DNA from: Corynebacterium sp. BD556
GTDB lineage: Bacteria; Actinomycetota; Actinomycetes; Mycobacteriales; Mycobacteriaceae
Reading direction: 5' to 3'
NCBI RefSeq assembly: GCF_038452275.1
Contig: NZ_CP141643.1
Location: 1,488,001 to 1,552,000, forward strand
Length of the DNA: 64,000 nt
This document shows positions 1 to 64,000 of this stretch, piece by piece. Each line of letters begins with the position of its first letter. Within the stretch, counting starts at the first letter, position 1. The notes beneath the pieces were generated by a model. That model searched no databases. It was not told the DNA's origin and saw nothing but the letters and a program-made list of their open reading frames with translations. The position numbers and the translations under genes were made by a program.

Positions 1-175
1 CTACGTCCCCGTCAGCCGTCTCGCCCTCGGCAAGGACGACGTAACGCTCGCGGATCTCGCTCAACGACTCGGTGCGGTCGACCACAACCGGGTAAGCCTC
101 ACGGCCGGAATCGATAAGCTTCTGGCGCTTCGCGCGGCGGAACTGTTGCTGCTGTGAAAGGTCCTGGGTAGTCAC
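1..175 (-). CDS. lysS: lysyl-tRNA synthetase, N-terminal fragment (runs off left edge)
   Basis: Only about 58 codons are present. The translation reads RRAKRQKLIDSGREAYPV followed by DRTESLSEIRERY and a VLAEGE segment, the pattern at the start of class II lysyl-tRNA synthetases just before the OB-fold anticodon-binding domain. LysS charges tRNA-Lys in the cytoplasm. I placed the start at the GTG at 173-175; a GAGGG lies only 2 nt upstream, so the exact start is uncertain. The gene follows the pseudokinase-like gene by about 35 nt on the same strand. lysS close to panC and the fol genes is the expected order in mycobacteria and corynebacteria, which supports the call. Confidence 0.85.
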   Translation of the reverse strand, partial: MTTQDLSQQQQFRRAKRQKLIDSGREAYPVVVDRTESLSEIRERYVVLAEGETADGDV

Positions 176-210
176 GCCCTCATAGAGTAGTGCCTGCCCC
201 TGACGAGATG

Positions 211-1410
211 CTACTGACCTGGGCACAGCGGCAACTGCAAACGGTCATCTTCAGCGTTCGCGCCGTTAATCAAGATGCGGACATCAGTGCGGTCCTCCGG
301 CGCCATCACAAACGCCGGCGGGGTCACCCCCGGAACCTCAAAGGAATTAATCATGCAGGACCCGGAACCCAAAGCCACACCTTCCGCCTTGCCCGGAAGG
401 CCAGCGTCGCGGTCCTGCTCGGAAACGTACTTGGCAATGCTGACCCCCAGGCTCTCACCCGCGCAGCGGATCTTCGCCGTCTGGTTTTGCTCCGGCTCAA
501 CCGTATGGCAGGTCAGATCTTGCCAGCCTTTGCCGCCGTCACGGCTGGAAATCAATTCGGGATACGCTTCCTTCAGGGCCGCGTGTTCGCCCTCCCAGGC
601 CTGTCCACGTTCGTTGATCCACCACCACAGCCCGGAGCCAAGCAGCAACAGCAACGCAAGCAGAACTGCGATTGCCGGCCACGGGGAAGAAAACCCAGTT
701 GTGGGCACACTTTTGAGCAAACGGCGCGGCGGGCGGGGCTGCTTAATCGGCTCACCGGCGAGAACGCGCAGGTAGTTCTGGCAGTTACCGCTGCTTGCCA
801 CCATCTCCGGGTCGATGGCAAGCCCCGTCAGGTCAGCGACTAGCTCAATGAAAGTCACCCTGTTTTGGCCGGCGGTGCTGTTATCTATCTGCGCAGTAGG
901 CCCCACCATGGACATCTTCACCGGCGCCGATGCCCAACCGGGCTGCGCCAGCAGACGATCCAGGTTAATGGAGCGAGACACAAATCCCGGTTGCCCGATC
1001 TCCGCATAGTGGTCGATTGCCTCAGCGACTGGGAGCAAAAGGTTGAGAACCTCGCCAGTGTTGAAGTGCCCTTCCTTGGCAAAACGCTCCCGCGCCAGTT
1101 CTTTCAGCGGCATACCGGCTGGAGCGTCACGCACCACTACGAGCTTGCCGGCATCTGTTACCTGTGCGATCCGTGGGCTGAACACGCCGGGAAGGTTGGT
1201 TTTGCCCATTGCGGCCGCGACCTTTTCCACCTCCCCTGCCGCACCTGGAGACAAAGGGATGTTGAACTCCTCGACCTCCACGTCCGCCACCGCCGAACTG
1301 TCTTTGCGTGGCTGCGCACGGTAAAGCGTGGAGGTTTCGGTGCGTGCAACTTCCTCTACCTGCTCGTAGCCGGCGGCGCTGACGATGTCGGCGAGTGAGT
1401 TATCAGCCAT
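211..1410 (-). CDS. pseudokinase-like membrane protein of unknown function
   Basis: This 399-residue protein has a cytoplasmic N-terminal part that reads like a degraded Ser/Thr protein kinase: a PRIAQVTDAGKLVVVRDAP segment resembles the hinge strand, and VAEAIDHYAEIGQPGF resembles the helix before the catalytic loop. The catalytic loop position reads VSRSINLDRLL instead of HRDxKxxN, and no DFG is visible, so phosphotransfer is unlikely. One membrane helix follows (PAIAVLLALLLLLGSGLWWW), then an extracytoplasmic domain of about 130 residues with four cysteines. The ATG at 1410 is preferred over the upstream TTG at 1437 because AAGGA sits 7 nt before it. Function unknown; a signalling or scaffolding role is inference. 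Confidence 0.7.
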   Translation of the reverse strand: MADNSLADIVSAAGYEQVEEVARTETSTLYRAQPRKDSSAVADVEVEEFNIPLSPGAAGEVEKVAAAMGKTNLPGVFSPRIAQVTDAGKLVVVRDAPAGMPLKELARERFAKEGHFNTGEVLNLLLPVAEAIDHYAEIGQPGFVSRSINLDRLLAQPGWASAPVKMSMVGPTAQIDNSTAGQNRVTFIELVADLTGLAIDPEMVASSGNCQNYLRVLAGEPIKQPRPPRRLLKSVPTTGFSSPWPAIAVLLALLLLLGSGLWWWINERGQAWEGEHAALKEAYPELISSRDGGKGWQDLTCHTVEPEQNQTAKIRCAGESLGVSIAKYVSEQDRDAGLPGKAEGVALGSGSCMINSFEVPGVTPPAFVMAPEDRTDVRILINGANAEDDRLQLPLCPGQ

Positions 1411-1723
1411 GGAAAAATCCTTAACAGTTGCGGGCAAAAAGTTCGCGCATGTGCGTCAACATGCAGATTTTAACGGATCCCCCTGGCGTTTCGTGCTCAA
1501 CGTGGGTTTGCCGTCTCCACAGTGAGGGCCAGCGTGGGGCTTTCGGGTGAGAAAAGCCGGACAATGCCGCGCCGCTAAAAGCAGTCTCACATCCCGTTTC
1601 ACACTCCGGCGCGGCCTGCTTGGAGCTTGAAAAGAACTGTCCTCGCGCGTGCCGACTTTAGCTACGTGTGGAAGCTTGCGATTCCATCGAGGTTGTCTGT
1701 TGCGGCTTTTTCGTTCGTGGTGG
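1411..1723. other. intergenic region without a convincing gene
   Basis: This 313-base gap separates the panC-like gene from the pseudokinase gene. A 96-codon frame on the minus strand (1456-1746) overlaps the end of the panC-like gene, is rich in Arg, Pro and His, and has no family resemblance, so I do not call it. In mycobacteria panD and coaX sit at this place; neither is recognisable here. It probably holds the promoter of the downstream gene, but I see no clear -10/-35 pair. Confidence 0.5.
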
Positions 1724-2518
1724 CTAGTGCGCGGGCAGGTTAGCAAAGCCGATGCCGACGGGCACCCCGACGTTGTCGGCGAGGCGCACTTTTTCTAAGT
1801 CGACGGCGGCCAGCAGGCGCGCATCGCCTTGTTTCGGGGCTGGCCCGAAGGCAAGGTTGCGCAGTTCGAGGTAGGCAGGTTCGACTCCTGCCGCTGCGAG
1901 GACGCTGCGGGCGGTATCTACCACGGCTTGACCGCCGTTTTGCGCCACATGGGCCCCGGCGGTCAGTGCTGCAGACAGCGCTAGTGCGTGTTCGCGTTCG
2001 TGTGCGGCGACGTGCTCGTTGCGCAGGGACATGGCCAGGCCGTCTCGGGTGCGCACGGTAGGCACGCTGTGCAGACGAACTTCCATACGCAAGGCGTTGA
2101 CCGCCTGCTGGACGGATACGAGGGTTTCAAAGTCCTTCTCCCCCAACACAACGTCGGTGGCGTGGGTGGCGTTAACTGCGGCAAGGACGGCTGCGACGTG
2201 TTGGGCGATCTCCTCGGGGTTTTCCAGGTGATTTAGGGTGGTGTGGACGCGGGCGCCTTCCCCGAGCGTGCCGTGGAATACCACGTCGACTTTCTCGCGT
2301 GCGAAGTCTTCCGGGACTTTTGCGCCGGCGTAGGTGACTATGACGATGGAGCCAAGCAGTGAGCGCGCCGCACGGATCATGTGGATGTGGCCTGCGTGAA
2401 GGCCTGTGCCAAGGGGGACCACGACGACGGATTTGCCTACTTTGCGGAAGGCTCGGCCGTATGTTGCCAAGCGTTTCGGATCGGTGACTTCTATTGCTTG
2501 GCCTGGCTCAAAACCCAT
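1724..2518 (-). CDS. panC: pantothenate synthetase (PanC) family protein, divergent
   Basis: 264 residues. PanC joins pantoate and beta-alanine with ATP to make pantothenate. Family traits visible are VVPLGTGLHAGHIHMIRAA (the HIGH-type nucleotide motif), LGEKDFETLVSVQQ (usual FGEKDYQQL), and VPTVRTRDGLAMSLRN (usual DGLAMSSRN). Two canonical parts are not there: the FVNPxQF loop is replaced by IVIVTYAGAKVPEDF, and the HFxGVxTVVxKL pantoate-binding segment by QHVAAVLAAVNA. It may be a paralogue with altered or weak activity. It overlaps the DUF2520 gene by 11 nt, so the two are translationally coupled. The ATG is at 2518. Confidence 0.7.
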   Translation of the reverse strand: MGFEPGQAIEVTDPKRLATYGRAFRKVGKSVVVVPLGTGLHAGHIHMIRAARSLLGSIVIVTYAGAKVPEDFAREKVDVVFHGTLGEGARVHTTLNHLENPEEIAQHVAAVLAAVNATHATDVVLGEKDFETLVSVQQAVNALRMEVRLHSVPTVRTRDGLAMSLRNEHVAAHEREHALALSAALTAGAHVAQNGGQAVVDTARSVLAAAGVEPAYLELRNLAFGPAPKQGDARLLAAVDLEKVRLADNVGVPVGIGFANLPAH

Positions 2519-3236
2519 TGTTGTCCTTTCTCATCGTCTTTGACAGCGCCCACAGCTCTGCTTCCATGTTGCCGGTGCGCTCCGCGTGGCGGCGTTCCAG
2601 TTCGGCGTAGAAGCGGGCCACGGCCGGGTCGGTGATTGCGTTGTGAAAGCGCTCCATTTCTTCCTGGCTTTGGGGCGCGGGATAGGTCTCTGCGGTGGCT
2701 TCGAGTTCTTCGGCAAAAAGGAAGGAGGCGACGGGAAGCGCTTCTTTCATCAGCTCGACGGCGTCGAACCCGACCGTTTGGGCGAGGTCGAAGATGCGTT
2801 GCGCGGCGGCGAGCCGAGGGCGCTGGGAGTCTTTGATCGGGATGGCGACGTCGTGGGTTTCGGCGAGCAGCATGGACACGACTGCTTCACCGAGTTCGTC
2901 GGTGGCGGAGGTGACCCAAAAGCCCGGCATGATCTCGTGGGCGGCCATGGGGATCGCACCGTGTAATTCGGCTTCGTCGAATAGTTGCGTGCCTTCCGTC
3001 AGGCAGGTGTGCAGCAACATCTGTTTGTCGCGTACGAAAGGCACCAGCTTGTCGACGCACCCCTGTACCCAGCCCGCGCTGCGCGAATCAACCACCACCA
3101 GGTCAGCGCCCTCAATGTCGTGGGAGTTCTCCCCTGCTCGCACGTCGTGGCCGGCGTTGTTCAGGTTTTCTCCGAGCCTGCCCAGGCTTGCCGCGGCGGA
3201 ATTGTTAAATACCTTCACACGCAGGCGTGGTGCCAT
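2508..3236 (-). CDS. Rossmann-like DUF2520 family protein
   Basis: 242 residues. The N-terminal half has a Rossmann-like arrangement (strand LRVKVFN, later GADLVVVDS and a PFVRDKQMLLHTCLTEG segment). The C-terminal half is helical, as in the DUF2520/ketopantoate reductase-like family encoded next to panC in actinobacteria (mycobacterial Rv3603c position). The usual glycine-rich dinucleotide loop GxGxxG is not apparent at the N-terminus (FNNSAAASLGRLG instead), so nucleotide binding is doubtful. It lies between panC and the Ala/Pro-rich membrane protein with no gaps, suggesting one transcript. Specific reaction unknown. Confidence 0.65.
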   Translation of the reverse strand: MAPRLRVKVFNNSAAASLGRLGENLNNAGHDVRAGENSHDIEGADLVVVDSRSAGWVQGCVDKLVPFVRDKQMLLHTCLTEGTQLFDEAELHGAIPMAAHEIMPGFWVTSATDELGEAVVSMLLAETHDVAIPIKDSQRPRLAAAQRIFDLAQTVGFDAVELMKEALPVASFLFAEELEATAETYPAPQSQEEMERFHNAITDPAVARFYAELERRHAERTGNMEAELWALSKTMRKDNNGF

Positions 3237-4301
3237 TTACTCGCTTCCCTTGGAGCTGCGGGCCAGGAGGTCCGCGACTGAGACTGCGCTGTCGCCGCGC
3301 TCGTCGCGCCGACGTCGCCCGCGGCGGGGCTCACCCGCGGCAGGGCTCGGCGCTGGGGGTGCCGGAGGTACTGGGGTTGCTGGGGGTGCCGGGGCCGGGC
3401 GTGCCGGCGCTGGGGTTGCTGGGCGTGCCGGGGGTGCCGGGTTTGCTGGGGTTGCTGGGGTTGCTGGGGTTGCTGGGGGTGCCGGGGGTGTCGGCGCTGC
3501 GAACGTCGGCTTGTCCTGCTCCGCGCGGCCACGAGCAACTTCCGCCTGGCGCTCACTAATGAGCTGCGACAGCGGGTTGTGCTCCTTTGCTCGCTCGCTG
3601 GGTTGGGCACCTAAACGTCCGGCGATCGCGTCGGAGGTCGGGGCGCCGAAGGGACGCGACTGCCTACGTTTCGGCTCCGGGGCTTCGCGCACCGGCTGCA
3701 GGCGGGCAGTGTCGGCGGCGGAAGGTCCGTCGTGGTCCTTCTTCTCCGCAAGATTTGCCACAGGATTCGCAGTTGCTTCGACGGTGACATTGCTAAAGGC
3801 AGGGGGTGTCTCCGGCACAACGGTTTCGAAACCGGCGGAGGTGGCGCGACCTAACCCTCCTTCCGCTTTCGCCCCACCGATCTCCGCGATGCGGCGGGCC
3901 TGCGCTTTAAGGGCAGCCGGTTCGTACTCGAACTGGCGTCCCGCCATTTCCTCAAGTTGGGTGCGCAGCGCCTTGAGCTCGGACTGGATCTCGCGCAGCA
4001 CCTCGTTGTCCATGTTGGGTGCAGGCTCAGCGATTTCCCCGCGGGCCTTGGCGGCGTCAAGTTCCGCGGCGTGGCGTTTGTCACTGTCAGCTAGGGCACG
4101 TTGAGCTTCGTCGCGGTCGCGGCGCAAACGGCTAGTCAAGATGATGCCTGCTGCGGCCGCCCAGAGGGCGAGGATAAGCGAGAGTTTCAGCATGTTCGCC
4201 GAGTTGGTGAACAGCATGACGATGGTGCCCAGCACGGCGAGCGCGAAGGGCGAAACAAGCCACAAAGAGCCATTGTCACGAGACGGTTTCTCGGCATTCA
4301 T
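3237..4301 (-). CDS. membrane protein with coiled coil and Ala/Pro-rich tail (Rv3604c-like, DUF6779)
   Basis: About 354 residues. Two N-terminal membrane helices (SPFALAVLGTIVMLFTNSA and LSLILALWAAAAGIILTS) are followed by a charged, probably coiled-coil segment (RLRRDRDEAQRALADSDKRH onward), a variable linker, and a low-complexity tail of Ala-Thr-Pro and Ala-Pro repeats ending in RRGRRRRDERGD. This matches the position and character of the Ala/Arg/Pro-rich membrane protein between DUF3180 and DUF2520 in mycobacteria. I chose the ATG at 4301; TAAGG formed by the stop of the upstream gene is the likely ribosome site. Longer starts would run into the DUF3180 gene. Function unknown. Confidence 0.7.
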   Translation of the reverse strand: MNAEKPSRDNGSLWLVSPFALAVLGTIVMLFTNSANMLKLSLILALWAAAAGIILTSRLRRDRDEAQRALADSDKRHAAELDAAKARGEIAEPAPNMDNEVLREIQSELKALRTQLEEMAGRQFEYEPAALKAQARRIAEIGGAKAEGGLGRATSAGFETVVPETPPAFSNVTVEATANPVANLAEKKDHDGPSAADTARLQPVREAPEPKRRQSRPFGAPTSDAIAGRLGAQPSERAKEHNPLSQLISERQAEVARGRAEQDKPTFAAPTPPAPPATPATPATPANPAPPARPATPAPARPAPAPPATPVPPAPPAPSPAAGEPRRGRRRRDERGDSAVSVADLLARSSKGSE

Positions 4302-4311
4302 GCTCATTACC

Positions 4312-4779
4312 TTACTGAACAGGCTCACCATCTTGAGGTGGGGACACCTCACAGGCGCGTTCCAATAAAATACCGGCCACGGCGAGCGCAATTGCGCCCA
4401 ACGCGCCGGAGATAACTCCTGGCAGATCCGACTCGGCGGCGATCAGCATATCCACCCGCGGGGCCACGTAAGCGAAGGTGCCGGTGAAGATACCGCCGCA
4501 CACGGCTCCCGCCCACGCGCAGGCTTTGCCAAAGACCATGAAATTCGCCGCCATCATCGGGTTGAGCTGGGTGCGGTCGAGGCCAATTTTGCCTTCCTCG
4601 CGGCGTTTTTTCACCATGTAGGCGATAAACAGGCAGACCACGGCGATGATCCACAGCGGCATGGACAACACCACGTCGATGGAGCCCAGAACTCCGTAGT
4701 AGCGCCGCACGAGGATGAACGTCGCGGCGGCGCAAAATCCGCCCAGGGCGGCCAGCGCGGCGATGTTTGTCCGTGTCAC
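4312..4779 (-). CDS. DUF3180 membrane protein
   Basis: 155 residues with four predicted membrane helices: IAALAALGGFCAAATFILV, MPLWIIAVVCLFIAYMV, FGKACAWAGAVCGGIFTGTF and ISGALGAIALAVAGILL. The loop RTQLNPMMAANFMVFGKA is typical of the actinobacterial DUF3180 family, always found beside folK. The start overlaps the end of folK by 4 nt (ATGA-type), so it is the next cistron of the folate operon. Role unknown; the constant linkage to folK may simply reflect operon ancestry. Confidence 0.8.
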   Translation of the reverse strand: MTRTNIAALAALGGFCAAATFILVRRYYGVLGSIDVVLSMPLWIIAVVCLFIAYMVKKRREEGKIGLDRTQLNPMMAANFMVFGKACAWAGAVCGGIFTGTFAYVAPRVDMLIAAESDLPGVISGALGAIALAVAGILLERACEVSPPQDGEPVQ

Positions 4780-5234
4780 AGCTTCTTCACTCCTTGGTGC
4801 CCAAGCTTATCCGCGATCTGCGCTACTGGCTTTCCTCCAAGTGTCGCCTCCGGCTCAATTTCGAGCCAGGGAATGAGCACGAACGCCCGCTCATGAGCCC
4901 TCGGGTGGGGCAAAGTGAGCTGCGGGTCCTGCGATTGCATCCCGTCGATGGTGATGATGTCCACATCAAGTGTTCGTGGGCCCCAGCGCACCTCGCGCAC
5001 CCGGTTCGCTTCCTTTTCAAGGCGCTGGCAGCGGGCGAGCAGCTCTTTCGGCGTGGCATCAACCTCAACAATGAGCGTCTGGTTGAGAAAGTCCGGCTGT
5101 CTAACCCCACCCCAGGGCGCGGTGGCGTAGAGGGAACTGTGGGCGATGAGCTCGCTGCGAAAATTGTCCACAACCCGCGCCAGGTGCGCGCGGGAGTCGT
5201 CCATGTTGGAACCGACAGATAAAACTGCGCGCAT
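4776..5234 (-). CDS. folK: 2-amino-4-hydroxy-6-hydroxymethyldihydropteridine pyrophosphokinase
   Basis: 152 residues. FolK transfers pyrophosphate from ATP to 6-hydroxymethyl-7,8-dihydropterin, supplying FolP. Family motifs present are LSVGSNMDDSRAHL at the N-terminus, the RWGPRTLDVDIITID signature with its metal-binding aspartates, and LPHPRAHERAFVLIPW near the C-terminus. It begins 2 nt after folB ends and overlaps the DUF3180 gene, so it is part of the folE-folP-folB-folK transcript. Confidence 0.95.
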   Translation of the reverse strand: MRAVLSVGSNMDDSRAHLARVVDNFRSELIAHSSLYATAPWGGVRQPDFLNQTLIVEVDATPKELLARCQRLEKEANRVREVRWGPRTLDVDIITIDGMQSQDPQLTLPHPRAHERAFVLIPWLEIEPEATLGGKPVAQIADKLGHQGVKKL

Positions 5235-5236
5235 TG

Positions 5237-5617
5237 CTACCTCCCCGTGTGGCGTGTGCGGCTGCGGCGGGCGACCACGGCGACGTCATCAAAGACGAAC
5301 GGAATCGGCGCGTGGGGCTTATGCAAAGTGATCTCCACTGCGTGCAAAACCTCGTAGCGTTTGATGAGCTCATCGGCGATCTCGCTCACCACTGTTTCGA
5401 TAAGTTGGCGCGGGGTTGCTGTGGCGATGGCGTAGGCGAGCGCGGCGATCTCCGCGTAGTTGACGGTGGCGCCTAAATCGTCGTGTGCGGCAGCGTCCGC
5501 GAAGTCGAGCCAGCACACAATGTCGAGTGAGAAGGCCTGCCCGTGCTCAGTTTCGTGGGCAAGCACGCCGTGGTTGGCGTGGAATTGCAGTCCTTTGAGT
5601 TCGATGCGATCAGCCAT
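5237..5617 (-). CDS. folB: dihydroneopterin aldolase
   Basis: 126 residues, the usual length. FolB cleaves 7,8-dihydroneopterin to 6-hydroxymethyl-dihydropterin and glycolaldehyde. Visible marks are ELKGLQFHANHGVLAHE (with the pterin-binding Glu), TVNYAEIAALAY, a LIETVVSEIADEL helix with the second Glu, and VEITLHKPHAPIP carrying the catalytic Lys. It is packed between folP and folK with 2-nt gaps. Confidence 0.95.
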   Translation of the reverse strand: MADRIELKGLQFHANHGVLAHETEHGQAFSLDIVCWLDFADAAAHDDLGATVNYAEIAALAYAIATATPRQLIETVVSEIADELIKRYEVLHAVEITLHKPHAPIPFVFDDVAVVARRSRTRHTGR

Positions 5618-5619
5618 TG

Positions 5620-6471
5620 TCAGCGTGCCTCCGCTTGCTTCCAGTGGGCCACCACATCGACGGCGTCGCGCGAAACGGCAACTTCATGGACGCGCACGCA
5701 CCACGCCCCAGCCTGGGCAGACAGGGCTGTGACGGCGGCGGTGGCGGGGTCGGCGTCGACAGGCGTGTGCGCCAGACCGCGGTTGTGGCGGATGGCGGTA
5801 AGGAAGCGTTTGCGCGACGCGCCCACCAACACCGGATGATCACCAGCGACGAACTCGGGAAGTGCTGCAAGCAGCGCCCAATTATCAGCGGCGGTTTTTG
5901 CAAAACCCAACCCCGGATCCACCGTGATTTGGTCCGGGTGGACTCCCGCGTTGACAGCGTTTGCGACAAGTTCGCTCAACACCTTGTGTACGTCTGCGAC
6001 CACGTCACCTCCGTGGTCGGCGGTGCCGGCAGCGTCACCGAAAACCTGCGCACGCCAATGCATAAGGCACACCGGAAGGTTGGTTTCGGCCATGACGCGG
6101 TACATGTTGGCGTCGGCAAGCCCACCTGAGACGTCGTTGATCAGATCGACCCCGGCCTCTGCGGCGACCATTGCGGTCGAGGCGCGCATGGTGTCGATGG
6201 ATGTGCGGATCCCTTCGGCGCTGAGCCCCTCAATGACCGGACGGATGCGTTGCGCTTCCACCTCGGCGGGCACACGCGTTGCCCCGGGCCGGGTCGATTC
6301 AGCGCCAACGTCGATAATGTCCGCGCCGTGCTCCACGAGTTTGCGGGCGTGCTCTAGCGCCTTGTCCACGCTGAGCCATTTGCCGCCGTCAGAAAAGGAA
6401 TCCGCGGTGATGTTGACTATGCCCATCACCGTCGTGCGCCCCGGAACTGTTAGCTCTGCCAGCGTGGTCAT
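5620..6471 (-). CDS. folP: dihydropteroate synthase
   Basis: 283 residues. FolP condenses p-aminobenzoate with hydroxymethyl-dihydropterin pyrophosphate and is the sulfonamide target. The barrel motifs are complete: GIVNITADSFSDGGK, DVGAESTRPGA, INDVSGG, TVDPGLGFAKTAADNW and VGASRKRF. I see no insertion in the substrate loops of the kind linked to sulfonamide resistance, but resistance changes can be single residues. The ATG at 6471 follows AAGGAA closely. It lies 19 nt after folE. Confidence 0.95.
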   Translation of the reverse strand: MTTLAELTVPGRTTVMGIVNITADSFSDGGKWLSVDKALEHARKLVEHGADIIDVGAESTRPGATRVPAEVEAQRIRPVIEGLSAEGIRTSIDTMRASTAMVAAEAGVDLINDVSGGLADANMYRVMAETNLPVCLMHWRAQVFGDAAGTADHGGDVVADVHKVLSELVANAVNAGVHPDQITVDPGLGFAKTAADNWALLAALPEFVAGDHPVLVGASRKRFLTAIRHNRGLAHTPVDADPATAAVTALSAQAGAWCVRVHEVAVSRDAVDVVAHWKQAEAR

Positions 6472-6490
6472 TTCCTTATCCCTTTTCGCA

Positions 6491-7069
6491 TCAGTTCCGG
6501 ATCAGGCTCATCACTTCGGCACGAGAAGCAGCGTTCGTCTTAAACCCGCCGCGCACCGCCGAAGTCGTGGTCACGGCCCCCGGTTTCCGGATGCCGCGCA
6601 TGGCCATGCAGAGGTGCTCGCACTCAATGACCACAATCACGGCTTGGGCGCCGAGCTTATTAACGAGCGCGTCAGCGACCTGGCTGGTCAACCGCTCTTG
6701 CACCTGGGGGCGTTTGGCGTAAAGGTCCGCTAGACGCGCCAGCTTGGACAACCCGGTGACCTTGCCTTCCGCGCCGGGAATGTAGCCGATGTGGGCCTTG
6801 CCGTAGAAAGGCACCAAATGGTGTTCGCACGTGGAATAGATCGGGATGTCGCGCACCAGCACGAGTTCGCTGTGGTCTTCCGCGAAGCTTTTATCCAACA
6901 CCTCGGTCGGGTCTTGGTGCAGCCCAGCAAAGATTTCCTCGTAGGCGCGTGCCACCCGCGCAGGCGTTTCAGTTAAGCCTTCGCGGTCTGGGTCCTCGCC
7001 GACCGCGATGAGCAGTTCCCGCACTGCGGCTTCGGCGCGCTCCCGGTCGAAGCTAGGCGTGTGCGTCAT
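6491..7069 (-). CDS. folE: GTP cyclohydrolase I
   Basis: 192 residues. FolE converts GTP to 7,8-dihydroneopterin triphosphate, the first folate step. The zinc and active-site motifs are present: [20 protein letters not shown] (Cys and His ligands) and [17 protein letters not shown] (second Cys). [19 protein letters not shown] and [10 protein letters not shown] complete the core. The start codon overlaps the ftsH stop (ATGA), so the folate genes are read through from ftsH. Confidence 0.96.
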
Positions 7070-9447
7070 TGCTCCTCGCTGTCTGGCTTTGCGACGTCCG
7101 CCGCGTCGACCTGCGGAATCTCCGATGTGGGGTAGTCCGAAGGGCCCTCCTTGCGGCTGGGCTGCTCGTTTTCCGGCAGCCGGAAACCGATCAGCTCCTC
7201 GTCGGGCGTGGGTTTATCCGCCGTTGGGGTGGTGTTTTTCTCCGGCTGTGCGTAGTTGCGCATGCCTGGATGCTCCTCTTTGCGCGTCAGCGGTTCGAGG
7301 GTGCGGGTTTGGCCTTCGCTGCCCCGATAGGTCCAGTCGGCTGGGGGTTTCGGCCCTCCGTAGCGCGACTTTTCCTCCTCGGGGCGGCTGTGCTTGCCGG
7401 AGCGCCACCTGGTTGCCTCAGTTGTTTCTCCGTTCTTTTCCGCGGTTTCTCGGTCAGCCATGCGCTGCTTGCGGGCGGCACGCGACATTTCCAGCAGCGA
7501 GACACGCTTGGGCGGTTCTTCCCCGCGCGCCTGCGCCAGCTCCACGGGGGTCATCACTGGTGTGCGGTCAGCCTGGGCTGGGAAGCGGGTGTCCAGATCG
7601 GGCAGGCCAGCGGGCTGCGGTTCGATACCGTCGAAGATGTCCTCCAAATCTGGCCGACGCAGCGTCTCTTTTTCCAGCAGTTTCTCCGCCAGAAGATCCA
7701 GGTAGTCACGGTGCTCAGCGAGAATGGTGTAGGCCCGCTCGTGGGCGGCGTCAACAAGCTCATGCACCTCCCGGTCGATCGTTTCGGCAACCGCCGGCGA
7801 ATAGTCGAGGGAGCCTCCCCCGCCGCGGCCGGAGAAGGGGTCGCCGTTTTCAGTGCCGTACTTCACGGTGCCCAACACGCTCGACATGCCGTACTCAGTG
7901 ACCATGGCGCGGGCGATCTTCGTGGCCTGCTCAATGTCGGCGCTAGCGCCCGTGGTGGCTTCACCAAAGACCAGTTCCTCAGCGGCGCGGCCACCCATAG
8001 CGAAGACGAGACGGGCGAAAAGCTCGTCGCGGTTGTACATACCCTTGTCGTCTTCCTGCGCTGTCATGGCGTGGCCGCCGGTGCGGCCGCGGGCGAGGAT
8101 GGTGACTTTGTAGACCCGCTCGATGTCTTTGAGCGCCCACGCCGACAAAGTGTGGCCACCTTCGTGGTACGCGGTGACCTTCTTTTCCTTCTCGGAGATG
8201 ATCTTCGAGCTGCGCCGCGGCCCGCCGATGACACGATCAGTCGCCTCCTCAAGCGCATCGGCTGTAATGACGTTGCCGCCGATGCGCGCGGTAAGCAGCG
8301 CAGCCTCGTTGAGCACGTTCGCCAAATCAGCGCCGGACATGCCGGCGGTGCGCTTCGCCAACGCATCGAGGTCGGCGTCCGAGCCCAAGGGTTTGCCCTT
8401 GGCGTGCACTTTCAGGATTTGCTGGCGGCCCTTCAGGTCCGGGTTAGTCACCGGGATCTGGCGGTCGAATCGGCCCGGGCGCAGCAGCGCCGGGTCGAGG
8501 ATGTCTGGCCGGTTAGTAGCCGCAATGAGGATGACCCCTTCACGGTCGCCGAAGCCGTCCATCTCCACAAGGAGCTGATTGAGGGTTTGTTCGCGCTCGT
8601 CGTGTCCGCCGCCCATGCCGGAGCCTCGCTGGCGGCCCACAGCGTCGATCTCGTCGACGAAGATGATGCAGGGTGAGTTCTCGCGCGCCTGCTTGAATAA
8701 GTCGCGTACGCGGGAGGCGCCGACGCCGACGAACATTTCCACGAAGTCCGAGCCGGAGATGGTGTAAAACGCCACTCCTGCCTCCCCGGCGACAGCGCGG
8801 GCGATCAGCGTTTTACCGGTGCCGGGCGGCCCGTAGAGCAACACGCCGCGCGGGATCTTCGCGCCGAGTTCCTCGTAGATCGCCGGGTCCTGCAGGAAGT
8901 CAACGACCTCTTGCAGTTCGTCGACGGCCTCATCGGCGCCCGCCACATCCGCGAAGGTGTTGGTCGGGTTGTCCTTGGTCAGTTGCTTGGCTTTGGAGCC
9001 GCCGATGCCGAACATGCCGCCGCCGGCCTGCATGCGGTACATGAAGAAAAACAGCAGGCCGAAAACCAGCAGCATCGGCAGCATGAAGCCCAACATGGAC
9101 AGCAGGAAGTTCTCCTGGGTCACGTTGGTTTTGTATGTGTCTGCACCCGATTGTTGCACCGCCGAAAAGATGTCGGGGGTGGTGCGGGCTGGGTACTCGG
9201 CCATGACCGCTTCGACGCCCTCGCGTTGCTTGACTGTGATTGGCTCGCGCAGGTCTATGCGAACGCGCTGTTCACGGTCATCGATTTGGACGGTCTCGGC
9301 GTTGCCTTCGTTGAGCTGCTCGATGGCGACGGAGGTGTCTACCTTCTGGTAGGCGCGGGTGTCATCCCCAATGAGGGTAAAGAGGTAGAGAACGATGAGG
9401 ACGATGGCGCCGATGAGGCCCCACCGCATTACTTTTTTGTTGTCCAT
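7066..9447 (-). CDS. ftsH: ATP-dependent zinc metalloprotease FtsH
   Basis: 793 residues from the ATG at 9447 (AGGA 4 nt upstream); the frame stays open further upstream but that part is not FtsH-like. It degrades misfolded membrane and some soluble proteins as a membrane-bound hexamer. Membrane helices lie near residues 9-26 and 115-138, with an extracytoplasmic domain between them. The AAA module has Walker A GPPGTGKT (206-213), Walker [10 protein letters not shown], and the second region of homology [19 protein letters not shown]. The zinc site is HEGGH (428-432). A hydrophilic C-terminal extension of roughly 170 residues, rich in Glu, Lys and Pro, follows the peptidase domain, as seen in corynebacteria. 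Confidence 0.97.
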
Positions 9448-9493
9448 ACAATCCTGGTGTGAGAAGTGCTGACGTGAAAGTGGCGGATCCCTG

Positions 9494-10153
9494 CTAGATT
9501 TCGGTGGGTTCCGGTCCGGGTTCGGGAGTCGGCTCCGGTTCCTTGTCCTCGCCACCGTAGACGCGCGGGTGAAGCGTGCCGACGTAGGGCAGATCGCGGT
9601 AGCGTTCGGCGTAGTCGAGGCCGTAGCCGATGACGAACTCATGAGGAATGTTAAACCCGACGTCCATCAAATCGACGTTAGCGGTTTGCACCTCCGGCTT
9701 GCGCAACAAGGTGATGACATTGAGGGAGCGCGGCTGACGCCCCCGCAGGTTTTTCATCAGCCAGGACAAGGTAAGGCCTGAGTCGATGATGTCTTCGACG
9801 ATGAGTACATCGCGGTCTTGGATGTCTTTGTCTAAGTCTTTGAGGATGCGCACCACACCGGAGCTGGTGGTGGAGCTGCCGTAGGAGGACACGGCCATAA
9901 ACTCAAGCTGGCACGGGATGGATAGCTTGCGTGCGAAGTCGGTGAGGAAAAACACCGCGCCCTTAAGCACGCACACGAGGATCAGATCGCGCTCCGAGTC
10001 CTTGTATTTTTCAGAAACCATGTCCGCTAACTCTTGGATGCGAGCCTGCAACTGATCTTCCGAGATCAAGATCGCCTCGATGTCGTCGCCGTAACGGTTG
10101 GTGGGGACATCGAAGTCTTTGGTGCTGTGCATTGCTTGGGTTTGGTCGGTCAT
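9494..10153 (-). CDS. hpt: hypoxanthine(-guanine) phosphoribosyltransferase
   Basis: 219 residues from the ATG at 10153, which has AAAGGG about 7 nt upstream; an upstream in-frame start lacks this. The enzyme salvages hypoxanthine and guanine with PRPP. The PRPP loop [17 protein letters not shown], the [17 protein letters not shown] strand-helix and [20 protein letters not shown] are typical. The last ~20 residues are a run of Pro and Glu ([15 protein letters not shown]), an unusual acidic tail. It is encoded 46 nt before ftsH, downstream of tilS, the same order as in related genomes. Confidence 0.95.
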
Positions 10154-10272
10154 CGGTGCCCTTTCATTGGAAGCCCGCATCTTGTCAAAGCCCGCTCATT
10201 GCGCGTAACTCCCTTATCTTGCCACTTTCTCCGCGCGGGGAACAACCACCAGCGATTTTGCGCGCTGCCCCG

Positions 10273-11166
10273 TCATTTTCTGCGGACGATAGCTAGCTCG
10301 CCGTCTCTGCGGATTACCTGCACCCCGTTGGCAAGGTCCACGCCTGTCTGTCCGCGCCAGGCGATGATGAGCCGGTCAATGGATTCGAGTTGGGCGCGGT
10401 TGGCGGTGGCGCCGTGCTCAAGCAGCCAGGCGTGTACGCGGGTGCGTCGCACCACTTCTGGCAGGTTTGCCAGTTGCGCGCAGTGCACGGTTTTCTCCGC
10501 CGCGGCGTAAGCATCGACGATTTCTTGTGCGCGCGCGATGCGCTCGGCGGTGTGCGCGAGCGCGGGCACACAGTCGCCGCCGACAAGTTCGCTCAGCAGG
10601 GGAATCGCTTGTCGACGCACCCCCACCCGCCGATACGCTTCATCTTCGTTCATCGGGTCGTCCCACCACTGCATCCCAATTTCCCGGCATGCCCCCTCGG
10701 TGTCGGCGCGCCGCACGTTGAGAAATGGGCGCATCAGGCGACCGCTGCGGGGCAACATTGCGGCGGGGTTGCCGCGCAGCGCTCCAAGCAGCAGTGTTTC
10801 TGCTTGGTCGTCGGCGGTGTGCGCCACCCACACGTCGTGGCCGAAGGAGTGCAGTGCGCGGTAGCGGGCTGTGCGGGCGGCGGCTTCAACATTGCCGGAA
10901 CCAACCTCGACGGTAACAATGTCTGCCTCCACCCCGAGGCTGCGGGCCTGCTGCGCGGCCCGCTTGGCCACCTCTGCGGAGCCGGGCTGTAGTTGGTGGT
11001 CAACCACGACGGCGGAGACGTCTTTGCGCTCCGCTGCCGCCGCGGCGACGAGGGCGAGGGAGTCCGCTCCCCCGGACAGCCCGATGACGGCGGGGCCGTC
11101 GAAGGGGCGCACGGCGCGTCGACAGGCGAGAAAATGCGGGCTGCGGCGCGGCCAGAAAGGTTCCAC
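10273..11166 (-). CDS. tilS: tRNA(Ile)-lysidine synthase
   Basis: 297 residues, GTG start directly abutting the dacB stop. TilS makes lysidine at the wobble C of the AUA-reading tRNA-Ile. The PP-loop ATPase motif GLSGGADSLALVAAA is near residue 30, followed by VVVDHQLQPGS and VWVAHTADDQAETLLLGALRG, then the LMRPFLNVRRADTE segment with the conserved RPL-like turn. The length matches the short actinobacterial form without the extra C-terminal domain of E. coli TilS. Confidence 0.93.
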   Translation of the reverse strand: MEPFWPRRSPHFLACRRAVRPFDGPAVIGLSGGADSLALVAAAAAERKDVSAVVVDHQLQPGSAEVAKRAAQQARSLGVEADIVTVEVGSGNVEAAARTARYRALHSFGHDVWVAHTADDQAETLLLGALRGNPAAMLPRSGRLMRPFLNVRRADTEGACREIGMQWWDDPMNEDEAYRRVGVRRQAIPLLSELVGGDCVPALAHTAERIARAQEIVDAYAAAEKTVHCAQLANLPEVVRRTRVHAWLLEHGATANRAQLESIDRLIIAWRGQTGVDLANGVQVIRRDGELAIVRRK

Positions 11167-12417
11167 TTAAAACTCCCGCAGCGCTGAGGCCAGCTCGTCC
11201 ATCGCCCTTCGCGCAGAGAGGATGTCGCTGCCGTTAGACATCAAGGCGAAGGTGTAGACGTTGCCGGATTCGCTGGTCACCGTACCTACCAGGGCGGAGG
11301 TGCCGTCGAGAGTGCCGGTTTTGGCGCGCACCCAACCGCGCCCAGACAAGTCCTCGTAGCGTTCGGCCAACGTGCCTTCCGCGAAGGCTACAGGCAGCGT
11401 GGCAATGAGGGGGCGCAGGTCGCGGTGCCGGGCGGCGTCGACAAGCAGTTGGTCTAAAAGCCGCGGCGGGATGAGGTTCAACGTGGACAGGCCGGAGGAA
11501 TCCGTGAGCGTGACGTTACTCAGGTCATATCCGTGCTCGGCAAGCACATCCAAGGTGGCCTGCGGGCTGGTTGTCCCGCGGTGTTGAGCCACTTCACGGC
11601 CGATGGCTTCGGCCATGACATTGTCGGAGTTTTTCATCATGGTGTGAAGCCTCGTGGTCAGATCCTCCGACTCGGTGGTGGCCAGCACCTCGGCATCTGC
11701 CGAAGCAGGGGCATAACCGACGGTGTCGGCGCCGAGGCGGTCAGCCAGTGCCTGCGCCACGTCGAGGGCCGGGGTGTGGGAACGGGGCACATCGCCCTCG
11801 TCGGCGCCGATGCGTCCACCGCCCAACATCACCGGCTCCAGCGGGGCGATGTATCCGCCGTCAATGTCTTGCGGGTCCCAGCCCGGCAACATGGTTTCGC
11901 CCGGCCAGACGGACGTGTCCACGTAAACTGCGCTCGCCTGGCCGATCTGGGCGGCAAGTTTTTCAATGGTCTCGTGGGAAAACCACACATCTCCTGCTGC
12001 CTTAATCACCACTTCGCCGGGGTTTGTACCTGCGACGACCTCGGTGGTGATGGTGTCCGTAGCGCCGAGGGCAAGAAGTGCCGCGGCAGCGGTGAGCACC
12101 TTCGTCGAGGACGCGGGTCGCAGCGGCTCGGCAGACATCCGGTCGTAGATAACTTCGCCGGTATCAGCCGATGAGATGCGGGCGTGGAAGGTACCCAGAT
12201 CGGGGTTGTCGGCGAAAGCGGCGATGGCGGCGTCGCGGGCGGCGGCGTCGACAGGCGCGGGGCTGGCAGGTTCAACCACGGTGTCCGGGGCGTTCATTTC
12301 GTAGGCAGGCTCGTGGTGGAGGGCCGCGCGTTGCTGTTGGGCAACCACGCCGACACCGGCAACCCCGGTTGTTGCGGCGAGTACGAGAGCACCCGCTAAC
12401 CATGTCCATACTTTCAT
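11167..12417 (-). CDS. dacB: PBP4-type D-alanyl-D-alanine carboxypeptidase/endopeptidase
   Basis: About 416 residues from the ATG at 12417. An N-terminal membrane helix or uncleaved signal (WTWLAGALVLAATTGVAGVGVVA) is followed by a peptidase S13 domain. The three active-site motifs are SSTK (in LRPASSTKVLTAAAALLAL), SDN (MKNSDNVMAEAIGREVA) and KTG (VRAKTGTLDGTSALVG). It trims or cleaves peptidoglycan cross-links outside the membrane. No strong ribosome site precedes the chosen start. It diverges from ppa, and the 68-nt gap must hold both promoters. Confidence 0.9.
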   Translation of the reverse strand: MKVWTWLAGALVLAATTGVAGVGVVAQQQRAALHHEPAYEMNAPDTVVEPASPAPVDAAARDAAIAAFADNPDLGTFHARISSADTGEVIYDRMSAEPLRPASSTKVLTAAAALLALGATDTITTEVVAGTNPGEVVIKAAGDVWFSHETIEKLAAQIGQASAVYVDTSVWPGETMLPGWDPQDIDGGYIAPLEPVMLGGGRIGADEGDVPRSHTPALDVAQALADRLGADTVGYAPASADAEVLATTESEDLTTRLHTMMKNSDNVMAEAIGREVAQHRGTTSPQATLDVLAEHGYDLSNVTLTDSSGLSTLNLIPPRLLDQLLVDAARHRDLRPLIATLPVAFAEGTLAERYEDLSGRGWVRAKTGTLDGTSALVGTVTSESGNVYTFALMSNGSDILSARRAMDELASALREF

Positions 12418-12485
12418 CGGGCTAAATCGTAGTCCACGTATGATAGGGGGCAATTATCTGTCCATGCACGACATAAGGAGCAAGT

Positions 12486-12971
12486 ATGGCTATTGAGGTC
12501 ACCATCGAGATCCCGAAGGGTTCCCGCAACAAGTACGAGGTCGACCACGAGTCCGGCAAGGTCTACCTTGACCGCTACCTGTTCACCCCGATGGCTTACC
12601 CGGCTGACTACGGCTTCATCGACCACTCGCTTGCCGACGACGGCGATCCCCTCGACGCCCTCGTCATCACTCCGGAGCCGGTCTTTCCGGGCGTTATCGT
12701 CCACGCGCGCCCAATCGGTGTGTTCAAAATGACCGACGAGGCCGGCGGCGACGACAAACTGCTGTGCGTCATCGACGATGTGCGCTACGAGCACTACCAG
12801 GACATTGACGATGTTGACCAGTTCACCAAAGACGAAATTGAGCACTTCTTCGTCCACTACAAGGACTTGGAGCCGAACAAGGAAGTCGCCGCCGCAGGCT
12901 GGGGCGACCGCACAGAGGCGGAACGCATCCTGCAGGAATCCCTGGACAACTACAAAAACACCGCGCACTAA
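12486..12971 (+). CDS. ppa: inorganic pyrophosphatase
   Basis: 161 residues, ATG preceded by AAGGAG. It hydrolyses pyrophosphate from biosynthesis. The family I signature [12 protein letters not shown] with its metal-binding aspartates, the [13 protein letters not shown] strand, the [14 protein letters not shown] segment and the [14 protein letters not shown] end are all present. It is a single-gene unit that faces the surface-protein locus, with a bidirectional terminator between. Confidence 0.97.
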
Positions 12972-13096
12972 TTGAGGTTGTGACCTTCGCGTCGCCGCGG
13001 CAGGCGAGGTTTCCGTGGGCGATTTTGCGCCCGCGCGCACACTACCGGATGTGGCCCCTTAGCCCTTCTTTTAGCTAGTGAGCCTGCACCAACGCA

Positions 13097-13130
13097 AAAG
13101 TGCTCCCGGCGCAGTTGCCGGGAGCACTTT
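13097..13130. terminator. bidirectional rho-independent terminator
   Basis: A perfect 14-bp inverted repeat (AAAGTGCTCCCGGC and its complement) around a 6-nt loop GCAGTT. It lies between the convergent ends of ppa (plus) and the secreted protein gene ending at 13187 (minus); the A and T ends of the stem give short U tracts in both directions. Confidence 0.9.
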
Positions 13131-13186
13131 CACAAACGCTCTCGTTCGACAGCTTCAGCGCCGCCTCAAGCTGTGCTGTGTTGGTT

Positions 13187-14377
13187 TTAGATCAGTTGCT
13201 TGCGTCCATAGAAGAACACCGCTGTGCCCACCACGGAGGCAATCAGCAGGGCGATAAGCCCCTTGGCCAAAGAGTTGGAGCCAGTTTCGGCGGCCATGCC
13301 GCGAACTGCTTGGGCAGAAACTGCGGAGTTTAAGTTTAAGTCGCCCTGCCCGCTGGTTCGTTGCGCATTGGCTGAGCTACCATCGCCTTGGCCGAAGCCG
13401 AAGGAGAAGCCCTCGGAGGAACCGAGCTGCGCCTGGCGCTGGACCTCGCCACGGTTGGAGCTGAGCATCTGCTCGGAGGACATCATTTCTTGCTGGCTGG
13501 GGGTGGTATCAACGCGCGAGGAGTTCTCCACGTAAGTGCGTCCATCCTGGTTGAGGTACCAGCTAATTCCACCGATGACCAGCACCGCCGGAAGGGCAAT
13601 AAGGGCGAGGCGTCCAGCTTCGGACGACCCCGCGTTGCCGGCGGCGGCACCATTGGAAAAGCCTTCGTTCAGCGCGCCGTTTCCGGAGGAGCCGAGTCCG
13701 CTGGAAAACTCTTTGATAATGACGTTGACGGGGAGGGATTTTTTAAGCTCGTTGGCAAAGTCGATGGTGAGCTTGACACCCTGATCACCGCTTTTAACGT
13801 CGGTGTTGACCCGTTCAAGGCTGTCGACGACGAAGTTGATGTCCTTGTTGTAGAACCATTTTGTGCCGTCGAGTTCACCGGCGAGCTCGCCTACGATAGC
13901 CTGCGGCAGCGTGCTGCTGGAAGAAAGGCCAACTACTTGGGCTGCGTTGTCGGCTAAGGAAGATCCGCTGGCGCTAGGCGCTGCGGCCTCGCTATCAGCC
14001 TCGGTGCGGGTGCGGTATCCAGCCTTGTCCGCAAAGACCTCAATGGTCATCCACTTGCCCGCATCGATGAGGGCGATGTCCTTTTCAAAGTCTTCTTTAT
14101 TTTCCACGACATGCTTCGTGTCCTGGTGGTAGAACCATTGTGCGCCCTCGTAGGTTCCGGCGATGCCGCCGGCGATCCACTCCTTGAGGGGAGGTAAATC
14201 CTCCTGGCCTTGTGCGCCTGAGGTGACGGTGCTGTCAGTGGTTTCTTCGGAGGTGGATCCGCCGAAGGAGGCGCTGGAGCCGCCCTGGGCAGACTGCGCG
14301 TCGGCCGCCGGAGCGACGACGAACGTCAAAGCGCTGGTCAGTGCCAGCGCCGGGAGGGACTTCGTGAGGTTGTTCAT
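13187..14377 (-). CDS. secreted surface protein with WFY/YLN repeats and variant sorting signal
   Basis: 396 residues from the ATG at 14377 (GGAG 8 nt upstream). An N-terminal signal peptide (LPALALTSALTFVVAPAADAQS) is clear. Two related motifs follow: EGAQWFYHQDTKHVVE and DGTKWFYNKDINFVVD. After a hydrophobic stretch (LALIALPAVLVIGG) comes a third version, ISWYLNQDGRTYVENSSRVD. The C-terminus is GMAAETGSN, a hydrophobic helix and the tail YGRKQLI, which has the layout of a cell-wall sorting signal with AAETG in the LPXTG position. The motif and tail are shared with the protein at 15350-16162, with the sortase-like gene between them. No known family recognised; wall attachment by that sortase is inference. 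Confidence 0.75.
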   Translation of the reverse strand: MNNLTKSLPALALTSALTFVVAPAADAQSAQGGSSASFGGSTSEETTDSTVTSGAQGQEDLPPLKEWIAGGIAGTYEGAQWFYHQDTKHVVENKEDFEKDIALIDAGKWMTIEVFADKAGYRTRTEADSEAAAPSASGSSLADNAAQVVGLSSSSTLPQAIVGELAGELDGTKWFYNKDINFVVDSLERVNTDVKSGDQGVKLTIDFANELKKSLPVNVIIKEFSSGLGSSGNGALNEGFSNGAAAGNAGSSEAGRLALIALPAVLVIGGISWYLNQDGRTYVENSSRVDTTPSQQEMMSSEQMLSSNRGEVQRQAQLGSSEGFSFGFGQGDGSSANAQRTSGQGDLNLNSAVSAQAVRGMAAETGSNSLAKGLIALLIASVVGTAVFFYGRKQLI

Positions 14378-14414
14378 AAGTAGCTCCATCAGGTGATGAC
14401 AACTCCCAAAAACT

Positions 14415-14426
14415 CTAAAGTCTCAA
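14415..14426 (-). promoter_or_regulatory. 12-bp motif shared by both surface-protein leaders (copy 1)
   Basis: The minus-strand sequence TTGAGACTTTAG lies 37 nt before the start of the secreted protein gene. The identical 12-mer lies 42 nt before the paralogue at 16162. An AT-rich TAGTATAAAT, a plausible -10 box, lies upstream at about 14452-14461. The shared element may be a regulator site or leader element; its role is inference. Confidence 0.45.
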
Positions 14427-14498
14427 GGGAGGGTTTAAGGTCGCAACCCAATTTATACTAAAACCTCTCAAATCACACGAGTCACACCAGCCACATAC

Positions 14499-15350
14499 CT
14501 AACTACCCTTATCTGGGGGTACATCCCATCCCATATTCGCCGCAACCTGCTGCTCACTGACCACCTGATCAAATTGCCACCCCACCACGGCGTTTTTCAC
14601 CGAGTCGGCCAAAGGATTCGCCGGCTGAATACAACTAATGGTCAACAACCTGCCCGGCGTGGCACCCGTGCCCCAGATCTGAGCAGACGCCGACAGCGCA
14701 TCCTTCTGCGGCTCATGCACATCAGTGGCCCGATAGGCCAACCAGTCACTGGAGGAGACTTCAGTACGCACATATAAAACATCGCCGAGTGAGACGGTAT
14801 GACGATTCGCCCGGGCGTCGTAAAGCGAATCGAAAACGGCAGGAACCCCCGCAGCCGCATGACCCGCAATAACCACCACGTCAGGCGCGTCACTGCCCGG
14901 CAGTGAGTACGGGCGATCCGGTGCGGTATAAGCGCATGCCTCACGCAGCCGCGCAGGATCAATGGCGCCATCGACCACCCGACAGTCACCTTTTTCAACA
15001 GGCGCGTCCATCCCAAGCGCAGGCACGGCAAGCTGCACGGGCCGTCCCGGCGCGATCTCTTTCGATTCGGGCGGCGCAATCGGGCGCGGGGCACTAAGCG
15101 TCGCAGCCGCACTTGGCGGCGCGGACCCATCGGAGCCAGCACCTTCGGTGCTTAAGTGTTGGCCAGGTTGCGCACACACAGCGACCACCGCCGCAAGTGC
15201 AGCCAGCAACACCACCAGCGCGCCCAGGCGCCGATAGAAGAAAACCCGCCGGTCCCGGCCCCGCACATCACGGCGCGTGGCGCGCGGCCGGGGCGGCCGG
15301 GGCGGCGGGGTCCGGGGTACGTAGCCCGGCCGAGGCCTACTGGTTGGCAC
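14499..15350 (-). CDS. sortase-like transpeptidase (class E/F-like), type II membrane protein
   Basis: 283 residues. A Pro/Arg-rich cytoplasmic head precedes one membrane helix (residues 41-59, ALVVLLAALAAVVAVCA) and a sortase-type domain. LAVPALGMDAPVEKGDCRV is the typical start of the fold. The catalytic His fits VVVIAGHAA (His164) and the Cys fits LLTISCIQP (Cys240). No Arg follows Cys240 at all, so the third catalytic residue is not in its usual place; Lys252 is the nearest basic residue. The GTG start overlaps the stop of the upstream surface-protein gene by one base, so the two are coupled. Likely substrates are the two flanking secreted proteins. Confidence 0.75.
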   Translation of the reverse strand: MPTSRPRPGYVPRTPPPRPPRPRATRRDVRGRDRRVFFYRRLGALVVLLAALAAVVAVCAQPGQHLSTEGAGSDGSAPPSAAATLSAPRPIAPPESKEIAPGRPVQLAVPALGMDAPVEKGDCRVVDGAIDPARLREACAYTAPDRPYSLPGSDAPDVVVIAGHAAAGVPAVFDSLYDARANRHTVSLGDVLYVRTEVSSSDWLAYRATDVHEPQKDALSASAQIWGTGATPGRLLTISCIQPANPLADSVKNAVVGWQFDQVVSEQQVAANMGWDVPPDKGS

Positions 15351-16162
15351 TACGCCAGCCAGCGGCGCCCGTAAGCGTAGAAGGCGGCACCCAGCACGGA
15401 GGCAACAAGCAAGGCCGCCAAAGCGCGCGGCACCGTGTTATCGCCGGTCTGCGCGCTCATGCCGCGTTCCGAAGCGGCGGCAGCAACCGGGGCTTGCACC
15501 TGGGGCATGTCGTGGGCATCTCCGGCGGTTTTACTTACTCCGACTAGCCCGCCGCCTGCGGTATTTTCTTTGCCTCCAGCTTTGGCCTCGGCGAGTGCCT
15601 GGCGGCCCACCTCGGCACCGTTGTCGGACAGCAACCGGTTGGTGTTGTCCTTTTCTTCCTGCGTCGGCTCCTTGTCGATGCGATCAATGGAGTCGACGTA
15701 GGTTTCGCCGTCGGCGTTGAGGTAGTAGGTCTTGCCCTCAAGCGCGACCACGGACGGCAGGGCGACTAAGCCAGCGGCCACGGGGTGCGGGGAGTCTGGG
15801 TCGACATCATCGGCGGAGAAGGGCACTTCCATTGGCTTGCCCTCCTCAGTGACCTCGCGGGTGGGCCGCTCAGCGTCGCGCTCAGCTTCCTGCCCGGCCT
15901 CGACCAGGCCCGCTGCGGCAGCATCAGAGACTTTCACGGAACGCTCACGCAGATCGCTGGGCAGCTCCTCGAAGGCCTTGTCCACGAGGTCGCGCTCGGG
16001 CACGTAGTGGGTGCGGGCCGAGTTGAGGAAGTATGCCTCGCCGGTGGTAGCGGCCGTTTCCGCCGGAAGTTCCTCTTGGGCAAAAGCGGTGAATCCGGCT
16101 GGGGCGAGTGTGAGCGCGCCAGCGAGGCTCGCGGCCACAAAGGTGATGCGGGTGCGCTTCAT
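15350..16162 (-). CDS. secreted surface protein, paralogue with variant sorting signal
   Basis: 270 residues. Signal peptide FVAASLAGALTLAPAGFTAFAQ, then EAYFLNSARTHYVPERDLVD and later KTYYLNADGETYVDSIDRID, the same YLN-D-TYV motif found in the protein at 13187. The stretch after it (PTQEE, LLSDNGAEVGRQA) also matches that paralogue. The C-terminus is GMSAQTGDN, a hydrophobic helix and the tail YGRRWLA: a sorting-signal layout with SAQTG instead of LPXTG. AGGAG precedes the ATG at 16162. It is the first gene of a two-gene unit with the sortase-like gene. Function otherwise unknown. Confidence 0.75.
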   Translation of the reverse strand: MKRTRITFVAASLAGALTLAPAGFTAFAQEELPAETAATTGEAYFLNSARTHYVPERDLVDKAFEELPSDLRERSVKVSDAAAAGLVEAGQEAERDAERPTREVTEEGKPMEVPFSADDVDPDSPHPVAAGLVALPSVVALEGKTYYLNADGETYVDSIDRIDKEPTQEEKDNTNRLLSDNGAEVGRQALAEAKAGGKENTAGGGLVGVSKTAGDAHDMPQVQAPVAAAASERGMSAQTGDNTVPRALAALLVASVLGAAFYAYGRRWLA

Positions 16163-16204
16163 GCGGTGTTCTCCTGTCGGTCGGGCTCCCGAAAGAGCCG
16201 AAAA

Positions 16205-16216
16205 CTAAAGTCTCAA
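16205..16216 (-). promoter_or_regulatory. 12-bp motif shared by both surface-protein leaders (copy 2)
   Basis: Minus-strand TTGAGACTTTAG, identical to the copy at 14415-14426 and at a similar distance from the start codon. Here it sits inside an imperfect 20-bp palindrome (AAAGTCTCAATTGCAACTTT, 16208-16227) with a CAATTG core, which could be an operator. A short hairpin (CGGCTC/GAGCCCG) follows in the leader. Confidence 0.45.
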
Positions 16217-16275
16217 TTGCAACTTTAACCTTTTTTATCACCTTTGCACAGCAACACGCGAGTAGGATTGGCCGC

Positions 16276-16575
16276 ATGAAGCCAATTAAAACCACCGAAG
16301 TTCCCTCCGACGCCCAGCTCATCGACGTCCGCGAACCCGATGAGTTCAGCATTATCCACGCGAAAAACGCAGTCAACATTCCCCTCAGCGAGCTCACCAC
16401 TCGCCACCAGGAAATCGACCAGCAGCGCGACATTTACCTAATCTGCCAGTCTGGCGGACGCTCCACACAAGCCTGCGAGTACTTAGAAAACGCGCTCGGC
16501 TGGGACCCCGAACGCATTATCAACGTCGAAGGCGGCACCGGCGCCTGGCTCGACGCGGGACTGCCCACCAGTTAA
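16276..16575 (+). CDS. rhodanese-like domain protein
   Basis: 99 residues, a single rhodanese domain. LIDVREPDEFSIIHAKNAVN and the active-site loop CQSGGRS (Cys57), followed by a NVEGGTGAWLDAGLP end, are diagnostic. Such proteins carry persulfide sulfur from thiosulfate or other donors; the substrate here cannot be told. It diverges from the surface-protein operon at 16162 with 113 nt between. Confidence 0.9.
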   Translation: MKPIKTTEVPSDAQLIDVREPDEFSIIHAKNAVNIPLSELTTRHQEIDQQRDIYLICQSGGRSTQACEYLENALGWDPERIINVEGGTGAWLDAGLPTS

Positions 16576-16652
16576 GCCGCGCCAACGGGGGGAGAATTAA
16601 TTGGCCAGGCAAACCGTTTTACAGCACCAACCAACCGCGCTAGCGTGGAAAC

Positions 16653-17093
16653 ATGCCCAACACCCCCGACCTGCCCTCTGCGTTGACCAAGTCGCCCTCC
16701 TTTCAAATCGAGCGCGTTCGGCGCCATACGAAAGACGAGGTCGAGCGCACCCTTGCGGCGGCAAAAACCACCATGCGCGAGTTTTGGATCCTTACGTGCG
16801 TTGCGGAAAAGCCTTTTTCACAGACCCAGCTTTCGTCGCTTTTAGCGATCGACGCCTCCGACATGGTGCGCCTGATCGATTCGCTAGAAAACCACGGGTG
16901 GGTAACGCGCGACCGCGACCCGAAGGATCGACGTCGGCAGATTGTCACGCCCACAAAGAAGGGCACCAAGGCCCAGGCAGATTTGGCCATCAAGGTGGGC
17001 GAGGCGGAGGAGCGGGCCCTCGATGCCAGCTCGCAAAAGCAGCTCAAGAGCCTCAAGAAGCTGTCCAAGGCGGTTGTGCAGGACAGCGAGTAA
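16653..17093 (+). CDS. MarR family transcriptional regulator
   Basis: 146 residues with a winged helix: FSQTQLSSLLAIDASDMVRLIDSLENHGWV, then the wing VTRDRDPKDRRRQIVTPTKKG. Flanking N- and C-terminal helices would form the dimer interface. It stands 69 nt before the large synthetase gene on the same strand and may regulate it, or a divergent target; ligand unknown. Confidence 0.88.
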   Translation: MPNTPDLPSALTKSPSFQIERVRRHTKDEVERTLAAAKTTMREFWILTCVAEKPFSQTQLSSLLAIDASDMVRLIDSLENHGWVTRDRDPKDRRRQIVTPTKKGTKAQADLAIKVGEAEERALDASSQKQLKSLKKLSKAVVQDSE

Positions 17094-17162
17094 GACGCCC
17101 GCAATTACTGGAGTTCCACCAACCTTTTTGCCTTCCCACTAATGAGGATTAATCTGTGAGCC

Positions 17163-20100
17163 ATGAACCACAACGATAGGCTGCGGCGCAGCCACCTCGC
17201 TCCACCTCCGCGCACGCTTATCGACGTTCTCACCAAGACCGCCTCCCGCTACCCCGACGCCGCCGCCATCGACGACGGCGACATCATCACTTATTCGGAA
17301 CTCATCGAACGAGTCAACGAGGTAGCAGACCAGCTCCACCGCGAGGGCATCCGCCGCGGCGACCGTATCGGCATCCGCATGACCTCCGGCAACCGCGAGC
17401 TCTACATCGCCATCTTGGGCACTCTCTGGGCCGGTTGCGCCTACGTGCCCGTCGACGCCGACGACCCGGACGAACGCGCCGAGATCGTCTTTGGCCAAGC
17501 CCGCATCGACGGCATCTTTACAGACGAAGGCTTCCGCCCCCTGACCACCGGCCGCGGCGGCGACACAAAGCAGCCCACGCTCGACGACGACTGCTGGATC
17601 ATCTTCACCTCCGGCTCGACCGGCACCCCGAAAGGAGTAGCTGTCACCCACCGCAGCGCCGCCGCCTTCGTCGACGCAGAGGCCCGCCTATTTTGCCAAG
17701 ACAACCCGTTAGGCCCCGACGACCGCGTTCTCGCCGGACTCTCCGTCGCCTTCGACGCCTCCTGCGAGGAGATGTGGCTCGCCTGGGCGCACGGCGGGTG
17801 CCTCGTGCCCGCGCCACGTTCGATCGTGCGCTCCGGCCAGGACTTAGGCCCCTGGCTGATCCGTCGCGACATTTCCGTCGTGTCCACCGTGCCCACCCTC
17901 GCCGGCCTCTGGCCCGCCGAAGCCCTGGATAATATACGCCTGCTCATTGTCGGCGGCGAAGCCTGCTCACAGGAACTCGTCGACCGCCTAGCTACCCCAG
18001 AGCGCGAAATGTGGAACACCTACGGCCCAACCGAGGCCACCGTCGTTGCCTCCGCGGCGCGGCTGCACCCCGGCGAACCTGTCACCATCGGCTGGGCTCT
18101 CGACGGCTGGGACCTGACAGTACTGGAAAATCAACCCGGTGAAGGCGGCGAGTTGGTCATCGGCGGCGTCGGTCTCGCCCGCTACCTCGACCCAGACAAG
18201 GACGCCGAAAAATACGCCTCCTTGGGTGACTGGGAACGCGCCTACCGCACGGGCGACAACGTGCGTGTCACCGACACAGGTCTGGCGTTTATCGGCCGCA
18301 CCGATGACCAAGTCAAAATCGGCGGGCGGCGCATCGAACTCGGCGAAGTCGAGGCCAACGTGGCTGCCCTTGACGGGGTCTACAACTCTGCTGTGGCGGT
18401 GCAAACCACCGGCGGCGGCGACAAAGTTTTGGTTGGCTACGTCTCCCTCGACAACCCGGACGAACCCTGGGACGTTTCTGCCGCCCGCCAGCGACTTGCC
18501 GAAGTCATGCCAGCCGCCCTCGTGCCGCGACTGCACGTGATGGAGGAGCTGCCCATCCGCACCTCCGGCAAAGTAGACAAAAACGCATTGCCGTGGCCTT
18601 TGCCCGCCACCGCGGAAGTCGAGGGCACAACCCCCACCGAGGCGTGGCTGGCGGGAGTGTGGCTAGATATTTTGGGCATGCCGGTGGAGTCGCGCAACGC
18701 CGACTTCTTCGATCTCGGCGGTTCCTCGCTGGCAGCGGCCTCGCTCATAGCGAAGCTGCGCGAGCGCGTACCCACCATCGCAGTGCGCGACCTCTACGAC
18801 CACCCGCGTTTAGAAATGCTCGCTGAGTTCATCGACTCGCTTGCCGCCACCACACCGGTAACTACCCGTGAGCGCGAGGTCACTGCCGTCGGTGCGGGCA
18901 CCCGCGTAGCGCAAACACTTATTCAAATCCCCGTGTTAACCCTGCACGCCGCCACCTACCTCACGTGGTGGGCTATTTTGGCCAACGCCTTGGGTTTAGT
19001 CCAATTAAGGTGGTCGACGCTGGCTGCCCTTTTCGTCGTGCTGTGTACCCCGCTGGGACGGCTGCACATCGGCGCGCTCGGGGCGCGGCTCATCCGCGGC
19101 CGAATCGTTGCCGGGGACTACCCTCGCGGCGGCACCACCCACCTCAGGTTGTGGGCCGCCGAGCGCTGGGTTCACGCCTCGGGGGCAATGAACCTGTCCG
19201 GCTCGACATGGGTCGCATACTTCGCCCGCCTCCTCGGGGCCAAGGTGGGCCGCGATGTAGACCTTCACTCCCTGCCACCCACCACAGGCCTGCTCACCCT
19301 CGGCAGCGGCGCCGCCGTGGAGCCGGAGGTGGACATGTCCGGCTACTGGCTCGACGGCGACGTCTTGCACGTAGGAACCGTCACCATAGAAAAAGAAGCC
19401 CGCATCGGCGCCCGCTCTACCCTCATGCCCGGCACGGTCATCCACTCCTTCGCACACATTGAGGCCGGTTCGACCGTTACCGGCTTAAAGCCCGTGAAGA
19501 AGAACTCCCGGTGGGCAGGCTCACCGGCGCGCAAGGTGGGACGGTCAAAAAACCGCTTCCCTGATCAGCGGCCCCCGCGGCGGCGCCGGTGGGTGTGGGT
19601 CTACGGCCTGACCTCTGTGCTGATGTCCACCCTGCCGGTCGTGGCGGCGGCTGCAGGCGCGCTCAGTGTCCTTGGCCTCATCTCTTTCAGCGGCGCCACC
19701 CCAGCCTTGGCCGCAGTGTTGTTCGCCCCGGTCGGCGGTGTGGTCTACCTCGGTGTTTCCATGGCCCTGACGTGGTTGTTCGTTCGCGCGCTTTCACCCG
19801 GTGTACGCCCGGGCGTAGCCCCGGTGCGCTCCGCTAGGGGATGGAAGCTGTGGGCCATCACGCGCTTGCTTGACGATGCCCGCACACGTCTCTTTCCGAT
19901 CTACGCTGGCGCGCTGACCCCGCTGTGGATGCGCTCTTTGGGTGCTACGGTCGGCCGGGACGTGGAGATTTCCACCGCCGTGATGGTGCCTAGCCTCACC
20001 ACCGTCAAAGATGGAGCTTTTCTTGCCGACGACACACTGGTAGGCACCTACGAACTGGGCCACGGCTGGATGCGCACCGGGGAGACAACCGTGGGTAAAC

Positions 20101-20960
20101 GCTCCTTCGTGGGCAACTCCGGAATTACGGTGCCAGGACGCAAGCTGGCGAAGAACTCCTTAGTGGCGGTGTTGTCCTCCACGCCGAAGAAGTCGAAGGC
20201 TGGCTCCAACTGGTGGGGTTCTCCCCCGGAGCGGATGCGCCGCGTCGAGGTGGAAACCGCAGGAGGGGAAGATCTCACCTATCGGCCGTCGGCAAGCGTT
20301 AAACGCAAGCGCGGTTTGATTGAGACGATGCGTTTGCTCGCGCCAATGGCCAATGCGATGATCACGGCCGTATTCCTGATCGGCGCGCACACCGCCTTAG
20401 TTGCATGGGGCTGGTGGGCGTTCGCGCTCGGCGGGCTGCTCTACATAGCCACCGCGGTTTTAGCGCTCGTGCTAACCGCCACCGCCAAATGGCTCTGTGT
20501 TGGCAAGCATGTGCCCGGCGAACACCCGCTCTATAGCTGGTTCGTGTGGCTCAACGAACTTCAGGACCAATTCGTCGAAATGGTGGCTGCGCCTTGGTTT
20601 TTCACCCACGCCTACGGCACCGGCGAGATGAACATTGCGCTGCGCTTACTCGGTGTGAAAGTGGGCAAAGGCGCCTGGATCGACTCCTACTGGTTCCCCG
20701 AAACTGATTTGTGTTTCGTCGGCGACGGCGCCACCGTCGGCCCGGGCACGGTCGTGCAAACACACCTGTTCCAAGACCGCGTGATGAGCCTGGACACCGT
20801 CACCATCGAAGCCGGCGCGACACTCGCCGCCCACTCGGTGGCACTGCCGGCCTCCGTCATCGGACGCGGCGCTACCGTCCTACCTGGTTCGCTGCTGATG
20901 CGCGGCGACGACGTCCCCGACAACACACTCTGGCAAGGCAACCCCATCGAACCTTTCTGA
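17163..20960 (+). CDS. Pls/PosA-type nonribosomal peptide synthetase (A-T-membrane tandem domains)
   Basis: 1265 residues. An adenylation domain occupies about residues 12-480: FTSGSTGTPKG (148-158), FDASCEEMW, NTYGPTEATV, YRTGDNV, and SGKVDK with the catalytic Lys470. A carrier domain follows with LGGSSL (phosphopantetheine Ser522). There is no standard condensation or thioesterase domain. Instead, three membrane blocks (around 580-640, 800-870 and 1060-1120) alternate with three hexapeptide-repeat segments (KVGRDVDLHS, TVGRDVEIST, KVGKGAWIDS), the layout of epsilon-poly-lysine synthetase and the TIGR02353 family. It probably polymerises or couples one amino acid at the membrane. Acidic residues in FDASCEEMW might favour a basic substrate; this is inference. 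The ATG lacks a strong ribosome site. Confidence 0.88.
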   Translation: MNHNDRLRRSHLAPPPRTLIDVLTKTASRYPDAAAIDDGDIITYSELIERVNEVADQLHREGIRRGDRIGIRMTSGNRELYIAILGTLWAGCAYVPVDADDPDERAEIVFGQARIDGIFTDEGFRPLTTGRGGDTKQPTLDDDCWIIFTSGSTGTPKGVAVTHRSAAAFVDAEARLFCQDNPLGPDDRVLAGLSVAFDASCEEMWLAWAHGGCLVPAPRSIVRSGQDLGPWLIRRDISVVSTVPTLAGLWPAEALDNIRLLIVGGEACSQELVDRLATPEREMWNTYGPTEATVVASAARLHPGEPVTIGWALDGWDLTVLENQPGEGGELVIGGVGLARYLDPDKDAEKYASLGDWERAYRTGDNVRVTDTGLAFIGRTDDQVKIGGRRIELGEVEANVAALDGVYNSAVAVQTTGGGDKVLVGYVSLDNPDEPWDVSAARQRLAEVMPAALVPRLHVMEELPIRTSGKVDKNALPWPLPATAEVEGTTPTEAWLAGVWLDILGMPVESRNADFFDLGGSSLAAASLIAKLRERVPTIAVRDLYDHPRLEMLAEFIDSLAATTPVTTREREVTAVGAGTRVAQTLIQIPVLTLHAATYLTWWAILANALGLVQLRWSTLAALFVVLCTPLGRLHIGALGARLIRGRIVAGDYPRGGTTHLRLWAAERWVHASGAMNLSGSTWVAYFARLLGAKVGRDVDLHSLPPTTGLLTLGSGAAVEPEVDMSGYWLDGDVLHVGTVTIEKEARIGARSTLMPGTVIHSFAHIEAGSTVTGLKPVKKNSRWAGSPARKVGRSKNRFPDQRPPRRRRWVWVYGLTSVLMSTLPVVAAAAGALSVLGLISFSGATPALAAVLFAPVGGVVYLGVSMALTWLFVRALSPGVRPGVAPVRSARGWKLWAITRLLDDARTRLFPIYAGALTPLWMRSLGATVGRDVEISTAVMVPSLTTVKDGAFLADDTLVGTYELGHGWMRTGETTVGKRSFVGNSGITVPGRKLAKNSLVAVLSSTPKKSKAGSNWWGSPPERMRRVEVETAGGEDLTYRPSASVKRKRGLIETMRLLAPMANAMITAVFLIGAHTALVAWGWWAFALGGLLYIATAVLALVLTATAKWLCVGKHVPGEHPLYSWFVWLNELQDQFVEMVAAPWFFTHAYGTGEMNIALRLLGVKVGKGAWIDSYWFPETDLCFVGDGATVGPGTVVQTHLFQDRVMSLDTVTIEAGATLAAHSVALPASVIGRGATVLPGSLLMRGDDVPDNTLWQGNPIEPF

Positions 20961-21034
20961 AGCAGGCACCAACAATTTTTCAGCGCGCAACCACCAACTA
21001 GCTCGCGGGTAGGCTGAAAGCACCGGCCGGAAAA

Positions 21035-21055
21035 CCACCCTTTTTAAAATGGTGG
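21035..21055. terminator. possible weak terminator between convergent genes
   Basis: CCACC and GGTGG flank a TTTTTAAAA core between the end of the synthetase gene and the end of the enoyl-CoA hydratase gene. The stem is short, so confidence is low. Confidence 0.35.
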
Positions 21056-21077
21056 CGCAGTGAGGTTGCCGTGAAAC

Positions 21078-21800
21078 TTACAGGCCCCGGAAAGTCGGGG
21101 GGCGCTTTTCTGCGCGCGCCCGGGCGGCCTCGGAGACATCCTGGGATTCAAACGCTGCCATCATGGCGTTGCGTCGAGCGGGAGCGTCGAAAAGCTCACG
21201 TTCAAACTGGGTCTTCATGCTGCGCATAGTCAGCGGCGCCTTGGCAGCGAGGGAGCTGGCCAAAGAAAGAGCCTCATCGAGATGCGCGGCGGAAAGACCG
21301 TAACCCGCCTCAATCATCGTCTCAGCTTCCGACGCAGCACCTGTATAAAGAAGCTGGCGGGCGCGCGAACCCCCAACCAAATCAGACAAAGTTGACACTG
21401 TCCATTCGTCGACGCCGATCGCCATGTCCACGAGCGGAATACGAAACAGGGCCGCGGGAGCAATGGTGCGCAGGTCACAGGCCATGCTGAGCATCATTCC
21501 CGCCCCGATTGCGGGGCCGTTAATATGGGCGATCACCGGCGCCGGGTAGCGCCTTAAAGCGTCCGTGAGCTTGAAAAACTCAGCAAAGAAATTGCCCGCA
21601 ATTTTGTCCTCCCCCAGGTCTGCACCTGCGGAGAAGGAAGACCCCGCGCCGGTAAGCACTACGGCACGAACCTGCGAGGGCAGCGCCTCTAGCGCGTCGA
21701 CAAGTGCGCGCGCCACCTCCACACTGATCGCGTTGCGCTTGTTATGACGATTTATTGTTACAAGCGCAACATCGCCGCGAAGCTCAGAAATAACGAGCAC
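21078..21800 (-). CDS. enoyl-CoA hydratase/isomerase family protein
   Basis: 240 residues of the crotonase fold. VALVTINRHNKRNAISVEVA opens the domain, SSFSAGADLGEDK supplies the first oxyanion-hole segment, and INGPAIGAGMMLSMACDL the second. The usual catalytic Glu pair is not certain: LVDMAIGVDEWTVSTLSDLVG contains acidic residues near the expected places. It could act on fatty or other acyl-CoAs. The GTG start abuts the ppk2 stop, so the two genes share a transcript although no functional link is evident. Confidence 0.88.
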   Translation of the reverse strand: MLVISELRGDVALVTINRHNKRNAISVEVARALVDALEALPSQVRAVVLTGAGSSFSAGADLGEDKIAGNFFAEFFKLTDALRRYPAPVIAHINGPAIGAGMMLSMACDLRTIAPAALFRIPLVDMAIGVDEWTVSTLSDLVGGSRARQLLYTGAASEAETMIEAGYGLSAAHLDEALSLASSLAAKAPLTMRSMKTQFERELFDAPARRNAMMAAFESQDVSEAARARAEKRPPTFRGL

Positions 21801-22700
21801 TTAGTCGCCGATCTGATCTCGGCCACGCTTGACTATCAGCGGGTCAGGTTCACCGACAACGTCATGGTCCTTATTGGTGTACTCGAACTTGCTCAAAATG
21901 TAGCGCATCGCGTTGATGCGGGCGCGCTTCTTGTCATTCGATTTGATGGTGATCCACGGGGACTCATCGGTATCCGTGTACCTGAACTGTTCTTCCTTAG
22001 CGCGCGTGTAATCGTCCCACTTATCCAGCGAGGCTAAATCCATCGGCGAAAGTTTCCACTGGCGCACCGGGTCGACCTGGCGAATAGCGAAGCGGGTGCG
22101 CTGTTCTTTCTGCGTCACCGAGAACCAAAACTTCGTCAGCGAAATCCCAGACCCGAGGATCATATTCTCCAGCATGGGAACTTCGCGCAGAAACTCAGCG
22201 TGTTGGGACTCAGTGCAAAAACCCATAACACGTTCAACACCAGAACGGTTGTACCAGGAGCGGTCGAAGAACACGATCTCACCAGCAGAGGGGAAGTGCT
22301 GAATGTAGCGCTGGAAGTACCAGGACGTGGACTCGCGTGGGGAGGGTTTCTCGAGGGCAATAGTGCGGGCACCGCGGGGGTTGAGGTGCTCATTGAAACG
22401 CTTAATTGTGCCCCCTTTGCCGGCGGCGTCGCGGCCCTCGAAGATAATCATGTGCCGCTGGCCAGTATCTTTCGTCCAATTTTGCCACTTCAACAACTCG
22501 ATTTGCAGCGCGCGCTTGATCTTCTCATAATCTTCGCGGCTCATGCGTTCGTCGTAGGGGTAGTTCTCCCGCCACGTCTCGATCGGAGTGCCGTCGGCCT
22601 TGAGAAGAACCGGATCATCCTCGTCCGAATCGTCCACCCAATACCCTTCCACCTGGGCGAGGTCGATCATCGGCATCTCGTCATCTTTGTGCTCAGACAT
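21801..22700 (-). CDS. ppk2: polyphosphate kinase 2
   Basis: About 299 residues from the ATG at 22700 (an in-frame ATG at 22709 is an alternative). PPK2 moves phosphate between polyphosphate and nucleotides. Walker A is FEGRDAAGKGGTIKRF; VFFDRSWYNRSGVERVMGF and FWFSVTQKEQRTRF with RQWKLSPMDLASLDKW are class I PPK2 hallmarks. The neighbourhood (porA/porH-like genes and groEL2 close by) matches the ppk2A locus of C. glutamicum. Confidence 0.95.
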   Translation of the reverse strand: MSEHKDDEMPMIDLAQVEGYWVDDSDEDDPVLLKADGTPIETWRENYPYDERMSREDYEKIKRALQIELLKWQNWTKDTGQRHMIIFEGRDAAGKGGTIKRFNEHLNPRGARTIALEKPSPRESTSWYFQRYIQHFPSAGEIVFFDRSWYNRSGVERVMGFCTESQHAEFLREVPMLENMILGSGISLTKFWFSVTQKEQRTRFAIRQVDPVRQWKLSPMDLASLDKWDDYTRAKEEQFRYTDTDESPWITIKSNDKKRARINAMRYILSKFEYTNKDHDVVGEPDPLIVKRGRDQIGD

Positions 22701-22934
22701 ACCTATCATTCTAACCGGCGAGGCGGTGTTGCGCCCTGCGAACCAACGGGCTGTTACACAGGCCCTTCTTTGGGCAACCTTACTGCACAGCACGCTTCAA
22801 AAGCGCAGATCGAAACAGGTGGGCCATAGGATGAGCCAGTACAAAACTCGATGGTCAACACCTGAGACGCAGAGGGTAGGGCGACATGGCCGAAGCCAGG
22901 TAACTGGTCGAATCCTGAGCGTGGTCGCGCCTTG

Positions 22935-22973
22935 TTCTATCACCCGGTTCTATCACCCGGTTCTATCACCCGG
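22935..22973. repeat. three tandem 13-bp repeats
   Basis: TTCTATCACCCGG occurs three times head to tail without mismatch in the 400-base gap between the ppk2 start and the porin genes. The rest of the gap has no gene; an AT-rich stretch with the porin terminator closes it. Confidence 0.9.
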
Positions 22974-23009
22974 TCTAGCGCCATTTTGCGCTATCTTGCG
23001 CCACAGCAC

Positions 23010-23052
23010 CCCAAAAATAAAAAATCGACCTCCCAGCAAGCGGGGGTCGATT
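23010..23052 (-). terminator. terminator of the porin operon
   Basis: AATCGACC (23023-23030) pairs with GGTCGATT (23045-23052). On the minus strand the hairpin is followed by a T-rich tract, placing it about 50 nt beyond the stop of the PorA-like gene. Confidence 0.8.
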
Positions 23053-23101
23053 GAGGTGCTCCGCACAAAGCAAGGCTTAGCGGGCTTCGGCCCGCGAAAC
23101 C

Positions 23102-23305
23102 TTAGATGTACTTGTTGATCACGGAGAGGATGTCGCTGAGGTTGCGAGCCAGCGTTGCAATGGCCTTAACAAAGTTAAGAAGCTGGCCGGTGATGGTGTC
23201 ACCGGAGGACAGGTCAACCCAGCCCTTTGCAACACTATCGAAGGAAGCGGGGGTGGTGGTCGGAGTAGCGGTAGCGGTAGCGGTGCTGTTGGTAGACAGA
23301 TCCAT
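23102..23305 (-). CDS. porA: PorA-like small outer-membrane channel protein
   Basis: 67 residues without signal peptide or Cys. A Ser/Thr-rich N-terminus (STNSTATATATPTTTPAS) precedes an amphipathic helix GQLLNFVKAIATLARNLSDI. In corynebacteria, PorA and PorH together form the main mycolate-membrane channel and are O-mycoloylated on Ser/Thr. The call rests on size, helix, position downstream of a PorH-like gene and the ppk2/groEL2 neighbourhood; the sequence itself is too short and variable for certainty. The Ser/Thr-rich head is a candidate mycoloylation region (inference). AAAGG precedes the ATG by 8 nt. Confidence 0.65.
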   Translation of the reverse strand: MDLSTNSTATATATPTTTPASFDSVAKGWVDLSSGDTITGQLLNFVKAIATLARNLSDILSVINKYI

Positions 23306-23340
23306 TATTTGAGCCTTTCGAAGGGGGAAGGTGGAAGAAC

Positions 23341-23529
23341 TTACTTGCCGGCAGCGGAGGAGGAACCGCCGCCGAAGATATTGGTGGTGTTCTCAACGGT
23401 CTTGTTGTCGGCTGCGGTCCAGCCGGCGATGGTCTGCACAGCCTTGGCAATGTTCTGCATGAAGTCGACGAAGGCGCCGGCGAACTTGCCGAAGTCACCG
23501 AGCTGGGTCGCGATGGTAGCAAAATCCAT
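23341..23529 (-). CDS. porH: PorH-like small outer-membrane channel protein
   Basis: 62 residues from the ATG at 23529 (AAAGGGG 6 nt upstream). It begins MDFATIATQLGDFGKFAGAF, resembling the start of C. glutamicum PorH, continues with an amphipathic helix VDFMQNIAKAVQTIAGW and ends in a Gly/Ser-rich tail. No signal peptide. It is the first gene of the porin pair, 35 nt before the PorA-like gene, so the two subunits would be made together. Confidence 0.7.
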   Translation of the reverse strand: MDFATIATQLGDFGKFAGAFVDFMQNIAKAVQTIAGWTAADNKTVENTTNIFGGGSSSAAGK

Positions 23530-24034
23530 GTGTTTCCCCTTTAGAGAGATTAGGTGCCAGAGAATGTCTGGCTTTCTTGACAGCTTCTGACACCCACTGC
23601 GGAGCGTCACGGGAGACATCTTGCCACACCGAACGGTTCCGTCAACCGTCCGCGCGATATTTCTTCAAAACCAACCGTGCTGAGATTGTTGCTTCGATGA
23701 AAGCAAGAACGGTTCACGAGATTTTTATCATCGCCCTCAACTGCGCTTATTCAACTGTTTGCATTAATTGCAGGTAAACACCGCACGAGCGGTGTAACAC
23801 CCCTCAAACACGCCGCGATTGTCTCGCTCTCCCCCTCCATATCCCACCATTTTCCCATTGCCCCAATTTGGGGGTGACGCACTGGTGTATCTTTCCCGCC
23901 CACGATCCTCTCCCACGACCAATCTCCACAAAAGCAACCAGTGCACGCATGCGCAAAGCACACCGACCCTCACACTAGAGTGGACGCAAACAACCCCCCA
24001 AGGGCCCCAACCCGATGGGCCACCAAGGAGACGC
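23530..24034. promoter_or_regulatory. divergent regulatory region between porin operon and hydrolase
   Basis: About 500 bases without a supportable gene; the frames here are shadows with poor composition. It must hold the strong porin promoter. Notable are ACGGTT (23633-23638) and AACCGT (23644-23649), an inverted repeat with a 5-nt spacer, and a second GAACGGTTC about 75 nt away near 23708. These could be operator half-sites; no regulator can be named. Confidence 0.4.
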
Positions 24035-25081
24035 ATGACTACGCAGAGTGAATGGACTGAAGTTGCCAACGAGGAAGTCCCCGCCGCCCCAACGGGGGCA
24101 AAAACCTACCGCGTGCGCTACACGGCTAGCGGGGCGCGCGGCCCCGTCACAATGAGCGGGCTCGTCACGCTACCCGCCGAGCAGCGCGCCGATCGCCCGA
24201 TCCTAAGCTGGGCCCACGGCACCACGGGACTGTCCACCAACAGTGCCCCCTCCTTACACACCAAAGGCGATTCTCTCGAGCACTACATCATCCCGTGGAC
24301 GCAATACCTGCAGAGCTGGGTGGATGAAGGATACATTGTCACCCAACCTGACTACGAGGGCTTAGGCGTCGAGGAAGTCCGCGCCACCTACATGCACAAG
24401 GCTTCTCTTGCCGCGTCGATCAATCAGCTCGTCGTAGCTACCCGCGACTACCTCGACGCCGGGGAGACGTGGATCAATGTCGGGTTCAGCCAGGGCGGCT
24501 ACGCGGCTTTAGCTGCCGCGGATAACCCAGCGCCTGGAATGCTCGCCACGGTAGCTCTCGCCCCGGGCGATACCGAGCTGGTTAACAAAAACTTGCGCCG
24601 CATGGGGGTTCGCCCCGTGGATGTGGCACGCATGCTCAAAGGCACGTCCGTGCGCTTTTTCCCCATGGTTATCGCTGGCGCCCTCAACGCCTTCGAGGGA
24701 GTCGACGGCGACGAGTTTTTAAGCGAGCAAGGCCACGCGCTAGTCGGCAAAGCAGAACAGCTCACCCTCCGCGAGATGCGCGACGCAGTGGCCGACACCT
24801 CAGGAGGGGAGCTTTTCATCTCCAAAGCCAACACGAAACCAATGCAGGACATGCTAGACCAGCAGCGCCTTGAGCTGATGGCTCCGCAAGGGCCGATCTT
24901 TATTCTTGCCGGGGACAAAGACACCACAATCAACCGTGAGTCTTTAAAGGCCGTGATTAAGGCCTGGGAAGGCAAAAACATCAACGTGGACTACCAGGAG
25001 GTTGCGGACATCACCCACTCCAACACCGTGCTAGAGACAAGCGCCGTCCAGCGCGAGTGGCTGCGCCAACACCTGAGTTAG
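24035..25081 (+). CDS. alpha/beta hydrolase, secretory-lipase-like
   Basis: 348 residues from the ATG at 24035, with AAGGAG just upstream. The nucleophile motif is NVGFSQGGYAAL (Ser152); candidate acid and base are AGDKDTTIN and DITHSNTVLE. The oxyanion region SWAHGTTGLSTNSAPS and QPDYEGLGVEE fit the secretory lipase family (PF03583). Unlike many relatives it has no signal peptide, so it is probably cytoplasmic. Substrate, perhaps an ester or mycolate-type lipid, unknown. Confidence 0.85.
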   Translation: MTTQSEWTEVANEEVPAAPTGAKTYRVRYTASGARGPVTMSGLVTLPAEQRADRPILSWAHGTTGLSTNSAPSLHTKGDSLEHYIIPWTQYLQSWVDEGYIVTQPDYEGLGVEEVRATYMHKASLAASINQLVVATRDYLDAGETWINVGFSQGGYAALAAADNPAPGMLATVALAPGDTELVNKNLRRMGVRPVDVARMLKGTSVRFFPMVIAGALNAFEGVDGDEFLSEQGHALVGKAEQLTLREMRDAVADTSGGELFISKANTKPMQDMLDQQRLELMAPQGPIFILAGDKDTTINRESLKAVIKAWEGKNINVDYQEVADITHSNTVLETSAVQREWLRQHLS

Positions 25082-25099
25082 ACCCACAGAAGAAAAAGT

Positions 25100-25142
25100 A
25101 AGGGCGCGCATCCAGTTGCAACCGGGTGCGCGCTCCCTTTTT
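25100..25142. terminator. bidirectional terminator between hydrolase and groEL
   Basis: AGGGCGCGCATCC pairs with GGGTGCGCGCTCCCT with a small bulge; T5 follows on the plus strand and an A-rich stretch precedes it, so it can serve both convergent genes. Confidence 0.85.
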
Positions 25143-25163
25143 CTATAGCGGCGTTTTTGCGCC

Positions 25164-26822
<1,659 letters not shown>

Positions 26823-26962
26823 TTAGCTAGTGAGAGTTTTCATCGAGCGACGACACTCCACCGCCCCGGTTTGGCCAGGGCGGTCGTCAGCGGCTAAGCA
26901 GGCGCCCGCGACGGCACGGCTGATGAGTGGCGTCAGCCTCACCCGCTTAAAGTATTCACGTT

Positions 26963-26989
26963 TTAGCACTCAAGCACTACGAGTGCTAG
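26963..26989. promoter_or_regulatory. CIRCE operator 1 (HrcA site)
   Basis: TTAGCACTC, nine bases, GAGTGCTAG: only the last base differs from the consensus TTAGCACTC-N9-GAGTGCTAA. It lies about 160 nt upstream of groEL2. Confidence 0.93.
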
Positions 26990-27008
26990 CGAGTACTAGG
27001 AACCATTT

Positions 27009-27035
27009 TTAGCACTCTCGGCCCCCGAGTGCAAC
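27009..27035. promoter_or_regulatory. CIRCE operator 2 (HrcA site)
   Basis: TTAGCACTC, nine bases, GAGTGCAAC: the left arm is perfect and the right arm keeps GAGTGC. It begins 46 bp from the start of the first element, so two HrcA dimers could bind close to the promoter. Confidence 0.85.
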
Positions 27036-27228
27036 GAAGCCTCCGAGGACTCACTTCCCGCCGAACCAGCCCACCACCGCCCACCAACGAAGCCACGGCG
27101 ACGAGAAGCCAGGTAGCACAGCCTTCTCACCTCAGCGCCCAAGCCTGCCAACGGTCATTTTCGCTGCACGAGGCACCACCCCACCAGGCGCCAACGGCCC
27201 GCCTGAACCCGGTGGTACGTTCGACTTC

Positions 27229-28593
27229 ATGACTGCACAAGACACCGCAACGACCCCTCACACCCTAAAACCCCAGCGCGACCGCATTTTCGCGGACCTG
27301 TCGGCCCTCGTGTCCTTCAACTCGCCGCACTCAACGCCGCAGCTTGCCGACGAGCACGAGGCTGCCTGCGCCTGGACCGTTGCCGCCCTGGAAAAACTGG
27401 GCCTGTCTGTGACCCGCCACCCGACCGTGGACGATGCCGACACCATCATCGCCACTAAGGCGCCGGTCGGTGATGCCCCCACTGTGCTTCTCTACTCCCA
27501 CTACGACGTCGTACCCGCCGGCGACCACACCGCCTGGACCAGTGACCCCTTCACCCTGACTGAACGCAACGGCCGCTGGTACGGCCGCGGCGCCGCCGAC
27601 TGCAAGGGCAACCTGGCCATGCACCTGGAGGCGCTACGCCTGCTGGAAGAAAACGGCGGCACCGACCTGGGGTTAAAAGTTGTGGTGGAAGGTTCAGAAG
27701 AACTCGGCGGGCTCGACGGCCTGGTCCGACTCATTGAGGCTGAACCGGAGCTGTTTAGCGCCGACGCCATCTTGATCGCTGACTCCGGCAACGTCGCCGT
27801 GGGTGTTCCCACTTTGACCACCTCCCTGCGCGGCGGTGCCCAAATCAAAGTCACCGTGGAAACCCTCAAGGGCGCGATCCACTCCGGTGGCTTTGGTGGC
27901 GCCGCCCCAGACGCCGCTCACGCCCTGGTGCGCATCGCCGATTCGCTTTTCGACGAGCACGGCCGCACCTGTATCGAAGGAGTCAACGCCCAGCACAAAT
28001 GGGAGGGCGATGCCTACTCCCGCGAGGACTTCCGCGAGGACGCCGGAGTGCTCGCCGGTGTGCAACTGCTCGGCACCGTCGACGACGAACCCGCCGACAT
28101 GGTCTGGGCACGCCCCGCCGTAACCATGATCGGTTTCACCTCCACCCCAGTTGCCGAGGCCGTCAACGCCGTCAACCCTCGCGCTGAAGCCCAGTTCAAT
28201 TTGCGTGTGCCTGCCGGCATGGACGCCGCGGACGTCGCCCAGAAAATGAAGGAACACATCCTTGCCCACACCCCGTGGGGTGCAAAAGTCGACGTCGAGC
28301 TCGCCGCTATCAACCAGCCCTTCTCCACCGACCCGGAAGGCCCGGCCACCAAAATGCTCGGCGAGTGCCTCACCGAAGCCTACGGCGCTGAAGAACTTGC
28401 CGTGGTCGGATCCGGCGGCTCCATCCCGCTGACCAGTGCCCTGCAGGAGACATTCCCGCACGCCGAGATCGCACTGTTTGGCGTGGAGGAGCCGCAATGC
28501 GGCATCCACGGCGTCGACGAGTCGGTCGACCCGACCGAAATCGAGCGTATCGCGGTGGCAGAAACCCTATTCCTACAGCGCTACGGCAACTAA
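27229..28593 (+). CDS. M20 family zinc dipeptidase
   Basis: 454 residues. Metal ligands fit LLYSHYDVVPAGDH (His, Asp), GRGAADCKGNLAMH (bridging Asp), EGSEELGG (catalytic Glu and ligand), LIADSGN (Asp) and CGIHGVDESVD (His). The dimerisation domain, starting near SLRGGAQIKVTVE, is present. It should cleave dipeptides or related N-acyl amino acids in the cytoplasm. No signal peptide. It is monocistronic. Confidence 0.92.
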   Translation: MTAQDTATTPHTLKPQRDRIFADLSALVSFNSPHSTPQLADEHEAACAWTVAALEKLGLSVTRHPTVDDADTIIATKAPVGDAPTVLLYSHYDVVPAGDHTAWTSDPFTLTERNGRWYGRGAADCKGNLAMHLEALRLLEENGGTDLGLKVVVEGSEELGGLDGLVRLIEAEPELFSADAILIADSGNVAVGVPTLTTSLRGGAQIKVTVETLKGAIHSGGFGGAAPDAAHALVRIADSLFDEHGRTCIEGVNAQHKWEGDAYSREDFREDAGVLAGVQLLGTVDDEPADMVWARPAVTMIGFTSTPVAEAVNAVNPRAEAQFNLRVPAGMDAADVAQKMKEHILAHTPWGAKVDVELAAINQPFSTDPEGPATKMLGECLTEAYGAEELAVVGSGGSIPLTSALQETFPHAEIALFGVEEPQCGIHGVDESVDPTEIERIAVAETLFLQRYGN

Positions 28594-28759
28594 GACGGCG
28601 GGTGAGGCGTCGACAAGCCAAACGGCATCTGTAAAGTAACAGCGTGATGGTCGCGCCACGGCATGACGCGCCTTTGAGCTGATGCGGTGTGTCCCCCCTC
28701 CCATGGGACTTCAGTGACGTGCAGGCCGTAAACCCACGAGCACAAGGAGGGCCCGCAAC

Positions 28760-31700
28760 GTGTTAACACTATTGGCAGCGCTAATCGCCGCAACCGCCGC
28801 CGCCCCTTTCCTCATCCGCCTGCTCGGGCGAGTCGCCTTTGCACTGCTCGCCACCGTGCCCCTCGCCGGTTTCGCCTGGATGGCCGGGCTGTTTTATAAG
28901 GGGGTGTTCCGCGGCGGCGGCGAAATCTACGCCTCCTACGCCTGGATGCCCAGCGCCCACCTCAACTTAGAGTTCCGGCTCGACGCGCTGGCGGGGCTAT
29001 TTAGCCTCATCATCTTAGGTGTCGGCGCCTTGGTTCTGCTCTACTGCTGGGGCTACTTCGATTCCAACCCGAGGCGTCTGGCCATTTTCGGCGCGCAGCT
29101 AACCGCCTTCACCATGGTCATGTACGGGCTTGTCCTGTCGGACAACTTCCTGCTCATGTACGTGTTCTGGGAACTAACCTCAGTCCTGTCCCAAATGCTG
29201 GTCGCCTACTATGGCGAACGCGCCTCCGCGCGACGCTCCGCCACACAAGCACTCATGGTCACCACCTTCGGCGGTCTGAGCATGCTTGTCGGCATCATCC
29301 TGCTTGGCCGCCAAACCGGCATCTGGCGGCTGTCCGAGATCCCCCAATTTGCCGACATCGCCGCCACCCCCGCTATCTCCACAGCCATCGTGCTCATCAT
29401 GCTCGGCGCCCTGTCCAAGTCTGCCCAAGCACCGTTGCACTTCTGGCTGCCCGGCGCGATGGCCGCCCCCACCCCAGTCTCGGCCTACCTGCACGCCGCC
29501 GCCATGGTCAAAGCCGGCATCTACCTAGTCGCCCGCCTCGCACCCGATATGGCGGAGGTAAGCACCTGGCACATCCTGGTCATCTCCACCGGGATTTTCA
29601 CCATGCTGCTCGGCGGTTGGATGGCCCTGAAACAACACGACCTCAAGCTCATCTTGGCCTACGGCACAGTGTCCCAACTTGGTTTCATAACCGCAGTCAT
29701 GGGAGTCGGCTCCCGCGAAGCAACCATGGCGGGGCTCGCTTTGACCTTCGCCCACTCGATGTTTAAGGCGACACTATTTATGATCGTCGGCGCCATCGAC
29801 CACTCCACCGGCACCCGCGACATCCGGGAACTCTCCGGCCTGGGGCGCCGCGAACCCCTTGTTACCCTCCTCGCGGTCGTCTCGGCAGCCTCGATGGCTG
29901 GTTTGCCTCCCCTGTTCGGTTTCGTGGCCAAAGAAACCGCCCTCGACGCCGTCCTCCACGAGGAGCTACTGGTGGGTATGCCCGGCAAGATGATGCTAGT
30001 TGGTTTACTCACAGGCTCCATCCTCACCGTTGCCTATTCTTTGCGCTTCCTGCACGGCGCCTTCGCCACCAAAGGCGAAGGACTAAGTTCTGAGTCGGTG
30101 GACAACATGGACTCCATCGGCCCGACACTGTGGATCTCTCCTTTCATTCTCACCGCTGCCTCCCTCGCGTTCGGTATGTATCCCGCACCGCTGTCAACAG
30201 CTTTCAACGACTACTTGAACGTGCGTTTTTCCGCCGTCGAAGGCGCAGACCTAGCGCTGTGGCACGGCTTTACTTTGCCCCTGCTGCTAACTGCGGTGGT
30301 CGTCGGCTTAGGCTCCATCATGTTCTGGCAGCGCAAAGTGGTGGCCAAGGCCCAATTCGACCCACCGGCCCTCGGCAGCGCCGACGCCGTGTGGGACACT
30401 CTGCTGGCAAGGCTTCGCACCTGGTCTTTGCGCTTGACTGCCTCCACCCAGCGCGGCTCCCTGACTATCAACTTGGGCATGATCTTCTTCGTCCTCATGG
30501 TTGTGCCGCTGGCCAGCCTCGTCCTGGGCCAATCCAATGCGATCCGGATGATCGTGTGGGACAGCCCCATCCAAGGGGTTGTGGTGGCCTTCATGCTTTT
30601 GATGGCCGTGGCCGCCACGCTGCAGCGCAACCGCCTCTCGGCGGTGATCATGGTGGGTCTGACCGGCTACTCCATGGCGCTGATCTTCTCCCTGCACGGC
30701 GCCCCAGATCTGGCTTTGACACAGGTGCTTGTGGAGACAATCTCCATGGTTGTATTCATGCTCGTGCTGCGCAAGATGCCCACCGAGATCGAAGCCCGCG
30801 ACACCGACAACCGCCTGCGCGCGTGGTTGGCCATCGGCACGGGTGTCTCCGTGGTCGTCGTCGCCATGACTGCCATCTCCGCCCGTGTCGACGAGCCTAT
30901 TTCCACCGCTATGCCGGACCTGGCCTACGACATCGGCCATGGCGCTAACACCGTCAATGTGTTGCTCGTTGACCTGCGCGCCATGGACACCCTGGGGGAG
31001 ATCTCCGTTTTGGTCATCGCCGCCACCGGCGTGGCCAGCCTAATTTTCGGCACTGGCTCCTTCGACCGCCGCTCGCACCGGCCAGTGCTGCTTACCGACA
31101 AACCACGCTGGCACGCCGCCACCGTCGATTCGGAAACAGCACAAAACCGCTCAATCATGGTCGACGTGTCCACCCGGCTGCTCTTTCCGGCGATGCTGCT
31201 GTTGTCGCTGTACTTCTTCTTCAGCGGCCACAACGCTCCGGGTGGCGGCTTCGCCGGCGGGCTCGTCGCTGGGCTGGCACTGGCCTTGCGCTACCTGGCT
31301 GGCGGTCGCCGCGAAATTGAGGCGGCTTTGCCGATCGACCCGGCGAAGCTGCTTGGCAGTGGCCTCATCCTCTCCGCAGTGGTGGCGCTAACCCCCATGC
31401 TTTGGGGCTACCCGCCGCTGACCACTGGTTTCATCGAACCTGTCCTGCCGCTCATCGGCACGGTGGCGGTGACCTCGGCGTTGGCTTTCGACGCCGGCGT
31501 TTACCTCATCGTGGTGGGCCTGACCATGCATATTCTTACCTCTATGGGTGCCCACCTCGACCACGAGGAGGAAACCCGCAAGGAACGCGCCCGGCAGCGC
31601 GCCCTCCAACTGCAGAAGAAAAACCGCTTGCGCCGCGAAGAACAAACGCGGCGCCGCCACGAGCGTGCGGCCCGGCGCGAAGCTGCCGCCCGCTCAGGCT

Positions 31701-31888
31701 CCGCCGCGGTCAGCGCCATCTCGACGCATGTACCGCGGGGGCCCGGCGCCGGGCCGGGTTCGAGTGCCGGGCCGGGTTCGAGCGCCGGACCGGGTTCCAG
31801 TGCCGGACCGGGTTCGAGCGCCGGATCGGGTTCGAGCGCCGGACCGGGAGCAGGTGGGGCGTCGACAAGCGAAAGGAGCGGAAGGTAA
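28760..31888 (+). CDS. mrpA: Na+/H+ antiporter subunit MrpA with fused MrpB domain
   Basis: 1042 residues, GTG start after AAGGAGG. The N-terminal part is a complex I NuoL-like proton channel (YVFWELTSVLSQMLVAYYGE; LHFWLPGAMAAPTPVSAYLH; GTVSQLGFITAVMGVG). The C-terminal half includes an MnhB domain (FFSGHNAPGGGFAGGLVAG; LTMHILTSMGAHLDHEEET), so no separate mrpB exists. A charged coiled-coil-like tail and a Pro-Gly-Ser-Ser-Ala-Gly repeat close the protein. The complex exports Na+ in exchange for protons, aiding pH and salt tolerance. First gene of a six-gene operon. Confidence 0.95.
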   Translation: MLTLLAALIAATAAAPFLIRLLGRVAFALLATVPLAGFAWMAGLFYKGVFRGGGEIYASYAWMPSAHLNLEFRLDALAGLFSLIILGVGALVLLYCWGYFDSNPRRLAIFGAQLTAFTMVMYGLVLSDNFLLMYVFWELTSVLSQMLVAYYGERASARRSATQALMVTTFGGLSMLVGIILLGRQTGIWRLSEIPQFADIAATPAISTAIVLIMLGALSKSAQAPLHFWLPGAMAAPTPVSAYLHAAAMVKAGIYLVARLAPDMAEVSTWHILVISTGIFTMLLGGWMALKQHDLKLILAYGTVSQLGFITAVMGVGSREATMAGLALTFAHSMFKATLFMIVGAIDHSTGTRDIRELSGLGRREPLVTLLAVVSAASMAGLPPLFGFVAKETALDAVLHEELLVGMPGKMMLVGLLTGSILTVAYSLRFLHGAFATKGEGLSSESVDNMDSIGPTLWISPFILTAASLAFGMYPAPLSTAFNDYLNVRFSAVEGADLALWHGFTLPLLLTAVVVGLGSIMFWQRKVVAKAQFDPPALGSADAVWDTLLARLRTWSLRLTASTQRGSLTINLGMIFFVLMVVPLASLVLGQSNAIRMIVWDSPIQGVVVAFMLLMAVAATLQRNRLSAVIMVGLTGYSMALIFSLHGAPDLALTQVLVETISMVVFMLVLRKMPTEIEARDTDNRLRAWLAIGTGVSVVVVAMTAISARVDEPISTAMPDLAYDIGHGANTVNVLLVDLRAMDTLGEISVLVIAATGVASLIFGTGSFDRRSHRPVLLTDKPRWHAATVDSETAQNRSIMVDVSTRLLFPAMLLLSLYFFFSGHNAPGGGFAGGLVAGLALALRYLAGGRREIEAALPIDPAKLLGSGLILSAVVALTPMLWGYPPLTTGFIEPVLPLIGTVAVTSALAFDAGVYLIVVGLTMHILTSMGAHLDHEEETRKERARQRALQLQKKNRLRREEQTRRRHERAARREAAARSGSAAVSAISTHVPRGPGAGPGSSAGPGSSAGPGSSAGPGSSAGSGSSAGPGAGGASTSERSGR
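31750..31850 (+). repeat. 18-bp tandem repeat coding PGSSAG in the mrpA tail
   Basis: About five copies of an 18-nt unit encode PGSSAG (one GSGSSAG variant) just before the mrpA stop. The unit is a multiple of three, so copy-number change keeps the frame. The opposite strand reads a similar Pro-rich repeat, which is a shadow. Confidence 0.9.
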
Positions 31889-32377
31889 ATGGAGGCCAAC
31901 CTCTTTTTGCTCATCGGCTCGGGCGTGCTCATCGCCGCGGGTGTCTACCTTGTGCTCGACCGGGTGATGATGCGCATGATCCTCGGGCTGATGCTCATGG
32001 GCAACGGCGCCAACCTGCTCATCCTGCAGGCCGGCGGGCAAGCCGGCTCACCGCCGGTGCGGGGGCGCGAAAGCGTGCTGTACGGCGAGAAAATCGCTGA
32101 CCCGCTCGCCCAAGGAATGATCCTGACCGCCATCGTGATCTCCATGGCAATGGTCGCGTTCATGCTGGCCTTGGCCTACCGGCAGTACCGTTACCGCACC
32201 GCCGACGTCATCGACCTCGACCAAGAAGACAAGGCCATCGCGGCGCGCCCTACCACCCCGTCGGCCGCGCCCGACCACGACGCATCCGACGACCTGCAAA
32301 CCGGGCGCACCAACTCTGCCAGCGACGATTTCGGGTCCCGCAGCTTCGAGGACCCCCAAGAAGGAGGCCAAGGGTGA
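31889..32377 (+). CDS. mrpC: Na+/H+ antiporter subunit MrpC
   Basis: 162 residues, NuoK-like with three membrane helices: LFLLIGSGVLIAAGVYLVLD, MILGLMLMGNGANLLILQAGG and MILTAIVISMAMVAFMLALAY. QGMILTAIVI is typical of the family. The hydrophilic C-terminal tail of about 50 residues is longer than in many MrpC. Its ATG abuts the mrpA stop and its end overlaps mrpD. Confidence 0.93.
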   Translation: MEANLFLLIGSGVLIAAGVYLVLDRVMMRMILGLMLMGNGANLLILQAGGQAGSPPVRGRESVLYGEKIADPLAQGMILTAIVISMAMVAFMLALAYRQYRYRTADVIDLDQEDKAIAARPTTPSAAPDHDASDDLQTGRTNSASDDFGSRSFEDPQEGGQG

Positions 32378-34107
32378 CTGACACGATCTCCACCATGTTC
32401 TCCGCATGGGCCGCCTGGGCGCTGCCGCACGCCCACAACCTCATCCCGATGACGGTGCTTTTGCCCGCAATCGCCGCGGCTTTCATCCTCGTGACCGGCA
32501 AACGCTTGCAACTGCAACGTGCCGTGGCCTTCTTCGCCCTGTTGGCGATGGCAGCGATGTCGGCCACCCTGCTGCTCGTTGCTGATATTTACGGTATCCA
32601 AACAGTCCAGATGGGTGGTTGGGACGCACCCATCGGCATCACACTGGTCGCCGACCGTCTATCTACGGTCATGTTGCTAGTGTCATCCATCGTGTTGTTC
32701 GCCGTCATGTGGTTCGGCATTTCGCAGGGGCTTCGCGACGGCGACGACGATGATCCCGTTGCCGTTTTCCTGCCCACCTACATGCTGCTGTCCATGGGGG
32801 TCAACCTCGCCTTTCTTGCCGGTGACCTGTTTAACCTCTACGTCGGCTTTGAAATTTTCCTGGTGGCGTCTTATATCCTGCTCACCTTGGGTGCTTCCCC
32901 GGCGCGGGTGCGCTCCGGTATTTCCTACGTGATGGTTTCCATGGCTTCCTCCTTGGTGTTTCTTTTCGCTTTGGCCACTGTGTATGCCTCTGTGGGCACG
33001 GTCAACATGGCTCAGGCAGGCATGCGCATGGAGTCGATCCCGGAGGGCACACGCTCGGCGATCTTCGCCACGTTGCTTGTCGCTTTTGGCATCAAAGCTG
33101 CGGTCTTTCCTCTCGACGCCTGGCTTCCCGACTCCTACCCCACCGCCGCCTCCCTTGTCACTGCCGTCTTCGCCGGCCTTTTGACCAAGGTAGGCATTTA
33201 TTCCATCATCCGGATGCGCTCGACCGTGTTTACCGATGGCTCCCTCGACACCATGCTGATGTGGGTGGCTCTTGCCACCATGATCGTGGGTATCATGGGT
33301 GCCCTTGCCCAAAATGACATCAAACGCCTGCTGTCTTTTACCCTGGTCAGCCATATTGGGTATATGCTTTTCGGCGTCGCCCTCGGCACTGTCCAAGGGC
33401 TTTCCGGCGCGATCTTTTATGCCGTACACCACGTTTTGGTGCAGACATCTCTGTTTTTGGTCGTGGGCCTGATTGAGCGTCAGGTGGGTACTTCCCAGTT
33501 GCGCCGTCTTGGCTCTTTGCTCTACACCGCCCCCTTGATCGCGCTGCTTTACATGATTCCCGCGCTGAACCTCGGTGGTATCCCGCCGTTTTCCGGCTTC
33601 CTCGGCAAAATTATGCTCATTGAGGCTGGCGCCAATGAAGGTTCGTGGTTGTCGTGGGTGCTCATCGCCGGCGCGGTCGTGACTTCGCTGCTCACCTTGT
33701 ACGTGATGGTGATTGTGTGGTCGAAGGGCTTCTTGCGCGACCGCGCCGACGCCCCCGAAGGCGATGTGGTCATCGCGCGCCCTTCGGCCCTGTCCGATGT
33801 TAAAGAAACGGTTTCCGCCGAGGAACGCGGCGACGTCGGACGGATGCCTTTCGGCATGTTTGCCTCCACCGCCACGCTAGTTGCCGCCTCGCTCGCCATT
33901 ACGGTGCTCGCAGGCCCCATGGCCGCGGTGACAGACCGCGCCGCGGACTCCACCAGCGACCGTTCCATCTACAGAAAAGCCGTGCTTGGCGACGCCCCCC
34001 AAGACCCTCCGACCCGACGACTTGACCGCCCCGCCCCACACGCCGGCGCTAACTCCCGCGACGCCATCGCCAACCGCACCGAACGCACTGAAGGAGGTGC
34101 GCGCTAG
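32374..34107 (+). CDS. mrpD: Na+/H+ antiporter subunit MrpD
   Basis: 577 residues, NuoM/N-like channel with about 14 membrane helices. FNLYVGFEIFLVASYILLTL carries the conserved membrane Glu, FGIKAAVFPLDAWLPDSYPT the conserved Lys, and FTLVSHIGYMLFGVALG a half-channel helix. The GTG start overlaps the mrpC stop. A hydrophilic C-terminal tail of about 50 residues ends the protein. Confidence 0.94.
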   Translation: MTDTISTMFSAWAAWALPHAHNLIPMTVLLPAIAAAFILVTGKRLQLQRAVAFFALLAMAAMSATLLLVADIYGIQTVQMGGWDAPIGITLVADRLSTVMLLVSSIVLFAVMWFGISQGLRDGDDDDPVAVFLPTYMLLSMGVNLAFLAGDLFNLYVGFEIFLVASYILLTLGASPARVRSGISYVMVSMASSLVFLFALATVYASVGTVNMAQAGMRMESIPEGTRSAIFATLLVAFGIKAAVFPLDAWLPDSYPTAASLVTAVFAGLLTKVGIYSIIRMRSTVFTDGSLDTMLMWVALATMIVGIMGALAQNDIKRLLSFTLVSHIGYMLFGVALGTVQGLSGAIFYAVHHVLVQTSLFLVVGLIERQVGTSQLRRLGSLLYTAPLIALLYMIPALNLGGIPPFSGFLGKIMLIEAGANEGSWLSWVLIAGAVVTSLLTLYVMVIVWSKGFLRDRADAPEGDVVIARPSALSDVKETVSAEERGDVGRMPFGMFASTATLVAASLAITVLAGPMAAVTDRAADSTSDRSIYRKAVLGDAPQDPPTRRLDRPAPHAGANSRDAIANRTERTEGGAR

Positions 34108-34109
34108 TC

Positions 34110-34619
34110 ATGCAAGGCCTCATCAACCGCCTCCACCCCTGGTTCGTTTTCTGGTTGACCTGCATGTGGATCCTCCTCCAAGGAGAACTCACCTGGGGAA
34201 ACCTCATCGCGGGTCTTCTTTTGTCCACCGCAGTTGTTGTTGTTTTGCCTCTGCCCCGACTGCCGATTGGCGACACTAAAATTCACTACCCGCGCCTGGT
34301 GTTGTTCATTTTGTGCTGGCTCGGCGACCTCATCCTCGCCTCCATCAAAGTCTCCTGGCTCGCGTTGCGGCCCGCTGACCCGCCGCGCAACGCCATTTTG
34401 CGTGTCCCCATGCGCGTGGCTAACGAGTTTGTCCTCTACCTGGCGACCTGCGCCTACAATTTGCAGCCGGGTGGTTCGGTCTCCGACATCGACATCGCCA
34501 ACCGCGAATGGACGATCCACGTCCTCGACGCGGATACTGAAGAAGACATAGAACGCGAAATTGACAACGTGCGCAGACTGGAGCGCCAAATGATCGACAT
34601 TTTTGAAAGCAGGAGGTAG
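34110..34619 (+). CDS. mrpE: Na+/H+ antiporter subunit MrpE
   Basis: 169 residues. N-terminal membrane helices (WFVFWLTCMWILLQ; LIAGLLLSTAVVVVLP), then VLFILCWLGDLILASIKVSW, and a soluble C-terminus with TIHVLDADTEEDIERE, typical of MnhE. It begins 2 nt after mrpD with AAGGAGG upstream. Confidence 0.93.
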   Translation: MQGLINRLHPWFVFWLTCMWILLQGELTWGNLIAGLLLSTAVVVVLPLPRLPIGDTKIHYPRLVLFILCWLGDLILASIKVSWLALRPADPPRNAILRVPMRVANEFVLYLATCAYNLQPGGSVSDIDIANREWTIHVLDADTEEDIEREIDNVRRLERQMIDIFESRR

Positions 34620-34626
34620 CTCCACC

Positions 34627-34905
34627 GTGGACCCGAACCTCTACACATTCTTTCTCACCATTGCCGCCATCTTTATCATCGTCGGGTTTTTCATCCTGAG
34701 CTGGCGGATCATCGTCGGCCCCGACTCCATGGACCGTGTCCTTGGCAATGATGCCCTCACCGCTTCCCTCCAATGCGCCCTCGCTCTCTATATCGCTTGG
34801 ACTCTTGACACGACCGCCGTTTACATGATGATGGTCATTGCCCTTTTGGGCTTCATCTCATCTCTTGCTATCGCCCGCTTCCGCAGAAGGGATGGTTCCT
34901 TGTGA
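34627..34905 (+). CDS. mrpF: Na+/H+ antiporter subunit MrpF
   Basis: 92 residues from the GTG at 34627, with AGGAGG 10 nt upstream; a longer in-frame start would overlap mrpE. Three helices; IVGPDSMDRVLGNDALTA is the MnhF signature. The stop overlaps the mrpG start (GTGA). Confidence 0.92.
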   Translation: MDPNLYTFFLTIAAIFIIVGFFILSWRIIVGPDSMDRVLGNDALTASLQCALALYIAWTLDTTAVYMMMVIALLGFISSLAIARFRRRDGSL

Positions 34906-35291
34906 ACTTCCACCTCATCGCAGACATCGTCTCGTTGGTTTTCATCCTGCCCGGGGCTTTCATGGTCTTTTCCGCCGCTGTCGGATCAGTGCGCTTTAAA
35001 TCCACCATGGCGCGGGTGCATGCCATCACCAAACCCCAAACCACTGGTTTGGTGCTCATGGTGATAGGAACGCTCATCCGGGTTGTTTTCCACCCCGAGT
35101 TCGGCGTCCATGAACGCGGCGACGTCGGAGTTCTTGTCCTGTTGGTCATCTTCGCCTTGATGACCAACCCTGTTACCGCACAACGTCTCGGCCGCATCGC
35201 CCGACGCGAAGGGCTCTACGGCGATGACTCAGTCCTGTCCGTCAACCAGCGGCCCAGCCAACTGCAAACGCGGCGCCTCGAACAGGATTAG
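34902..35291 (+). CDS. mrpG: Na+/H+ antiporter subunit MrpG
   Basis: 129 residues, GTG start. Three helices; SVRFKSTMARVHAITKPQT is the conserved MnhG loop and VLLVIFALMTNPVTAQRLGR the last helix. Last gene of the mrp operon; its stop faces the ybdK stop one base away, with no hairpin between. Confidence 0.92.
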   Translation: MNFHLIADIVSLVFILPGAFMVFSAAVGSVRFKSTMARVHAITKPQTTGLVLMVIGTLIRVVFHPEFGVHERGDVGVLVLLVIFALMTNPVTAQRLGRIARREGLYGDDSVLSVNQRPSQLQTRRLEQD

Positions 35292-35292
35292 G

Positions 35293-36423
35293 CTACACAG
35301 TCCACTCCACAAGTTCCTGGCACGAGGCATCCACCACCGGTTTCCAGTCACCATTTGCGCTATGGAGCCGGCGCATGCGGCTATACCCCGCTCCACGCTC
35401 CATGATTTCTAACACCAAATTGAGCTCATCCACGCAGCCCATATCTTTGGCAACAGGTTGGAGTACGGCGACTAGCTCCTCAAGCTCCTCCGTTACCCAA
35501 CGCTCGTCTGTCTCCCGCGATGTAATAACCAAAGCCTCAAGCCCATAACGCGCCCCCCGCCATTTGTTTTCTGCCACATGCCACGGTTGTAACGACGGCA
35601 GCTTTTCGCCTGCATCAATCATGCGATCGAAATGCACCACCAGACAATGCGTCAACGCCACGACCGCGGCTAATTCTCGCAAGTTCGACGTCGCATCCGA
35701 AATACGCACCTCAACCGTGCCCCACTTCGCCGCCGGACGAACATCAAAATGCATTGAACCAGTGTGATTAATCACCCCCGACGTGCGCTGATCAACCATA
35801 AACTGCACCCACTCATCCCACGAACCGAATTGGTATGGCATCCCCGCTGTGGGCAACTGCTGGTACAACATCGTCCGGTTCGACGCATATCCCGTATCTA
35901 AGCCGTCCCACCCCGGACTTGACGCCGAGACAGCCAACAAATGCGGATACTTCGTCATCACCGCATTAATAATCGGCCACACCCGATCCTCATGCCGAAC
36001 CCCGACATGACAGTGTATCCCCCACAGCAACATCTGCCGGCCCCAATACTGAGTCCGGTTAATGATCTCCTGATACGTAAACTTCGGGCTTAACGGCTGC
36101 TCACGGAAATCTGAAAACGGGTGTCCACCACCCGCCCACAATCTCAACCCTTCGCCTTCCGCAACGACGCGCACTTTGTCCAGCGAATCTTGCAAATACC
36201 TCACCGCTTCGCGAGTGTTTTCGCACACCGGTGTGACCAACTCCACGGTGTTTTGCAAAAACTCCTTCTCCAACGAAACGCCAGGAAAACGCCTCCCCAC
36301 CTCATCGATGACCTCCGCGGCACGCGGCACGAGGTCACGTGTCGTCGGGTCAACAAGGCAAATCTCCCATTCCACGCCCAACGTGGGCTTCGGGGAGCGG
36401 GCGAAGTCGCGGAACGGATCCAT
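35293..36423 (-). CDS. ybdK: carboxylate-amine ligase, YbdK/GCS2 family
   Basis: 376 residues. The GCS2 fold is seen in [13 protein letters not shown] (metal Glu), [34 protein letters not shown] and [13 protein letters not shown]. YbdK has weak glutamate-cysteine ligase activity in E. coli; corynebacteria do not use glutathione as main thiol, so the true substrate is uncertain. It sits at the position of mycobacterial Rv0433 relative to the LytR_C, DUF3263 and def genes. Confidence 0.9.
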
Positions 36424-36466
36424 GCGTGAAAGCTTACCGGCCAGAGCTGCTGATACTGCTTTTAGA

Positions 36467-36505
36467 TTCTTGGGTTAGACGGTTCTTGGGTTAGACGGTT
36501 CTTGG
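36467..36505. repeat. 16-bp tandem repeat (2.4 copies)
   Basis: TTCTTGGGTTAGACGG occurs twice plus a 7-nt partial copy in the gap between ybdK and the LytR_C gene, directly before a second, different repeat. Confidence 0.9.
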
Positions 36506-36510
36506 AGGCC

Positions 36511-36586
36511 GCGCCGGGCAAAGATGCGCCGGGCAAAGATGCGGCGGGTAAAGATGCGGCGGGTAAAGATGCGGCGGGCTAAGCGG
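36511..36586. repeat. 15-bp tandem repeat (about 5 copies)
   Basis: GCGCCGGGCAAAGAT twice, then GCGGCGGGTAAAGAT twice, then a broken fifth copy. In one plus-strand frame it reads APGKD/AAGKD repeated and stops right after, but no credible start or upstream coding sequence exists, so I do not call a gene. Confidence 0.9.
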
Positions 36587-36592
36587 AAAGAA

Positions 36593-36616
36593 GAACTGGG
36601 GTGAAAACCCCAGTTC
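36593..36616 (-). terminator. terminator of the LytR_C gene
   Basis: GAACTGGGG pairs with CCCCAGTTC around a six-base loop; the minus-strand sequence after it is T-rich. It lies 67 nt beyond the LytR_C stop. Confidence 0.8.
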
Positions 36617-36682
36617 GCTCGTTCCCGCAAGGTTTTGCGTTTGGTTCACACGGTGCGTTAGACAACAACCGTGTTGGGTTAC

Positions 36683-37426
36683 TTATCCGGCAAGAACTAC
36701 GGTGACTGCGTTTCCGTTGGCGGTAGCTTCGTTGGGAAGCGCGGCCCCTGGCGGGACGTCGTGAATGGAAAGGGGTCGTCCGCCGACGCGTTGAGCAATG
36801 TCGGCTGCGATCTGCTCGGCGCCGGGGACGGCCGGGTCAAAAAACACGGCTGTTTCGGGGAAGATGCCGAATTGTTGCTCGGGCAAGTTCATCCGGGCGG
36901 GGTCGTTGGTGCGGTTGCCCACCATGTAGTCGCGGGAAAGTTGCTCGGCGGTTTGGTTGGCCAGGTCGGGTATGGGCGAGTTGTTAAACACCAAGACGTT
37001 GGCGTTTTCTCTGCTCAGCCCTGGTGCGGGCGCGGCTTCGCCCGGTAGTTGTTCAGTGCCCTCAGCCGGGTTGGGCTGGGCTGCGTCCGGTTGCGGCTCT
37101 TGGGCTTGCTCTGGCATGGGCGCCGTTTGCGAGGACTCGGGCGCCGCAGAAGAAGCCTGAGAGCGTGTGATGGATTCATCCGTGGACTCGCCTTTGTCTT
37201 GGGTCAGTGCGTAGATGCCCCAGAGGAGCAAGATGGCGGCGATGGCAATGAGGATCATGCCGAGGCCACGTTTCGGCATAGCTCCAGAAGTGGCGCTGGA
37301 AGAAGCCTTGGTGGCAACCCCGGTATCTTCAGCTCTATGGGAGCCGCGGTACTCCTCGGGCTCGTCGTCGGGGTAGGCGTCGACGTATTCGTAGTCATCA
37401 GGGTGTGCAGAGTTATCTTTATTCAT
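36683..37426 (-). CDS. membrane-anchored LytR_C domain protein
   Basis: About 247 residues from the ATG at 37426. An acidic cytoplasmic head rich in Asp, Glu and Tyr (DDYEYVDAYPDDEPEEY) precedes one membrane helix (GMILIAIAAILLLWGIYAL), a Pro/Gln/Glu-rich spacer, and a C-terminal LytR_cpsA_psr C-domain (NVLVFNNSPIPDLANQTAEQL; FFDPAVPGAEQIAADIAQRVGG). No phosphotransferase domain is present, so it probably helps cell-wall polymer assembly rather than catalysing ligation. Position matches mycobacterial Rv0431. No strong ribosome site. Confidence 0.85.
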   Translation of the reverse strand: MNKDNSAHPDDYEYVDAYPDDEPEEYRGSHRAEDTGVATKASSSATSGAMPKRGLGMILIAIAAILLLWGIYALTQDKGESTDESITRSQASSAAPESSQTAPMPEQAQEPQPDAAQPNPAEGTEQLPGEAAPAPGLSRENANVLVFNNSPIPDLANQTAEQLSRDYMVGNRTNDPARMNLPEQQFGIFPETAVFFDPAVPGAEQIAADIAQRVGGRPLSIHDVPPGAALPNEATANGNAVTVVLAG

Positions 37427-37477
37427 ATCAGTCACTCTAATTTCATTGTGGGGCCAAAACAAGCAACGACAGGCCCC

Positions 37478-37690
37478 TTACATGCCTTTGTCCCGGATGC
37501 GCTGGAGGCGGCGAACAAGTTGGGGCCGGGCAGCGAGGGCTTGGGGGTCGTCGATAAGCACATTGAGACGTTGGAAATAGCGCACCGGACTGAGACCCAA
37601 GTGCCGACGGATAGCTTCCTCTTTGGCGCCGACACCACGAGGGGCGCGAGCCTCGAAATCGAGGATGGCTAAATCGTCGTCGGCAAGCAT
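37478..37690 (-). CDS. DUF3263 helix-turn-helix-like small protein
   Basis: 70 residues: [19 protein letters not shown], then [20 protein letters not shown] and [18 protein letters not shown]. This is the DUF3263 family, a small HTH-like protein encoded divergently from def in actinobacteria. The start could also be the ATG at 37708, in which case it would overlap the def start codon. DNA-binding function is inferred from the helix pattern. Confidence 0.85.
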
Positions 37691-37706
37691 GCCTAATATG
37701 TTAGCC

Positions 37707-38279
37707 ATGACAATTCGACCGATCGTGATCCACGGCGACCCTGCTTTGCACAACCCCACCCGGAAAGTCGACCAGCCTGTGGCGGAACTGCAGGAGCTGA
37801 TCGCAGACATGCACGAAACGATGGACGCCGCGTACGGTGTGGGCCTGGCCGCCAACCAGATTGGCGTGGATCTGCGTCTGTTCGTCTACAACTGCCCGGA
37901 CGGCGATGTGATGCGTCGCGGCACCGTGATCAACCCAGTGCTGGAAACCAGCGAGATCCCAAAGACGATGCCACGCGACGACGGCGAAGACGACGAGGGC
38001 TGCTTGTCGGTGCCTGGGGAGAGCTGGCCGACGGGACGGGCACACTGGGCGAAAGTGACGGGCCTGGACGAAAACGGCAATGAGGTCGAGATAGAAGGCG
38101 AAGGCTTCTTCGCACGTTGCCTGCAGCACGAGGTGGGCCACCTTGATGGTTTCCTCTACACAGATGTGCTGACTGGGCGCTACAAACGTGAAGCAAAGCG
38201 CGTGATTAAGAAAAACGGGTGGACTGAGGCCGGCAACACATGGACTCCGGGTATTGACGAAGACCCGTTCGGCCATTAG
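37707..38279 (+). CDS. def: peptide deformylase
   Basis: 190 residues. It removes the formyl group from new proteins. Motif 1 [11 protein letters not shown], motif 2 EGCLSVPGE (metal Cys) and motif 3 QHEVGHLDG (HExxH) are complete; Gly replaces the usual Asp in HExDH, as common in actinobacterial Def. The start chosen is MTIRPIV at 37707; ribosome site weak. First gene of a def-GNAT-xthA-cls run with tiny gaps. Confidence 0.94.
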
Positions 38280-39245
38280 ATGAACAGGTTTTTCCGCTCC
38301 GACGACATCGCGGTGGGCGATCGCGTGGTGGTGCGCCAGCGCCGCGGTGAGCGTTTCAGTGATGTACTCGGCCACGTCATCAAGCTGGATCCGCTCACGA
38401 TCAGCCCGCAGGAAGTTGGCGGATTGCCCTCCTTCAAGGACGCCATCGAAGTACGCCAGGTCCACATTGTGAAAAAGCTTTCACCGCGCACGGTACGCAA
38501 CAGCGACATCCGCGCCGTGGAGACTGCGTACGCGAAAGCTTTCCCGGGGCAGGAGCAATCGCTTATCGACGGCTGGTTGGCGCGCACCGGCTCCGACATC
38601 GCCGAGCGCTCCAACTCGGCGGTACCTCTGGGCCACAGCGCGGGTTTCGAGCCGGTACCCCTCGAGGGGCTGAAGAATTTTTACGCGCGCTTTAACCAAC
38701 CGGTGCAACTTTTGATTCCGGAGCGCATTGGCAAACCGGCGTTGAAGTTGGTGGAGCAAGGCGGCTGGGAACTTGGCGAGGAAATCCTGGTCATGACCCA
38801 GAGCCTTGACCACATCTCCCACACGCTCTCACCTCGCTTCGCCATCGACCCCACACCTGACCAAGCCTGGCTTTCCATGTACCGTTTCCGGGGCCAGAAA
38901 CTGCCCCGCGCCGCCCTCGACGCTGTCAAGGACGACATCGACGGCCACCTCGCCTTCGCCCGCCTCATCATCGACGGGGAAACAGTCGCCGTGACCCGCG
39001 CCACGTTGACCAACTCCGAGGATGGCCGTGCGTGGCTGGGTTATTCAGCAGTGGAGGTAGCGCACAGGTGGCGCCGGCAAGGCCTCGGCACCGAACTGAC
39101 CGCGAGCCTTCTTGCTTGGGGCCACGAACAGGGCGCCGACAGCGCCTACTTGCAAACACGCGCCTCCAACGAGGCGGCAGTGTCCATGTATACAAAAATC
39201 GGGTTTGTCGAGCACCACCGGCACCGCTACGCCCGGCTGGGTTAG
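38280..39245 (+). CDS. GNAT family N-acetyltransferase with N-terminal extension
   Basis: 321 residues, starting directly after def. The N-terminal part has an SH3-like region (IAVGDRVVVRQRRGERFSDV) of the type seen in the mycobacterial homologue Rv0428c. The C-terminal GNAT fold has the acetyl-CoA loop VAHRWRRQGLGTELTASLLAW and the LQTRASNEAAVSMYTKIGF end. Acceptor unknown; linkage to def hints at modification of protein N-termini or ribosomal proteins, which is inference. Confidence 0.87.
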   Translation: MNRFFRSDDIAVGDRVVVRQRRGERFSDVLGHVIKLDPLTISPQEVGGLPSFKDAIEVRQVHIVKKLSPRTVRNSDIRAVETAYAKAFPGQEQSLIDGWLARTGSDIAERSNSAVPLGHSAGFEPVPLEGLKNFYARFNQPVQLLIPERIGKPALKLVEQGGWELGEEILVMTQSLDHISHTLSPRFAIDPTPDQAWLSMYRFRGQKLPRAALDAVKDDIDGHLAFARLIIDGETVAVTRATLTNSEDGRAWLGYSAVEVAHRWRRQGLGTELTASLLAWGHEQGADSAYLQTRASNEAAVSMYTKIGFVEHHRHRYARLG

Positions 39246-39255
39246 GGTAGAGGGC

Positions 39256-40047
39256 ATGCGCATTGCCACGTGGAACGTCAACTCCGTTCGGACCCGCGCC
39301 GAGCGCATCGCCGCCTTTTTGGAACGCCGCGACATCGATGTTTTGGCCATGCAGGAAACCAAAACCACCGACGAAAAATTCCCTTACTCCACCTTCCTGT
39401 CCGCAGGCTACGAAGTAGCGCACGTGGGCTACAGCCAGTGGAACGGCGTCGCCATCGCCTCGCGGGTCGGGCTCGATAACGTGAGGGACTCCTTTGCGCG
39501 CCAGCCCGGCTTTGCCAAAGAAGGCGCTCCCGCGGTAGAGGCCCGCGCCGTTGGAGCCAACTGCGGCGGGGTCGAGGTATGGAGCTTGTACGTCCCCAAC
39601 GGACGCGCCATCGGGGACCCCCACTACAACTACAAACTGCAGTTTCTTTATTCTTTGCGCGACTCCATCGACCCCGCCACTGCCGCTGTCTACTGCGGCG
39701 ACTACAACATCGCACCCCGCGACGAGGACGTGTGGGACATCTCCTGGTTCGAAGGCAAAACCCACGTCACCGAACCGGAACGCGCAGCCTTCCACATGCT
39801 TATCGAGTCCGGCCTTACCCAAGTCACCCACGAAGAGCGCTACTCATTTTGGGACTACAAATCAATGCGCTTTCAAAGAAATGAAGGCATGCTCATCGAT
39901 TTTCAACTGGTGTCGGAGGCGATGGGGCGTCGATTAGCAAAAGCGTGGGTCGACACCGACGAACGCCACGGCAAAGGCGCCAGCGACCACGCTCCCGTTA
40001 TCGCCGAATTCGACGCACTAGAGCTCGCGCTTGACAACGTCCGATGA
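39256..40047 (+). CDS. xthA: exodeoxyribonuclease III / AP endonuclease
   Basis: 263 residues from the ATG at 39256; the longer frame upstream is a shadow of the GNAT gene. Base-excision repair enzyme. MRIATWNVNSVRTR, the metal Glu in LAMQETKT, YVPNGRAIGDPHYNYK, GDYNIAP and GASDHAPVIAEF are the EEP-family catalytic motifs. Ends in an ATGA overlap with the cardiolipin synthase gene. Confidence 0.94.
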   Translation: MRIATWNVNSVRTRAERIAAFLERRDIDVLAMQETKTTDEKFPYSTFLSAGYEVAHVGYSQWNGVAIASRVGLDNVRDSFARQPGFAKEGAPAVEARAVGANCGGVEVWSLYVPNGRAIGDPHYNYKLQFLYSLRDSIDPATAAVYCGDYNIAPRDEDVWDISWFEGKTHVTEPERAAFHMLIESGLTQVTHEERYSFWDYKSMRFQRNEGMLIDFQLVSEAMGRRLAKAWVDTDERHGKGASDHAPVIAEFDALELALDNVR

Positions 40048-41507
40048 ATCTCACTCTCGACCTGTCGTGGTGGCAGCTTGCGCTAATGCTGCTGGACTAC
40101 GGAATCAAATTCGCCATGATCGGCGTGGTGCCCTCCGACCGGCGCCCCTCCAGCGCCAACGCCTGGCTCCTCCTCATCCTCCTGCTGCCCGTCGTCGGCC
40201 TGCCCCTATACCTCATGATGGGGTCCAATTTTGTTTCCCGACGCCGCCACCGCATCCAAACAGCCGCCAAATCCGAACTGGTCAACGTCCACGCAGGCAT
40301 CGCTGATCTGCTCGAAGGATCCCGTCTGAGCCGAGACGTCGAAGAACTCGTCCACCTCAACCGCGCTCTCACCGGCTTTCCCGCGGTGCCCGCAACAGTG
40401 CGCCACCTGTGGACAGACTACGACCTGACCATGATGCGCATCGCCGAGCTGATCGACAGCGCCCAAAGTTTCGTCGACATCGAGATCTACGCCGTGGCCC
40501 GCGATCGCACCACCCAACGCGTCTTCGACGCCATCGAGCGCGCCACCGCCCGGGGAGTCCACGTGCGTTTGCTTTTCGACCACATCGGCTCCATGAAATA
40601 CCCCGGATACCGCAAAATGCGCCGCCATTTGCTCGACATAGGCGTCGACTGCCACCGCATGCTCCCCCTCGACCCCCTGCGCGGGCGTTGGCGCCGCCCC
40701 GACCTCCGCAACCACCGCAAAATTATCATCGTTGACGGGCATATCGGCATGCTCGGCAGCTTCAACCTCATCGACCGTACTTACCTTTTGCGCAAACACC
40801 GCCGTGCCGGACGGCGCTGGGTTGACGCCTTCGTCGAAATCGAAGGGCCCATCGTCACCTCATTGGAATCCATGTTTGCCGTTGACTGGTACACCGAATC
40901 TGATGAAAGGATTGACCTAGAGCCACCCAGCGCGGAAACGGGGGACAACATCGTCCAACTCGTCCCCTCCGGCCCCGGCTACCAAGCAGAACCGAACCTG
41001 CGCATGTTCAACACGCTCGTCAACCACGCCCGCGACCGGCTCGTGTTGTGCTCCCCCTACTTCGTCCCCGACGCGACACTGCTCGAAGCGATCCTCACCG
41101 CCTGTTACCGAGGTGTCCACGTCGACCTCCTCGTCAGCGAGAAAGCCGACCAATTCATGGTCCACCACGCCCAGTCTTCTTACTACGAGGAGCTTCTCGA
41201 CGCCGGAGTCCACATCTGGGAATTTCCCGCCCCCTATGTTCTCCACACCAAATTCGCTCTTGCCGACCCCCACGACGACCGCAGCGTCGGAGTCTTTGGT
41301 TCCTCCAACATGGACATGCGCTCCTTTACCCTCAACTACGAAAGCTCCCTTTTCATCGCTGACGGCCCCCTCCTCGGCCAACTCACCACCCTGACCAACA
41401 CATACCTCGCCGTTTCCAAACGCCTCACCCGCGAAACCTGGCTGAAGCGACCCTGGTACCGGCGCTACATCGACAACGTCATGAAACTGACCTCCGCGTT
41501 GCAGTAG
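40044..41507 (+). CDS. cls: cardiolipin synthase, phospholipase D family
   Basis: 487 residues. Two N-terminal membrane helices (WQLALMLLDYGIKFAMIGVV; AWLLLILLLPVVGLPLYLMM) precede two PLD modules. HKD motif 1 is HRKIIIVDGHIGMLGSFN and motif 2 is HTKFALADPHDDRSVGVFG followed by SSNMDMRSF. It joins two phosphatidylglycerols (or PG and another donor) into cardiolipin at the membrane. Last gene of the def run. Confidence 0.92.
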   Translation: MNLTLDLSWWQLALMLLDYGIKFAMIGVVPSDRRPSSANAWLLLILLLPVVGLPLYLMMGSNFVSRRRHRIQTAAKSELVNVHAGIADLLEGSRLSRDVEELVHLNRALTGFPAVPATVRHLWTDYDLTMMRIAELIDSAQSFVDIEIYAVARDRTTQRVFDAIERATARGVHVRLLFDHIGSMKYPGYRKMRRHLLDIGVDCHRMLPLDPLRGRWRRPDLRNHRKIIIVDGHIGMLGSFNLIDRTYLLRKHRRAGRRWVDAFVEIEGPIVTSLESMFAVDWYTESDERIDLEPPSAETGDNIVQLVPSGPGYQAEPNLRMFNTLVNHARDRLVLCSPYFVPDATLLEAILTACYRGVHVDLLVSEKADQFMVHHAQSSYYEELLDAGVHIWEFPAPYVLHTKFALADPHDDRSVGVFGSSNMDMRSFTLNYESSLFIADGPLLGQLTTLTNTYLAVSKRLTRETWLKRPWYRRYIDNVMKLTSALQ

Positions 41508-41592
41508 AAAGGGCAAGCTTTTTTGGGGCAAACAAAGCCCGGTTCGCGCGTGTGCCTGGCGCGTCTTGCGGGCGGGAGGGGCCAGAAAAAAC

Positions 41593-42321
41593 CTAGGCGT
41601 CCCTTCTTTCCAGCGAAACTAGCCCGATAAGCCACAGCGCGACTGCCCACACGGCAAAGACACCTAGGGCGCCCCACGTGCCAATTTCGGAGCGTGGTTG
41701 GTTAAGCATGAAAGCGTAGAGGTTGCTAAAAGGCAGATACTGTGCGATTTCTTGGCCGTAGCGCGGGATCACCGGCGCGATACTTTCAACGATGACTTGC
41801 AGCACCATGACGAGGGTGATTGTGCCGGCGGTGTTGCGGAGACACCAACCGATTCCTTGGCTGAGCACGCTCGTGAGGGCCATGGCTAGGGGCAAGGCCC
41901 ACAGGGCGCGTTGGACCGCGGGGTTGTGGGTCCAGTTGGCGGGCACGGCAGCTATGAGGTCGCCGAGGAAGAAAGCAATGACGAAAGCGACGAAAGTCCC
42001 GGCCGCAGCCGTCGTCGCTGAAAGCAAAAGCTTGACGACGCCAACTTGCCACCTCCTCGGGTTGAGCCTGTAGTTGGTGGCCGGCAAGTTAAACCTGTAT
42101 TCGGTGGTGACGACCATGGCGGATTGGATAATGACGAGAAGCAGGACGGGTATAATCCCGACGCCTACAACAGACAAAGGGATATAGGGAACGCCGGTGC
42201 GGCTCATACCGGCGAGGGCGAAGGCCGCCAGGGCGGGAATGAGCAAGATGAGGCTTAGGGTCCACCAGGCTGCGGGGGTGGTGCGCAATTTGGTGAATTC
42301 GGAGTGGAGGAGGTTAAGCAT
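41593..42321 (-). CDS. ABC transporter permease (ABC-2 type)
   Basis: 242 residues from the ATG at 42321; the longer frame extends into the ATPase gene and is not real. About six membrane helices, starting LLHSEFTKLRTTPAAWWTL, the cytosolic start typical of ABC-2 permeases of the YhgE/BcrB kind. It overlaps the ATPase gene by 8 nt, so both form one exporter. Substrate unknown; bacitracin or lantibiotic self-defence exporters have this layout. Confidence 0.85.
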   Translation of the reverse strand: MLNLLHSEFTKLRTTPAAWWTLSLILLIPALAAFALAGMSRTGVPYIPLSVVGVGIIPVLLLVIIQSAMVVTTEYRFNLPATNYRLNPRRWQVGVVKLLLSATTAAAGTFVAFVIAFFLGDLIAAVPANWTHNPAVQRALWALPLAMALTSVLSQGIGWCLRNTAGTITLVMVLQVIVESIAPVIPRYGQEIAQYLPFSNLYAFMLNQPRSEIGTWGALGVFAVWAVALWLIGLVSLERRDA

Positions 42322-43243
42322 CTGGAGTCTCTTTCGAGGTGTACTGGGCGTGGCCCTCGGTGGAGTGCATGTAGGCGTCTTCAAGTGTGGCGCGGCGCTC
42401 GGAAAGTTCAGAAAGGGGAAGGTGGTTGTTGAAGGCCAATTCGCCGATTTCTTCGCTGGTGTGGCCTTCAATACTCCACTGGGGGCGCCCCGCCGAGTCG
42501 GTCGTGCGGGTGTAGGCGATGTTCGCCGCGGCAAGCGCGTTTTCGAGCGCATCCGGGTTAGTTGTCCGGACCAAGGTCGTGACGGAGGAGTTATCGTTAA
42601 TGAAAGCCTCGACAGTTGTGTCTGCGACGAGCTTGCCCCGGCCGATGACGATGAGGTGATCGGCGGTTTGCGCCATCTCAGCAAGCAAATGGGACGACAG
42701 CAAAATCGTGCGTCCCTCGGCTGCGAGCGATTTCAAAAGTGAACGGACCCAACGGATGCCCTCGGGGTCAAGACCGTTTACGGGTTCGTCAAGGATGAGA
42801 ATTTCTGGGTCGCCGAGCATCGCTGAGGCAATACCCAGACGTTGGCCCATACCGAGGGAGAAACCACCAACCTTTTTTGCCGCGACATTTGTCAAACCAA
42901 CCAGGTCAAGGACCTCGTCGACGCGGGAAGTCGGCAGACCCGCGGCGTGGGCTTGCCACAGGAGGTGGTTGCGGGCGCTGCGGTTGGGGTGGGCACTGCG
43001 GGCGTCAAGAAGAGCGCCTACTTTACGGGCTGGTTCTTTGAGTGCCCGGTAGGGGGTGGCGTCGATAAGCGAATATCCCTTAGTGGGCGTGTCAAGGCCC
43101 ACCATCATACGCATCGTTGTGGATTTGCCGGAGCCGTTCGGTCCGAGGAACCCAGTAACAACCCCTGGTTTGACGGAGAAGGAAAGGCCGTCGACTGCCC
43201 GGACCTCACCATAGACCTTTGTCAGGTCGTGCGCTTCAATCAT
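42314..43243 (-). CDS. ABC transporter ATP-binding protein
   Basis: 309 residues. Walker A GPNGSGKSTTMRM, signature FSLGMGQRLGIASAM, Walker B ILILDEPVNGLDPEG and the switch His in LLSSHLLAEMA are intact. The C-terminal about 90 residues form the extra domain of DrrA/BcrA-type subunits. It overlaps the Nudix gene by 8 nt. Confidence 0.93.
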   Translation of the reverse strand: MIEAHDLTKVYGEVRAVDGLSFSVKPGVVTGFLGPNGSGKSTTMRMMVGLDTPTKGYSLIDATPYRALKEPARKVGALLDARSAHPNRSARNHLLWQAHAAGLPTSRVDEVLDLVGLTNVAAKKVGGFSLGMGQRLGIASAMLGDPEILILDEPVNGLDPEGIRWVRSLLKSLAAEGRTILLSSHLLAEMAQTADHLIVIGRGKLVADTTVEAFINDNSSVTTLVRTTNPDALENALAAANIAYTRTTDSAGRPQWSIEGHTSEEIGELAFNNHLPLSELSERRATLEDAYMHSTEGHAQYTSKETPDA

Positions 43244-43736
43244 GCGCCTTAGTATGCCTCAAAATGAGATCAAGGGAAGCGTCGAACCCCGGATGGAGGT
43301 CAAGCTCACGTAGCTTCTCAATGGCAACCCAACGCAACTCCACACTTTCCGCGTTCGGGTCAGTGCCGATCGGCGCGCCAGTAGTAGTCTTCGCCAAAAC
43401 GGTGGTGTAAGACCAGCCGTTGGCGAGCGGGCCCATAGTGACCAACTCGCCGTCAACACGCACAAGCTCGGGGTCAAGAGCGCACTCCTCCACCGCCTCG
43501 CGCACCGCGGCCTCGGCTGAGGTTTCGTGGGAATCGCGGGCGCCACCGGGGATTCCCCACGTCCCGCCCTGAGCCGTCCACTCCGCGCGATGCTGCATCA
43601 ACACACGGCCCCCCGCCTGCAAAAACAGACCCGCTGCACCGAAGCGGCCCCACAATTTACTTCCGTCCTGCGTTGTCACCCAGCCGTTACCGTCGCCTTC
43701 CATATCCCCCACAATAGGCAAATCTGCCTCCGCCAC
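43236..43736 (-). CDS. Nudix hydrolase (MutT-like)
   Basis: 166 residues from a GTG at 43736, or 155 from the ATG at 43703; neither has a clear ribosome site. The Nudix box is complete: GGARDSHETSAEAAV followed by REAVEECAL. It lies next to glnX as mycobacterial mutT3 does, so cleansing of oxidised dGTP is possible, but many Nudix enzymes act on other nucleotides. Likely first gene of the unit with the ABC exporter; it diverges from glnX with only 26 nt between. Confidence 0.9.
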   Translation of the reverse strand: MAEADLPIVGDMEGDGNGWVTTQDGSKLWGRFGAAGLFLQAGGRVLMQHRAEWTAQGGTWGIPGGARDSHETSAEAAVREAVEECALDPELVRVDGELVTMGPLANGWSYTTVLAKTTTGAPIGTDPNAESVELRWVAIEKLRELDLHPGFDASLDLILRHTKAHD

Positions 43737-43762
43737 CGCACAAACCGATATTCTTTAACCTT

Positions 43763-45220
43763 ATGCGTGAGGCTGTGCGTGAAGCTGAGGAGCTGTACGT
43801 GGGCCGAACGCGCCCGCGAACCGGCAACACCACCGCACCCGAGGGCTCTGCAGACACCTGGCTCGACGAAATGGAGGACCGCCCAGAAAACCGTGGAGTG
43901 CGCTCTTTCATTGCGGATACGTTCACGGGCCCGCTGCGCTGGGTGCGCCGCCTGATTGACTTTGCGGCCACTACCCCAGGCAAATTGATCGCAATGATGT
44001 TGGTGCTCACGCTGGCGCTGTTCGCGGCAGGGTGGGCAATGAGCCAATCCATGGCGAAGCGCCAAGACTCCCTCAATACGTTGTTGACGTCGACGGAACC
44101 GATGAGCAACTCGGCACACCTGCTTTACACCTCTTTGTCGCAAGCAGATACGGTGTCAACCACCAGCTTCATCTCACCCGGCACAGTTTCGCAGGATGAC
44201 ATGCACCTGTATTTGGCTTCGCTGGATCGCGGGGTGGTCGCGGCCCTAGAGATCCTCGAGGCAACGGTGGACACCGGCGACAACCGCGAAGCGGTGCGCT
44301 CTTTAGTGGCCAGCGTGCAACGCGACGTACCTATATATGCAGGCATGATGGAGCGGGCAAAAGCGAATCAACGCATGGGCAATCCGGTGGGCGTGGCATA
44401 CATGTCGGAAGCTTCGCACATCATGCGCACACGCATGCTGCAAGACGCCGCCGAACTTTTCGCCCTTTCCCGCCAGCAAGTCAGCGAGCAAATGGCGCGG
44501 CTTTCTTCACCCCAGTGGGTTCCGCTGTCGGGCTTGCTCGCAGCCCTCGGCTTTCTTACGGCGGCACAGTTTTGGCTGTGGAAGGTTTTTCGCCGTCGCC
44601 TCAACAAGGGTCTCGTCGCGGCCACCGTGATGATGATGGTGGCCACCGGTTGGGTCGGTGTGTCTAATTACGCCTCTTGGCACTCGGGCGTGGTGGGCTT
44701 TGAAAGGGCCTCGAAACCATGGCAGGAGCTGGCCACTGCGCGTATCAGCGCCCAGGAATCCCGCACCGACGAGATCTTCGCGCTGTTGCGCCGCCAAACA
44801 GTCGACGAATCCACCACCTCCTTCGAAACCACCTACGCCAAGGTTCAGTACGCGCTCAACACAGCCGAGCCGACTACAGACCCCTACCTGATCAAGTCGG
44901 GACGCGACGCTTTGTCGAAGTGGTCGGCCGCCCACGAAGACCTCACCGTTACCCTCATGGAGGGCCGCTTCGAGCACGCAGCGGGGCTCATCACCGACAC
45001 TTCGCGCAACACGGAGGAATACTCCTCCGCCTTAGCCTATGCGCAACTTGATTCGGTGCTCGCAGAGTTGATTAAGCAGTCCCGCGCAGACATGCGCGAC
45101 TACATCCACGCTTCCCTCGACGCCACTCGCGCCGTCTCCGGCGTGGTGTTGGTGCTTACACTTTTGTCCATCGTTTCGATCTGGTTGGGCATCCGTCGCC
45201 GTTTGGGGGAGTACCTATGA
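43763..45220 (+). CDS. glnX: GlnX-like membrane sensor
   Basis: 485 residues with four membrane helices in two hairpin-like units: IAMMLVLTLALFAAGWAMS, VPLSGLLAALGFLTAAQFWLW, VAATVMMMVATGWVGVSNYA and AVSGVVLVLTLLSIVSIWLG. Two helical extracytoplasmic segments, each roughly 130-170 residues, lie between them. In C. glutamicum, GlnX passes the amino-acid signal from GlnH to PknG. Gene order glnX-glnH-pknG with ATGA overlaps supports the call. Confidence 0.9.
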   Translation: MREAVREAEELYVGRTRPRTGNTTAPEGSADTWLDEMEDRPENRGVRSFIADTFTGPLRWVRRLIDFAATTPGKLIAMMLVLTLALFAAGWAMSQSMAKRQDSLNTLLTSTEPMSNSAHLLYTSLSQADTVSTTSFISPGTVSQDDMHLYLASLDRGVVAALEILEATVDTGDNREAVRSLVASVQRDVPIYAGMMERAKANQRMGNPVGVAYMSEASHIMRTRMLQDAAELFALSRQQVSEQMARLSSPQWVPLSGLLAALGFLTAAQFWLWKVFRRRLNKGLVAATVMMMVATGWVGVSNYASWHSGVVGFERASKPWQELATARISAQESRTDEIFALLRRQTVDESTTSFETTYAKVQYALNTAEPTTDPYLIKSGRDALSKWSAAHEDLTVTLMEGRFEHAAGLITDTSRNTEEYSSALAYAQLDSVLAELIKQSRADMRDYIHASLDATRAVSGVVLVLTLLSIVSIWLGIRRRLGEYL

Positions 45221-46254
45221 AAACTGCTCGTCGTGCTGTGTGTCTCGCCACTGTTGTCGCTGCGGCAGGGTTAGCGGGGTGTTCGAACACGGACTTTGCG
45301 CCGGTGGCCCCGGCTGATCCCCCACTCGCCTACGCCGGTTTACCGCTGCCGCCCGGCGCGGAGCTTAACCCGGCTGGCATCATCCCCAGCCAGGAGTTCA
45401 CAGACGACGAAGATTGGCCCGGCTCGCTCGCGCCTGACGACGCCACCCCGGAAGAACGCATCCCGGAGATCGTGGCACGAGGACGCATCATCGTGGGCGT
45501 GGACCAGTCCCAATACCTGCTGTCCTACCGCGACACGACGGTCGGTGACTTGCGCGGCTTCGAGATTGACCTGGCACATGAGATCGCCCGCGACATATTC
45601 GGCGACCCCAGCAAGGTTGATTTCCGTTTCGTTGACTCCAGTCGGCGCCTCGACGCCCTTGAAAACGGCGGGGTGGACATCATTGTGCGCACCATGTCGA
45701 TCACCCCGGACCGGGCGGAGCGCGCGGATTTTTCCACCCCCTATTTGACTAGCTCAGTGCGTCTGTTTACCCCAATGAACAGGCAGATTGCCTCGCTCGA
45801 CGAAGTTTCGGGCAAAACGGTGTGCATTGTTGATGGCTCTAACCTGCTCGACCTGGCACGCAAAGTCGCCCCCGAAAGCAAGATTTTGCGCACCCGCTCC
45901 TGGGCGGACTGCCTCATGGCCACGCAGCAATACCAGGCGGACGCAGTGCTTGCCGACGACGCCATCCTCGCCGGTATTTACGCCCAAGACCCGCACTCCC
46001 GGGTACTCAACGAAACGTACGGGACGCAAAGTTATGCCGTGGGTGTAGCTAAGGGCAACGATGCCCTTGTGCGCCAAGTCAACTCCACCATCGAACGCAT
46101 CCGCCGCGACGGCACATGGTCCAGAATGCAAAACACCTGGCTACGCGACGCCCTCTCCAGCCCCAGCCTGCCCCCGGGACGCTACCGCCAAGAACCCGAA
46201 CCCGAGGAAGCCGCAACAGCAGATGGAGAAAAGGCACGAGGAGGTAACCAATGA
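45217..46254 (+). CDS. glnH: amino-acid-binding lipoprotein GlnH
   Basis: 345 residues. Signal peptide ends in the lipobox LAGC with Cys22. The solute-binding domain (family 3) shows GRIIVGVDQSQYLLSYRD, GFEIDLAHEIARDIFG and IIVRTMSITPDRAERADFS. It should bind Asp or Glu outside the membrane and signal through GlnX; no transporter genes adjoin it, consistent with a sensing role. Confidence 0.93.
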   Translation: MKTARRAVCLATVVAAAGLAGCSNTDFAPVAPADPPLAYAGLPLPPGAELNPAGIIPSQEFTDDEDWPGSLAPDDATPEERIPEIVARGRIIVGVDQSQYLLSYRDTTVGDLRGFEIDLAHEIARDIFGDPSKVDFRFVDSSRRLDALENGGVDIIVRTMSITPDRAERADFSTPYLTSSVRLFTPMNRQIASLDEVSGKTVCIVDGSNLLDLARKVAPESKILRTRSWADCLMATQQYQADAVLADDAILAGIYAQDPHSRVLNETYGTQSYAVGVAKGNDALVRQVNSTIERIRRDGTWSRMQNTWLRDALSSPSLPPGRYRQEPEPEEAATADGEKARGGNQ

Positions 46255-48656
46255 GTCGCCACGAGCACCAACCCACCGAGGCCGTGAAGTTCGACCCCTT
46301 CGCCGAGGACAATGAGGACACCGACGACCCCGTCACCGAGGCCGTGAAGTTCGACCCCTTCGCCGAGGACAACGAGGACACCGACACCACCGGCGGCAAT
46401 AAATACGCCGGGCTTGGTGAGATGGCTGGGTTGCTCAAAGACCTCGACAACCTGCGCGAAGGACGCGCAGGTGAAAACTCATCGCAACTCTCGCGGCGCC
46501 GCGCCTTAGACACCTTCCGGGAGCGCCGCGGGGCGAAACGCAACGCCCGCATAGTCGCTGACGGCATGGTGGAGCTTCCCTGGGTGCCGCAGACGGATCC
46601 GCGAGAAGCGCTCAAAGACCCGGAAATTCCCCACGCCCAAAAAGGCATCCCACTGCCACAGCTACACCCCGGTGACATCGTCGCCAGCCAGTACGAAATC
46701 CTGGGCGTCATCGCGCATGGCGGCATGGGCTGGATCTACCTTGCGCACGACCACCACGTAGCAGGAAGGGTTGTGGTTTTGAAAGGCTTGCAGGCGTCGA
46801 AAAGCGATGACGAAGCTGCCGCGGCGGCCGCCGAACGCGAATTCCTCGCCGACATCACACACCCCGGAATCGTCAAAATCTTCAACTTTGTCGACGACCC
46901 TCGCGTCACCGGCGGCTTCATCGTCATGGAATACGTCGGCGGGCCCTCACTGCGCGAGCGCCGCAACGAAGAAGCCAACCACCTGCTGCCCGTCGACATC
47001 GCAATGGCCTACATCCTCGAAATACTGCCCGCCCTCGACTACCTGCACTCACGCGGGGTGGTCTACAACGACCTCAAACCCGACAACATCATCGTCACCG
47101 AAGACCAGGTGAAACTGATCGACCTGGGAGCGGCCTCCGGCATCGGCGCTTTCGGCTACATCTACGGCACCAAAGGATTCCAAGCACCAGAGGTAGCGTC
47201 TGAAGGGCCTTCGATAAGCAGCGACATTTACACCGTCGGACGCACCCTCGCCGCCCTCGTCGTCGACCTGCCACGCACCGACGGCATCTACAACCCCGAC
47301 ATTCCCTCCCCCACCGTCGAAACCACCTTCCGGCGCTACCTGTCGCTCTACCGCCTCATCCGGCGCTGCTGCCACCCCGACCCCCAACAACGCTTCGCTA
47401 ACGTCGCGGAGCTGGAAACCCAAATGCTGGGCGTGCTGCGCGAATGTCTCGCCATCCGCGACGGCGTCACCTACCCCGCCCAGCACTCACTATTTTCGCC
47501 GCACCGCACAACTTTCGGCACAAAACACCTAGTCTTTCGCACCGACCAGCTAATCGACGGCATCTCCCGCACCGTCGAGATCACCCCACAAGAACTCGTC
47601 GCAGCACTGCCCTCCCCCCTCGTCGACCGCTCCGACATCGGCGCCGCCATGCTCCAAGGCTCCTCCTACCAGGAACCCCAAGAAATGCTGGAAAACCTGC
47701 GACAAGCCATCCGAACCCCCCAATACGAAGAATCCATGGAAATCCCCTTCGGTGTGGTGCGCGCCATGCTCGACCTCGGGCTGACATACCAAGCAAGAAA
47801 CTGGATGGCGTCGCTAAGCGACAAGCACAACCGCAACTGGCGCTACTCTTGGTACCTCGGTGTCATCAACATCTTACGCGGCGACAACCGCGAAGCCCGC
47901 GAAGATTTCACACGCGTACTCAACATGCTGCCCGGTGAAGCAGCTCCCAAACTCGCGCTCGCCGCGATCAACGAACTCATCACCCAACAATCCACACCCG
48001 AAACAACCGAACTGCTCAAAGACGACGTCGCCCGCGCCACCGCCGGCATCCGAACCAACCCCGCCGACCTCCCCTCCGAAATTTTCGAAAACTGGGAAGC
48101 ACGCGGCCTGATGAACTCCGAGTGGCAAATACTCTCTGATGACCCCGCCCTGCTACGCTACGACGCCTTGCACCTGTATTCCCTCGTCTGGCAGACCAAT
48201 CCCGCCACCGTCTCCGCCGCTTTCGGACTGGCCCGCCTGCTCATGGCAGAAAACGAGGTGGAACTAGCTGTCGCCGCCCTCGACCGCGTCTCCCCCTCCT
48301 CCCGACACCATCGCATGGCACGCCTCACAACAATCCTTGACTTAGTCTCCGCCGAACTCACCGAATCGCGGATTCGCCGTGCCGCTCGACGCCTCGAAGA
48401 AATCCCCAGCAACGAGCCCCGTTTCCTCCAAATCAAGGTGTACGTGCAGCGCGCCGCCCTGACCTTCCTCCGCGAAGCGGGCGTGGACAAAGCCACCTCC
48501 GACCGTTACCTCTTTGAGTTCCCCTTCACCGAGCGCGGCCTGCGCACTGGCCTCGCCATAACCCTGCGCGAGCAGGCACGCATCGCACCCTACGCACATC
48601 ACCGCTACGCTCTCGTCGACATGGCCAACAAAGTCCGACCCCCAACATGGTTCTAA
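46251..48656 (+). CDS. pknG: Ser/Thr protein kinase PknG
   Basis: 801 residues. The N-terminus has a duplicated TEAVKFDPFAEDNEDTD segment. The kinase domain has glycine loop AHGGMGWIYLAHD, Lys178 (VVVLKGL), catalytic loop YNDLKPDN (Asp274) and DLG (Asp291) in place of DFG. The C-terminal half is TPR-like helices. No CxxC pairs precede the kinase domain, so the rubredoxin module of mycobacterial PknG is missing, as in other corynebacteria. It phosphorylates OdhI, relieving inhibition of 2-oxoglutarate dehydrogenase. Last gene of the glnX operon (ATGA overlap). Confidence 0.95.
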   Translation: MSRHEHQPTEAVKFDPFAEDNEDTDDPVTEAVKFDPFAEDNEDTDTTGGNKYAGLGEMAGLLKDLDNLREGRAGENSSQLSRRRALDTFRERRGAKRNARIVADGMVELPWVPQTDPREALKDPEIPHAQKGIPLPQLHPGDIVASQYEILGVIAHGGMGWIYLAHDHHVAGRVVVLKGLQASKSDDEAAAAAAEREFLADITHPGIVKIFNFVDDPRVTGGFIVMEYVGGPSLRERRNEEANHLLPVDIAMAYILEILPALDYLHSRGVVYNDLKPDNIIVTEDQVKLIDLGAASGIGAFGYIYGTKGFQAPEVASEGPSISSDIYTVGRTLAALVVDLPRTDGIYNPDIPSPTVETTFRRYLSLYRLIRRCCHPDPQQRFANVAELETQMLGVLRECLAIRDGVTYPAQHSLFSPHRTTFGTKHLVFRTDQLIDGISRTVEITPQELVAALPSPLVDRSDIGAAMLQGSSYQEPQEMLENLRQAIRTPQYEESMEIPFGVVRAMLDLGLTYQARNWMASLSDKHNRNWRYSWYLGVINILRGDNREAREDFTRVLNMLPGEAAPKLALAAINELITQQSTPETTELLKDDVARATAGIRTNPADLPSEIFENWEARGLMNSEWQILSDDPALLRYDALHLYSLVWQTNPATVSAAFGLARLLMAENEVELAVAALDRVSPSSRHHRMARLTTILDLVSAELTESRIRRAARRLEEIPSNEPRFLQIKVYVQRAALTFLREAGVDKATSDRYLFEFPFTERGLRTGLAITLREQARIAPYAHHRYALVDMANKVRPPTWF
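46274..46385 (+). repeat. 60-bp in-frame duplication at the pknG N-terminus
   Basis: Positions 46274-46325 and 46334-46385 match in all but one base (T to C, silent). Each copy codes TEAVKFDPFAEDNEDTD. The period is 60 bp, so the protein gains exactly 20 residues. Confidence 0.95.
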
Positions 48657-48878
48657 CTACATGCAGCCACACAGACTTCCCGCAGCATGAACACACCCCG
48701 ATCAACAACCAGCGCCACCTCACGCCGCTTGCTTAACGACGCCACAGACCCCTTGCCCCTCTGCCTTTACTTCCACAGGGTCGACACGCGAAAGACAACC
48801 ACGTCGTAGCGAAGATCGCTTTCTCGCGTAAAACCCGCTGACACCGGCTTTACGCATCCAAAACTTTCCGCCCGAGCT

Positions 48879-50078
48879 CTAAACCTTCTGCGCTACCTGA
48901 GCGGCCTTCTGCGCTATCGCCAATTCTTCGTTAGTGGGAACGACGAGAACCTTCACGCGCGATTGATCAGTCGAGATGATATGCGGTCCGTCGTTGGGCT
49001 GTTCGTTGCGCTGCGGGTCAATTTCAATGCCATACATATCCAAGTTATCCAAAGCGTCCATACGCACGAACTTGTCGTTTTCACCAACCCCAGCGGTAAA
49101 GGTAATGGCGTCAACGCGCCCAAGAGCAATCATGTAAGAACCGATGTAGCGTCGAAGTTGATTGATGTAGACGTTGTACGCCAACCAAGCGTTGGGGTCT
49201 TCGTTGTCGATCATTTTGCGCAATTCGCGGAAATCATTGACACCGGCCAAACCCTTGACCCCTGAACTGCGGTTGAGCAGGTTGTCAATATCGTCGATAG
49301 ACATCCCCGCATGGCGCGCGAGATGGAAAATGATGCCCGGGTCAATGTCTCCAGAACGGGTGCCCATCACCAAACCTGCCAGCGGCGTCATCCCCATTGA
49401 GGTGTCGATGGGCACACCATTAGCCACCGCGGAGCAAGAAGCTCCGTTGCCCAAATGAAGCACAATCTGGCGGGTGTGATCAGGGTGACGGTCAATCAGT
49501 CCGGGCACCTGAGAGGACACAAACTCATGGGATGTGCCGTGGAAGCCGTAGCGACGGATGTTGTTGGCGCCCGCAACGTCAGCATTGATGGCGTAAAGAG
49601 CCGCAGCGGGCGGAAGGTGGCGGAAGAAGCCAGTATCGAAAACAGCAACATGCGGGACGTCGGGAAGCAATGCACGCGCGACATCAATACCGTCGATGTT
49701 GGCGGGATTATGCAACGGTGCAAGCGGAATAAGCTCACGGATCTTGTCAACGACCGCATCGACAATCAACTCCGGTTCGGAAAACACCATGCCGCCATGA
49801 ACAACTCGATGACCGACAGCCGCCAAATCCAACTGAGTTGGGCCAACACCGCGACTATCCATCACTCGAAACGCCTCGCGCAGCCCGACAGTGTGCGTCG
49901 GGATGGGTAACTGAGACACCTCCTTGCCGTCCGGATGGTTGACGGTAATGCGTCCAGAAGGCTCCCCAATCTGCTCAACGAGCCCGGAAACCAGCGGGGG
50001 TTGGGAAGCATCAGCAGATGGATCGACAATCTGGAACTTGACTGACGAAGACCCCGAATTGATAACCAGCGCGTGCAT
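48879..50078 (-). CDS. ackA: acetate kinase
   Basis: 399 residues. Motifs of the acetate kinase family: [62 protein letters not shown] and FTAGVGEND. With Pta it interconverts acetyl-CoA and acetate. Its ATG abuts the pta stop. The 222-base gap to the convergent pknG end shows no clear terminator. Confidence 0.97.
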
Positions 50079-51419
50079 TTACTTACCTCCAGCCTGGATC
50101 GCGGTGATCGCCACCGTATTAATAATGTCGCGGACAGTCGCACCACGAGACAAGTCGTTGACAGGTTTATTCAACCCTTGCAAAATCGGACCGACTGCCA
50201 GCGCATCACCAGTGCGCTGCGCAATCTTATAACCAGCGTTTCCCGCCTCAAGATCAGGAAAAATAAACACATTGGCGTGTCCGGCCACCGGGGAATCAGG
50301 GGCTTTCTTCTTTCCAACACCTTCATCACAGGCAGCATCAAACTGCAGTGGCCCATCGACAACAAGTTCCGGGTCGAGAAAACGAGCTTCCTTCACCGCG
50401 GCGACCGAACGCTCAACATCAGGCCCGGAGCCCGAAGTGCCGGTGGAGTAAGACAGCATCGCCACCTTCGGGTCAATCCCGAACTGGGAAGCGGTCCGAG
50501 CGGAGACAACAGCGATCTCCCCAAGCTGCTGAGCCGTCGGGTTGGGGTTGACGGCACAATCTCCGAAAGCCCACAAACGGTCGCGCATAACCATGAGGAA
50601 AATCGAGGACACTACCGACGCACCAGGCACAGTCTTAATAATCTGAAAAGCAGGTTTGATGGTATGCGCAGTGGTATGTGCAGCACCAGAAACCATCCCA
50701 TCAGCCAACCCTTTATGCACCATCATGGTTGAAAAATAGGAAATATCCCGCATGGCTTCGCGGGCATCCTCAAGCGAAACTCCCTTCGCCTTGCGAAGTT
50801 CAGCAAAATCTACAGCGAACTCCTCAAGAAGGTCAGACTCAACATGGTTGATAATCTGCGCCTGCGAAACATCAACTCCAAGTTCCTCGGCACGGCGAGA
50901 AATCTCTCCCGCATCTCCGAGAATACTTAGCTTGACCACACCTCCTGAAAGCAACTCCCCCGCCGCTAACAAAATGCGGTCATCTTCGCCTTCTGGAAGC
51001 ACAATGTGCGCATCAGCTTGCCGCGCACGATTGAGCAACCACGACTCAAAAACCACCGGGGACATGACCTGTCGCGCTACCGTCGTAGTGCTCACGGCAG
51101 CCTCAAGACCATCTTCAGTGACAACACCTACGAGCGTCGCCCCCAACTCACCAGCCCTGCGCGCCACATAAGTCTCACGCTGCTCGGAATCCGCCAAAAC
51201 AAGCAAGCCAACACCCAAAGCGCTCGCCACGTCAGCATCGTAAGAAAGATCCCCCGTTCCCACAACAAGAGTTGCTGCGTCAAGCGCAATACCGAAATCC
51301 TGGGCAGTGCCCTCAAGTATCACAACGCCTTTATCCGAACGCCGCGCCAACTCATCAACATCCACCCCAGCAAAATTGCGATTTGCAAGAGTTAGAAGCA
51401 CAGACTGGGAAGCTGCCAT
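50079..51419 (-). CDS. pta: phosphate acetyltransferase
   Basis: 446 residues from the ATG at 51419 (AAAGG upstream). The catalytic PTA domain starts near SPVVFESWLLNRARQADAH and contains VLPEGEDDRILLAA, YFSTMMVHKGLADGMVSGA and MLSYSTGTSGSGPDVE. The first ~120 residues are a short regulatory-like part (VVGTGDLSYDADVASALGVG), smaller than the DRTGG-containing N-terminus of long Pta. A 204-bp piece of this N-terminal part is copied at 58867-59070. Confidence 0.95.
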   Translation of the reverse strand: MAASQSVLLTLANRNFAGVDVDELARRSDKGVVILEGTAQDFGIALDAATLVVGTGDLSYDADVASALGVGLLVLADSEQRETYVARRAGELGATLVGVVTEDGLEAAVSTTTVARQVMSPVVFESWLLNRARQADAHIVLPEGEDDRILLAAGELLSGGVVKLSILGDAGEISRRAEELGVDVSQAQIINHVESDLLEEFAVDFAELRKAKGVSLEDAREAMRDISYFSTMMVHKGLADGMVSGAAHTTAHTIKPAFQIIKTVPGASVVSSIFLMVMRDRLWAFGDCAVNPNPTAQQLGEIAVVSARTASQFGIDPKVAMLSYSTGTSGSGPDVERSVAAVKEARFLDPELVVDGPLQFDAACDEGVGKKKAPDSPVAGHANVFIFPDLEAGNAGYKIAQRTGDALAVGPILQGLNKPVNDLSRGATVRDIINTVAITAIQAGGK

Positions 51420-51632
51420 ATTTCCACCTTTCGGGAGCGCCCGCATAAAGGGCATGTACCTGCCAACATTCTAGTTGTGAACACGCTGCGTTTTTGGCAG
51501 AAGAACGTTAGTCGTGTCACATCTGGCTACAAAATCCACCCAATTTGCCCCAAGTTGAACCCGTCTAACCCCAACACATCACACGAACACTGTTACAACG
51601 ATTCCCCACAACCGCGCTCAGCACGCAAAAAA

Positions 51633-51673
51633 CGCTTAGACCCCACCTTCCTATCGAAGGCGAGGTCTAAGCG
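51633..51673 (-). terminator. terminator of the large surface protein gene 1
   Basis: CGCTTAGACC pairs with GGTCTAAGCG, with an inner CTTC/GAAG stem; on the minus strand a T6 tract follows. A near-identical hairpin follows gene 2 at 59326-59374. Confidence 0.92.
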
Positions 51674-51734
51674 CTTTAGGTTGAAAAGCTACTGCCTTTC
51701 AACACTGGCTCCTCATTCCAACCGGAATCAGTCC

Positions 51735-54700
51735 CTAGGAAGATCCCAACGAAGAAGAACCACCGTTGGTATTACCCTCACCAGACCCCAAGTTGTTCTC
51801 AGAGGAAATCTCATCAATCCCCTCCTGCGAAGAACCACCAATCACATCCAAGGACGATCCAGCCTGCTGATTATTATCCGAAGAACCAAGACCACCCGGA
51901 GTACACGCATCCGCGATAACGAGGCCAACAAGCACCACAGCACTGATCGCCGCGAGGCTACCAATCGCCTGCGAAAGGTTCAGACCAAACTTACGCAACT
52001 CCATGTCGATCTGCTCAGCCTGCGCAGCAAGAGCCGGATCAAACAGACCCAAACGCTGCTGAATCATCGCGTTGAAATCCGCAAGCTGCGAGTTGATCTG
52101 ATCCGTGATCGGGGCCAGACCCGGAATCTGCATCTCCGAAGCAATCGCAAGCGGAATCAAGCCCAGCAACGGAAGACCAAAACCAAGGCTCGTAGCGATA
52201 CAACGTCCAAGCTGATCCTCATCCAAGCTAGAGCCCTTAGTCGGCTCAACGATCGTCACGGTAACCGTGTCAATGACCTTATCGTCATTGTCCCTGACCA
52301 CAATGACAATCTTGTCGCCCGGCCGAGCGTCCTGTGACGGAGTGACAACCAAGCTGCCATTGCCGTCAAGCACAGCCGTACCCGGACCAGTGGTCACAGT
52401 AGTCGTTCCTTCCGGAACCTTACCGCCCACGTTCGGAATCGTCACCGGCCGATCCGGAGTAGTAAAGGTGTCATTCCAATCTGGTCTCTGCGAAGAGTCA
52501 ACGATCGTCACGGTAACCGTGTCAATGACCTTATCGTCATTGTCCCTAACCACAATGACAATCTTGTCGCCCGGCTTAGCACCCTGTGACGGAGTGACAA
52601 CCAAGCTGCCATTGCCGTCAAGCACAGCCGTACCCGGACCAGTGGTCACAACAGTCGTTCCTTCCGGAACCTTACCGCCCACGTTCGGAATCGTCACCGG
52701 CTGATCCGGAGTAGTGGAAGTGTCATTCCAATTCGGGTCCTGCGCAGGTGCAACGATCGTCACCGTAACCGTGTCGATGATCTTATCGTCATTGCCCCTA
52801 ACCACAATGACAATCTTGTCGCCCGGCTTAGCAGCCCCCGACGGAGTGACAACCAAGCTGCCATTGCCGTCAAGCACAGCCGTACCCGGACCAGTGGCCA
52901 CAACAGTCGTTCCTTCCGGAACCTTACCGCCCACGTTCGGAATCGTCACCGGCCGATCCGGAGTAGTGGAAGTGTCATTCCAATCCGGAGCCTGCGCAGG
53001 CTCAACGATCGTCACGGTAACCGTGTCAATGACCTTATCGTCATTGTCCCTAACCACAATGACAATCTTGTCGCCCGGCTTAGCACCCTCAGACGGAGTG
53101 ACAACCAAGCTGCCATTGCCGTCAAGCACAGCCGTACCCGGACCAGTGGTCACAGTAGTCGTTCCTTCCGGAACCTTACCGCCCACGTTCGGAATCGTCA
53201 CCGGCCGATCCGGAGTAGTGGAAGTGTCATTCCAATCCGGAGCCTGCGCAGGTGCAACGATCGTCACGGTAACCGTGTCGAGCTCCCTGCCGTTCTTGTT
53301 GTTAACCACAATGACAATCTTGTCGCCCGGCTTAGCAGCCCCCGACGGAGTGACAACCAAGCTGCCATCTCCCTCTAGGCGTGCACTGCCCGGACCAGTG
53401 GTCGCAACAGTCGAGCCTTCCGGAACCTTAGCGCCCACGTTCGGAAGCGTCACCGGCCGATCCGGAGTAGTGGAAGTGTCCTCCCAATTCGGCTTGCCAG
53501 GAACACTATCCGGATCCTTCGGGTTCGAACCCGCATCGATTTCTTCGCCGTCCGGGTAGCCATCATTGTCATCGTCCGGATCCGTGACATCAGGGTCACC
53601 ATCACCATCAGTATCCAACTGGAACGGCGCATCAGTGTTATCCACCGAATTATCCGAATACGTCACCACAACCGGAACATCGAACTGCTCAATGGTGTCC
53701 TTATCCAAAGACTGCGGAGCCATCACCGTGATCACACCGGTGTTCTCATCAATCTCAACGGAATAACCCGCCGGCTTGACATAGCCTTCCTTGATGGCGT
53801 ACTTCGCACCTTCAGGCGCTGCAACATCATTACCGGCCTTGTTCTTAAACTTCGGCGCCGAGGTTGCAGGCGTACCCGGAACAACAAGCGTCAAATCATA
53901 CGTCGGGTCGTAGTACGCAGACTGGTCCGGATCCTTCGGGTTCGTACCCGCATCAATCTCGTCCCCATCCGGAACACCATCATTGTCATCATCCGGATCC
54001 GTGACATCCGGGTCACCATCACCATCAGTATCCAACTGGAACGGCGCATCAGTGTTATCCACCGAATTATCCGAATACGTCACCACAACCGGAACATCGA
54101 ACTGCTCAATGGTGTCCTTATCCAAAGACTGCGGAGCCATCACCGTGATCACACCGGTGTTCTCATCAATCTCAACGGAATAACCCGCCGGCTTGACATA
54201 GCCTTCCTTGATGGCGTACTTCGCACCTTCAGGCGCTGCAACATCATTACCGGCCTTGTTCTTAAACTTCGGCGCCGAGGTTGCAGGCTTACCCGGAACA
54301 ACAAGCGTCAAATCATACGTCGGGTCGTAGTACGCAGACTGGTCCGGATCCTTCGGGTTCGTACCCGCATCAATCTCGTCCCCATCCGGAACACCATCAT
54401 TGTCATCATCCGGATCCGTGACATCCGGGTCACCATCACCATCAGTATCCAACTGGAACGGCGCATCAGTGTTATCCACCGAATTATCCGAATACGTCAC
54501 CACAACCGGAACATCGAACTGCTCAATGGTGTCCTTATCCAAAGACTGCGGAGCCATCACCGTGATCACACCGGTGTTCTCATCAATCTCAACGGAATAA
54601 CCCGCCGGCTTGACATAGCCTTCCTTGATGGCGTACTTCGCACCTTCAGGCGCTGCAACATCATTACCGGCCTTGTTCTTAAACTTCGGCGCCGAGGTTG

Positions 54701-57700
54701 CAGGCTTACCCGGAACAACAAGCGTCAAATCATACGTCGGATCGTAGTACGCAGACTGGTCCGGAACCTTCGGGTTCGTACCCGCATCAATCTCGTCCCC
54801 ATCCGGAACACCATCATTGTCATCATCCGGATCCGTGACATCCGGGTCACCATCACCATCAGTATCCAACTGGAACGGCGCATCAGTGTTATCCACCGAA
54901 TTATCCGAATACGTCACCACAACCGGAACATCGAACTGCTCAATGGTGTCCTTATCCAAAGACTGCGGAGCCATCACCGTGATCACACCGGTGTTCTCAT
55001 CAATCTCAACGGAATAACCCGCCGGCTTGACATAGCCTTCCTTGATGGCGTACTTCGCACCTTCAGGCGCTGCAACATCATTACCGGCCTTGTTCTTAAA
55101 CTTCGGCGCCGAGGTTGCAGGCTTACCCGGAACAACAAGCGTCAAATCATACGTCGGATCGTAGTACGCAGACTGGTCCGGAACCTTCGGGTTCGTACCC
55201 GCATCAATCTCGTCCCCATCCGGAACACCATCATTGTCATCATCCGGATCCGTGACATCCGGGTCACCATCACCATCAGTATCCAACTGGAACGGCGCAT
55301 CAGTGTTATCCACCGAATTATCCGAATACGTCACCACAACCGGAACATCGAACTGCTCAATGGTGTCCTTATCCAAAGACTCCGGAGCCATCACCGTGAT
55401 CACACCGGTGTTCTCATCAATCTCAACGGAATAACCCGCCGGCTTGACATAGCCTTCCTTGATGGCGTACTTCGCACCTTCAGGCGCTGCAACATCATTA
55501 CCGGCCTTGTTCTTAAACTTCGGCGCCGAGGTTGCAGGCTTACCCGGAACAACAAGCGTCAAATCATACGTCGGATCGTAGTACGCAGACTGGTCCGGAT
55601 CCTTCGGGTTCGTACCCGCATCAATCTCGTCCCCATCCGGAACACCATCATTGTCATCATCCGGATCCGTGACATCAGGGTCACCATCACCATCAGTATC
55701 CAACTGGAACGGTGCATCAGTGTTATCCACCGAATTATCCGAATACGTCACCACAACCGGAACATCGAACTGCTCAATGGTGTCCTTATCCAAAGACTGC
55801 GGAGCCATCACCGTGATCACACCGGTGTTCTCATCAATCTCAACGGAATAACCCGCCGGCTTGACATAGCCTTGCTTGATGGCGTACTTCGCACCTTCAG
55901 GCGCTGCAACATCATTACCGGCCTTGTTCTTAAACTTCGGCGCCGAGGTTGCAGGCTTACCCGGAACAACAAGCGTCAAATCATACGTCGGATCGTAGTA
56001 CGCAGACTGGTCCGGATCCTTCGGGTTCGTACCCGCATCAATCTCGTCCCCATCCGGAACACCATCATTGTCATCATCCGGATCCGTGACATCCGGGTCA
56101 CCATCACCATCAGTATCCAACTGGAACGGCGCATCAGTGTTATCCACCGAATTATCCGAATACGTCACCACAACCGGAACATCGAACTGCTCAATGGTGT
56201 CCTTATCCAAAGACTGCGGAGCCATCACCGTGATCACACCGGTGTTCTCATCAATCTCAACGGAATAACCCGCCGGCTTGACATAGCCTTCCTTGATGGC
56301 GTACTTCGCACCTTGAGGCGCTGCAACATCTTTACCGGCCTTGTTCTTAAACTTCGGCGCCGAGGTTGCAGGCTTACCCGGAACAACAAGCGTCAAATCA
56401 TACGTCGGGTCGTAGTACGCAGACTGGTCCGGATCCTTCGGGTTCGTACCCGCATCAATCTCGTCCCCATCCGGAACACCATCATTGTCATCATCCGGAT
56501 CCGTGACATCTGGGTCATCATCACCATCAGTATCCAACTGGAACGGCGCATCAGTGTTATCCACCGAATTATCCGGATACGTCACCACAACCGGAACATC
56601 GAACTGCTCAATGGTGTCCTTATCCAAAGACTCCGGAGCCATCACCGTGATCACACCGGTGTTCTCATCAATCTCAACGGAATAACCCGCCGGCTTGACA
56701 TAGTCTTGCTTGATGGCGTACTTCGTCCCCGCAGGCGGAACGATGTCATTGCCAACAGCATCCTCGCCGTAATTCGGCGCCGAGGTTGCAGGCGTACCCG
56801 GAACAACGCGCGTCAAATCATACTTCGGGTCGAAAGTTTTGTTCATCGGCTCATTCGCCACGATAAGCGAATCCGCCGCCAAGGGGGCATCCCCGTAGTA
56901 CAACGTGGCGCGAATAATCTCACCAGGCTGAGCATTATTCGGAATCGTCAAGGTGCATTCATTCGCCTGGGCGAGAGTGGTGATGTTTTCACACACCTTC
57001 AGCTCAGCACCCGCAGAGTTCGTCCACACAATACGGTTAGTAGCCTCACCTGCAGACGGCGGCAAAATACCCGTGACATCAATAAGCGCGGTCTGCCCAG
57101 GTTGAGCCGGACGATCAGTGGTATTGAAGTTCGTAATCCGCAAATCAACATCCGCGTACGGAATGATAGCGAAGTTCAGGTTGTACCACATCGGGTTGGC
57201 AACAAGGTTTGCCGCCGGAACAGTCTGCGGCGTAACCCCCAACTTATCGTTCGGCCGGACATACAACTGCTCAATAAACGGCGAGTACGTCTTGACAATC
57301 CTTCCTTCAGGATCGCGCACGAAACCGAACATGTAGCTCTTGGTCTCATTCGTGAAGGTTGCCTCATTGAAGCGAACAGCGTAGTAGCCATCCCCAGTAG
57401 TCTCGGTCGAAACTGTCTCAGCGATATACTCTGGATGATCAGTCAGCAGTTCGCGAGCAGCCGCTTGCTGGTTCGGAATGGGCAAGGATTCCACCCTTGC
57501 CGCATACTCCGCAATACCCTGCGGCGTCAGATACGAAAGAACAACCTCGTAGTTCGGAGCTGCAGCATCCCTTCCGGTCTTGCTAGGCCCATCAATGCGA
57601 ATATCGCGGGTATCCAACCACACAAAACCTGAAGTCGTCCCCTTCGCATTCAGGTTCACCGCAACATTAGACAAATTCCGAGTCTCAGTATCATACTTCC

Positions 57701-58412
57701 ACTCCGATTCCGGCTTGTGCATGTAGCTAGAAACATTAGCCGGCGTCATGAAAACAGCAGTCCGCTGCATATTCTTAATACCGGAACCACCCTTGGTCGC
57801 ACCGAGCAAAGACCTAGACTCAGCATAAGAACCAGGGAAGAAACCCGGCGCCTGACGGAAAGGCTCAAGACGCACACCGTTGACAGGATCATCATAAGGA
57901 TCAACCCAGATACGGAAATGCTGATCAGACTTCGCCTCGTAGATGTGCTCCCTGCCGAAGTTATCCGTCCACGGCGCCCGCAGATCAAACGCGTACGCAC
58001 CAGGACCAGCCTGGCTAGTGGCAACACTCGACAAAGCGTTGGAAGTCTTCGCCGTATACAGCGGAGACACAGCACCATCCGAGTCAATCCACCGCAAGTA
58101 GACCGTCGTTCCTTCCGGAACCGGATCAGTCCACGTGGTATTCGACGTGTTCATGTCGGTGGAATCAAGAACATACGCGCGACCGGACAGCACATGCTGC
58201 TTGACCTGCATGTGACTTTCGCTAGCAACGTAACCGCTAGCGATTGCATCAGCATCGATAGTATTTTGTGCCGATGTCTGCGCTTGCGCAGCACCAACAA
58301 ACCCAGCCTTGACCGGCGAGACAGTGGCCACGGCAGGGGCCACAAGAGCAAGCGACAACGCCGCTGCGGCGATTGTCGTACCCCGCCGAACTCCATTCTT
58401 TCGAGAATGCAT
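51735..58412 (-). CDS. giant secreted repeat protein 1 (Rib-like/calcium-binding repeats)
   Basis: About 2225 residues from the ATG at 58412 (AGGAG 7 nt upstream; an ATG 15 nt earlier has no ribosome site). Signal peptide TTIAAAALSLALVAPAVATV, ending near AQAQT. Residues 1-523 form a unique N-terminal region. Residues 524-1635 are eight 139-residue units, each a Rib/alpha-like domain (PAGYSVEIDENTGVITVMAP; VPVVVTYSDNSVDNTDAPF) plus a TSP3-like calcium stretch (DTDGDGDPDVTDPDDDNDG). Residues 1636-2055 are five 84-residue units (TTPDRPVTIPNVGGKVPEG). The last 170 residues hold hydrophobic helices (LGRCIATSLGFGLPLLGLIPL; AAISAVVLVGLVIADA) and a Ser/Gly tail; no LPXTG. Probable adhesin or envelope stalk. 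Confidence 0.88.
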   Translation of the reverse strand: MHSRKNGVRRGTTIAAAALSLALVAPAVATVSPVKAGFVGAAQAQTSAQNTIDADAIASGYVASESHMQVKQHVLSGRAYVLDSTDMNTSNTTWTDPVPEGTTVYLRWIDSDGAVSPLYTAKTSNALSSVATSQAGPGAYAFDLRAPWTDNFGREHIYEAKSDQHFRIWVDPYDDPVNGVRLEPFRQAPGFFPGSYAESRSLLGATKGGSGIKNMQRTAVFMTPANVSSYMHKPESEWKYDTETRNLSNVAVNLNAKGTTSGFVWLDTRDIRIDGPSKTGRDAAAPNYEVVLSYLTPQGIAEYAARVESLPIPNQQAAARELLTDHPEYIAETVSTETTGDGYYAVRFNEATFTNETKSYMFGFVRDPEGRIVKTYSPFIEQLYVRPNDKLGVTPQTVPAANLVANPMWYNLNFAIIPYADVDLRITNFNTTDRPAQPGQTALIDVTGILPPSAGEATNRIVWTNSAGAELKVCENITTLAQANECTLTIPNNAQPGEIIRATLYYGDAPLAADSLIVANEPMNKTFDPKYDLTRVVPGTPATSAPNYGEDAVGNDIVPPAGTKYAIKQDYVKPAGYSVEIDENTGVITVMAPESLDKDTIEQFDVPVVVTYPDNSVDNTDAPFQLDTDGDDDPDVTDPDDDNDGVPDGDEIDAGTNPKDPDQSAYYDPTYDLTLVVPGKPATSAPKFKNKAGKDVAAPQGAKYAIKEGYVKPAGYSVEIDENTGVITVMAPQSLDKDTIEQFDVPVVVTYSDNSVDNTDAPFQLDTDGDGDPDVTDPDDDNDGVPDGDEIDAGTNPKDPDQSAYYDPTYDLTLVVPGKPATSAPKFKNKAGNDVAAPEGAKYAIKQGYVKPAGYSVEIDENTGVITVMAPQSLDKDTIEQFDVPVVVTYSDNSVDNTDAPFQLDTDGDGDPDVTDPDDDNDGVPDGDEIDAGTNPKDPDQSAYYDPTYDLTLVVPGKPATSAPKFKNKAGNDVAAPEGAKYAIKEGYVKPAGYSVEIDENTGVITVMAPESLDKDTIEQFDVPVVVTYSDNSVDNTDAPFQLDTDGDGDPDVTDPDDDNDGVPDGDEIDAGTNPKVPDQSAYYDPTYDLTLVVPGKPATSAPKFKNKAGNDVAAPEGAKYAIKEGYVKPAGYSVEIDENTGVITVMAPQSLDKDTIEQFDVPVVVTYSDNSVDNTDAPFQLDTDGDGDPDVTDPDDDNDGVPDGDEIDAGTNPKVPDQSAYYDPTYDLTLVVPGKPATSAPKFKNKAGNDVAAPEGAKYAIKEGYVKPAGYSVEIDENTGVITVMAPQSLDKDTIEQFDVPVVVTYSDNSVDNTDAPFQLDTDGDGDPDVTDPDDDNDGVPDGDEIDAGTNPKDPDQSAYYDPTYDLTLVVPGKPATSAPKFKNKAGNDVAAPEGAKYAIKEGYVKPAGYSVEIDENTGVITVMAPQSLDKDTIEQFDVPVVVTYSDNSVDNTDAPFQLDTDGDGDPDVTDPDDDNDGVPDGDEIDAGTNPKDPDQSAYYDPTYDLTLVVPGTPATSAPKFKNKAGNDVAAPEGAKYAIKEGYVKPAGYSVEIDENTGVITVMAPQSLDKDTIEQFDVPVVVTYSDNSVDNTDAPFQLDTDGDGDPDVTDPDDDNDGYPDGEEIDAGSNPKDPDSVPGKPNWEDTSTTPDRPVTLPNVGAKVPEGSTVATTGPGSARLEGDGSLVVTPSGAAKPGDKIVIVVNNKNGRELDTVTVTIVAPAQAPDWNDTSTTPDRPVTIPNVGGKVPEGTTTVTTGPGTAVLDGNGSLVVTPSEGAKPGDKIVIVVRDNDDKVIDTVTVTIVEPAQAPDWNDTSTTPDRPVTIPNVGGKVPEGTTVVATGPGTAVLDGNGSLVVTPSGAAKPGDKIVIVVRGNDDKIIDTVTVTIVAPAQDPNWNDTSTTPDQPVTIPNVGGKVPEGTTVVTTGPGTAVLDGNGSLVVTPSQGAKPGDKIVIVVRDNDDKVIDTVTVTIVDSSQRPDWNDTFTTPDRPVTIPNVGGKVPEGTTTVTTGPGTAVLDGNGSLVVTPSQDARPGDKIVIVVRDNDDKVIDTVTVTIVEPTKGSSLDEDQLGRCIATSLGFGLPLLGLIPLAIASEMQIPGLAPITDQINSQLADFNAMIQQRLGLFDPALAAQAEQIDMELRKFGLNLSQAIGSLAAISAVVLVGLVIADACTPGGLGSSDNNQQAGSSLDVIGGSSQEGIDEISSENNLGSGEGNTNGGSSSLGSS
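52248..53507 (-). repeat. five tandem 252-bp repeats in surface gene 1
   Basis: Each 252-bp unit codes 84 residues (WNDTSTTPDRPVTIPNVGGK to TVTVTIV). Units differ at few positions; the unit nearest the 139-residue repeats is the most divergent (NKNGRELDTV instead of DNDDKVIDTV). Boundaries are approximate. Confidence 0.9.
53508..56843 (-). repeat. eight tandem 417-bp repeats in surface gene 1
   Basis: Eight units of exactly 417 bp (139 codons). Inner units are almost identical at the DNA level; the two outermost units are more divergent, as expected when a repeat array grows from the middle by unequal exchange. Boundaries are approximate. Confidence 0.93.
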
Positions 58413-58866
58413 CGAGGATCTCCTCATTTAAGAGACGAATATTTCAAGAACGAAGTACACAAGTCCTCAGATTTGCCTACGGAATCAAAAACATCCGCCC
58501 GCAAGTCACACAACAACCTACATTCAGCAGGAAAATTGCATACTGGATTGATTACTTCCGTAAACAAACTTAAATTAGAACCCAGTGATTGGCAAGCAAA
58601 GTGTCATTTTTTTGATAGGCGGGTCGGCTGATTCTTCAATAATTCCACGCAGCGCACAGTTACCAGGCAGGTATTTTTCATAAGTCATCGCGACACGTTA
58701 GTTGTGGATGCATTTTTTGATCAATTTCACAGAATGGTGCCATTATTTGAAGTTTCAGGCGTAATCCCATTCCCTCTATGCAGCTTTTGACCACGAAGAA
58801 TCAAGTCTTTTTGGCTTTAAAGCCGGCCGAGGCCCCGACTTGTTAAGGCAATGGAGAAGTTGCTCA
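58413..58866. promoter_or_regulatory. leader of surface gene 1 and spacer
   Basis: 58413 to about 58606 closely matches the leader of gene 2 (63773 to about 63966), so it was duplicated with the gene and should hold the promoter. From about 58610 on, the sequence is unique, AT-rich and has no gene; GGCTTTAAAGCC near 58815 is a short palindrome. Confidence 0.6.
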
Positions 58867-59070
58867 GGCAGCCTCAAGACCATCTTCAGTGACAACACCT
58901 ACGAGCGTCGCCCCCAACTCACCAGCCCTGCGCGCCACATAAGTCTCACGCTGCTCGGAATCCGCCAAAACAAGCAAGCCAACACCCAAAGCGCTCGCCA
59001 CGTCAGCATCGTAAGAAAGATCCCCCGTTCCCACAACAAGAGTTGCTGCGTCAAGCGCAATACCGAAATC
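58867..59070 (-). pseudogene. pta: fragment of pta (internal N-terminal part)
   Basis: 204 bp with no difference by eye from 51096-51299 inside pta. It codes DFGIALDAATLVVGTGDLSY through VTEDGLEAA of Pta but has neither the start nor the catalytic domain; the frame runs out into unrelated sequence on both sides. It cannot make a working enzyme. Lack of drift points to a recent copy or ongoing gene conversion. Confidence 0.93.
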
Positions 59071-59325
59071 ATAAGCTGTGAATTTCGAGGATCTCAGCCG
59101 AGTCGATAATGGACGCCTGACATTACCAATGTCCGCTCCCATAAAGCGACGTTTGAATAGGCCACGTGGTACAACGATTCATCGCTTCACCATAGTCCGG
59201 ACTACCGTAAACCGACTGAAGCCGAGAAAACCCTTTGGCCGGTAGCCCTGACCACAAGACCATGAAAACCGCGTCAATCGGCGAAAACAATACTTGAAGC
59301 AGTTAACACAGCTTTTTGCGCGTTA
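59071..59325. other. unique spacer between pta fragment and second surface gene
   Basis: 255 bases without match to the corresponding place beside true pta (51420-51632). A minus-strand frame stays open for about 50 codons (RLQSVYGSPDYGEAMNR within it) but has no recognised relative. It may be remnant foreign DNA or the site where the duplication joined. Confidence 0.5.
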
Positions 59326-59374
59326 AAAGCGCTTAGACCCCACCTTCCTATCGAAGGCGAGGTCTAAGCGCTTT
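59326..59374 (-). terminator. terminator of the large surface protein gene 2
   Basis: AAAGCGCTTAGACC (59326-59339) pairs with GGTCTAAGCGCTTT (59361-59374), a 14-bp stem with an inner CTTC/GAAG hairpin. Core identical to the one at 51633-51673. Confidence 0.9.
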
Positions 59375-59431
59375 AGGTTGAAAAGCTACTGCCTTTCAAC
59401 ACTGGCTCCTCATTCCAACCGGAATCAGTCC

Positions 59432-62400
59432 CTAGGAAGATCCCAACGAGGAAGAACCACCGTTGGTATTACCCTCACCAGACCCCAAGTTGTTCTCAGA
59501 GGAAATCTTATCAATCCCCTCCTGCGAAGAACCACCAATCACATCCAAGGACGATCCAGCCTGCTGATTATTATCCGAAGAACCAAGACCACCCGGAGTA
59601 CACGCATCCGCGATAACGAGGCCTGCAAGCACCACGGCACTGATCGCCGCGAGGCTACCAATCGCCTGCGAAAGGTTCAGACCAAACTTACGCAACTCGT
59701 TGTCGATCTGCTCAGCCTGCGCAGCAAGAGCCGGATCAAACAGACCCAAACGCTGCTGAATCATCGCGTTGAAATCCGCAAGCTGCGAGTTGATCTGATC
59801 CGTGATCGGGGCCAGACCCGGAATCTGCATCTCCGAAGCAATCGCAAGCGGAATCAAGCCCAGCAACGGAAGACCAAAACCAAGGCTCGTAGCGATACAA
59901 CGGCCAAGCTGATCCTCATCCAAGCTAGAGCCCTTAGTCGGCTCAACGATCGTCACGGTAACCGTGTCAATGACCTTATCGTCATTGTCCCTGACCACAA
60001 TGACAATCTTGTCGCCCGGCTTAGCACCCTGTGACGGAGTGACAACCAAGCTGCCATTGCCGTCAAGCACAGCCGTACCCGGACCAGTGGTCACAACAGT
60101 CGTTCCTTCCGGAACCTTACCGCCCACGTTCGGAATCGTCACCGGCTGATCCGGAGTAGTGGAAGTGTCATTCCAATTCGGGTCCTGCGCAGGTGCAACG
60201 ATCGTCACCGTAACCGTGTCGATGATCTTATCGTCATTGCCCCTAACCACAATGACAATCTTGTCGCCCGGCTTAGCAGCCCCCGACGGAGTGACAACCA
60301 AGCTGCCATTGCCGTCAAGCACAGCCGTACCCGGACCAGTGGCCACAACAGTCGTTCCTTCCGGAACCTTACCGCCCACGTTCGGAATCGTCACCGGCCG
60401 ATCCGGAGTAGTGGAAGTGTCATTCCAATCCGGAGCCTGCGCAGGCTCAACGATCGTCACGGTAACCGTGTCAATGACCTTATCGTCATTGTCCCTAACC
60501 ACAATGACAATCTTGTCGCCCGGCTTAGCACCCTGTGACGGAGTGACAACCAAGCTGCCATTGCCGTCAAGCACAGCCGTACCCGGACCAGTGGTCACAG
60601 TAGTCGTTCCTTCCGGAACCTTACCGCCCACGTTCGGAATCGTCACCGGCCGATCCGGAGTAGTGGAAGTGTCATTCCAATCCGGAGCCTGCGCAGGTGC
60701 AACGATCGTCACGGTAACCGTGTCGAGCTCCCTGCCGTTCTTGTTGTTAACCACAATGACAATCTTGTCGCCCGGCTTAGCAGCCCCCGACGGAGTGACA
60801 ACCAAGCTGCCATCTCCCTCTAGGCGTGCACTGCCCGGACCAGTGGTCGCAACAGTCGAGCCTTCCGGAACCTTAGCGCCCACGTTCGGAAGCGTCACCG
60901 GCCGATCCGGGGTAGTGGAAGTGTCCTCCCAATTCGGCTTGCCAGGAACACTATCCGGATCCTTCGGGTTCGAACCCGCATCGATTTCTTCGCCGTCCGG
61001 GTAGCCATCATTGTCATCGTCCGGATCCGTGACATCAGGGTCACCATCACCATCAGTATCCAACTGGAACGGTGCATCAGTGTTATCCACCGAATTATCC
61101 GAATACGTCACCACAACCGGAACATCGAACTGCTCAATGGTGTCCTTATCCAAAGACTGCGGAGCCATCACCGTGATCACACCGGTGTTCTCATCAATCT
61201 CAACGGAATAACCCGCCGGCTTGACATAGCCTTGCTTGATGGCGTACTTCGCACCTTGAGGCGCTGCAACATCTTTACCGGCCTTGTTCTTAAACTTCGG
61301 CGCCGAGGTTGCAGGCTTACCCGGAACAACAAGCGTCAAATCATACGTCGGGTCGTAGTACGCAGACTGGTCCGGATCCTTCGGGTTCGTACCCGCATCA
61401 ATCTCGTCCCCATCCGGAACACCATCATTGTCATCATCCGGATCCGTGACATCAGGGTCACCATCACCATCAGTATCCAACTGGAACGGTGCATCAGTGT
61501 TATCCACCGAATTATCCGAATACGTCACCACAACCGGAACATCGAACTGCTCAATGGTGTCCTTATCCAAAGACTGCGGAGCCATCACCGTGATCACACC
61601 GGTGTTCTCATCAATCTCAACGGAATAACCCGCCGGCTTGACATAGCCTTCCTTGATGGCGTACTTCGCACCTTCAGGCGCTGCAACATCTTTACCGGCC
61701 TTGTTCTTAAACTTCGGCGCCGAGGTTGCAGGCGTACCCGGAACAACAAGCGTCAAATCATACGTCGGGTCGTAGTACGCAGACTGGTCCGGATCCTTCG
61801 GGTTCGTACCCGCATCAATCTCGTCCCCATCCGGAACACCATCATTGTCATCATCCGGATCCGTGACATCTGGGTCATCATCACCATCAGTATCCAACTG
61901 GAACGGCGCATCAGTGTTATCCACCGAATTATCCGGATACGTCACCACAACCGGAACATCGAACTGCTCAATGGTGTCCTTATCCAAAGACTCCGGAGCC
62001 ATCACCGTGATCACACCGGTGTCCTCATCAATCTCAACGGAATAACCCGCCGGCTTGACATAGTCTTGCTTGATGGCGTACTTCGTCCCCGCAGGCGGAA
62101 CGATGTCATTGCCAACAGCATCCTTGCCGTAATTCGGCGCCGAGGTTGCAGGCCTACCCGGAACAACGCGCGTCAAATCATACTTCGGGTCGAAAGTTTT
62201 GTTCATCGGCTCATTCGCCACGATAAGCGAATCCGCCGCCAAGGGGGCATCCCCGTAGTACAACGTGGCGCGAATAATCTCACCAGGCTGAGCATTATTC
62301 GGAATCGTCAAGGTGCATTCATTCGCCTGGGCGAGAGTGGTGATGTTTTCACACACCTTCAGCTCAGCACCCGCAGAGTTCGTCCACACAATACGGTTAG

Positions 62401-63772
62401 TAGCCTCACCTGCAGACGTCGGCAAAATACCCGTGACATCAATAAGCGCGGTCTGCCCAGGGTGAGCCGGACGATCAGTGGTATTGAAGTTCGTAATCCG
62501 CAAATCAACATCCGCGTACGGAATGATAGCGAAGTTCAGGTTGTACCACATCGGGTTGGCAACAAGGTTTGCCGCCGGAACAGTCTGCGGCGTAACCCCC
62601 AACTTATCGTTCGGCCGGACATACAACTGCTCAATAAACGGCGAGTACGTCTTGACAATCTTTCCTTCAGGATCGCGCACGAAACCGAACATGTAGCTCT
62701 TGGTCTCATTCGTGAAGGTTGCCTCATTGAAGCGAACAGCGTAGTAGCCATCCCCCGTGGTCTTAGTCGAAACTGTCTCAGCGATATACTCCGGATGATC
62801 AGTCAACAGTTCGCGAGCAGCCGCTTGCTGGTTCGGAATGGGCAAGGATTCCACCCTTGCCGCATACTCCGCAATACCCTGCGGCGTCAGATACGAAAGA
62901 ACAACCTCGTAGTTCGGAGCTGCAGCATCCCTTCCGGTCTTGCTAGGCCCATCAATGCGAATATCGCGGGTATCCAACCACACAAAACCTGAAGTCGTCC
63001 CCTTCGCATTCAGGTTCACCGCAATATTAGACAGATTCCGAGTGTCAGTATCATACTTCCACTCCGATTCCGGCTTGTGCATGTAGCTAGAAACATTAGC
63101 CGGCGTCATGAAAACAGCAGTCCGCTGCATATTCTTAATAGCAGGACCACCCTTGGTCGCACCGAGCAAAGACCTAGACTCAGCATAAGAACCAGGGAAG
63201 AAACCCGGCGCCTGACGGAAAGGCTCAAGACGCACACCGTTGACAGGATCATCATAAGGATCAATCCAGATACGGAAATTCTGATCAGACTTCGCCTCGT
63301 AGATGTGCTGCCTGCCGAAGTTATCCGTCCACGGCGCCCGCAGATCAAACGCGTACGCACCAGGACCAGCCTGGCTAGTGGCAACACTCGACAAAGCGTT
63401 GGAAGTCTTCGCCTTATACAGCGGAGACACAGCACCATCAGAGTCAATCCACCGCAAGTAAACCGTCGTTCCTTCCGGAACCGGATCAGTCCACGTGGTA
63501 TTCGACGTGTTCATGTCGGTGGAATCAAGAACATACGCGCGACCGGACAGCACATGCTGCTTGATCTGCATGTTGCTCGCGCTAGAAACGTAACCGTTAG
63601 CGATTGCATCAGCATCAATAGCATCTTGAGCCGATGTCTGCGCTTGCGCAGCACCAACAAACCCAGCCTTGACCGGCGAGACAGTGGCCACGGCAGGGGC
63701 CACAAGAGCAAGCGACAACGCCGCTGCGGCGATTGTCGTACCCCGCCGAACTCCATTCTTTCGAGAATGCAT
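59432..63772 (-). CDS. giant secreted repeat protein 2 (shorter tandem paralogue)
   Basis: About 1446 residues from the ATG at 63772, same start logic as gene 1. Layout is the same: signal peptide and N-terminal region (1-523), three 139-residue Rib-like/calcium units (524-940), four 84-residue units (941-1276), conserved 170-residue C-terminus. Differences from gene 1 outside the repeat number are scattered single residues, for example DAIDADAIANGYVSSASNMQ against NTIDADAIASGYVASESHMQ right after the signal peptide. The 779-residue difference equals five long plus one short repeat exactly. Both genes appear intact and could be expressed together or be alternative length forms. Confidence 0.88.
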   Translation of the reverse strand: MHSRKNGVRRGTTIAAAALSLALVAPAVATVSPVKAGFVGAAQAQTSAQDAIDADAIANGYVSSASNMQIKQHVLSGRAYVLDSTDMNTSNTTWTDPVPEGTTVYLRWIDSDGAVSPLYKAKTSNALSSVATSQAGPGAYAFDLRAPWTDNFGRQHIYEAKSDQNFRIWIDPYDDPVNGVRLEPFRQAPGFFPGSYAESRSLLGATKGGPAIKNMQRTAVFMTPANVSSYMHKPESEWKYDTDTRNLSNIAVNLNAKGTTSGFVWLDTRDIRIDGPSKTGRDAAAPNYEVVLSYLTPQGIAEYAARVESLPIPNQQAAARELLTDHPEYIAETVSTKTTGDGYYAVRFNEATFTNETKSYMFGFVRDPEGKIVKTYSPFIEQLYVRPNDKLGVTPQTVPAANLVANPMWYNLNFAIIPYADVDLRITNFNTTDRPAHPGQTALIDVTGILPTSAGEATNRIVWTNSAGAELKVCENITTLAQANECTLTIPNNAQPGEIIRATLYYGDAPLAADSLIVANEPMNKTFDPKYDLTRVVPGRPATSAPNYGKDAVGNDIVPPAGTKYAIKQDYVKPAGYSVEIDEDTGVITVMAPESLDKDTIEQFDVPVVVTYPDNSVDNTDAPFQLDTDGDDDPDVTDPDDDNDGVPDGDEIDAGTNPKDPDQSAYYDPTYDLTLVVPGTPATSAPKFKNKAGKDVAAPEGAKYAIKEGYVKPAGYSVEIDENTGVITVMAPQSLDKDTIEQFDVPVVVTYSDNSVDNTDAPFQLDTDGDGDPDVTDPDDDNDGVPDGDEIDAGTNPKDPDQSAYYDPTYDLTLVVPGKPATSAPKFKNKAGKDVAAPQGAKYAIKQGYVKPAGYSVEIDENTGVITVMAPQSLDKDTIEQFDVPVVVTYSDNSVDNTDAPFQLDTDGDGDPDVTDPDDDNDGYPDGEEIDAGSNPKDPDSVPGKPNWEDTSTTPDRPVTLPNVGAKVPEGSTVATTGPGSARLEGDGSLVVTPSGAAKPGDKIVIVVNNKNGRELDTVTVTIVAPAQAPDWNDTSTTPDRPVTIPNVGGKVPEGTTTVTTGPGTAVLDGNGSLVVTPSQGAKPGDKIVIVVRDNDDKVIDTVTVTIVEPAQAPDWNDTSTTPDRPVTIPNVGGKVPEGTTVVATGPGTAVLDGNGSLVVTPSGAAKPGDKIVIVVRGNDDKIIDTVTVTIVAPAQDPNWNDTSTTPDQPVTIPNVGGKVPEGTTVVTTGPGTAVLDGNGSLVVTPSQGAKPGDKIVIVVRDNDDKVIDTVTVTIVEPTKGSSLDEDQLGRCIATSLGFGLPLLGLIPLAIASEMQIPGLAPITDQINSQLADFNAMIQQRLGLFDPALAAQAEQIDNELRKFGLNLSQAIGSLAAISAVVLAGLVIADACTPGGLGSSDNNQQAGSSLDVIGGSSQEGIDKISSENNLGSGEGNTNGGSSSLGSS
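59945..60952 (-). repeat. four tandem 252-bp repeats in surface gene 2
   Basis: Same 84-residue unit as in gene 1; the unit carrying DSSQR and FTTPDRP in gene 1 has no counterpart here. Boundaries approximate. Confidence 0.9.
60953..62203 (-). repeat. three tandem 417-bp repeats in surface gene 2
   Basis: Same 139-residue unit as in gene 1. The outer two match the outer units of gene 1, and one inner unit remains. Boundaries approximate. Confidence 0.93.
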
Positions 63773-64000
63773 CGAGGATCTCCTCATTTAAGAGACGAAT
63801 ATTTCAAGAACGAAGTACACAAGTCCGCAGAATTGCCCACGGAATCAAAAACATCCGCCCGCAAGTCACACAACAACCTACATACAGCAGGAAAATTGCA
63901 TACCGGATTGATAACTTCCGAACCTGAACTTAAGTTAGAACCCAGCAAATAGCAACTAAAATGTAATTTTCTTATATAAGCCAACAACCCAATCCCGTGA
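63773..64000. promoter_or_regulatory. leader of surface gene 2, to the window edge
   Basis: The first about 190 bases match the leader of gene 1 with scattered changes; the remainder is AT-rich and unique. No gene is visible up to the right edge. Confidence 0.55.

Follow-up and report, generated by a model that had tools for sequence, protein, structure and literature searches.

Two sortase classes and one streptococcal locus are the closest described systems to the locus analyzed here. Class E is defined by the LAXTG sorting signal and by the residues His251, Cys320, and Arg329 of SrtE1 (PMC5148588). What class F sortases do physiologically has been stated to be unknown; in Actinoplanes, a quadruple mutant for this class showed no phenotype (PMC13251363). 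In the AbpA/SrtB pair of oral streptococci (PMC4974636), a sortase gene also shares a locus with a surface protein bearing a distinct C-terminal sorting signal; however, that sortase belongs to another class, its substrate is unrelated, and the anchoring was demonstrated there, whereas here we infer it. For the genus itself, the papers describing the C. aurimucosum and C. resistens genomes mention pilus and housekeeping sortases only. A search of the open-access literature for sortase, Corynebacterium, and AETG returned nothing, and an earlier description of the pair presented below was not found there, though it may exist elsewhere.

The window, that is, the whole analyzed stretch of 64,000 nucleotides, is part of a 2.35-Mb Corynebacterium chromosome. 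A first-pass annotation, made from the sequence without database searches, had placed in it a sortase-like gene between the genes of two related secreted proteins, and this arrangement was found exactly there (cf. Table 1; the proteins are called substrates A and B below). The stop/start overlap at the A–sortase junction, which the first-pass annotation had not pointed out, probably couples the translation of these two genes.

Table 1. Features of the sortase-substrate locus, numbered from the first letter of the window
Feature	Position	Strand	Remark
Substrate A gene	15350-16162	minus	270 aa, secreted; first in transcription order
Sortase-like gene	14499-15350	minus	283 aa, GTG start; second in transcription order
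Substrate B gene	13187-14389	minus	400 aa, secreted; third in transcription order
TAGTG	15348..15352	minus	overlap of substrate A stop and sortase GTG start, one base common
Sorting signal, substrate A	15350..15466	minus	RGMSAQTGDN, hydrophobic helix, GRRWLA; stop included
Sorting signal, substrate B	13187..13303	minus	RGMAAETGSN, hydrophobic helix, GRKQLI; stop included
Catalytic His164 codon (AGH motif)	14859..14861	minus	position derived from reading frame
Nucleophile Cys240 codon (LTISC)	14631..14633	minus	position derived from reading frame
Lys252-Asn253 codons	14592..14597	minus	site of catalytic Arg in other classes; derived from reading frame
TTGAGACTTTAG element	14415..14426	minus	upstream of substrate B
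TTGAGACTTTAG element, identical	16205..16216	minus	upstream of substrate A; with the former, the window's only two copies
TGTGA-type tandem boxes, 9-bp period	14473..14495	minus	upstream of substrate B

By its predicted fold, the product of the middle gene is a sortase, and one that is barely visible to sequence profiles. Its AlphaFold model (mean pLDDT of 83.5) consists of an N-terminal membrane helix (residues 34–59) followed by a sortase barrel, the feature on which the first-pass annotation had staked its reading, and Foldseek matched the model to solved sortases A, C, and E with a probability of 1.00 and target-normalized TM-scores of about 0.5–0.73. The sequence itself scored 21.8 bits against Pfam Sortase (cut-off 26.6) and 15.4 bits against the NCBIfam class F model (NF033748), far under its cut-off of 166; Pfam Sortase matched two of 26 homologues and the class F model six, even at E = 0.1. 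A PDB search with the single sequence gave no match, and the enzyme profile gave only one, to TonB, by chance. His164, Cys240, Cys123, and Cys139 were invariant across the 26 aligned homologues. Among 61 family members, the cysteine motif was [LV]T[IL][ST]C, and the sequence from the cysteine onward mostly read C-IQP-x(n)-[RKQS]-N-A-V-[VI]-G-W. At the site of the catalytic Arg of classes A–E, all 61 carried Asn, preceded by Arg (49 sequences), Lys (8), Gln (2), or Ser (2); the window enzyme has Lys252-Asn253. The same site holds Arg in the sampled class E sortases and Asn in 18 of 20 sampled class F sortases, a sample-based trait with no published criterion. The register at 252–253 depends on the alignment, Lys252 falling on the Arg of class E and Asn253 on the Asn of class F, and because of this ambiguity we do not name the residue that replaces Arg.

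Substrates A and B end in RGMSAQTGDNTVPRALAALLVASVLGAAFYAYGRRWLA and RGMAAETGSNSLAKGLIALLIASVVGTAVFFYGRKQLI, respectively, and both C-termini contain the previously noticed GM(S/A)A(Q/E)TG(D/S)N followed by a hydrophobic helix and a basic tail. The accompanying claim that SA or AA stands in the place of LP holds in the window (SAQTG and AAETG) but not genus-wide, where position 1 is variable (A, S, N, E, G, T, L, or P), being Leu in one clade (RGMLAQTG; L049, L055, L080) and Pro in genome G006. The consensus of the signal is R-G-[MIVL]-x-A-[EQ]-T-G-[SND]-N followed by the helix and RR, with RG-[MIVL]-x-A-[EQASR]-T-G-x-N as its wider form; the motif reaches beyond the core both ways, with RG before and x-N after it, which the first-pass annotation did not mention. 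When 26 full-length substrates were aligned, columns averaged 21% identity, but the signal's R, G, A, T, G, and N did not vary; a few tails outside this alignment have Ala for Asn (L040, L042). The other anchored proteins of the genome, partners of its two other sortases, carry LPQTG, LPKTG, LASTG, or LADTG, and one protein carries SASTG; RG-x-x-A-x-TG is thus a third, separate code in this genome. A further non-LPXTG tail belongs to a secreted protein of the same genome (L132), which ends in GNSASTGSKLGP, a helix, and RRRRKK.

Substrate A is composed of a signal peptide, two YLN-type motifs, helical segments, a disordered linker, and the C-terminal sorting signal, and substrate B contains three YLN-type motifs and the same signal. 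Besides the YLN-D-TYV motif already recognized in both proteins (YYLNADGETYV and WYLNQDGRTYV), further copies are YFLNSARTHYV in A and WFYNKDINFVV and WFYHQDTKHVV in B. The paralogy of A and B is confirmed, with 30% identity overall and the likeness mainly in the C-terminal half. The conserved unit upstream of the signal is approximately GGxTWYLNxDGxTYV, followed by a PTxEExxAS helix, with varied repeats toward the N-terminus. The model of substrate A (pLDDT 73, pTM 0.35) was confident in the YLN units and helices and less so in the rest, and a structure search with it found no structural relatives. None of the curated families covers the window substrates, and the pilin reading of these proteins was rejected, since no pilin family was among the matches of the 26 substrates. 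Choline-binding repeats were matched in some substrate relatives, mostly below the Pfam cut-off and in one member above it, and not in the window substrates. Some YLN motifs show a weak resemblance to these cell-wall-binding repeats, a faint lead on which the substrates are possibly envelope-binding.

Relatives of the enzyme were found in 80 of 201 Corynebacterium genomes (≈40%). Their possible partners were searched for with a profile of the C-terminal 38 residues of 30 sequences, matches with E < 1e-7 being regarded as strong. Such matches occurred in 73 of the 80 enzyme-positive genomes versus none of the 121 enzyme-negative ones, among the limited number of candidates scored per genome and with a profile trained on enzyme-linked tails, which very divergent tails elsewhere could escape. 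The nominal Fisher p value for this co-occurrence (3.5e-47) is overstated, since related genomes are not independent. Eighty-eight of the 91 strong tails lay on the contig of the enzyme, and 85 within 3.3 kb of its gene. The surroundings of the pair differ by clade, being the ppa/rhodanese/MarR region, a ribosomal-protein operon in which rpl genes separate enzyme and substrate, or the vicinity of pilus genes. The persistence of the linkage across these different contexts argues against mere synteny, and since strong tails occur only in enzyme-bearing genomes, the pairing is not due to chance. Many genomes contain a single substrate gene only, and some (G121, G163, G174, G415) have two or more copies of the enzyme. 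Of the seven enzyme-positive genomes without a strong tail, three have divergent tails (G091, G163, G174), one has a weak tail at a contig end (G113), and none was found in G140, G148, and G152, the last having a broken enzyme gene. In some genomes (L068, L139, L144, L145), a LASTG protein of 1000–1160 aa adjoins the enzyme gene and is possibly a second kind of substrate.

The first-pass annotation had proposed to look for the three-gene arrangement in actinobacteria; what recurs in Corynebacterium is the enzyme with a tagged partner. The idea that enzyme and substrates form a dedicated set with an altered recognition motif gains support from co-occurrence, context-independent proximity, tag conservation, and the modeled sortase barrel. 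On the strength of these comparisons, a functional connection between enzyme and tag is very probable. We propose, with a probability of roughly three in four, that the locus is a dedicated sortase system in which a class F-related enzyme reads an extended signal and anchors YLN-motif proteins on the cell wall. The stop/start overlap, the upstream elements common to both substrate genes, the distinctness of the tag from the genome's other sorting codes, and the tagged neighbors of class F enzymes also speak for this reading; the unusual form of the Arg site, the seven enzyme-positive genomes lacking a strong tail, and the LASTG neighbors weigh against it. The signal peptide would export both substrates, and the C-terminal helix and basic tail would hold them in the membrane, where the membrane-anchored sortase would recognize RG-[MIVL]-x-A-[EQ]-T-G-x-N. 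Cys240 would attack the Thr-Gly bond of the signal, an amino group, most probably that of a peptidoglycan precursor, would accept the substrate, and the YLN-motif proteins would finish on the cell wall. This is a real, conserved, un-annotated sortase-substrate system; its mechanism we infer by analogy, and so too the Thr-Gly cleavage, the acceptor, where the substrates end up, and what they do.

As to its class, the enzyme is related to class F, yet the curated cut-off does not allow it to be filed there. In local mode, hhalign favored class F (E = 6.6e-7 versus 1.5e-5 for class E), whereas the order was reversed in global mode (1.6e-7 for class E versus 3.3e-7 for class F). The relation is supported by the Asn described above, by the common landmarks GH.....PAVF and [VI][YW]G...LxxTxC, and by weak matches of the enzyme beyond Corynebacterium, three of four of which coincide with class F loci. 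Because the two hhalign modes disagree and Lys252-Asn253 can be aligned in more than one register, we conclude with moderate confidence that class F is the nearest relative, somewhat nearer than class E. Searches across the taxonomic class and family gave no strong match beyond Corynebacterium except for one record labeled Micromonospora sp. HM5-17 (L045), in which the neighboring genes are nearly identical to those of C. tuberculostearicum (L060, L062); this contig is probably a contamination.

The likeness extends to the partners. We inspected 40 class F loci of other actinobacteria (L148–L187) with flanks of about 5 kb on each side, and at about 16 of them, counted by eye after a loose hydrophobicity-and-TG filter without a shuffled control, there was a secreted neighbor, in most cases immediately upstream and in the same orientation, with a G-[VAMP]-x-TG-type or GG[VA]xTG tail (e.g. 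PSGGVATGGG), a helix, and RRR. These neighbors, which by reading of their sequences include CHRD-like, DUF4397-like, and ice-binding-like proteins, are candidate natural class F substrates, and their occurrence suggests that in the class F branch sortases habitually have dedicated partners whose tags contain neither Leu nor Pro. However, the partner signal is GG[VA]xTGxG there and RGxxAxTGxN here, and the Corynebacterium family differs from class F in its invariant Cys123 and Cys139, in its IQP and NAVVGW motifs, and in the confinement of its strong matches to one genus. One might tentatively see in it a separate, Corynebacterium-restricted sortase class, marked by Asn with a variable neighbor for the catalytic Arg, by an extended two-sided signal, and by an undescribed envelope protein family, but we are inclined to doubt this.

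The missing canonical Arg also raises the thought that the sortase fold here serves a substrate-releasing processing protease or a weak catalyst, since Lys-Asn, Gln-Asn, or Ser-Asn stands where the conserved Arg is expected; we regard this as improbable, because most sampled class F enzymes also have Asn and no Arg at that site, and because His and Cys are strongly conserved. Very little likelihood is left for an ordinary class E housekeeping-type sortase with drifted LAXTG signals, LAXTG being the signal that the first-pass annotation had cited for class E. The fold is common to both, class E structures are among the top Foldseek matches, global hhalign slightly favors class E, Ala occupies signal position 2 as in LAXTG (PMC5148588), and one clade even has RGMLAQTG. 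Nonetheless, the enzyme gave no match with the class E model NF033747 up to E = 1, whereas the matches of this model in the same genome were the two other sortases, namely the class C enzyme of the pilus cluster (L001) and a distinct class E sortase (L002/L118). Moreover, the C-x8-R of class E, with its Arg after Cys, is absent, and signal position 1 is freely variable and need not be Leu. The class E assignment was rejected on the grounds of the lacking NF033747 match, the local hhalign result, and the absent C-x8-R, the global comparison being non-discriminating. Just as unlikely is a pilus-type polymerizing assembly in which the sortase would join substrates A and B into fibers, as its position between them and the class C pilus genes adjoining the locus in several genomes might suggest, for the substrates match no pilin family, many genomes have a single substrate gene, and the genome's own pilus cluster is separate and has its class C sortase (L001, L128–L130).

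In the dedicated class F-related system proposed above, enzyme and substrate can be clearly matched and the genus is tractable, so that both specificity and the need for a catalytic Arg become directly testable. Its signal is distinct from LPXTG and LAXTG, it points to an overlooked surface-protein family in many Corynebacterium species, and its enzyme could become a further, orthogonal tool for ligating proteins.

Recurrent DNA elements precede the substrate genes. The TTGAGACTT core was found upstream of 23 of 68 substrates versus 18 of 7830 control windows, sometimes as an inverted repeat (L026), and degenerate TGTGA-type boxes upstream of 31 of 68 versus 29 of 7830; strict TGTGA-type sites number only two in the source genome. 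MtrA and PhoR were not accepted as regulators, since their boxes in C. glutamicum repeat every 11 bp versus 9 bp here. Farther along the window (17163-20960) lies the gene of a 1265-aa protein whose sequence reads like that of a polylysine synthetase, with an adenylation/carrier domain joined to membrane and hexapeptide-repeat regions, and a similar gene is found near the pair at two other loci (L007, L033).

Follow-up and report, generated by a model that had tools for sequence, protein, structure and literature searches.

A predicted epsilon-poly-L-lysine synthetase of Corynebacterium sp. BD556 with an unlinked M1 peptidase as its likely partner

The 64,000-nucleotide stretch of Corynebacterium sp. 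BD556 DNA analysed here (the window) carries a gene of the Pls/PosA family that, judged by its sequence, very probably encodes an epsilon-poly-L-lysine (epsilon-PL) synthetase, Pls, with an M1 peptidase encoded elsewhere in the genome as its likely partner. Epsilon-poly-lysine serves as an antimicrobial preservative in food; Corynebacterium is common on skin and cheese. By itself the enzyme is ordinary for the genus and belongs to a known kind of membrane enzyme; epsilon-PL synthetases in Corynebacterium are already on record (PMC8117764, PMC12542688). What appears to be new, within a literature check that was not exhaustive, is the strict co-inheritance of pls with a peptidase gene to which it is not linked.

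Results

Domain organization of the synthetase

The reading frame of pls is unbroken, from an ATG start through 1265 codons to the stop. The gene and its parts are as follows.

17163..20960, plus strand: pls, 1265-aa Pls/PosA-family synthetase (TIGR02353; 7WEW A domain, E = 4e-173)
17199..18590, plus strand: adenylation (A) domain, residues ~13-476 (Pfam AMP-binding; TIGR01733 above cut-off; 7WEW alignment)
17754..17768, plus strand: first pocket residues D198, A199 and E202 (same letters in the 7WEW alignment; PosA equivalents)
18645..18833, plus strand: carrier (PP-binding) domain, residues 495-557 (Pfam PF00550)
18726-18728, plus strand: phosphopantetheine Ser522, within DLGGSS (invariant in 127/127 aligned homologues)
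18894..19097, plus strand: first membrane helix pair, residues ~578-645 (AlphaFold2 model, hydropathy)
19236..19556, plus strand: first beta-helix (hexapeptide) block, residues ~692-798 (Pfam Hexapep, AlphaFold2 model)
19587..19793, plus strand: second membrane helix pair, residues ~809-877 (AlphaFold2 model, hydropathy)
19938..20216, plus strand: second beta-helix block, residues ~926-1018 (AlphaFold2 model)
20292..20498, plus strand: third membrane helix pair, residues ~1044-1112 (AlphaFold2 model, hydropathy)
20655..20954, plus strand: third beta-helix block, residues ~1165-1264, with the invariant QTHLFxDRxM (AlphaFold2 model, alignments)
20763-20765, plus strand: His1201 of the QTHLFxDRxM motif, residues 1199-1208 (invariant in alignments)

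The first-pass annotation had placed the protein in TIGR02353 and had named this membership beforehand as a point on which its reading could fail. The profile search returned 733.9 bits against a cut-off of 423.1 (residues 582-1262, E = 1.8e-220), a score that excludes a chance match. Pfam recognized AMP-binding (1e-54), PP-binding (residues 495-557, 9e-13) and Hexapep (740-774), and its search of the whole protein found no condensation or thioesterase domain. The annotated arrangement of a single A domain and a single carrier domain with Ser522, with neither of the latter two domains, is thus confirmed. A single full copy of pls is present in the genome, one contig of 2.35 Mb. The closest named relative retrieved came from Corynebacterium lipophiloflavum, at 77% identity in the best segment.

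The substrate pocket

The A domain aligns over its full length with that of the epsilon-poly-lysine synthase of Streptomyces albulus (7WEW, 581 bits), its best solved relative. Extraction of the specificity residues (positions 198, 199, 202, 241, 262, 264, 286, 294, 295 and 470) gave the code DAESIGTVVK, which is identical to that of 7WEW at 10/10 positions, pocket codes being a better guide to the class of the side chain than to the exact substrate. The same code is common to 111/127 aligned homologues. The acidic residues of FDASCEEMW had earlier been read as a hint of a basic substrate, and the alignments bear this out. D198 and E202 of this segment align with Asp217 and Glu221 of PosA, the delta-poly-L-ornithine synthetase of Acinetobacter baumannii, in which these two residues bind both substrate amines; A199 falls at the position of PosA Met218, which is Ala in lysine-activating members (PMC10522769). 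These matches, together with the pocket identical to that of Pls, narrow the predicted basic substrate to L-lysine.

The C-terminal membrane unit

We modeled residues 566-1265 with AlphaFold2, using an input alignment of 61 sequences. The model (mean pLDDT 93.3, pTM 0.92) has three helix pairs, that is, six membrane helices, which alternate with three beta-helix blocks, in agreement with the three membrane blocks and three hexapeptide segments of the first-pass annotation. Of the three hexapeptide blocks, the first alone scores above the Pfam cut-off; the evidence for the second and third comes from TIGR02353 and the model. Searched against solved structures by sequence and by fold, the unit matched single beta-helix proteins only, mostly acetyltransferases. 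The structure search found no solved structure of the whole unit and returned beta-helix proteins only, with query TM-scores <=0.15. Within the third block, Q1199, H1201, D1205, R1206 and M1208 of QTHLFxDRxM are constant in 127/127 homologues, including those of a second paralogue described below, and the same is true of H660. Beta-helix acyltransferases commonly use a histidine, which makes the invariant His1201 a candidate catalytic residue, and we propose the QTHLFxDRxM motif as a candidate condensation site. The helix-pair and triple beta-helix layout is the same as that modeled for PosA, with which BD556 Pls shares the entire A-T-membrane order and the amine-binding Asp and Glu (PMC10522769).

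The M1 peptidase

G000:C1:2118765-2120006, minus strand: Peptidase_M1 protein, 414 aa (Pfam M1), ~0.6 Mb from pls

The BD556 protein contains HELAHQWFGN (the HEXXH motif) and the downstream Glu of NEGFA. It is 49% identical to an M1 protein encoded next to pls in Gordonia; the other M1 match of the BD556 genome is 29% identical. An M1 metallopeptidase gene follows pls in 69/80 retrieved loci, within ~160 bases in 63 of them, and outside Corynebacterium it lies closely 3' of pls in 69/70. The 11 loci (of 80) without it comprise nine titled Corynebacterium, one Mycobacteriaceae metagenome-assembled genome with the Corynebacterium gene order, and one that is cut by a contig end. In several cases the M1 gene and pls share four bases, an overlap consistent with the translational coupling reported for pls-pldII of S. 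albulus (PMC9223678). The S. albulus system and that of BD556 are alike in domain order, pocket residues and TIGR02353 C-terminal unit; they differ in that pldII directly follows pls in S. albulus, whereas the M1 gene of BD556 is unlinked. The latter is the usual condition in Corynebacterium. Four Corynebacterium genomes (G024, G040, G095 and G116) have M1 beside pls, as reported for C. variabile, in which pls and the peptidase gene form an operon. We looked for the same adjacency at the window locus and rejected it: pls lies there between marR and ech/ppk2, there is no M1 gene, and the homologue is ~0.6 Mb away. From linkage and co-inheritance, the M1 protein is probably a PldII-like partner with epsilon-PL as its substrate.

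The M1 gene is overlapped by one for a 403-aa multi-pass membrane protein (G000:C1:2117590-2118798, minus strand), flippase-like by eye and with no Pfam match. In some mycobacteria a gene that is also flippase-like by eye follows pls and M1. We rejected the flippase-like gene of BD556 as a third partner, since neither the Fisher test (p 0.31) nor the independent pairs gave significance.

Distribution and co-inheritance in Corynebacterium

A TIGR02353 match above the cut-off was present in 111/151 Corynebacterium genomes sampled. The matches form two score groups, a main group at 650-915 bits, which includes the window protein at 736, and a second at ~500-554 bits in about 19 genomes. The second paralogue (loci L096-L114) has the same layout, 41-44% identity in the best tblastn segment, and a code, DAESIG[TS][VI]IK, similar to the DAESIGTVVK of BD556. 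Directly after it, 14/19 loci encode a membrane protein, one member of which matches Pfam HGSNAT_cat; in 6/19 it is preceded by a protein that looks esterase-like by eye. The second paralogue may make a polymer that is acylated or modified in some other way. Both genomes that have the second paralogue only (G003 and G030) are without the M1 gene, which suggests that its product is handled differently. A fragmented TIGR02353 gene with four stop codons was seen at G100:C1:19652-21756, in a Corynebacterium genome that is also without the M1 gene.

Main-group pls and M1 occur together in 109 of the 151 genomes and are both absent from 40; one genome has pls only and one has M1 only (Fisher p about 3e-34). 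The presence lists for this table were entered by hand before cross-tabulation, G101 and G113, where genes are split, and G129, with a fragment at a contig end, being scored as present, and genomes with the second paralogue only as lacking pls. The two discordant genomes (G092 and G078) are 77%-complete assemblies. Relatedness inflates counts of co-occurrence, and an rpoB tree was therefore made for 100 of the 151 genomes. On this tree pls and M1 show 15 state changes each. In the 11 independent pairs that differ in pls across well-supported branches, M1 agrees in 11/11 (sign test p 0.00098), the branch support being rough because the bootstrap is not fully settled. The same pair test applied to control genes gave p about 1 for the flippase-like gene and a median p of 0.25 for marR. 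The simplest account suggested by these data is that Corynebacterium keeping pls need the M1 peptidase.

The pls site in the chromosome

The genes that frame pls are listed below.

16276..16575, plus strand: single-domain rhodanese, backbone gene (Pfam; conserved order)
16653..17093, plus strand: MarR-family regulator, backbone gene of the genus, directly upstream of pls (Pfam MarR; conserved order)
21801..22793, minus strand: polyphosphate kinase 2 (ppk2), backbone gene flanking the pls site on the side opposite marR (TIGR03707)

We compared 31 main-group Corynebacterium loci, the window counted. The marR gene is directly upstream of pls in 29, and most have the rhodanese before marR and ppk2 after pls. 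In genomes without pls, marR is often still beside ppk2, and in several ppk2 directly follows marR; pls thus occupies a fixed site, at which it is either present or absent. The regulator noted earlier does adjoin pls and is possibly co-transcribed with it. A role dedicated to pls was rejected, since marR, found in 136/151 Corynebacterium genomes, is kept in 29/41 that lack main-group pls. A scan for promoters and terminators yielded no promoter-like site, and terminators no more than expected by chance.

The first-pass annotation had also pointed to an adjoining sortase-like locus. The gene concerned (14499-15350, minus strand) reaches 21.8 bits, short of the Pfam cut-off of 26.6, and is beside pls only in near relatives, and we rejected the link. 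It lies in a segment (13187-16162, minus strand) that also encodes two uncharacterised proteins whose C-terminal part is similar; the copy number of these genes near marR varies in close relatives. Elsewhere in the window, two giant neighbouring proteins (51735-58427 and 59432-63787, both minus strand) have RibLong and bacterial TSP3 repeats, with near-parallel domain content.

Discussion

By analogy with its characterized relatives, the A domain of BD556 Pls would adenylate L-lysine and load it onto the phosphopantetheine carried by Ser522. The triple beta-helix unit, embedded in the membrane, would then link the carbonyl of this thioester to the epsilon-amine of either a free lysine or the growing chain, repeatedly, and the chain would be released extracellularly as a cationic isopeptide homopolymer, presumably antimicrobial. 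The PldII-like M1 peptidase, as the likely partner, would shorten or degrade the polymer and protect the producer. The nearest experimental precedent is from the same genus and family: C. variabile Pls expressed in S. coelicolor made epsilon-PL of 26-35 residues, whereas no polymer was detectable from C. variabile, nor did the gene yield any in C. glutamicum (PMC8117764). The same epsilon-PL cluster is predicted in corynebacterial isolates from skin (PMC12542688).

The identity of the monomer is the first matter on which another reading could be entertained. Known relatives all use diamino acids, and the PosA domain bound lysine in crystals too, though it prefers ornithine (PMC10522769), so that the enzyme might build a related isopeptide polymer from ornithine, diaminobutyrate, diaminopropionate or beta-lysine. 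This is quite improbable given a pocket identical to that of Pls and unlike those of the enzymes for other monomers: PosA has DMEHNGTVSK, with a Met at the second pocket position that is absent from BD556 Pls (Ala199), the epsilon-poly-beta-lysine enzyme has DGESISVVNK, and in PDAP synthetase the position of PosA Met218 is Phe. Chain length is another matter. Short lysine oligomers, rather than 25-35-mers, might act on the producer's envelope or as a signal, their length tuned by M1. The 26-35-mers made in Streptomyces by the C. variabile enzyme argue against this proposal, which we judge improbable even though the long polymer went undetected in both corynebacterial hosts and the M1 partner is near-obligatory.

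As to the type of product, the first-pass annotation had named two, an isopeptide homopolymer or one amino acid attached to a lipid or wall target. The homopolymer is favoured; the attachment found no support. The DltA model gives the protein 176 bits against an equivalog cut-off of 560, its C-terminal unit is throughout of the homopolymer-synthetase type, and the strict inheritance of pls together with a peptidase gene implies that a peptide is made. An envelope modifier of the DltA/LysX type, coupling a single amino acid to an acceptor that is a lipid or part of the cell wall, is accordingly very improbable, although it would agree with a membrane unit made of beta-helices related to acyltransferases and with the finding of no polymer in wild corynebacteria.

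A need for M1 in species that keep pls would be expected of a peptidase that shortens or breaks down a toxic lysine polymer produced by Pls, and the data suggest that M1 is a conserved self-protection or trimming partner. A broader and rather unlikely view is that pls and the unlinked M1 gene constitute a two-locus module in Corynebacterium whose product acts on the producer's envelope, for which reason every species with pls would require the peptidase; the polymer, or a short oligomer, would then have a conserved role at the cell surface across the genus and not only an occasional antimicrobial one. Most of the Corynebacterium sampled carry pls, yet our literature check, which was not exhaustive, found no native production of epsilon-PL. 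The near-perfect co-inheritance of pls and M1 offers a reason why the polymer has gone unseen: degradation may keep pace with synthesis.
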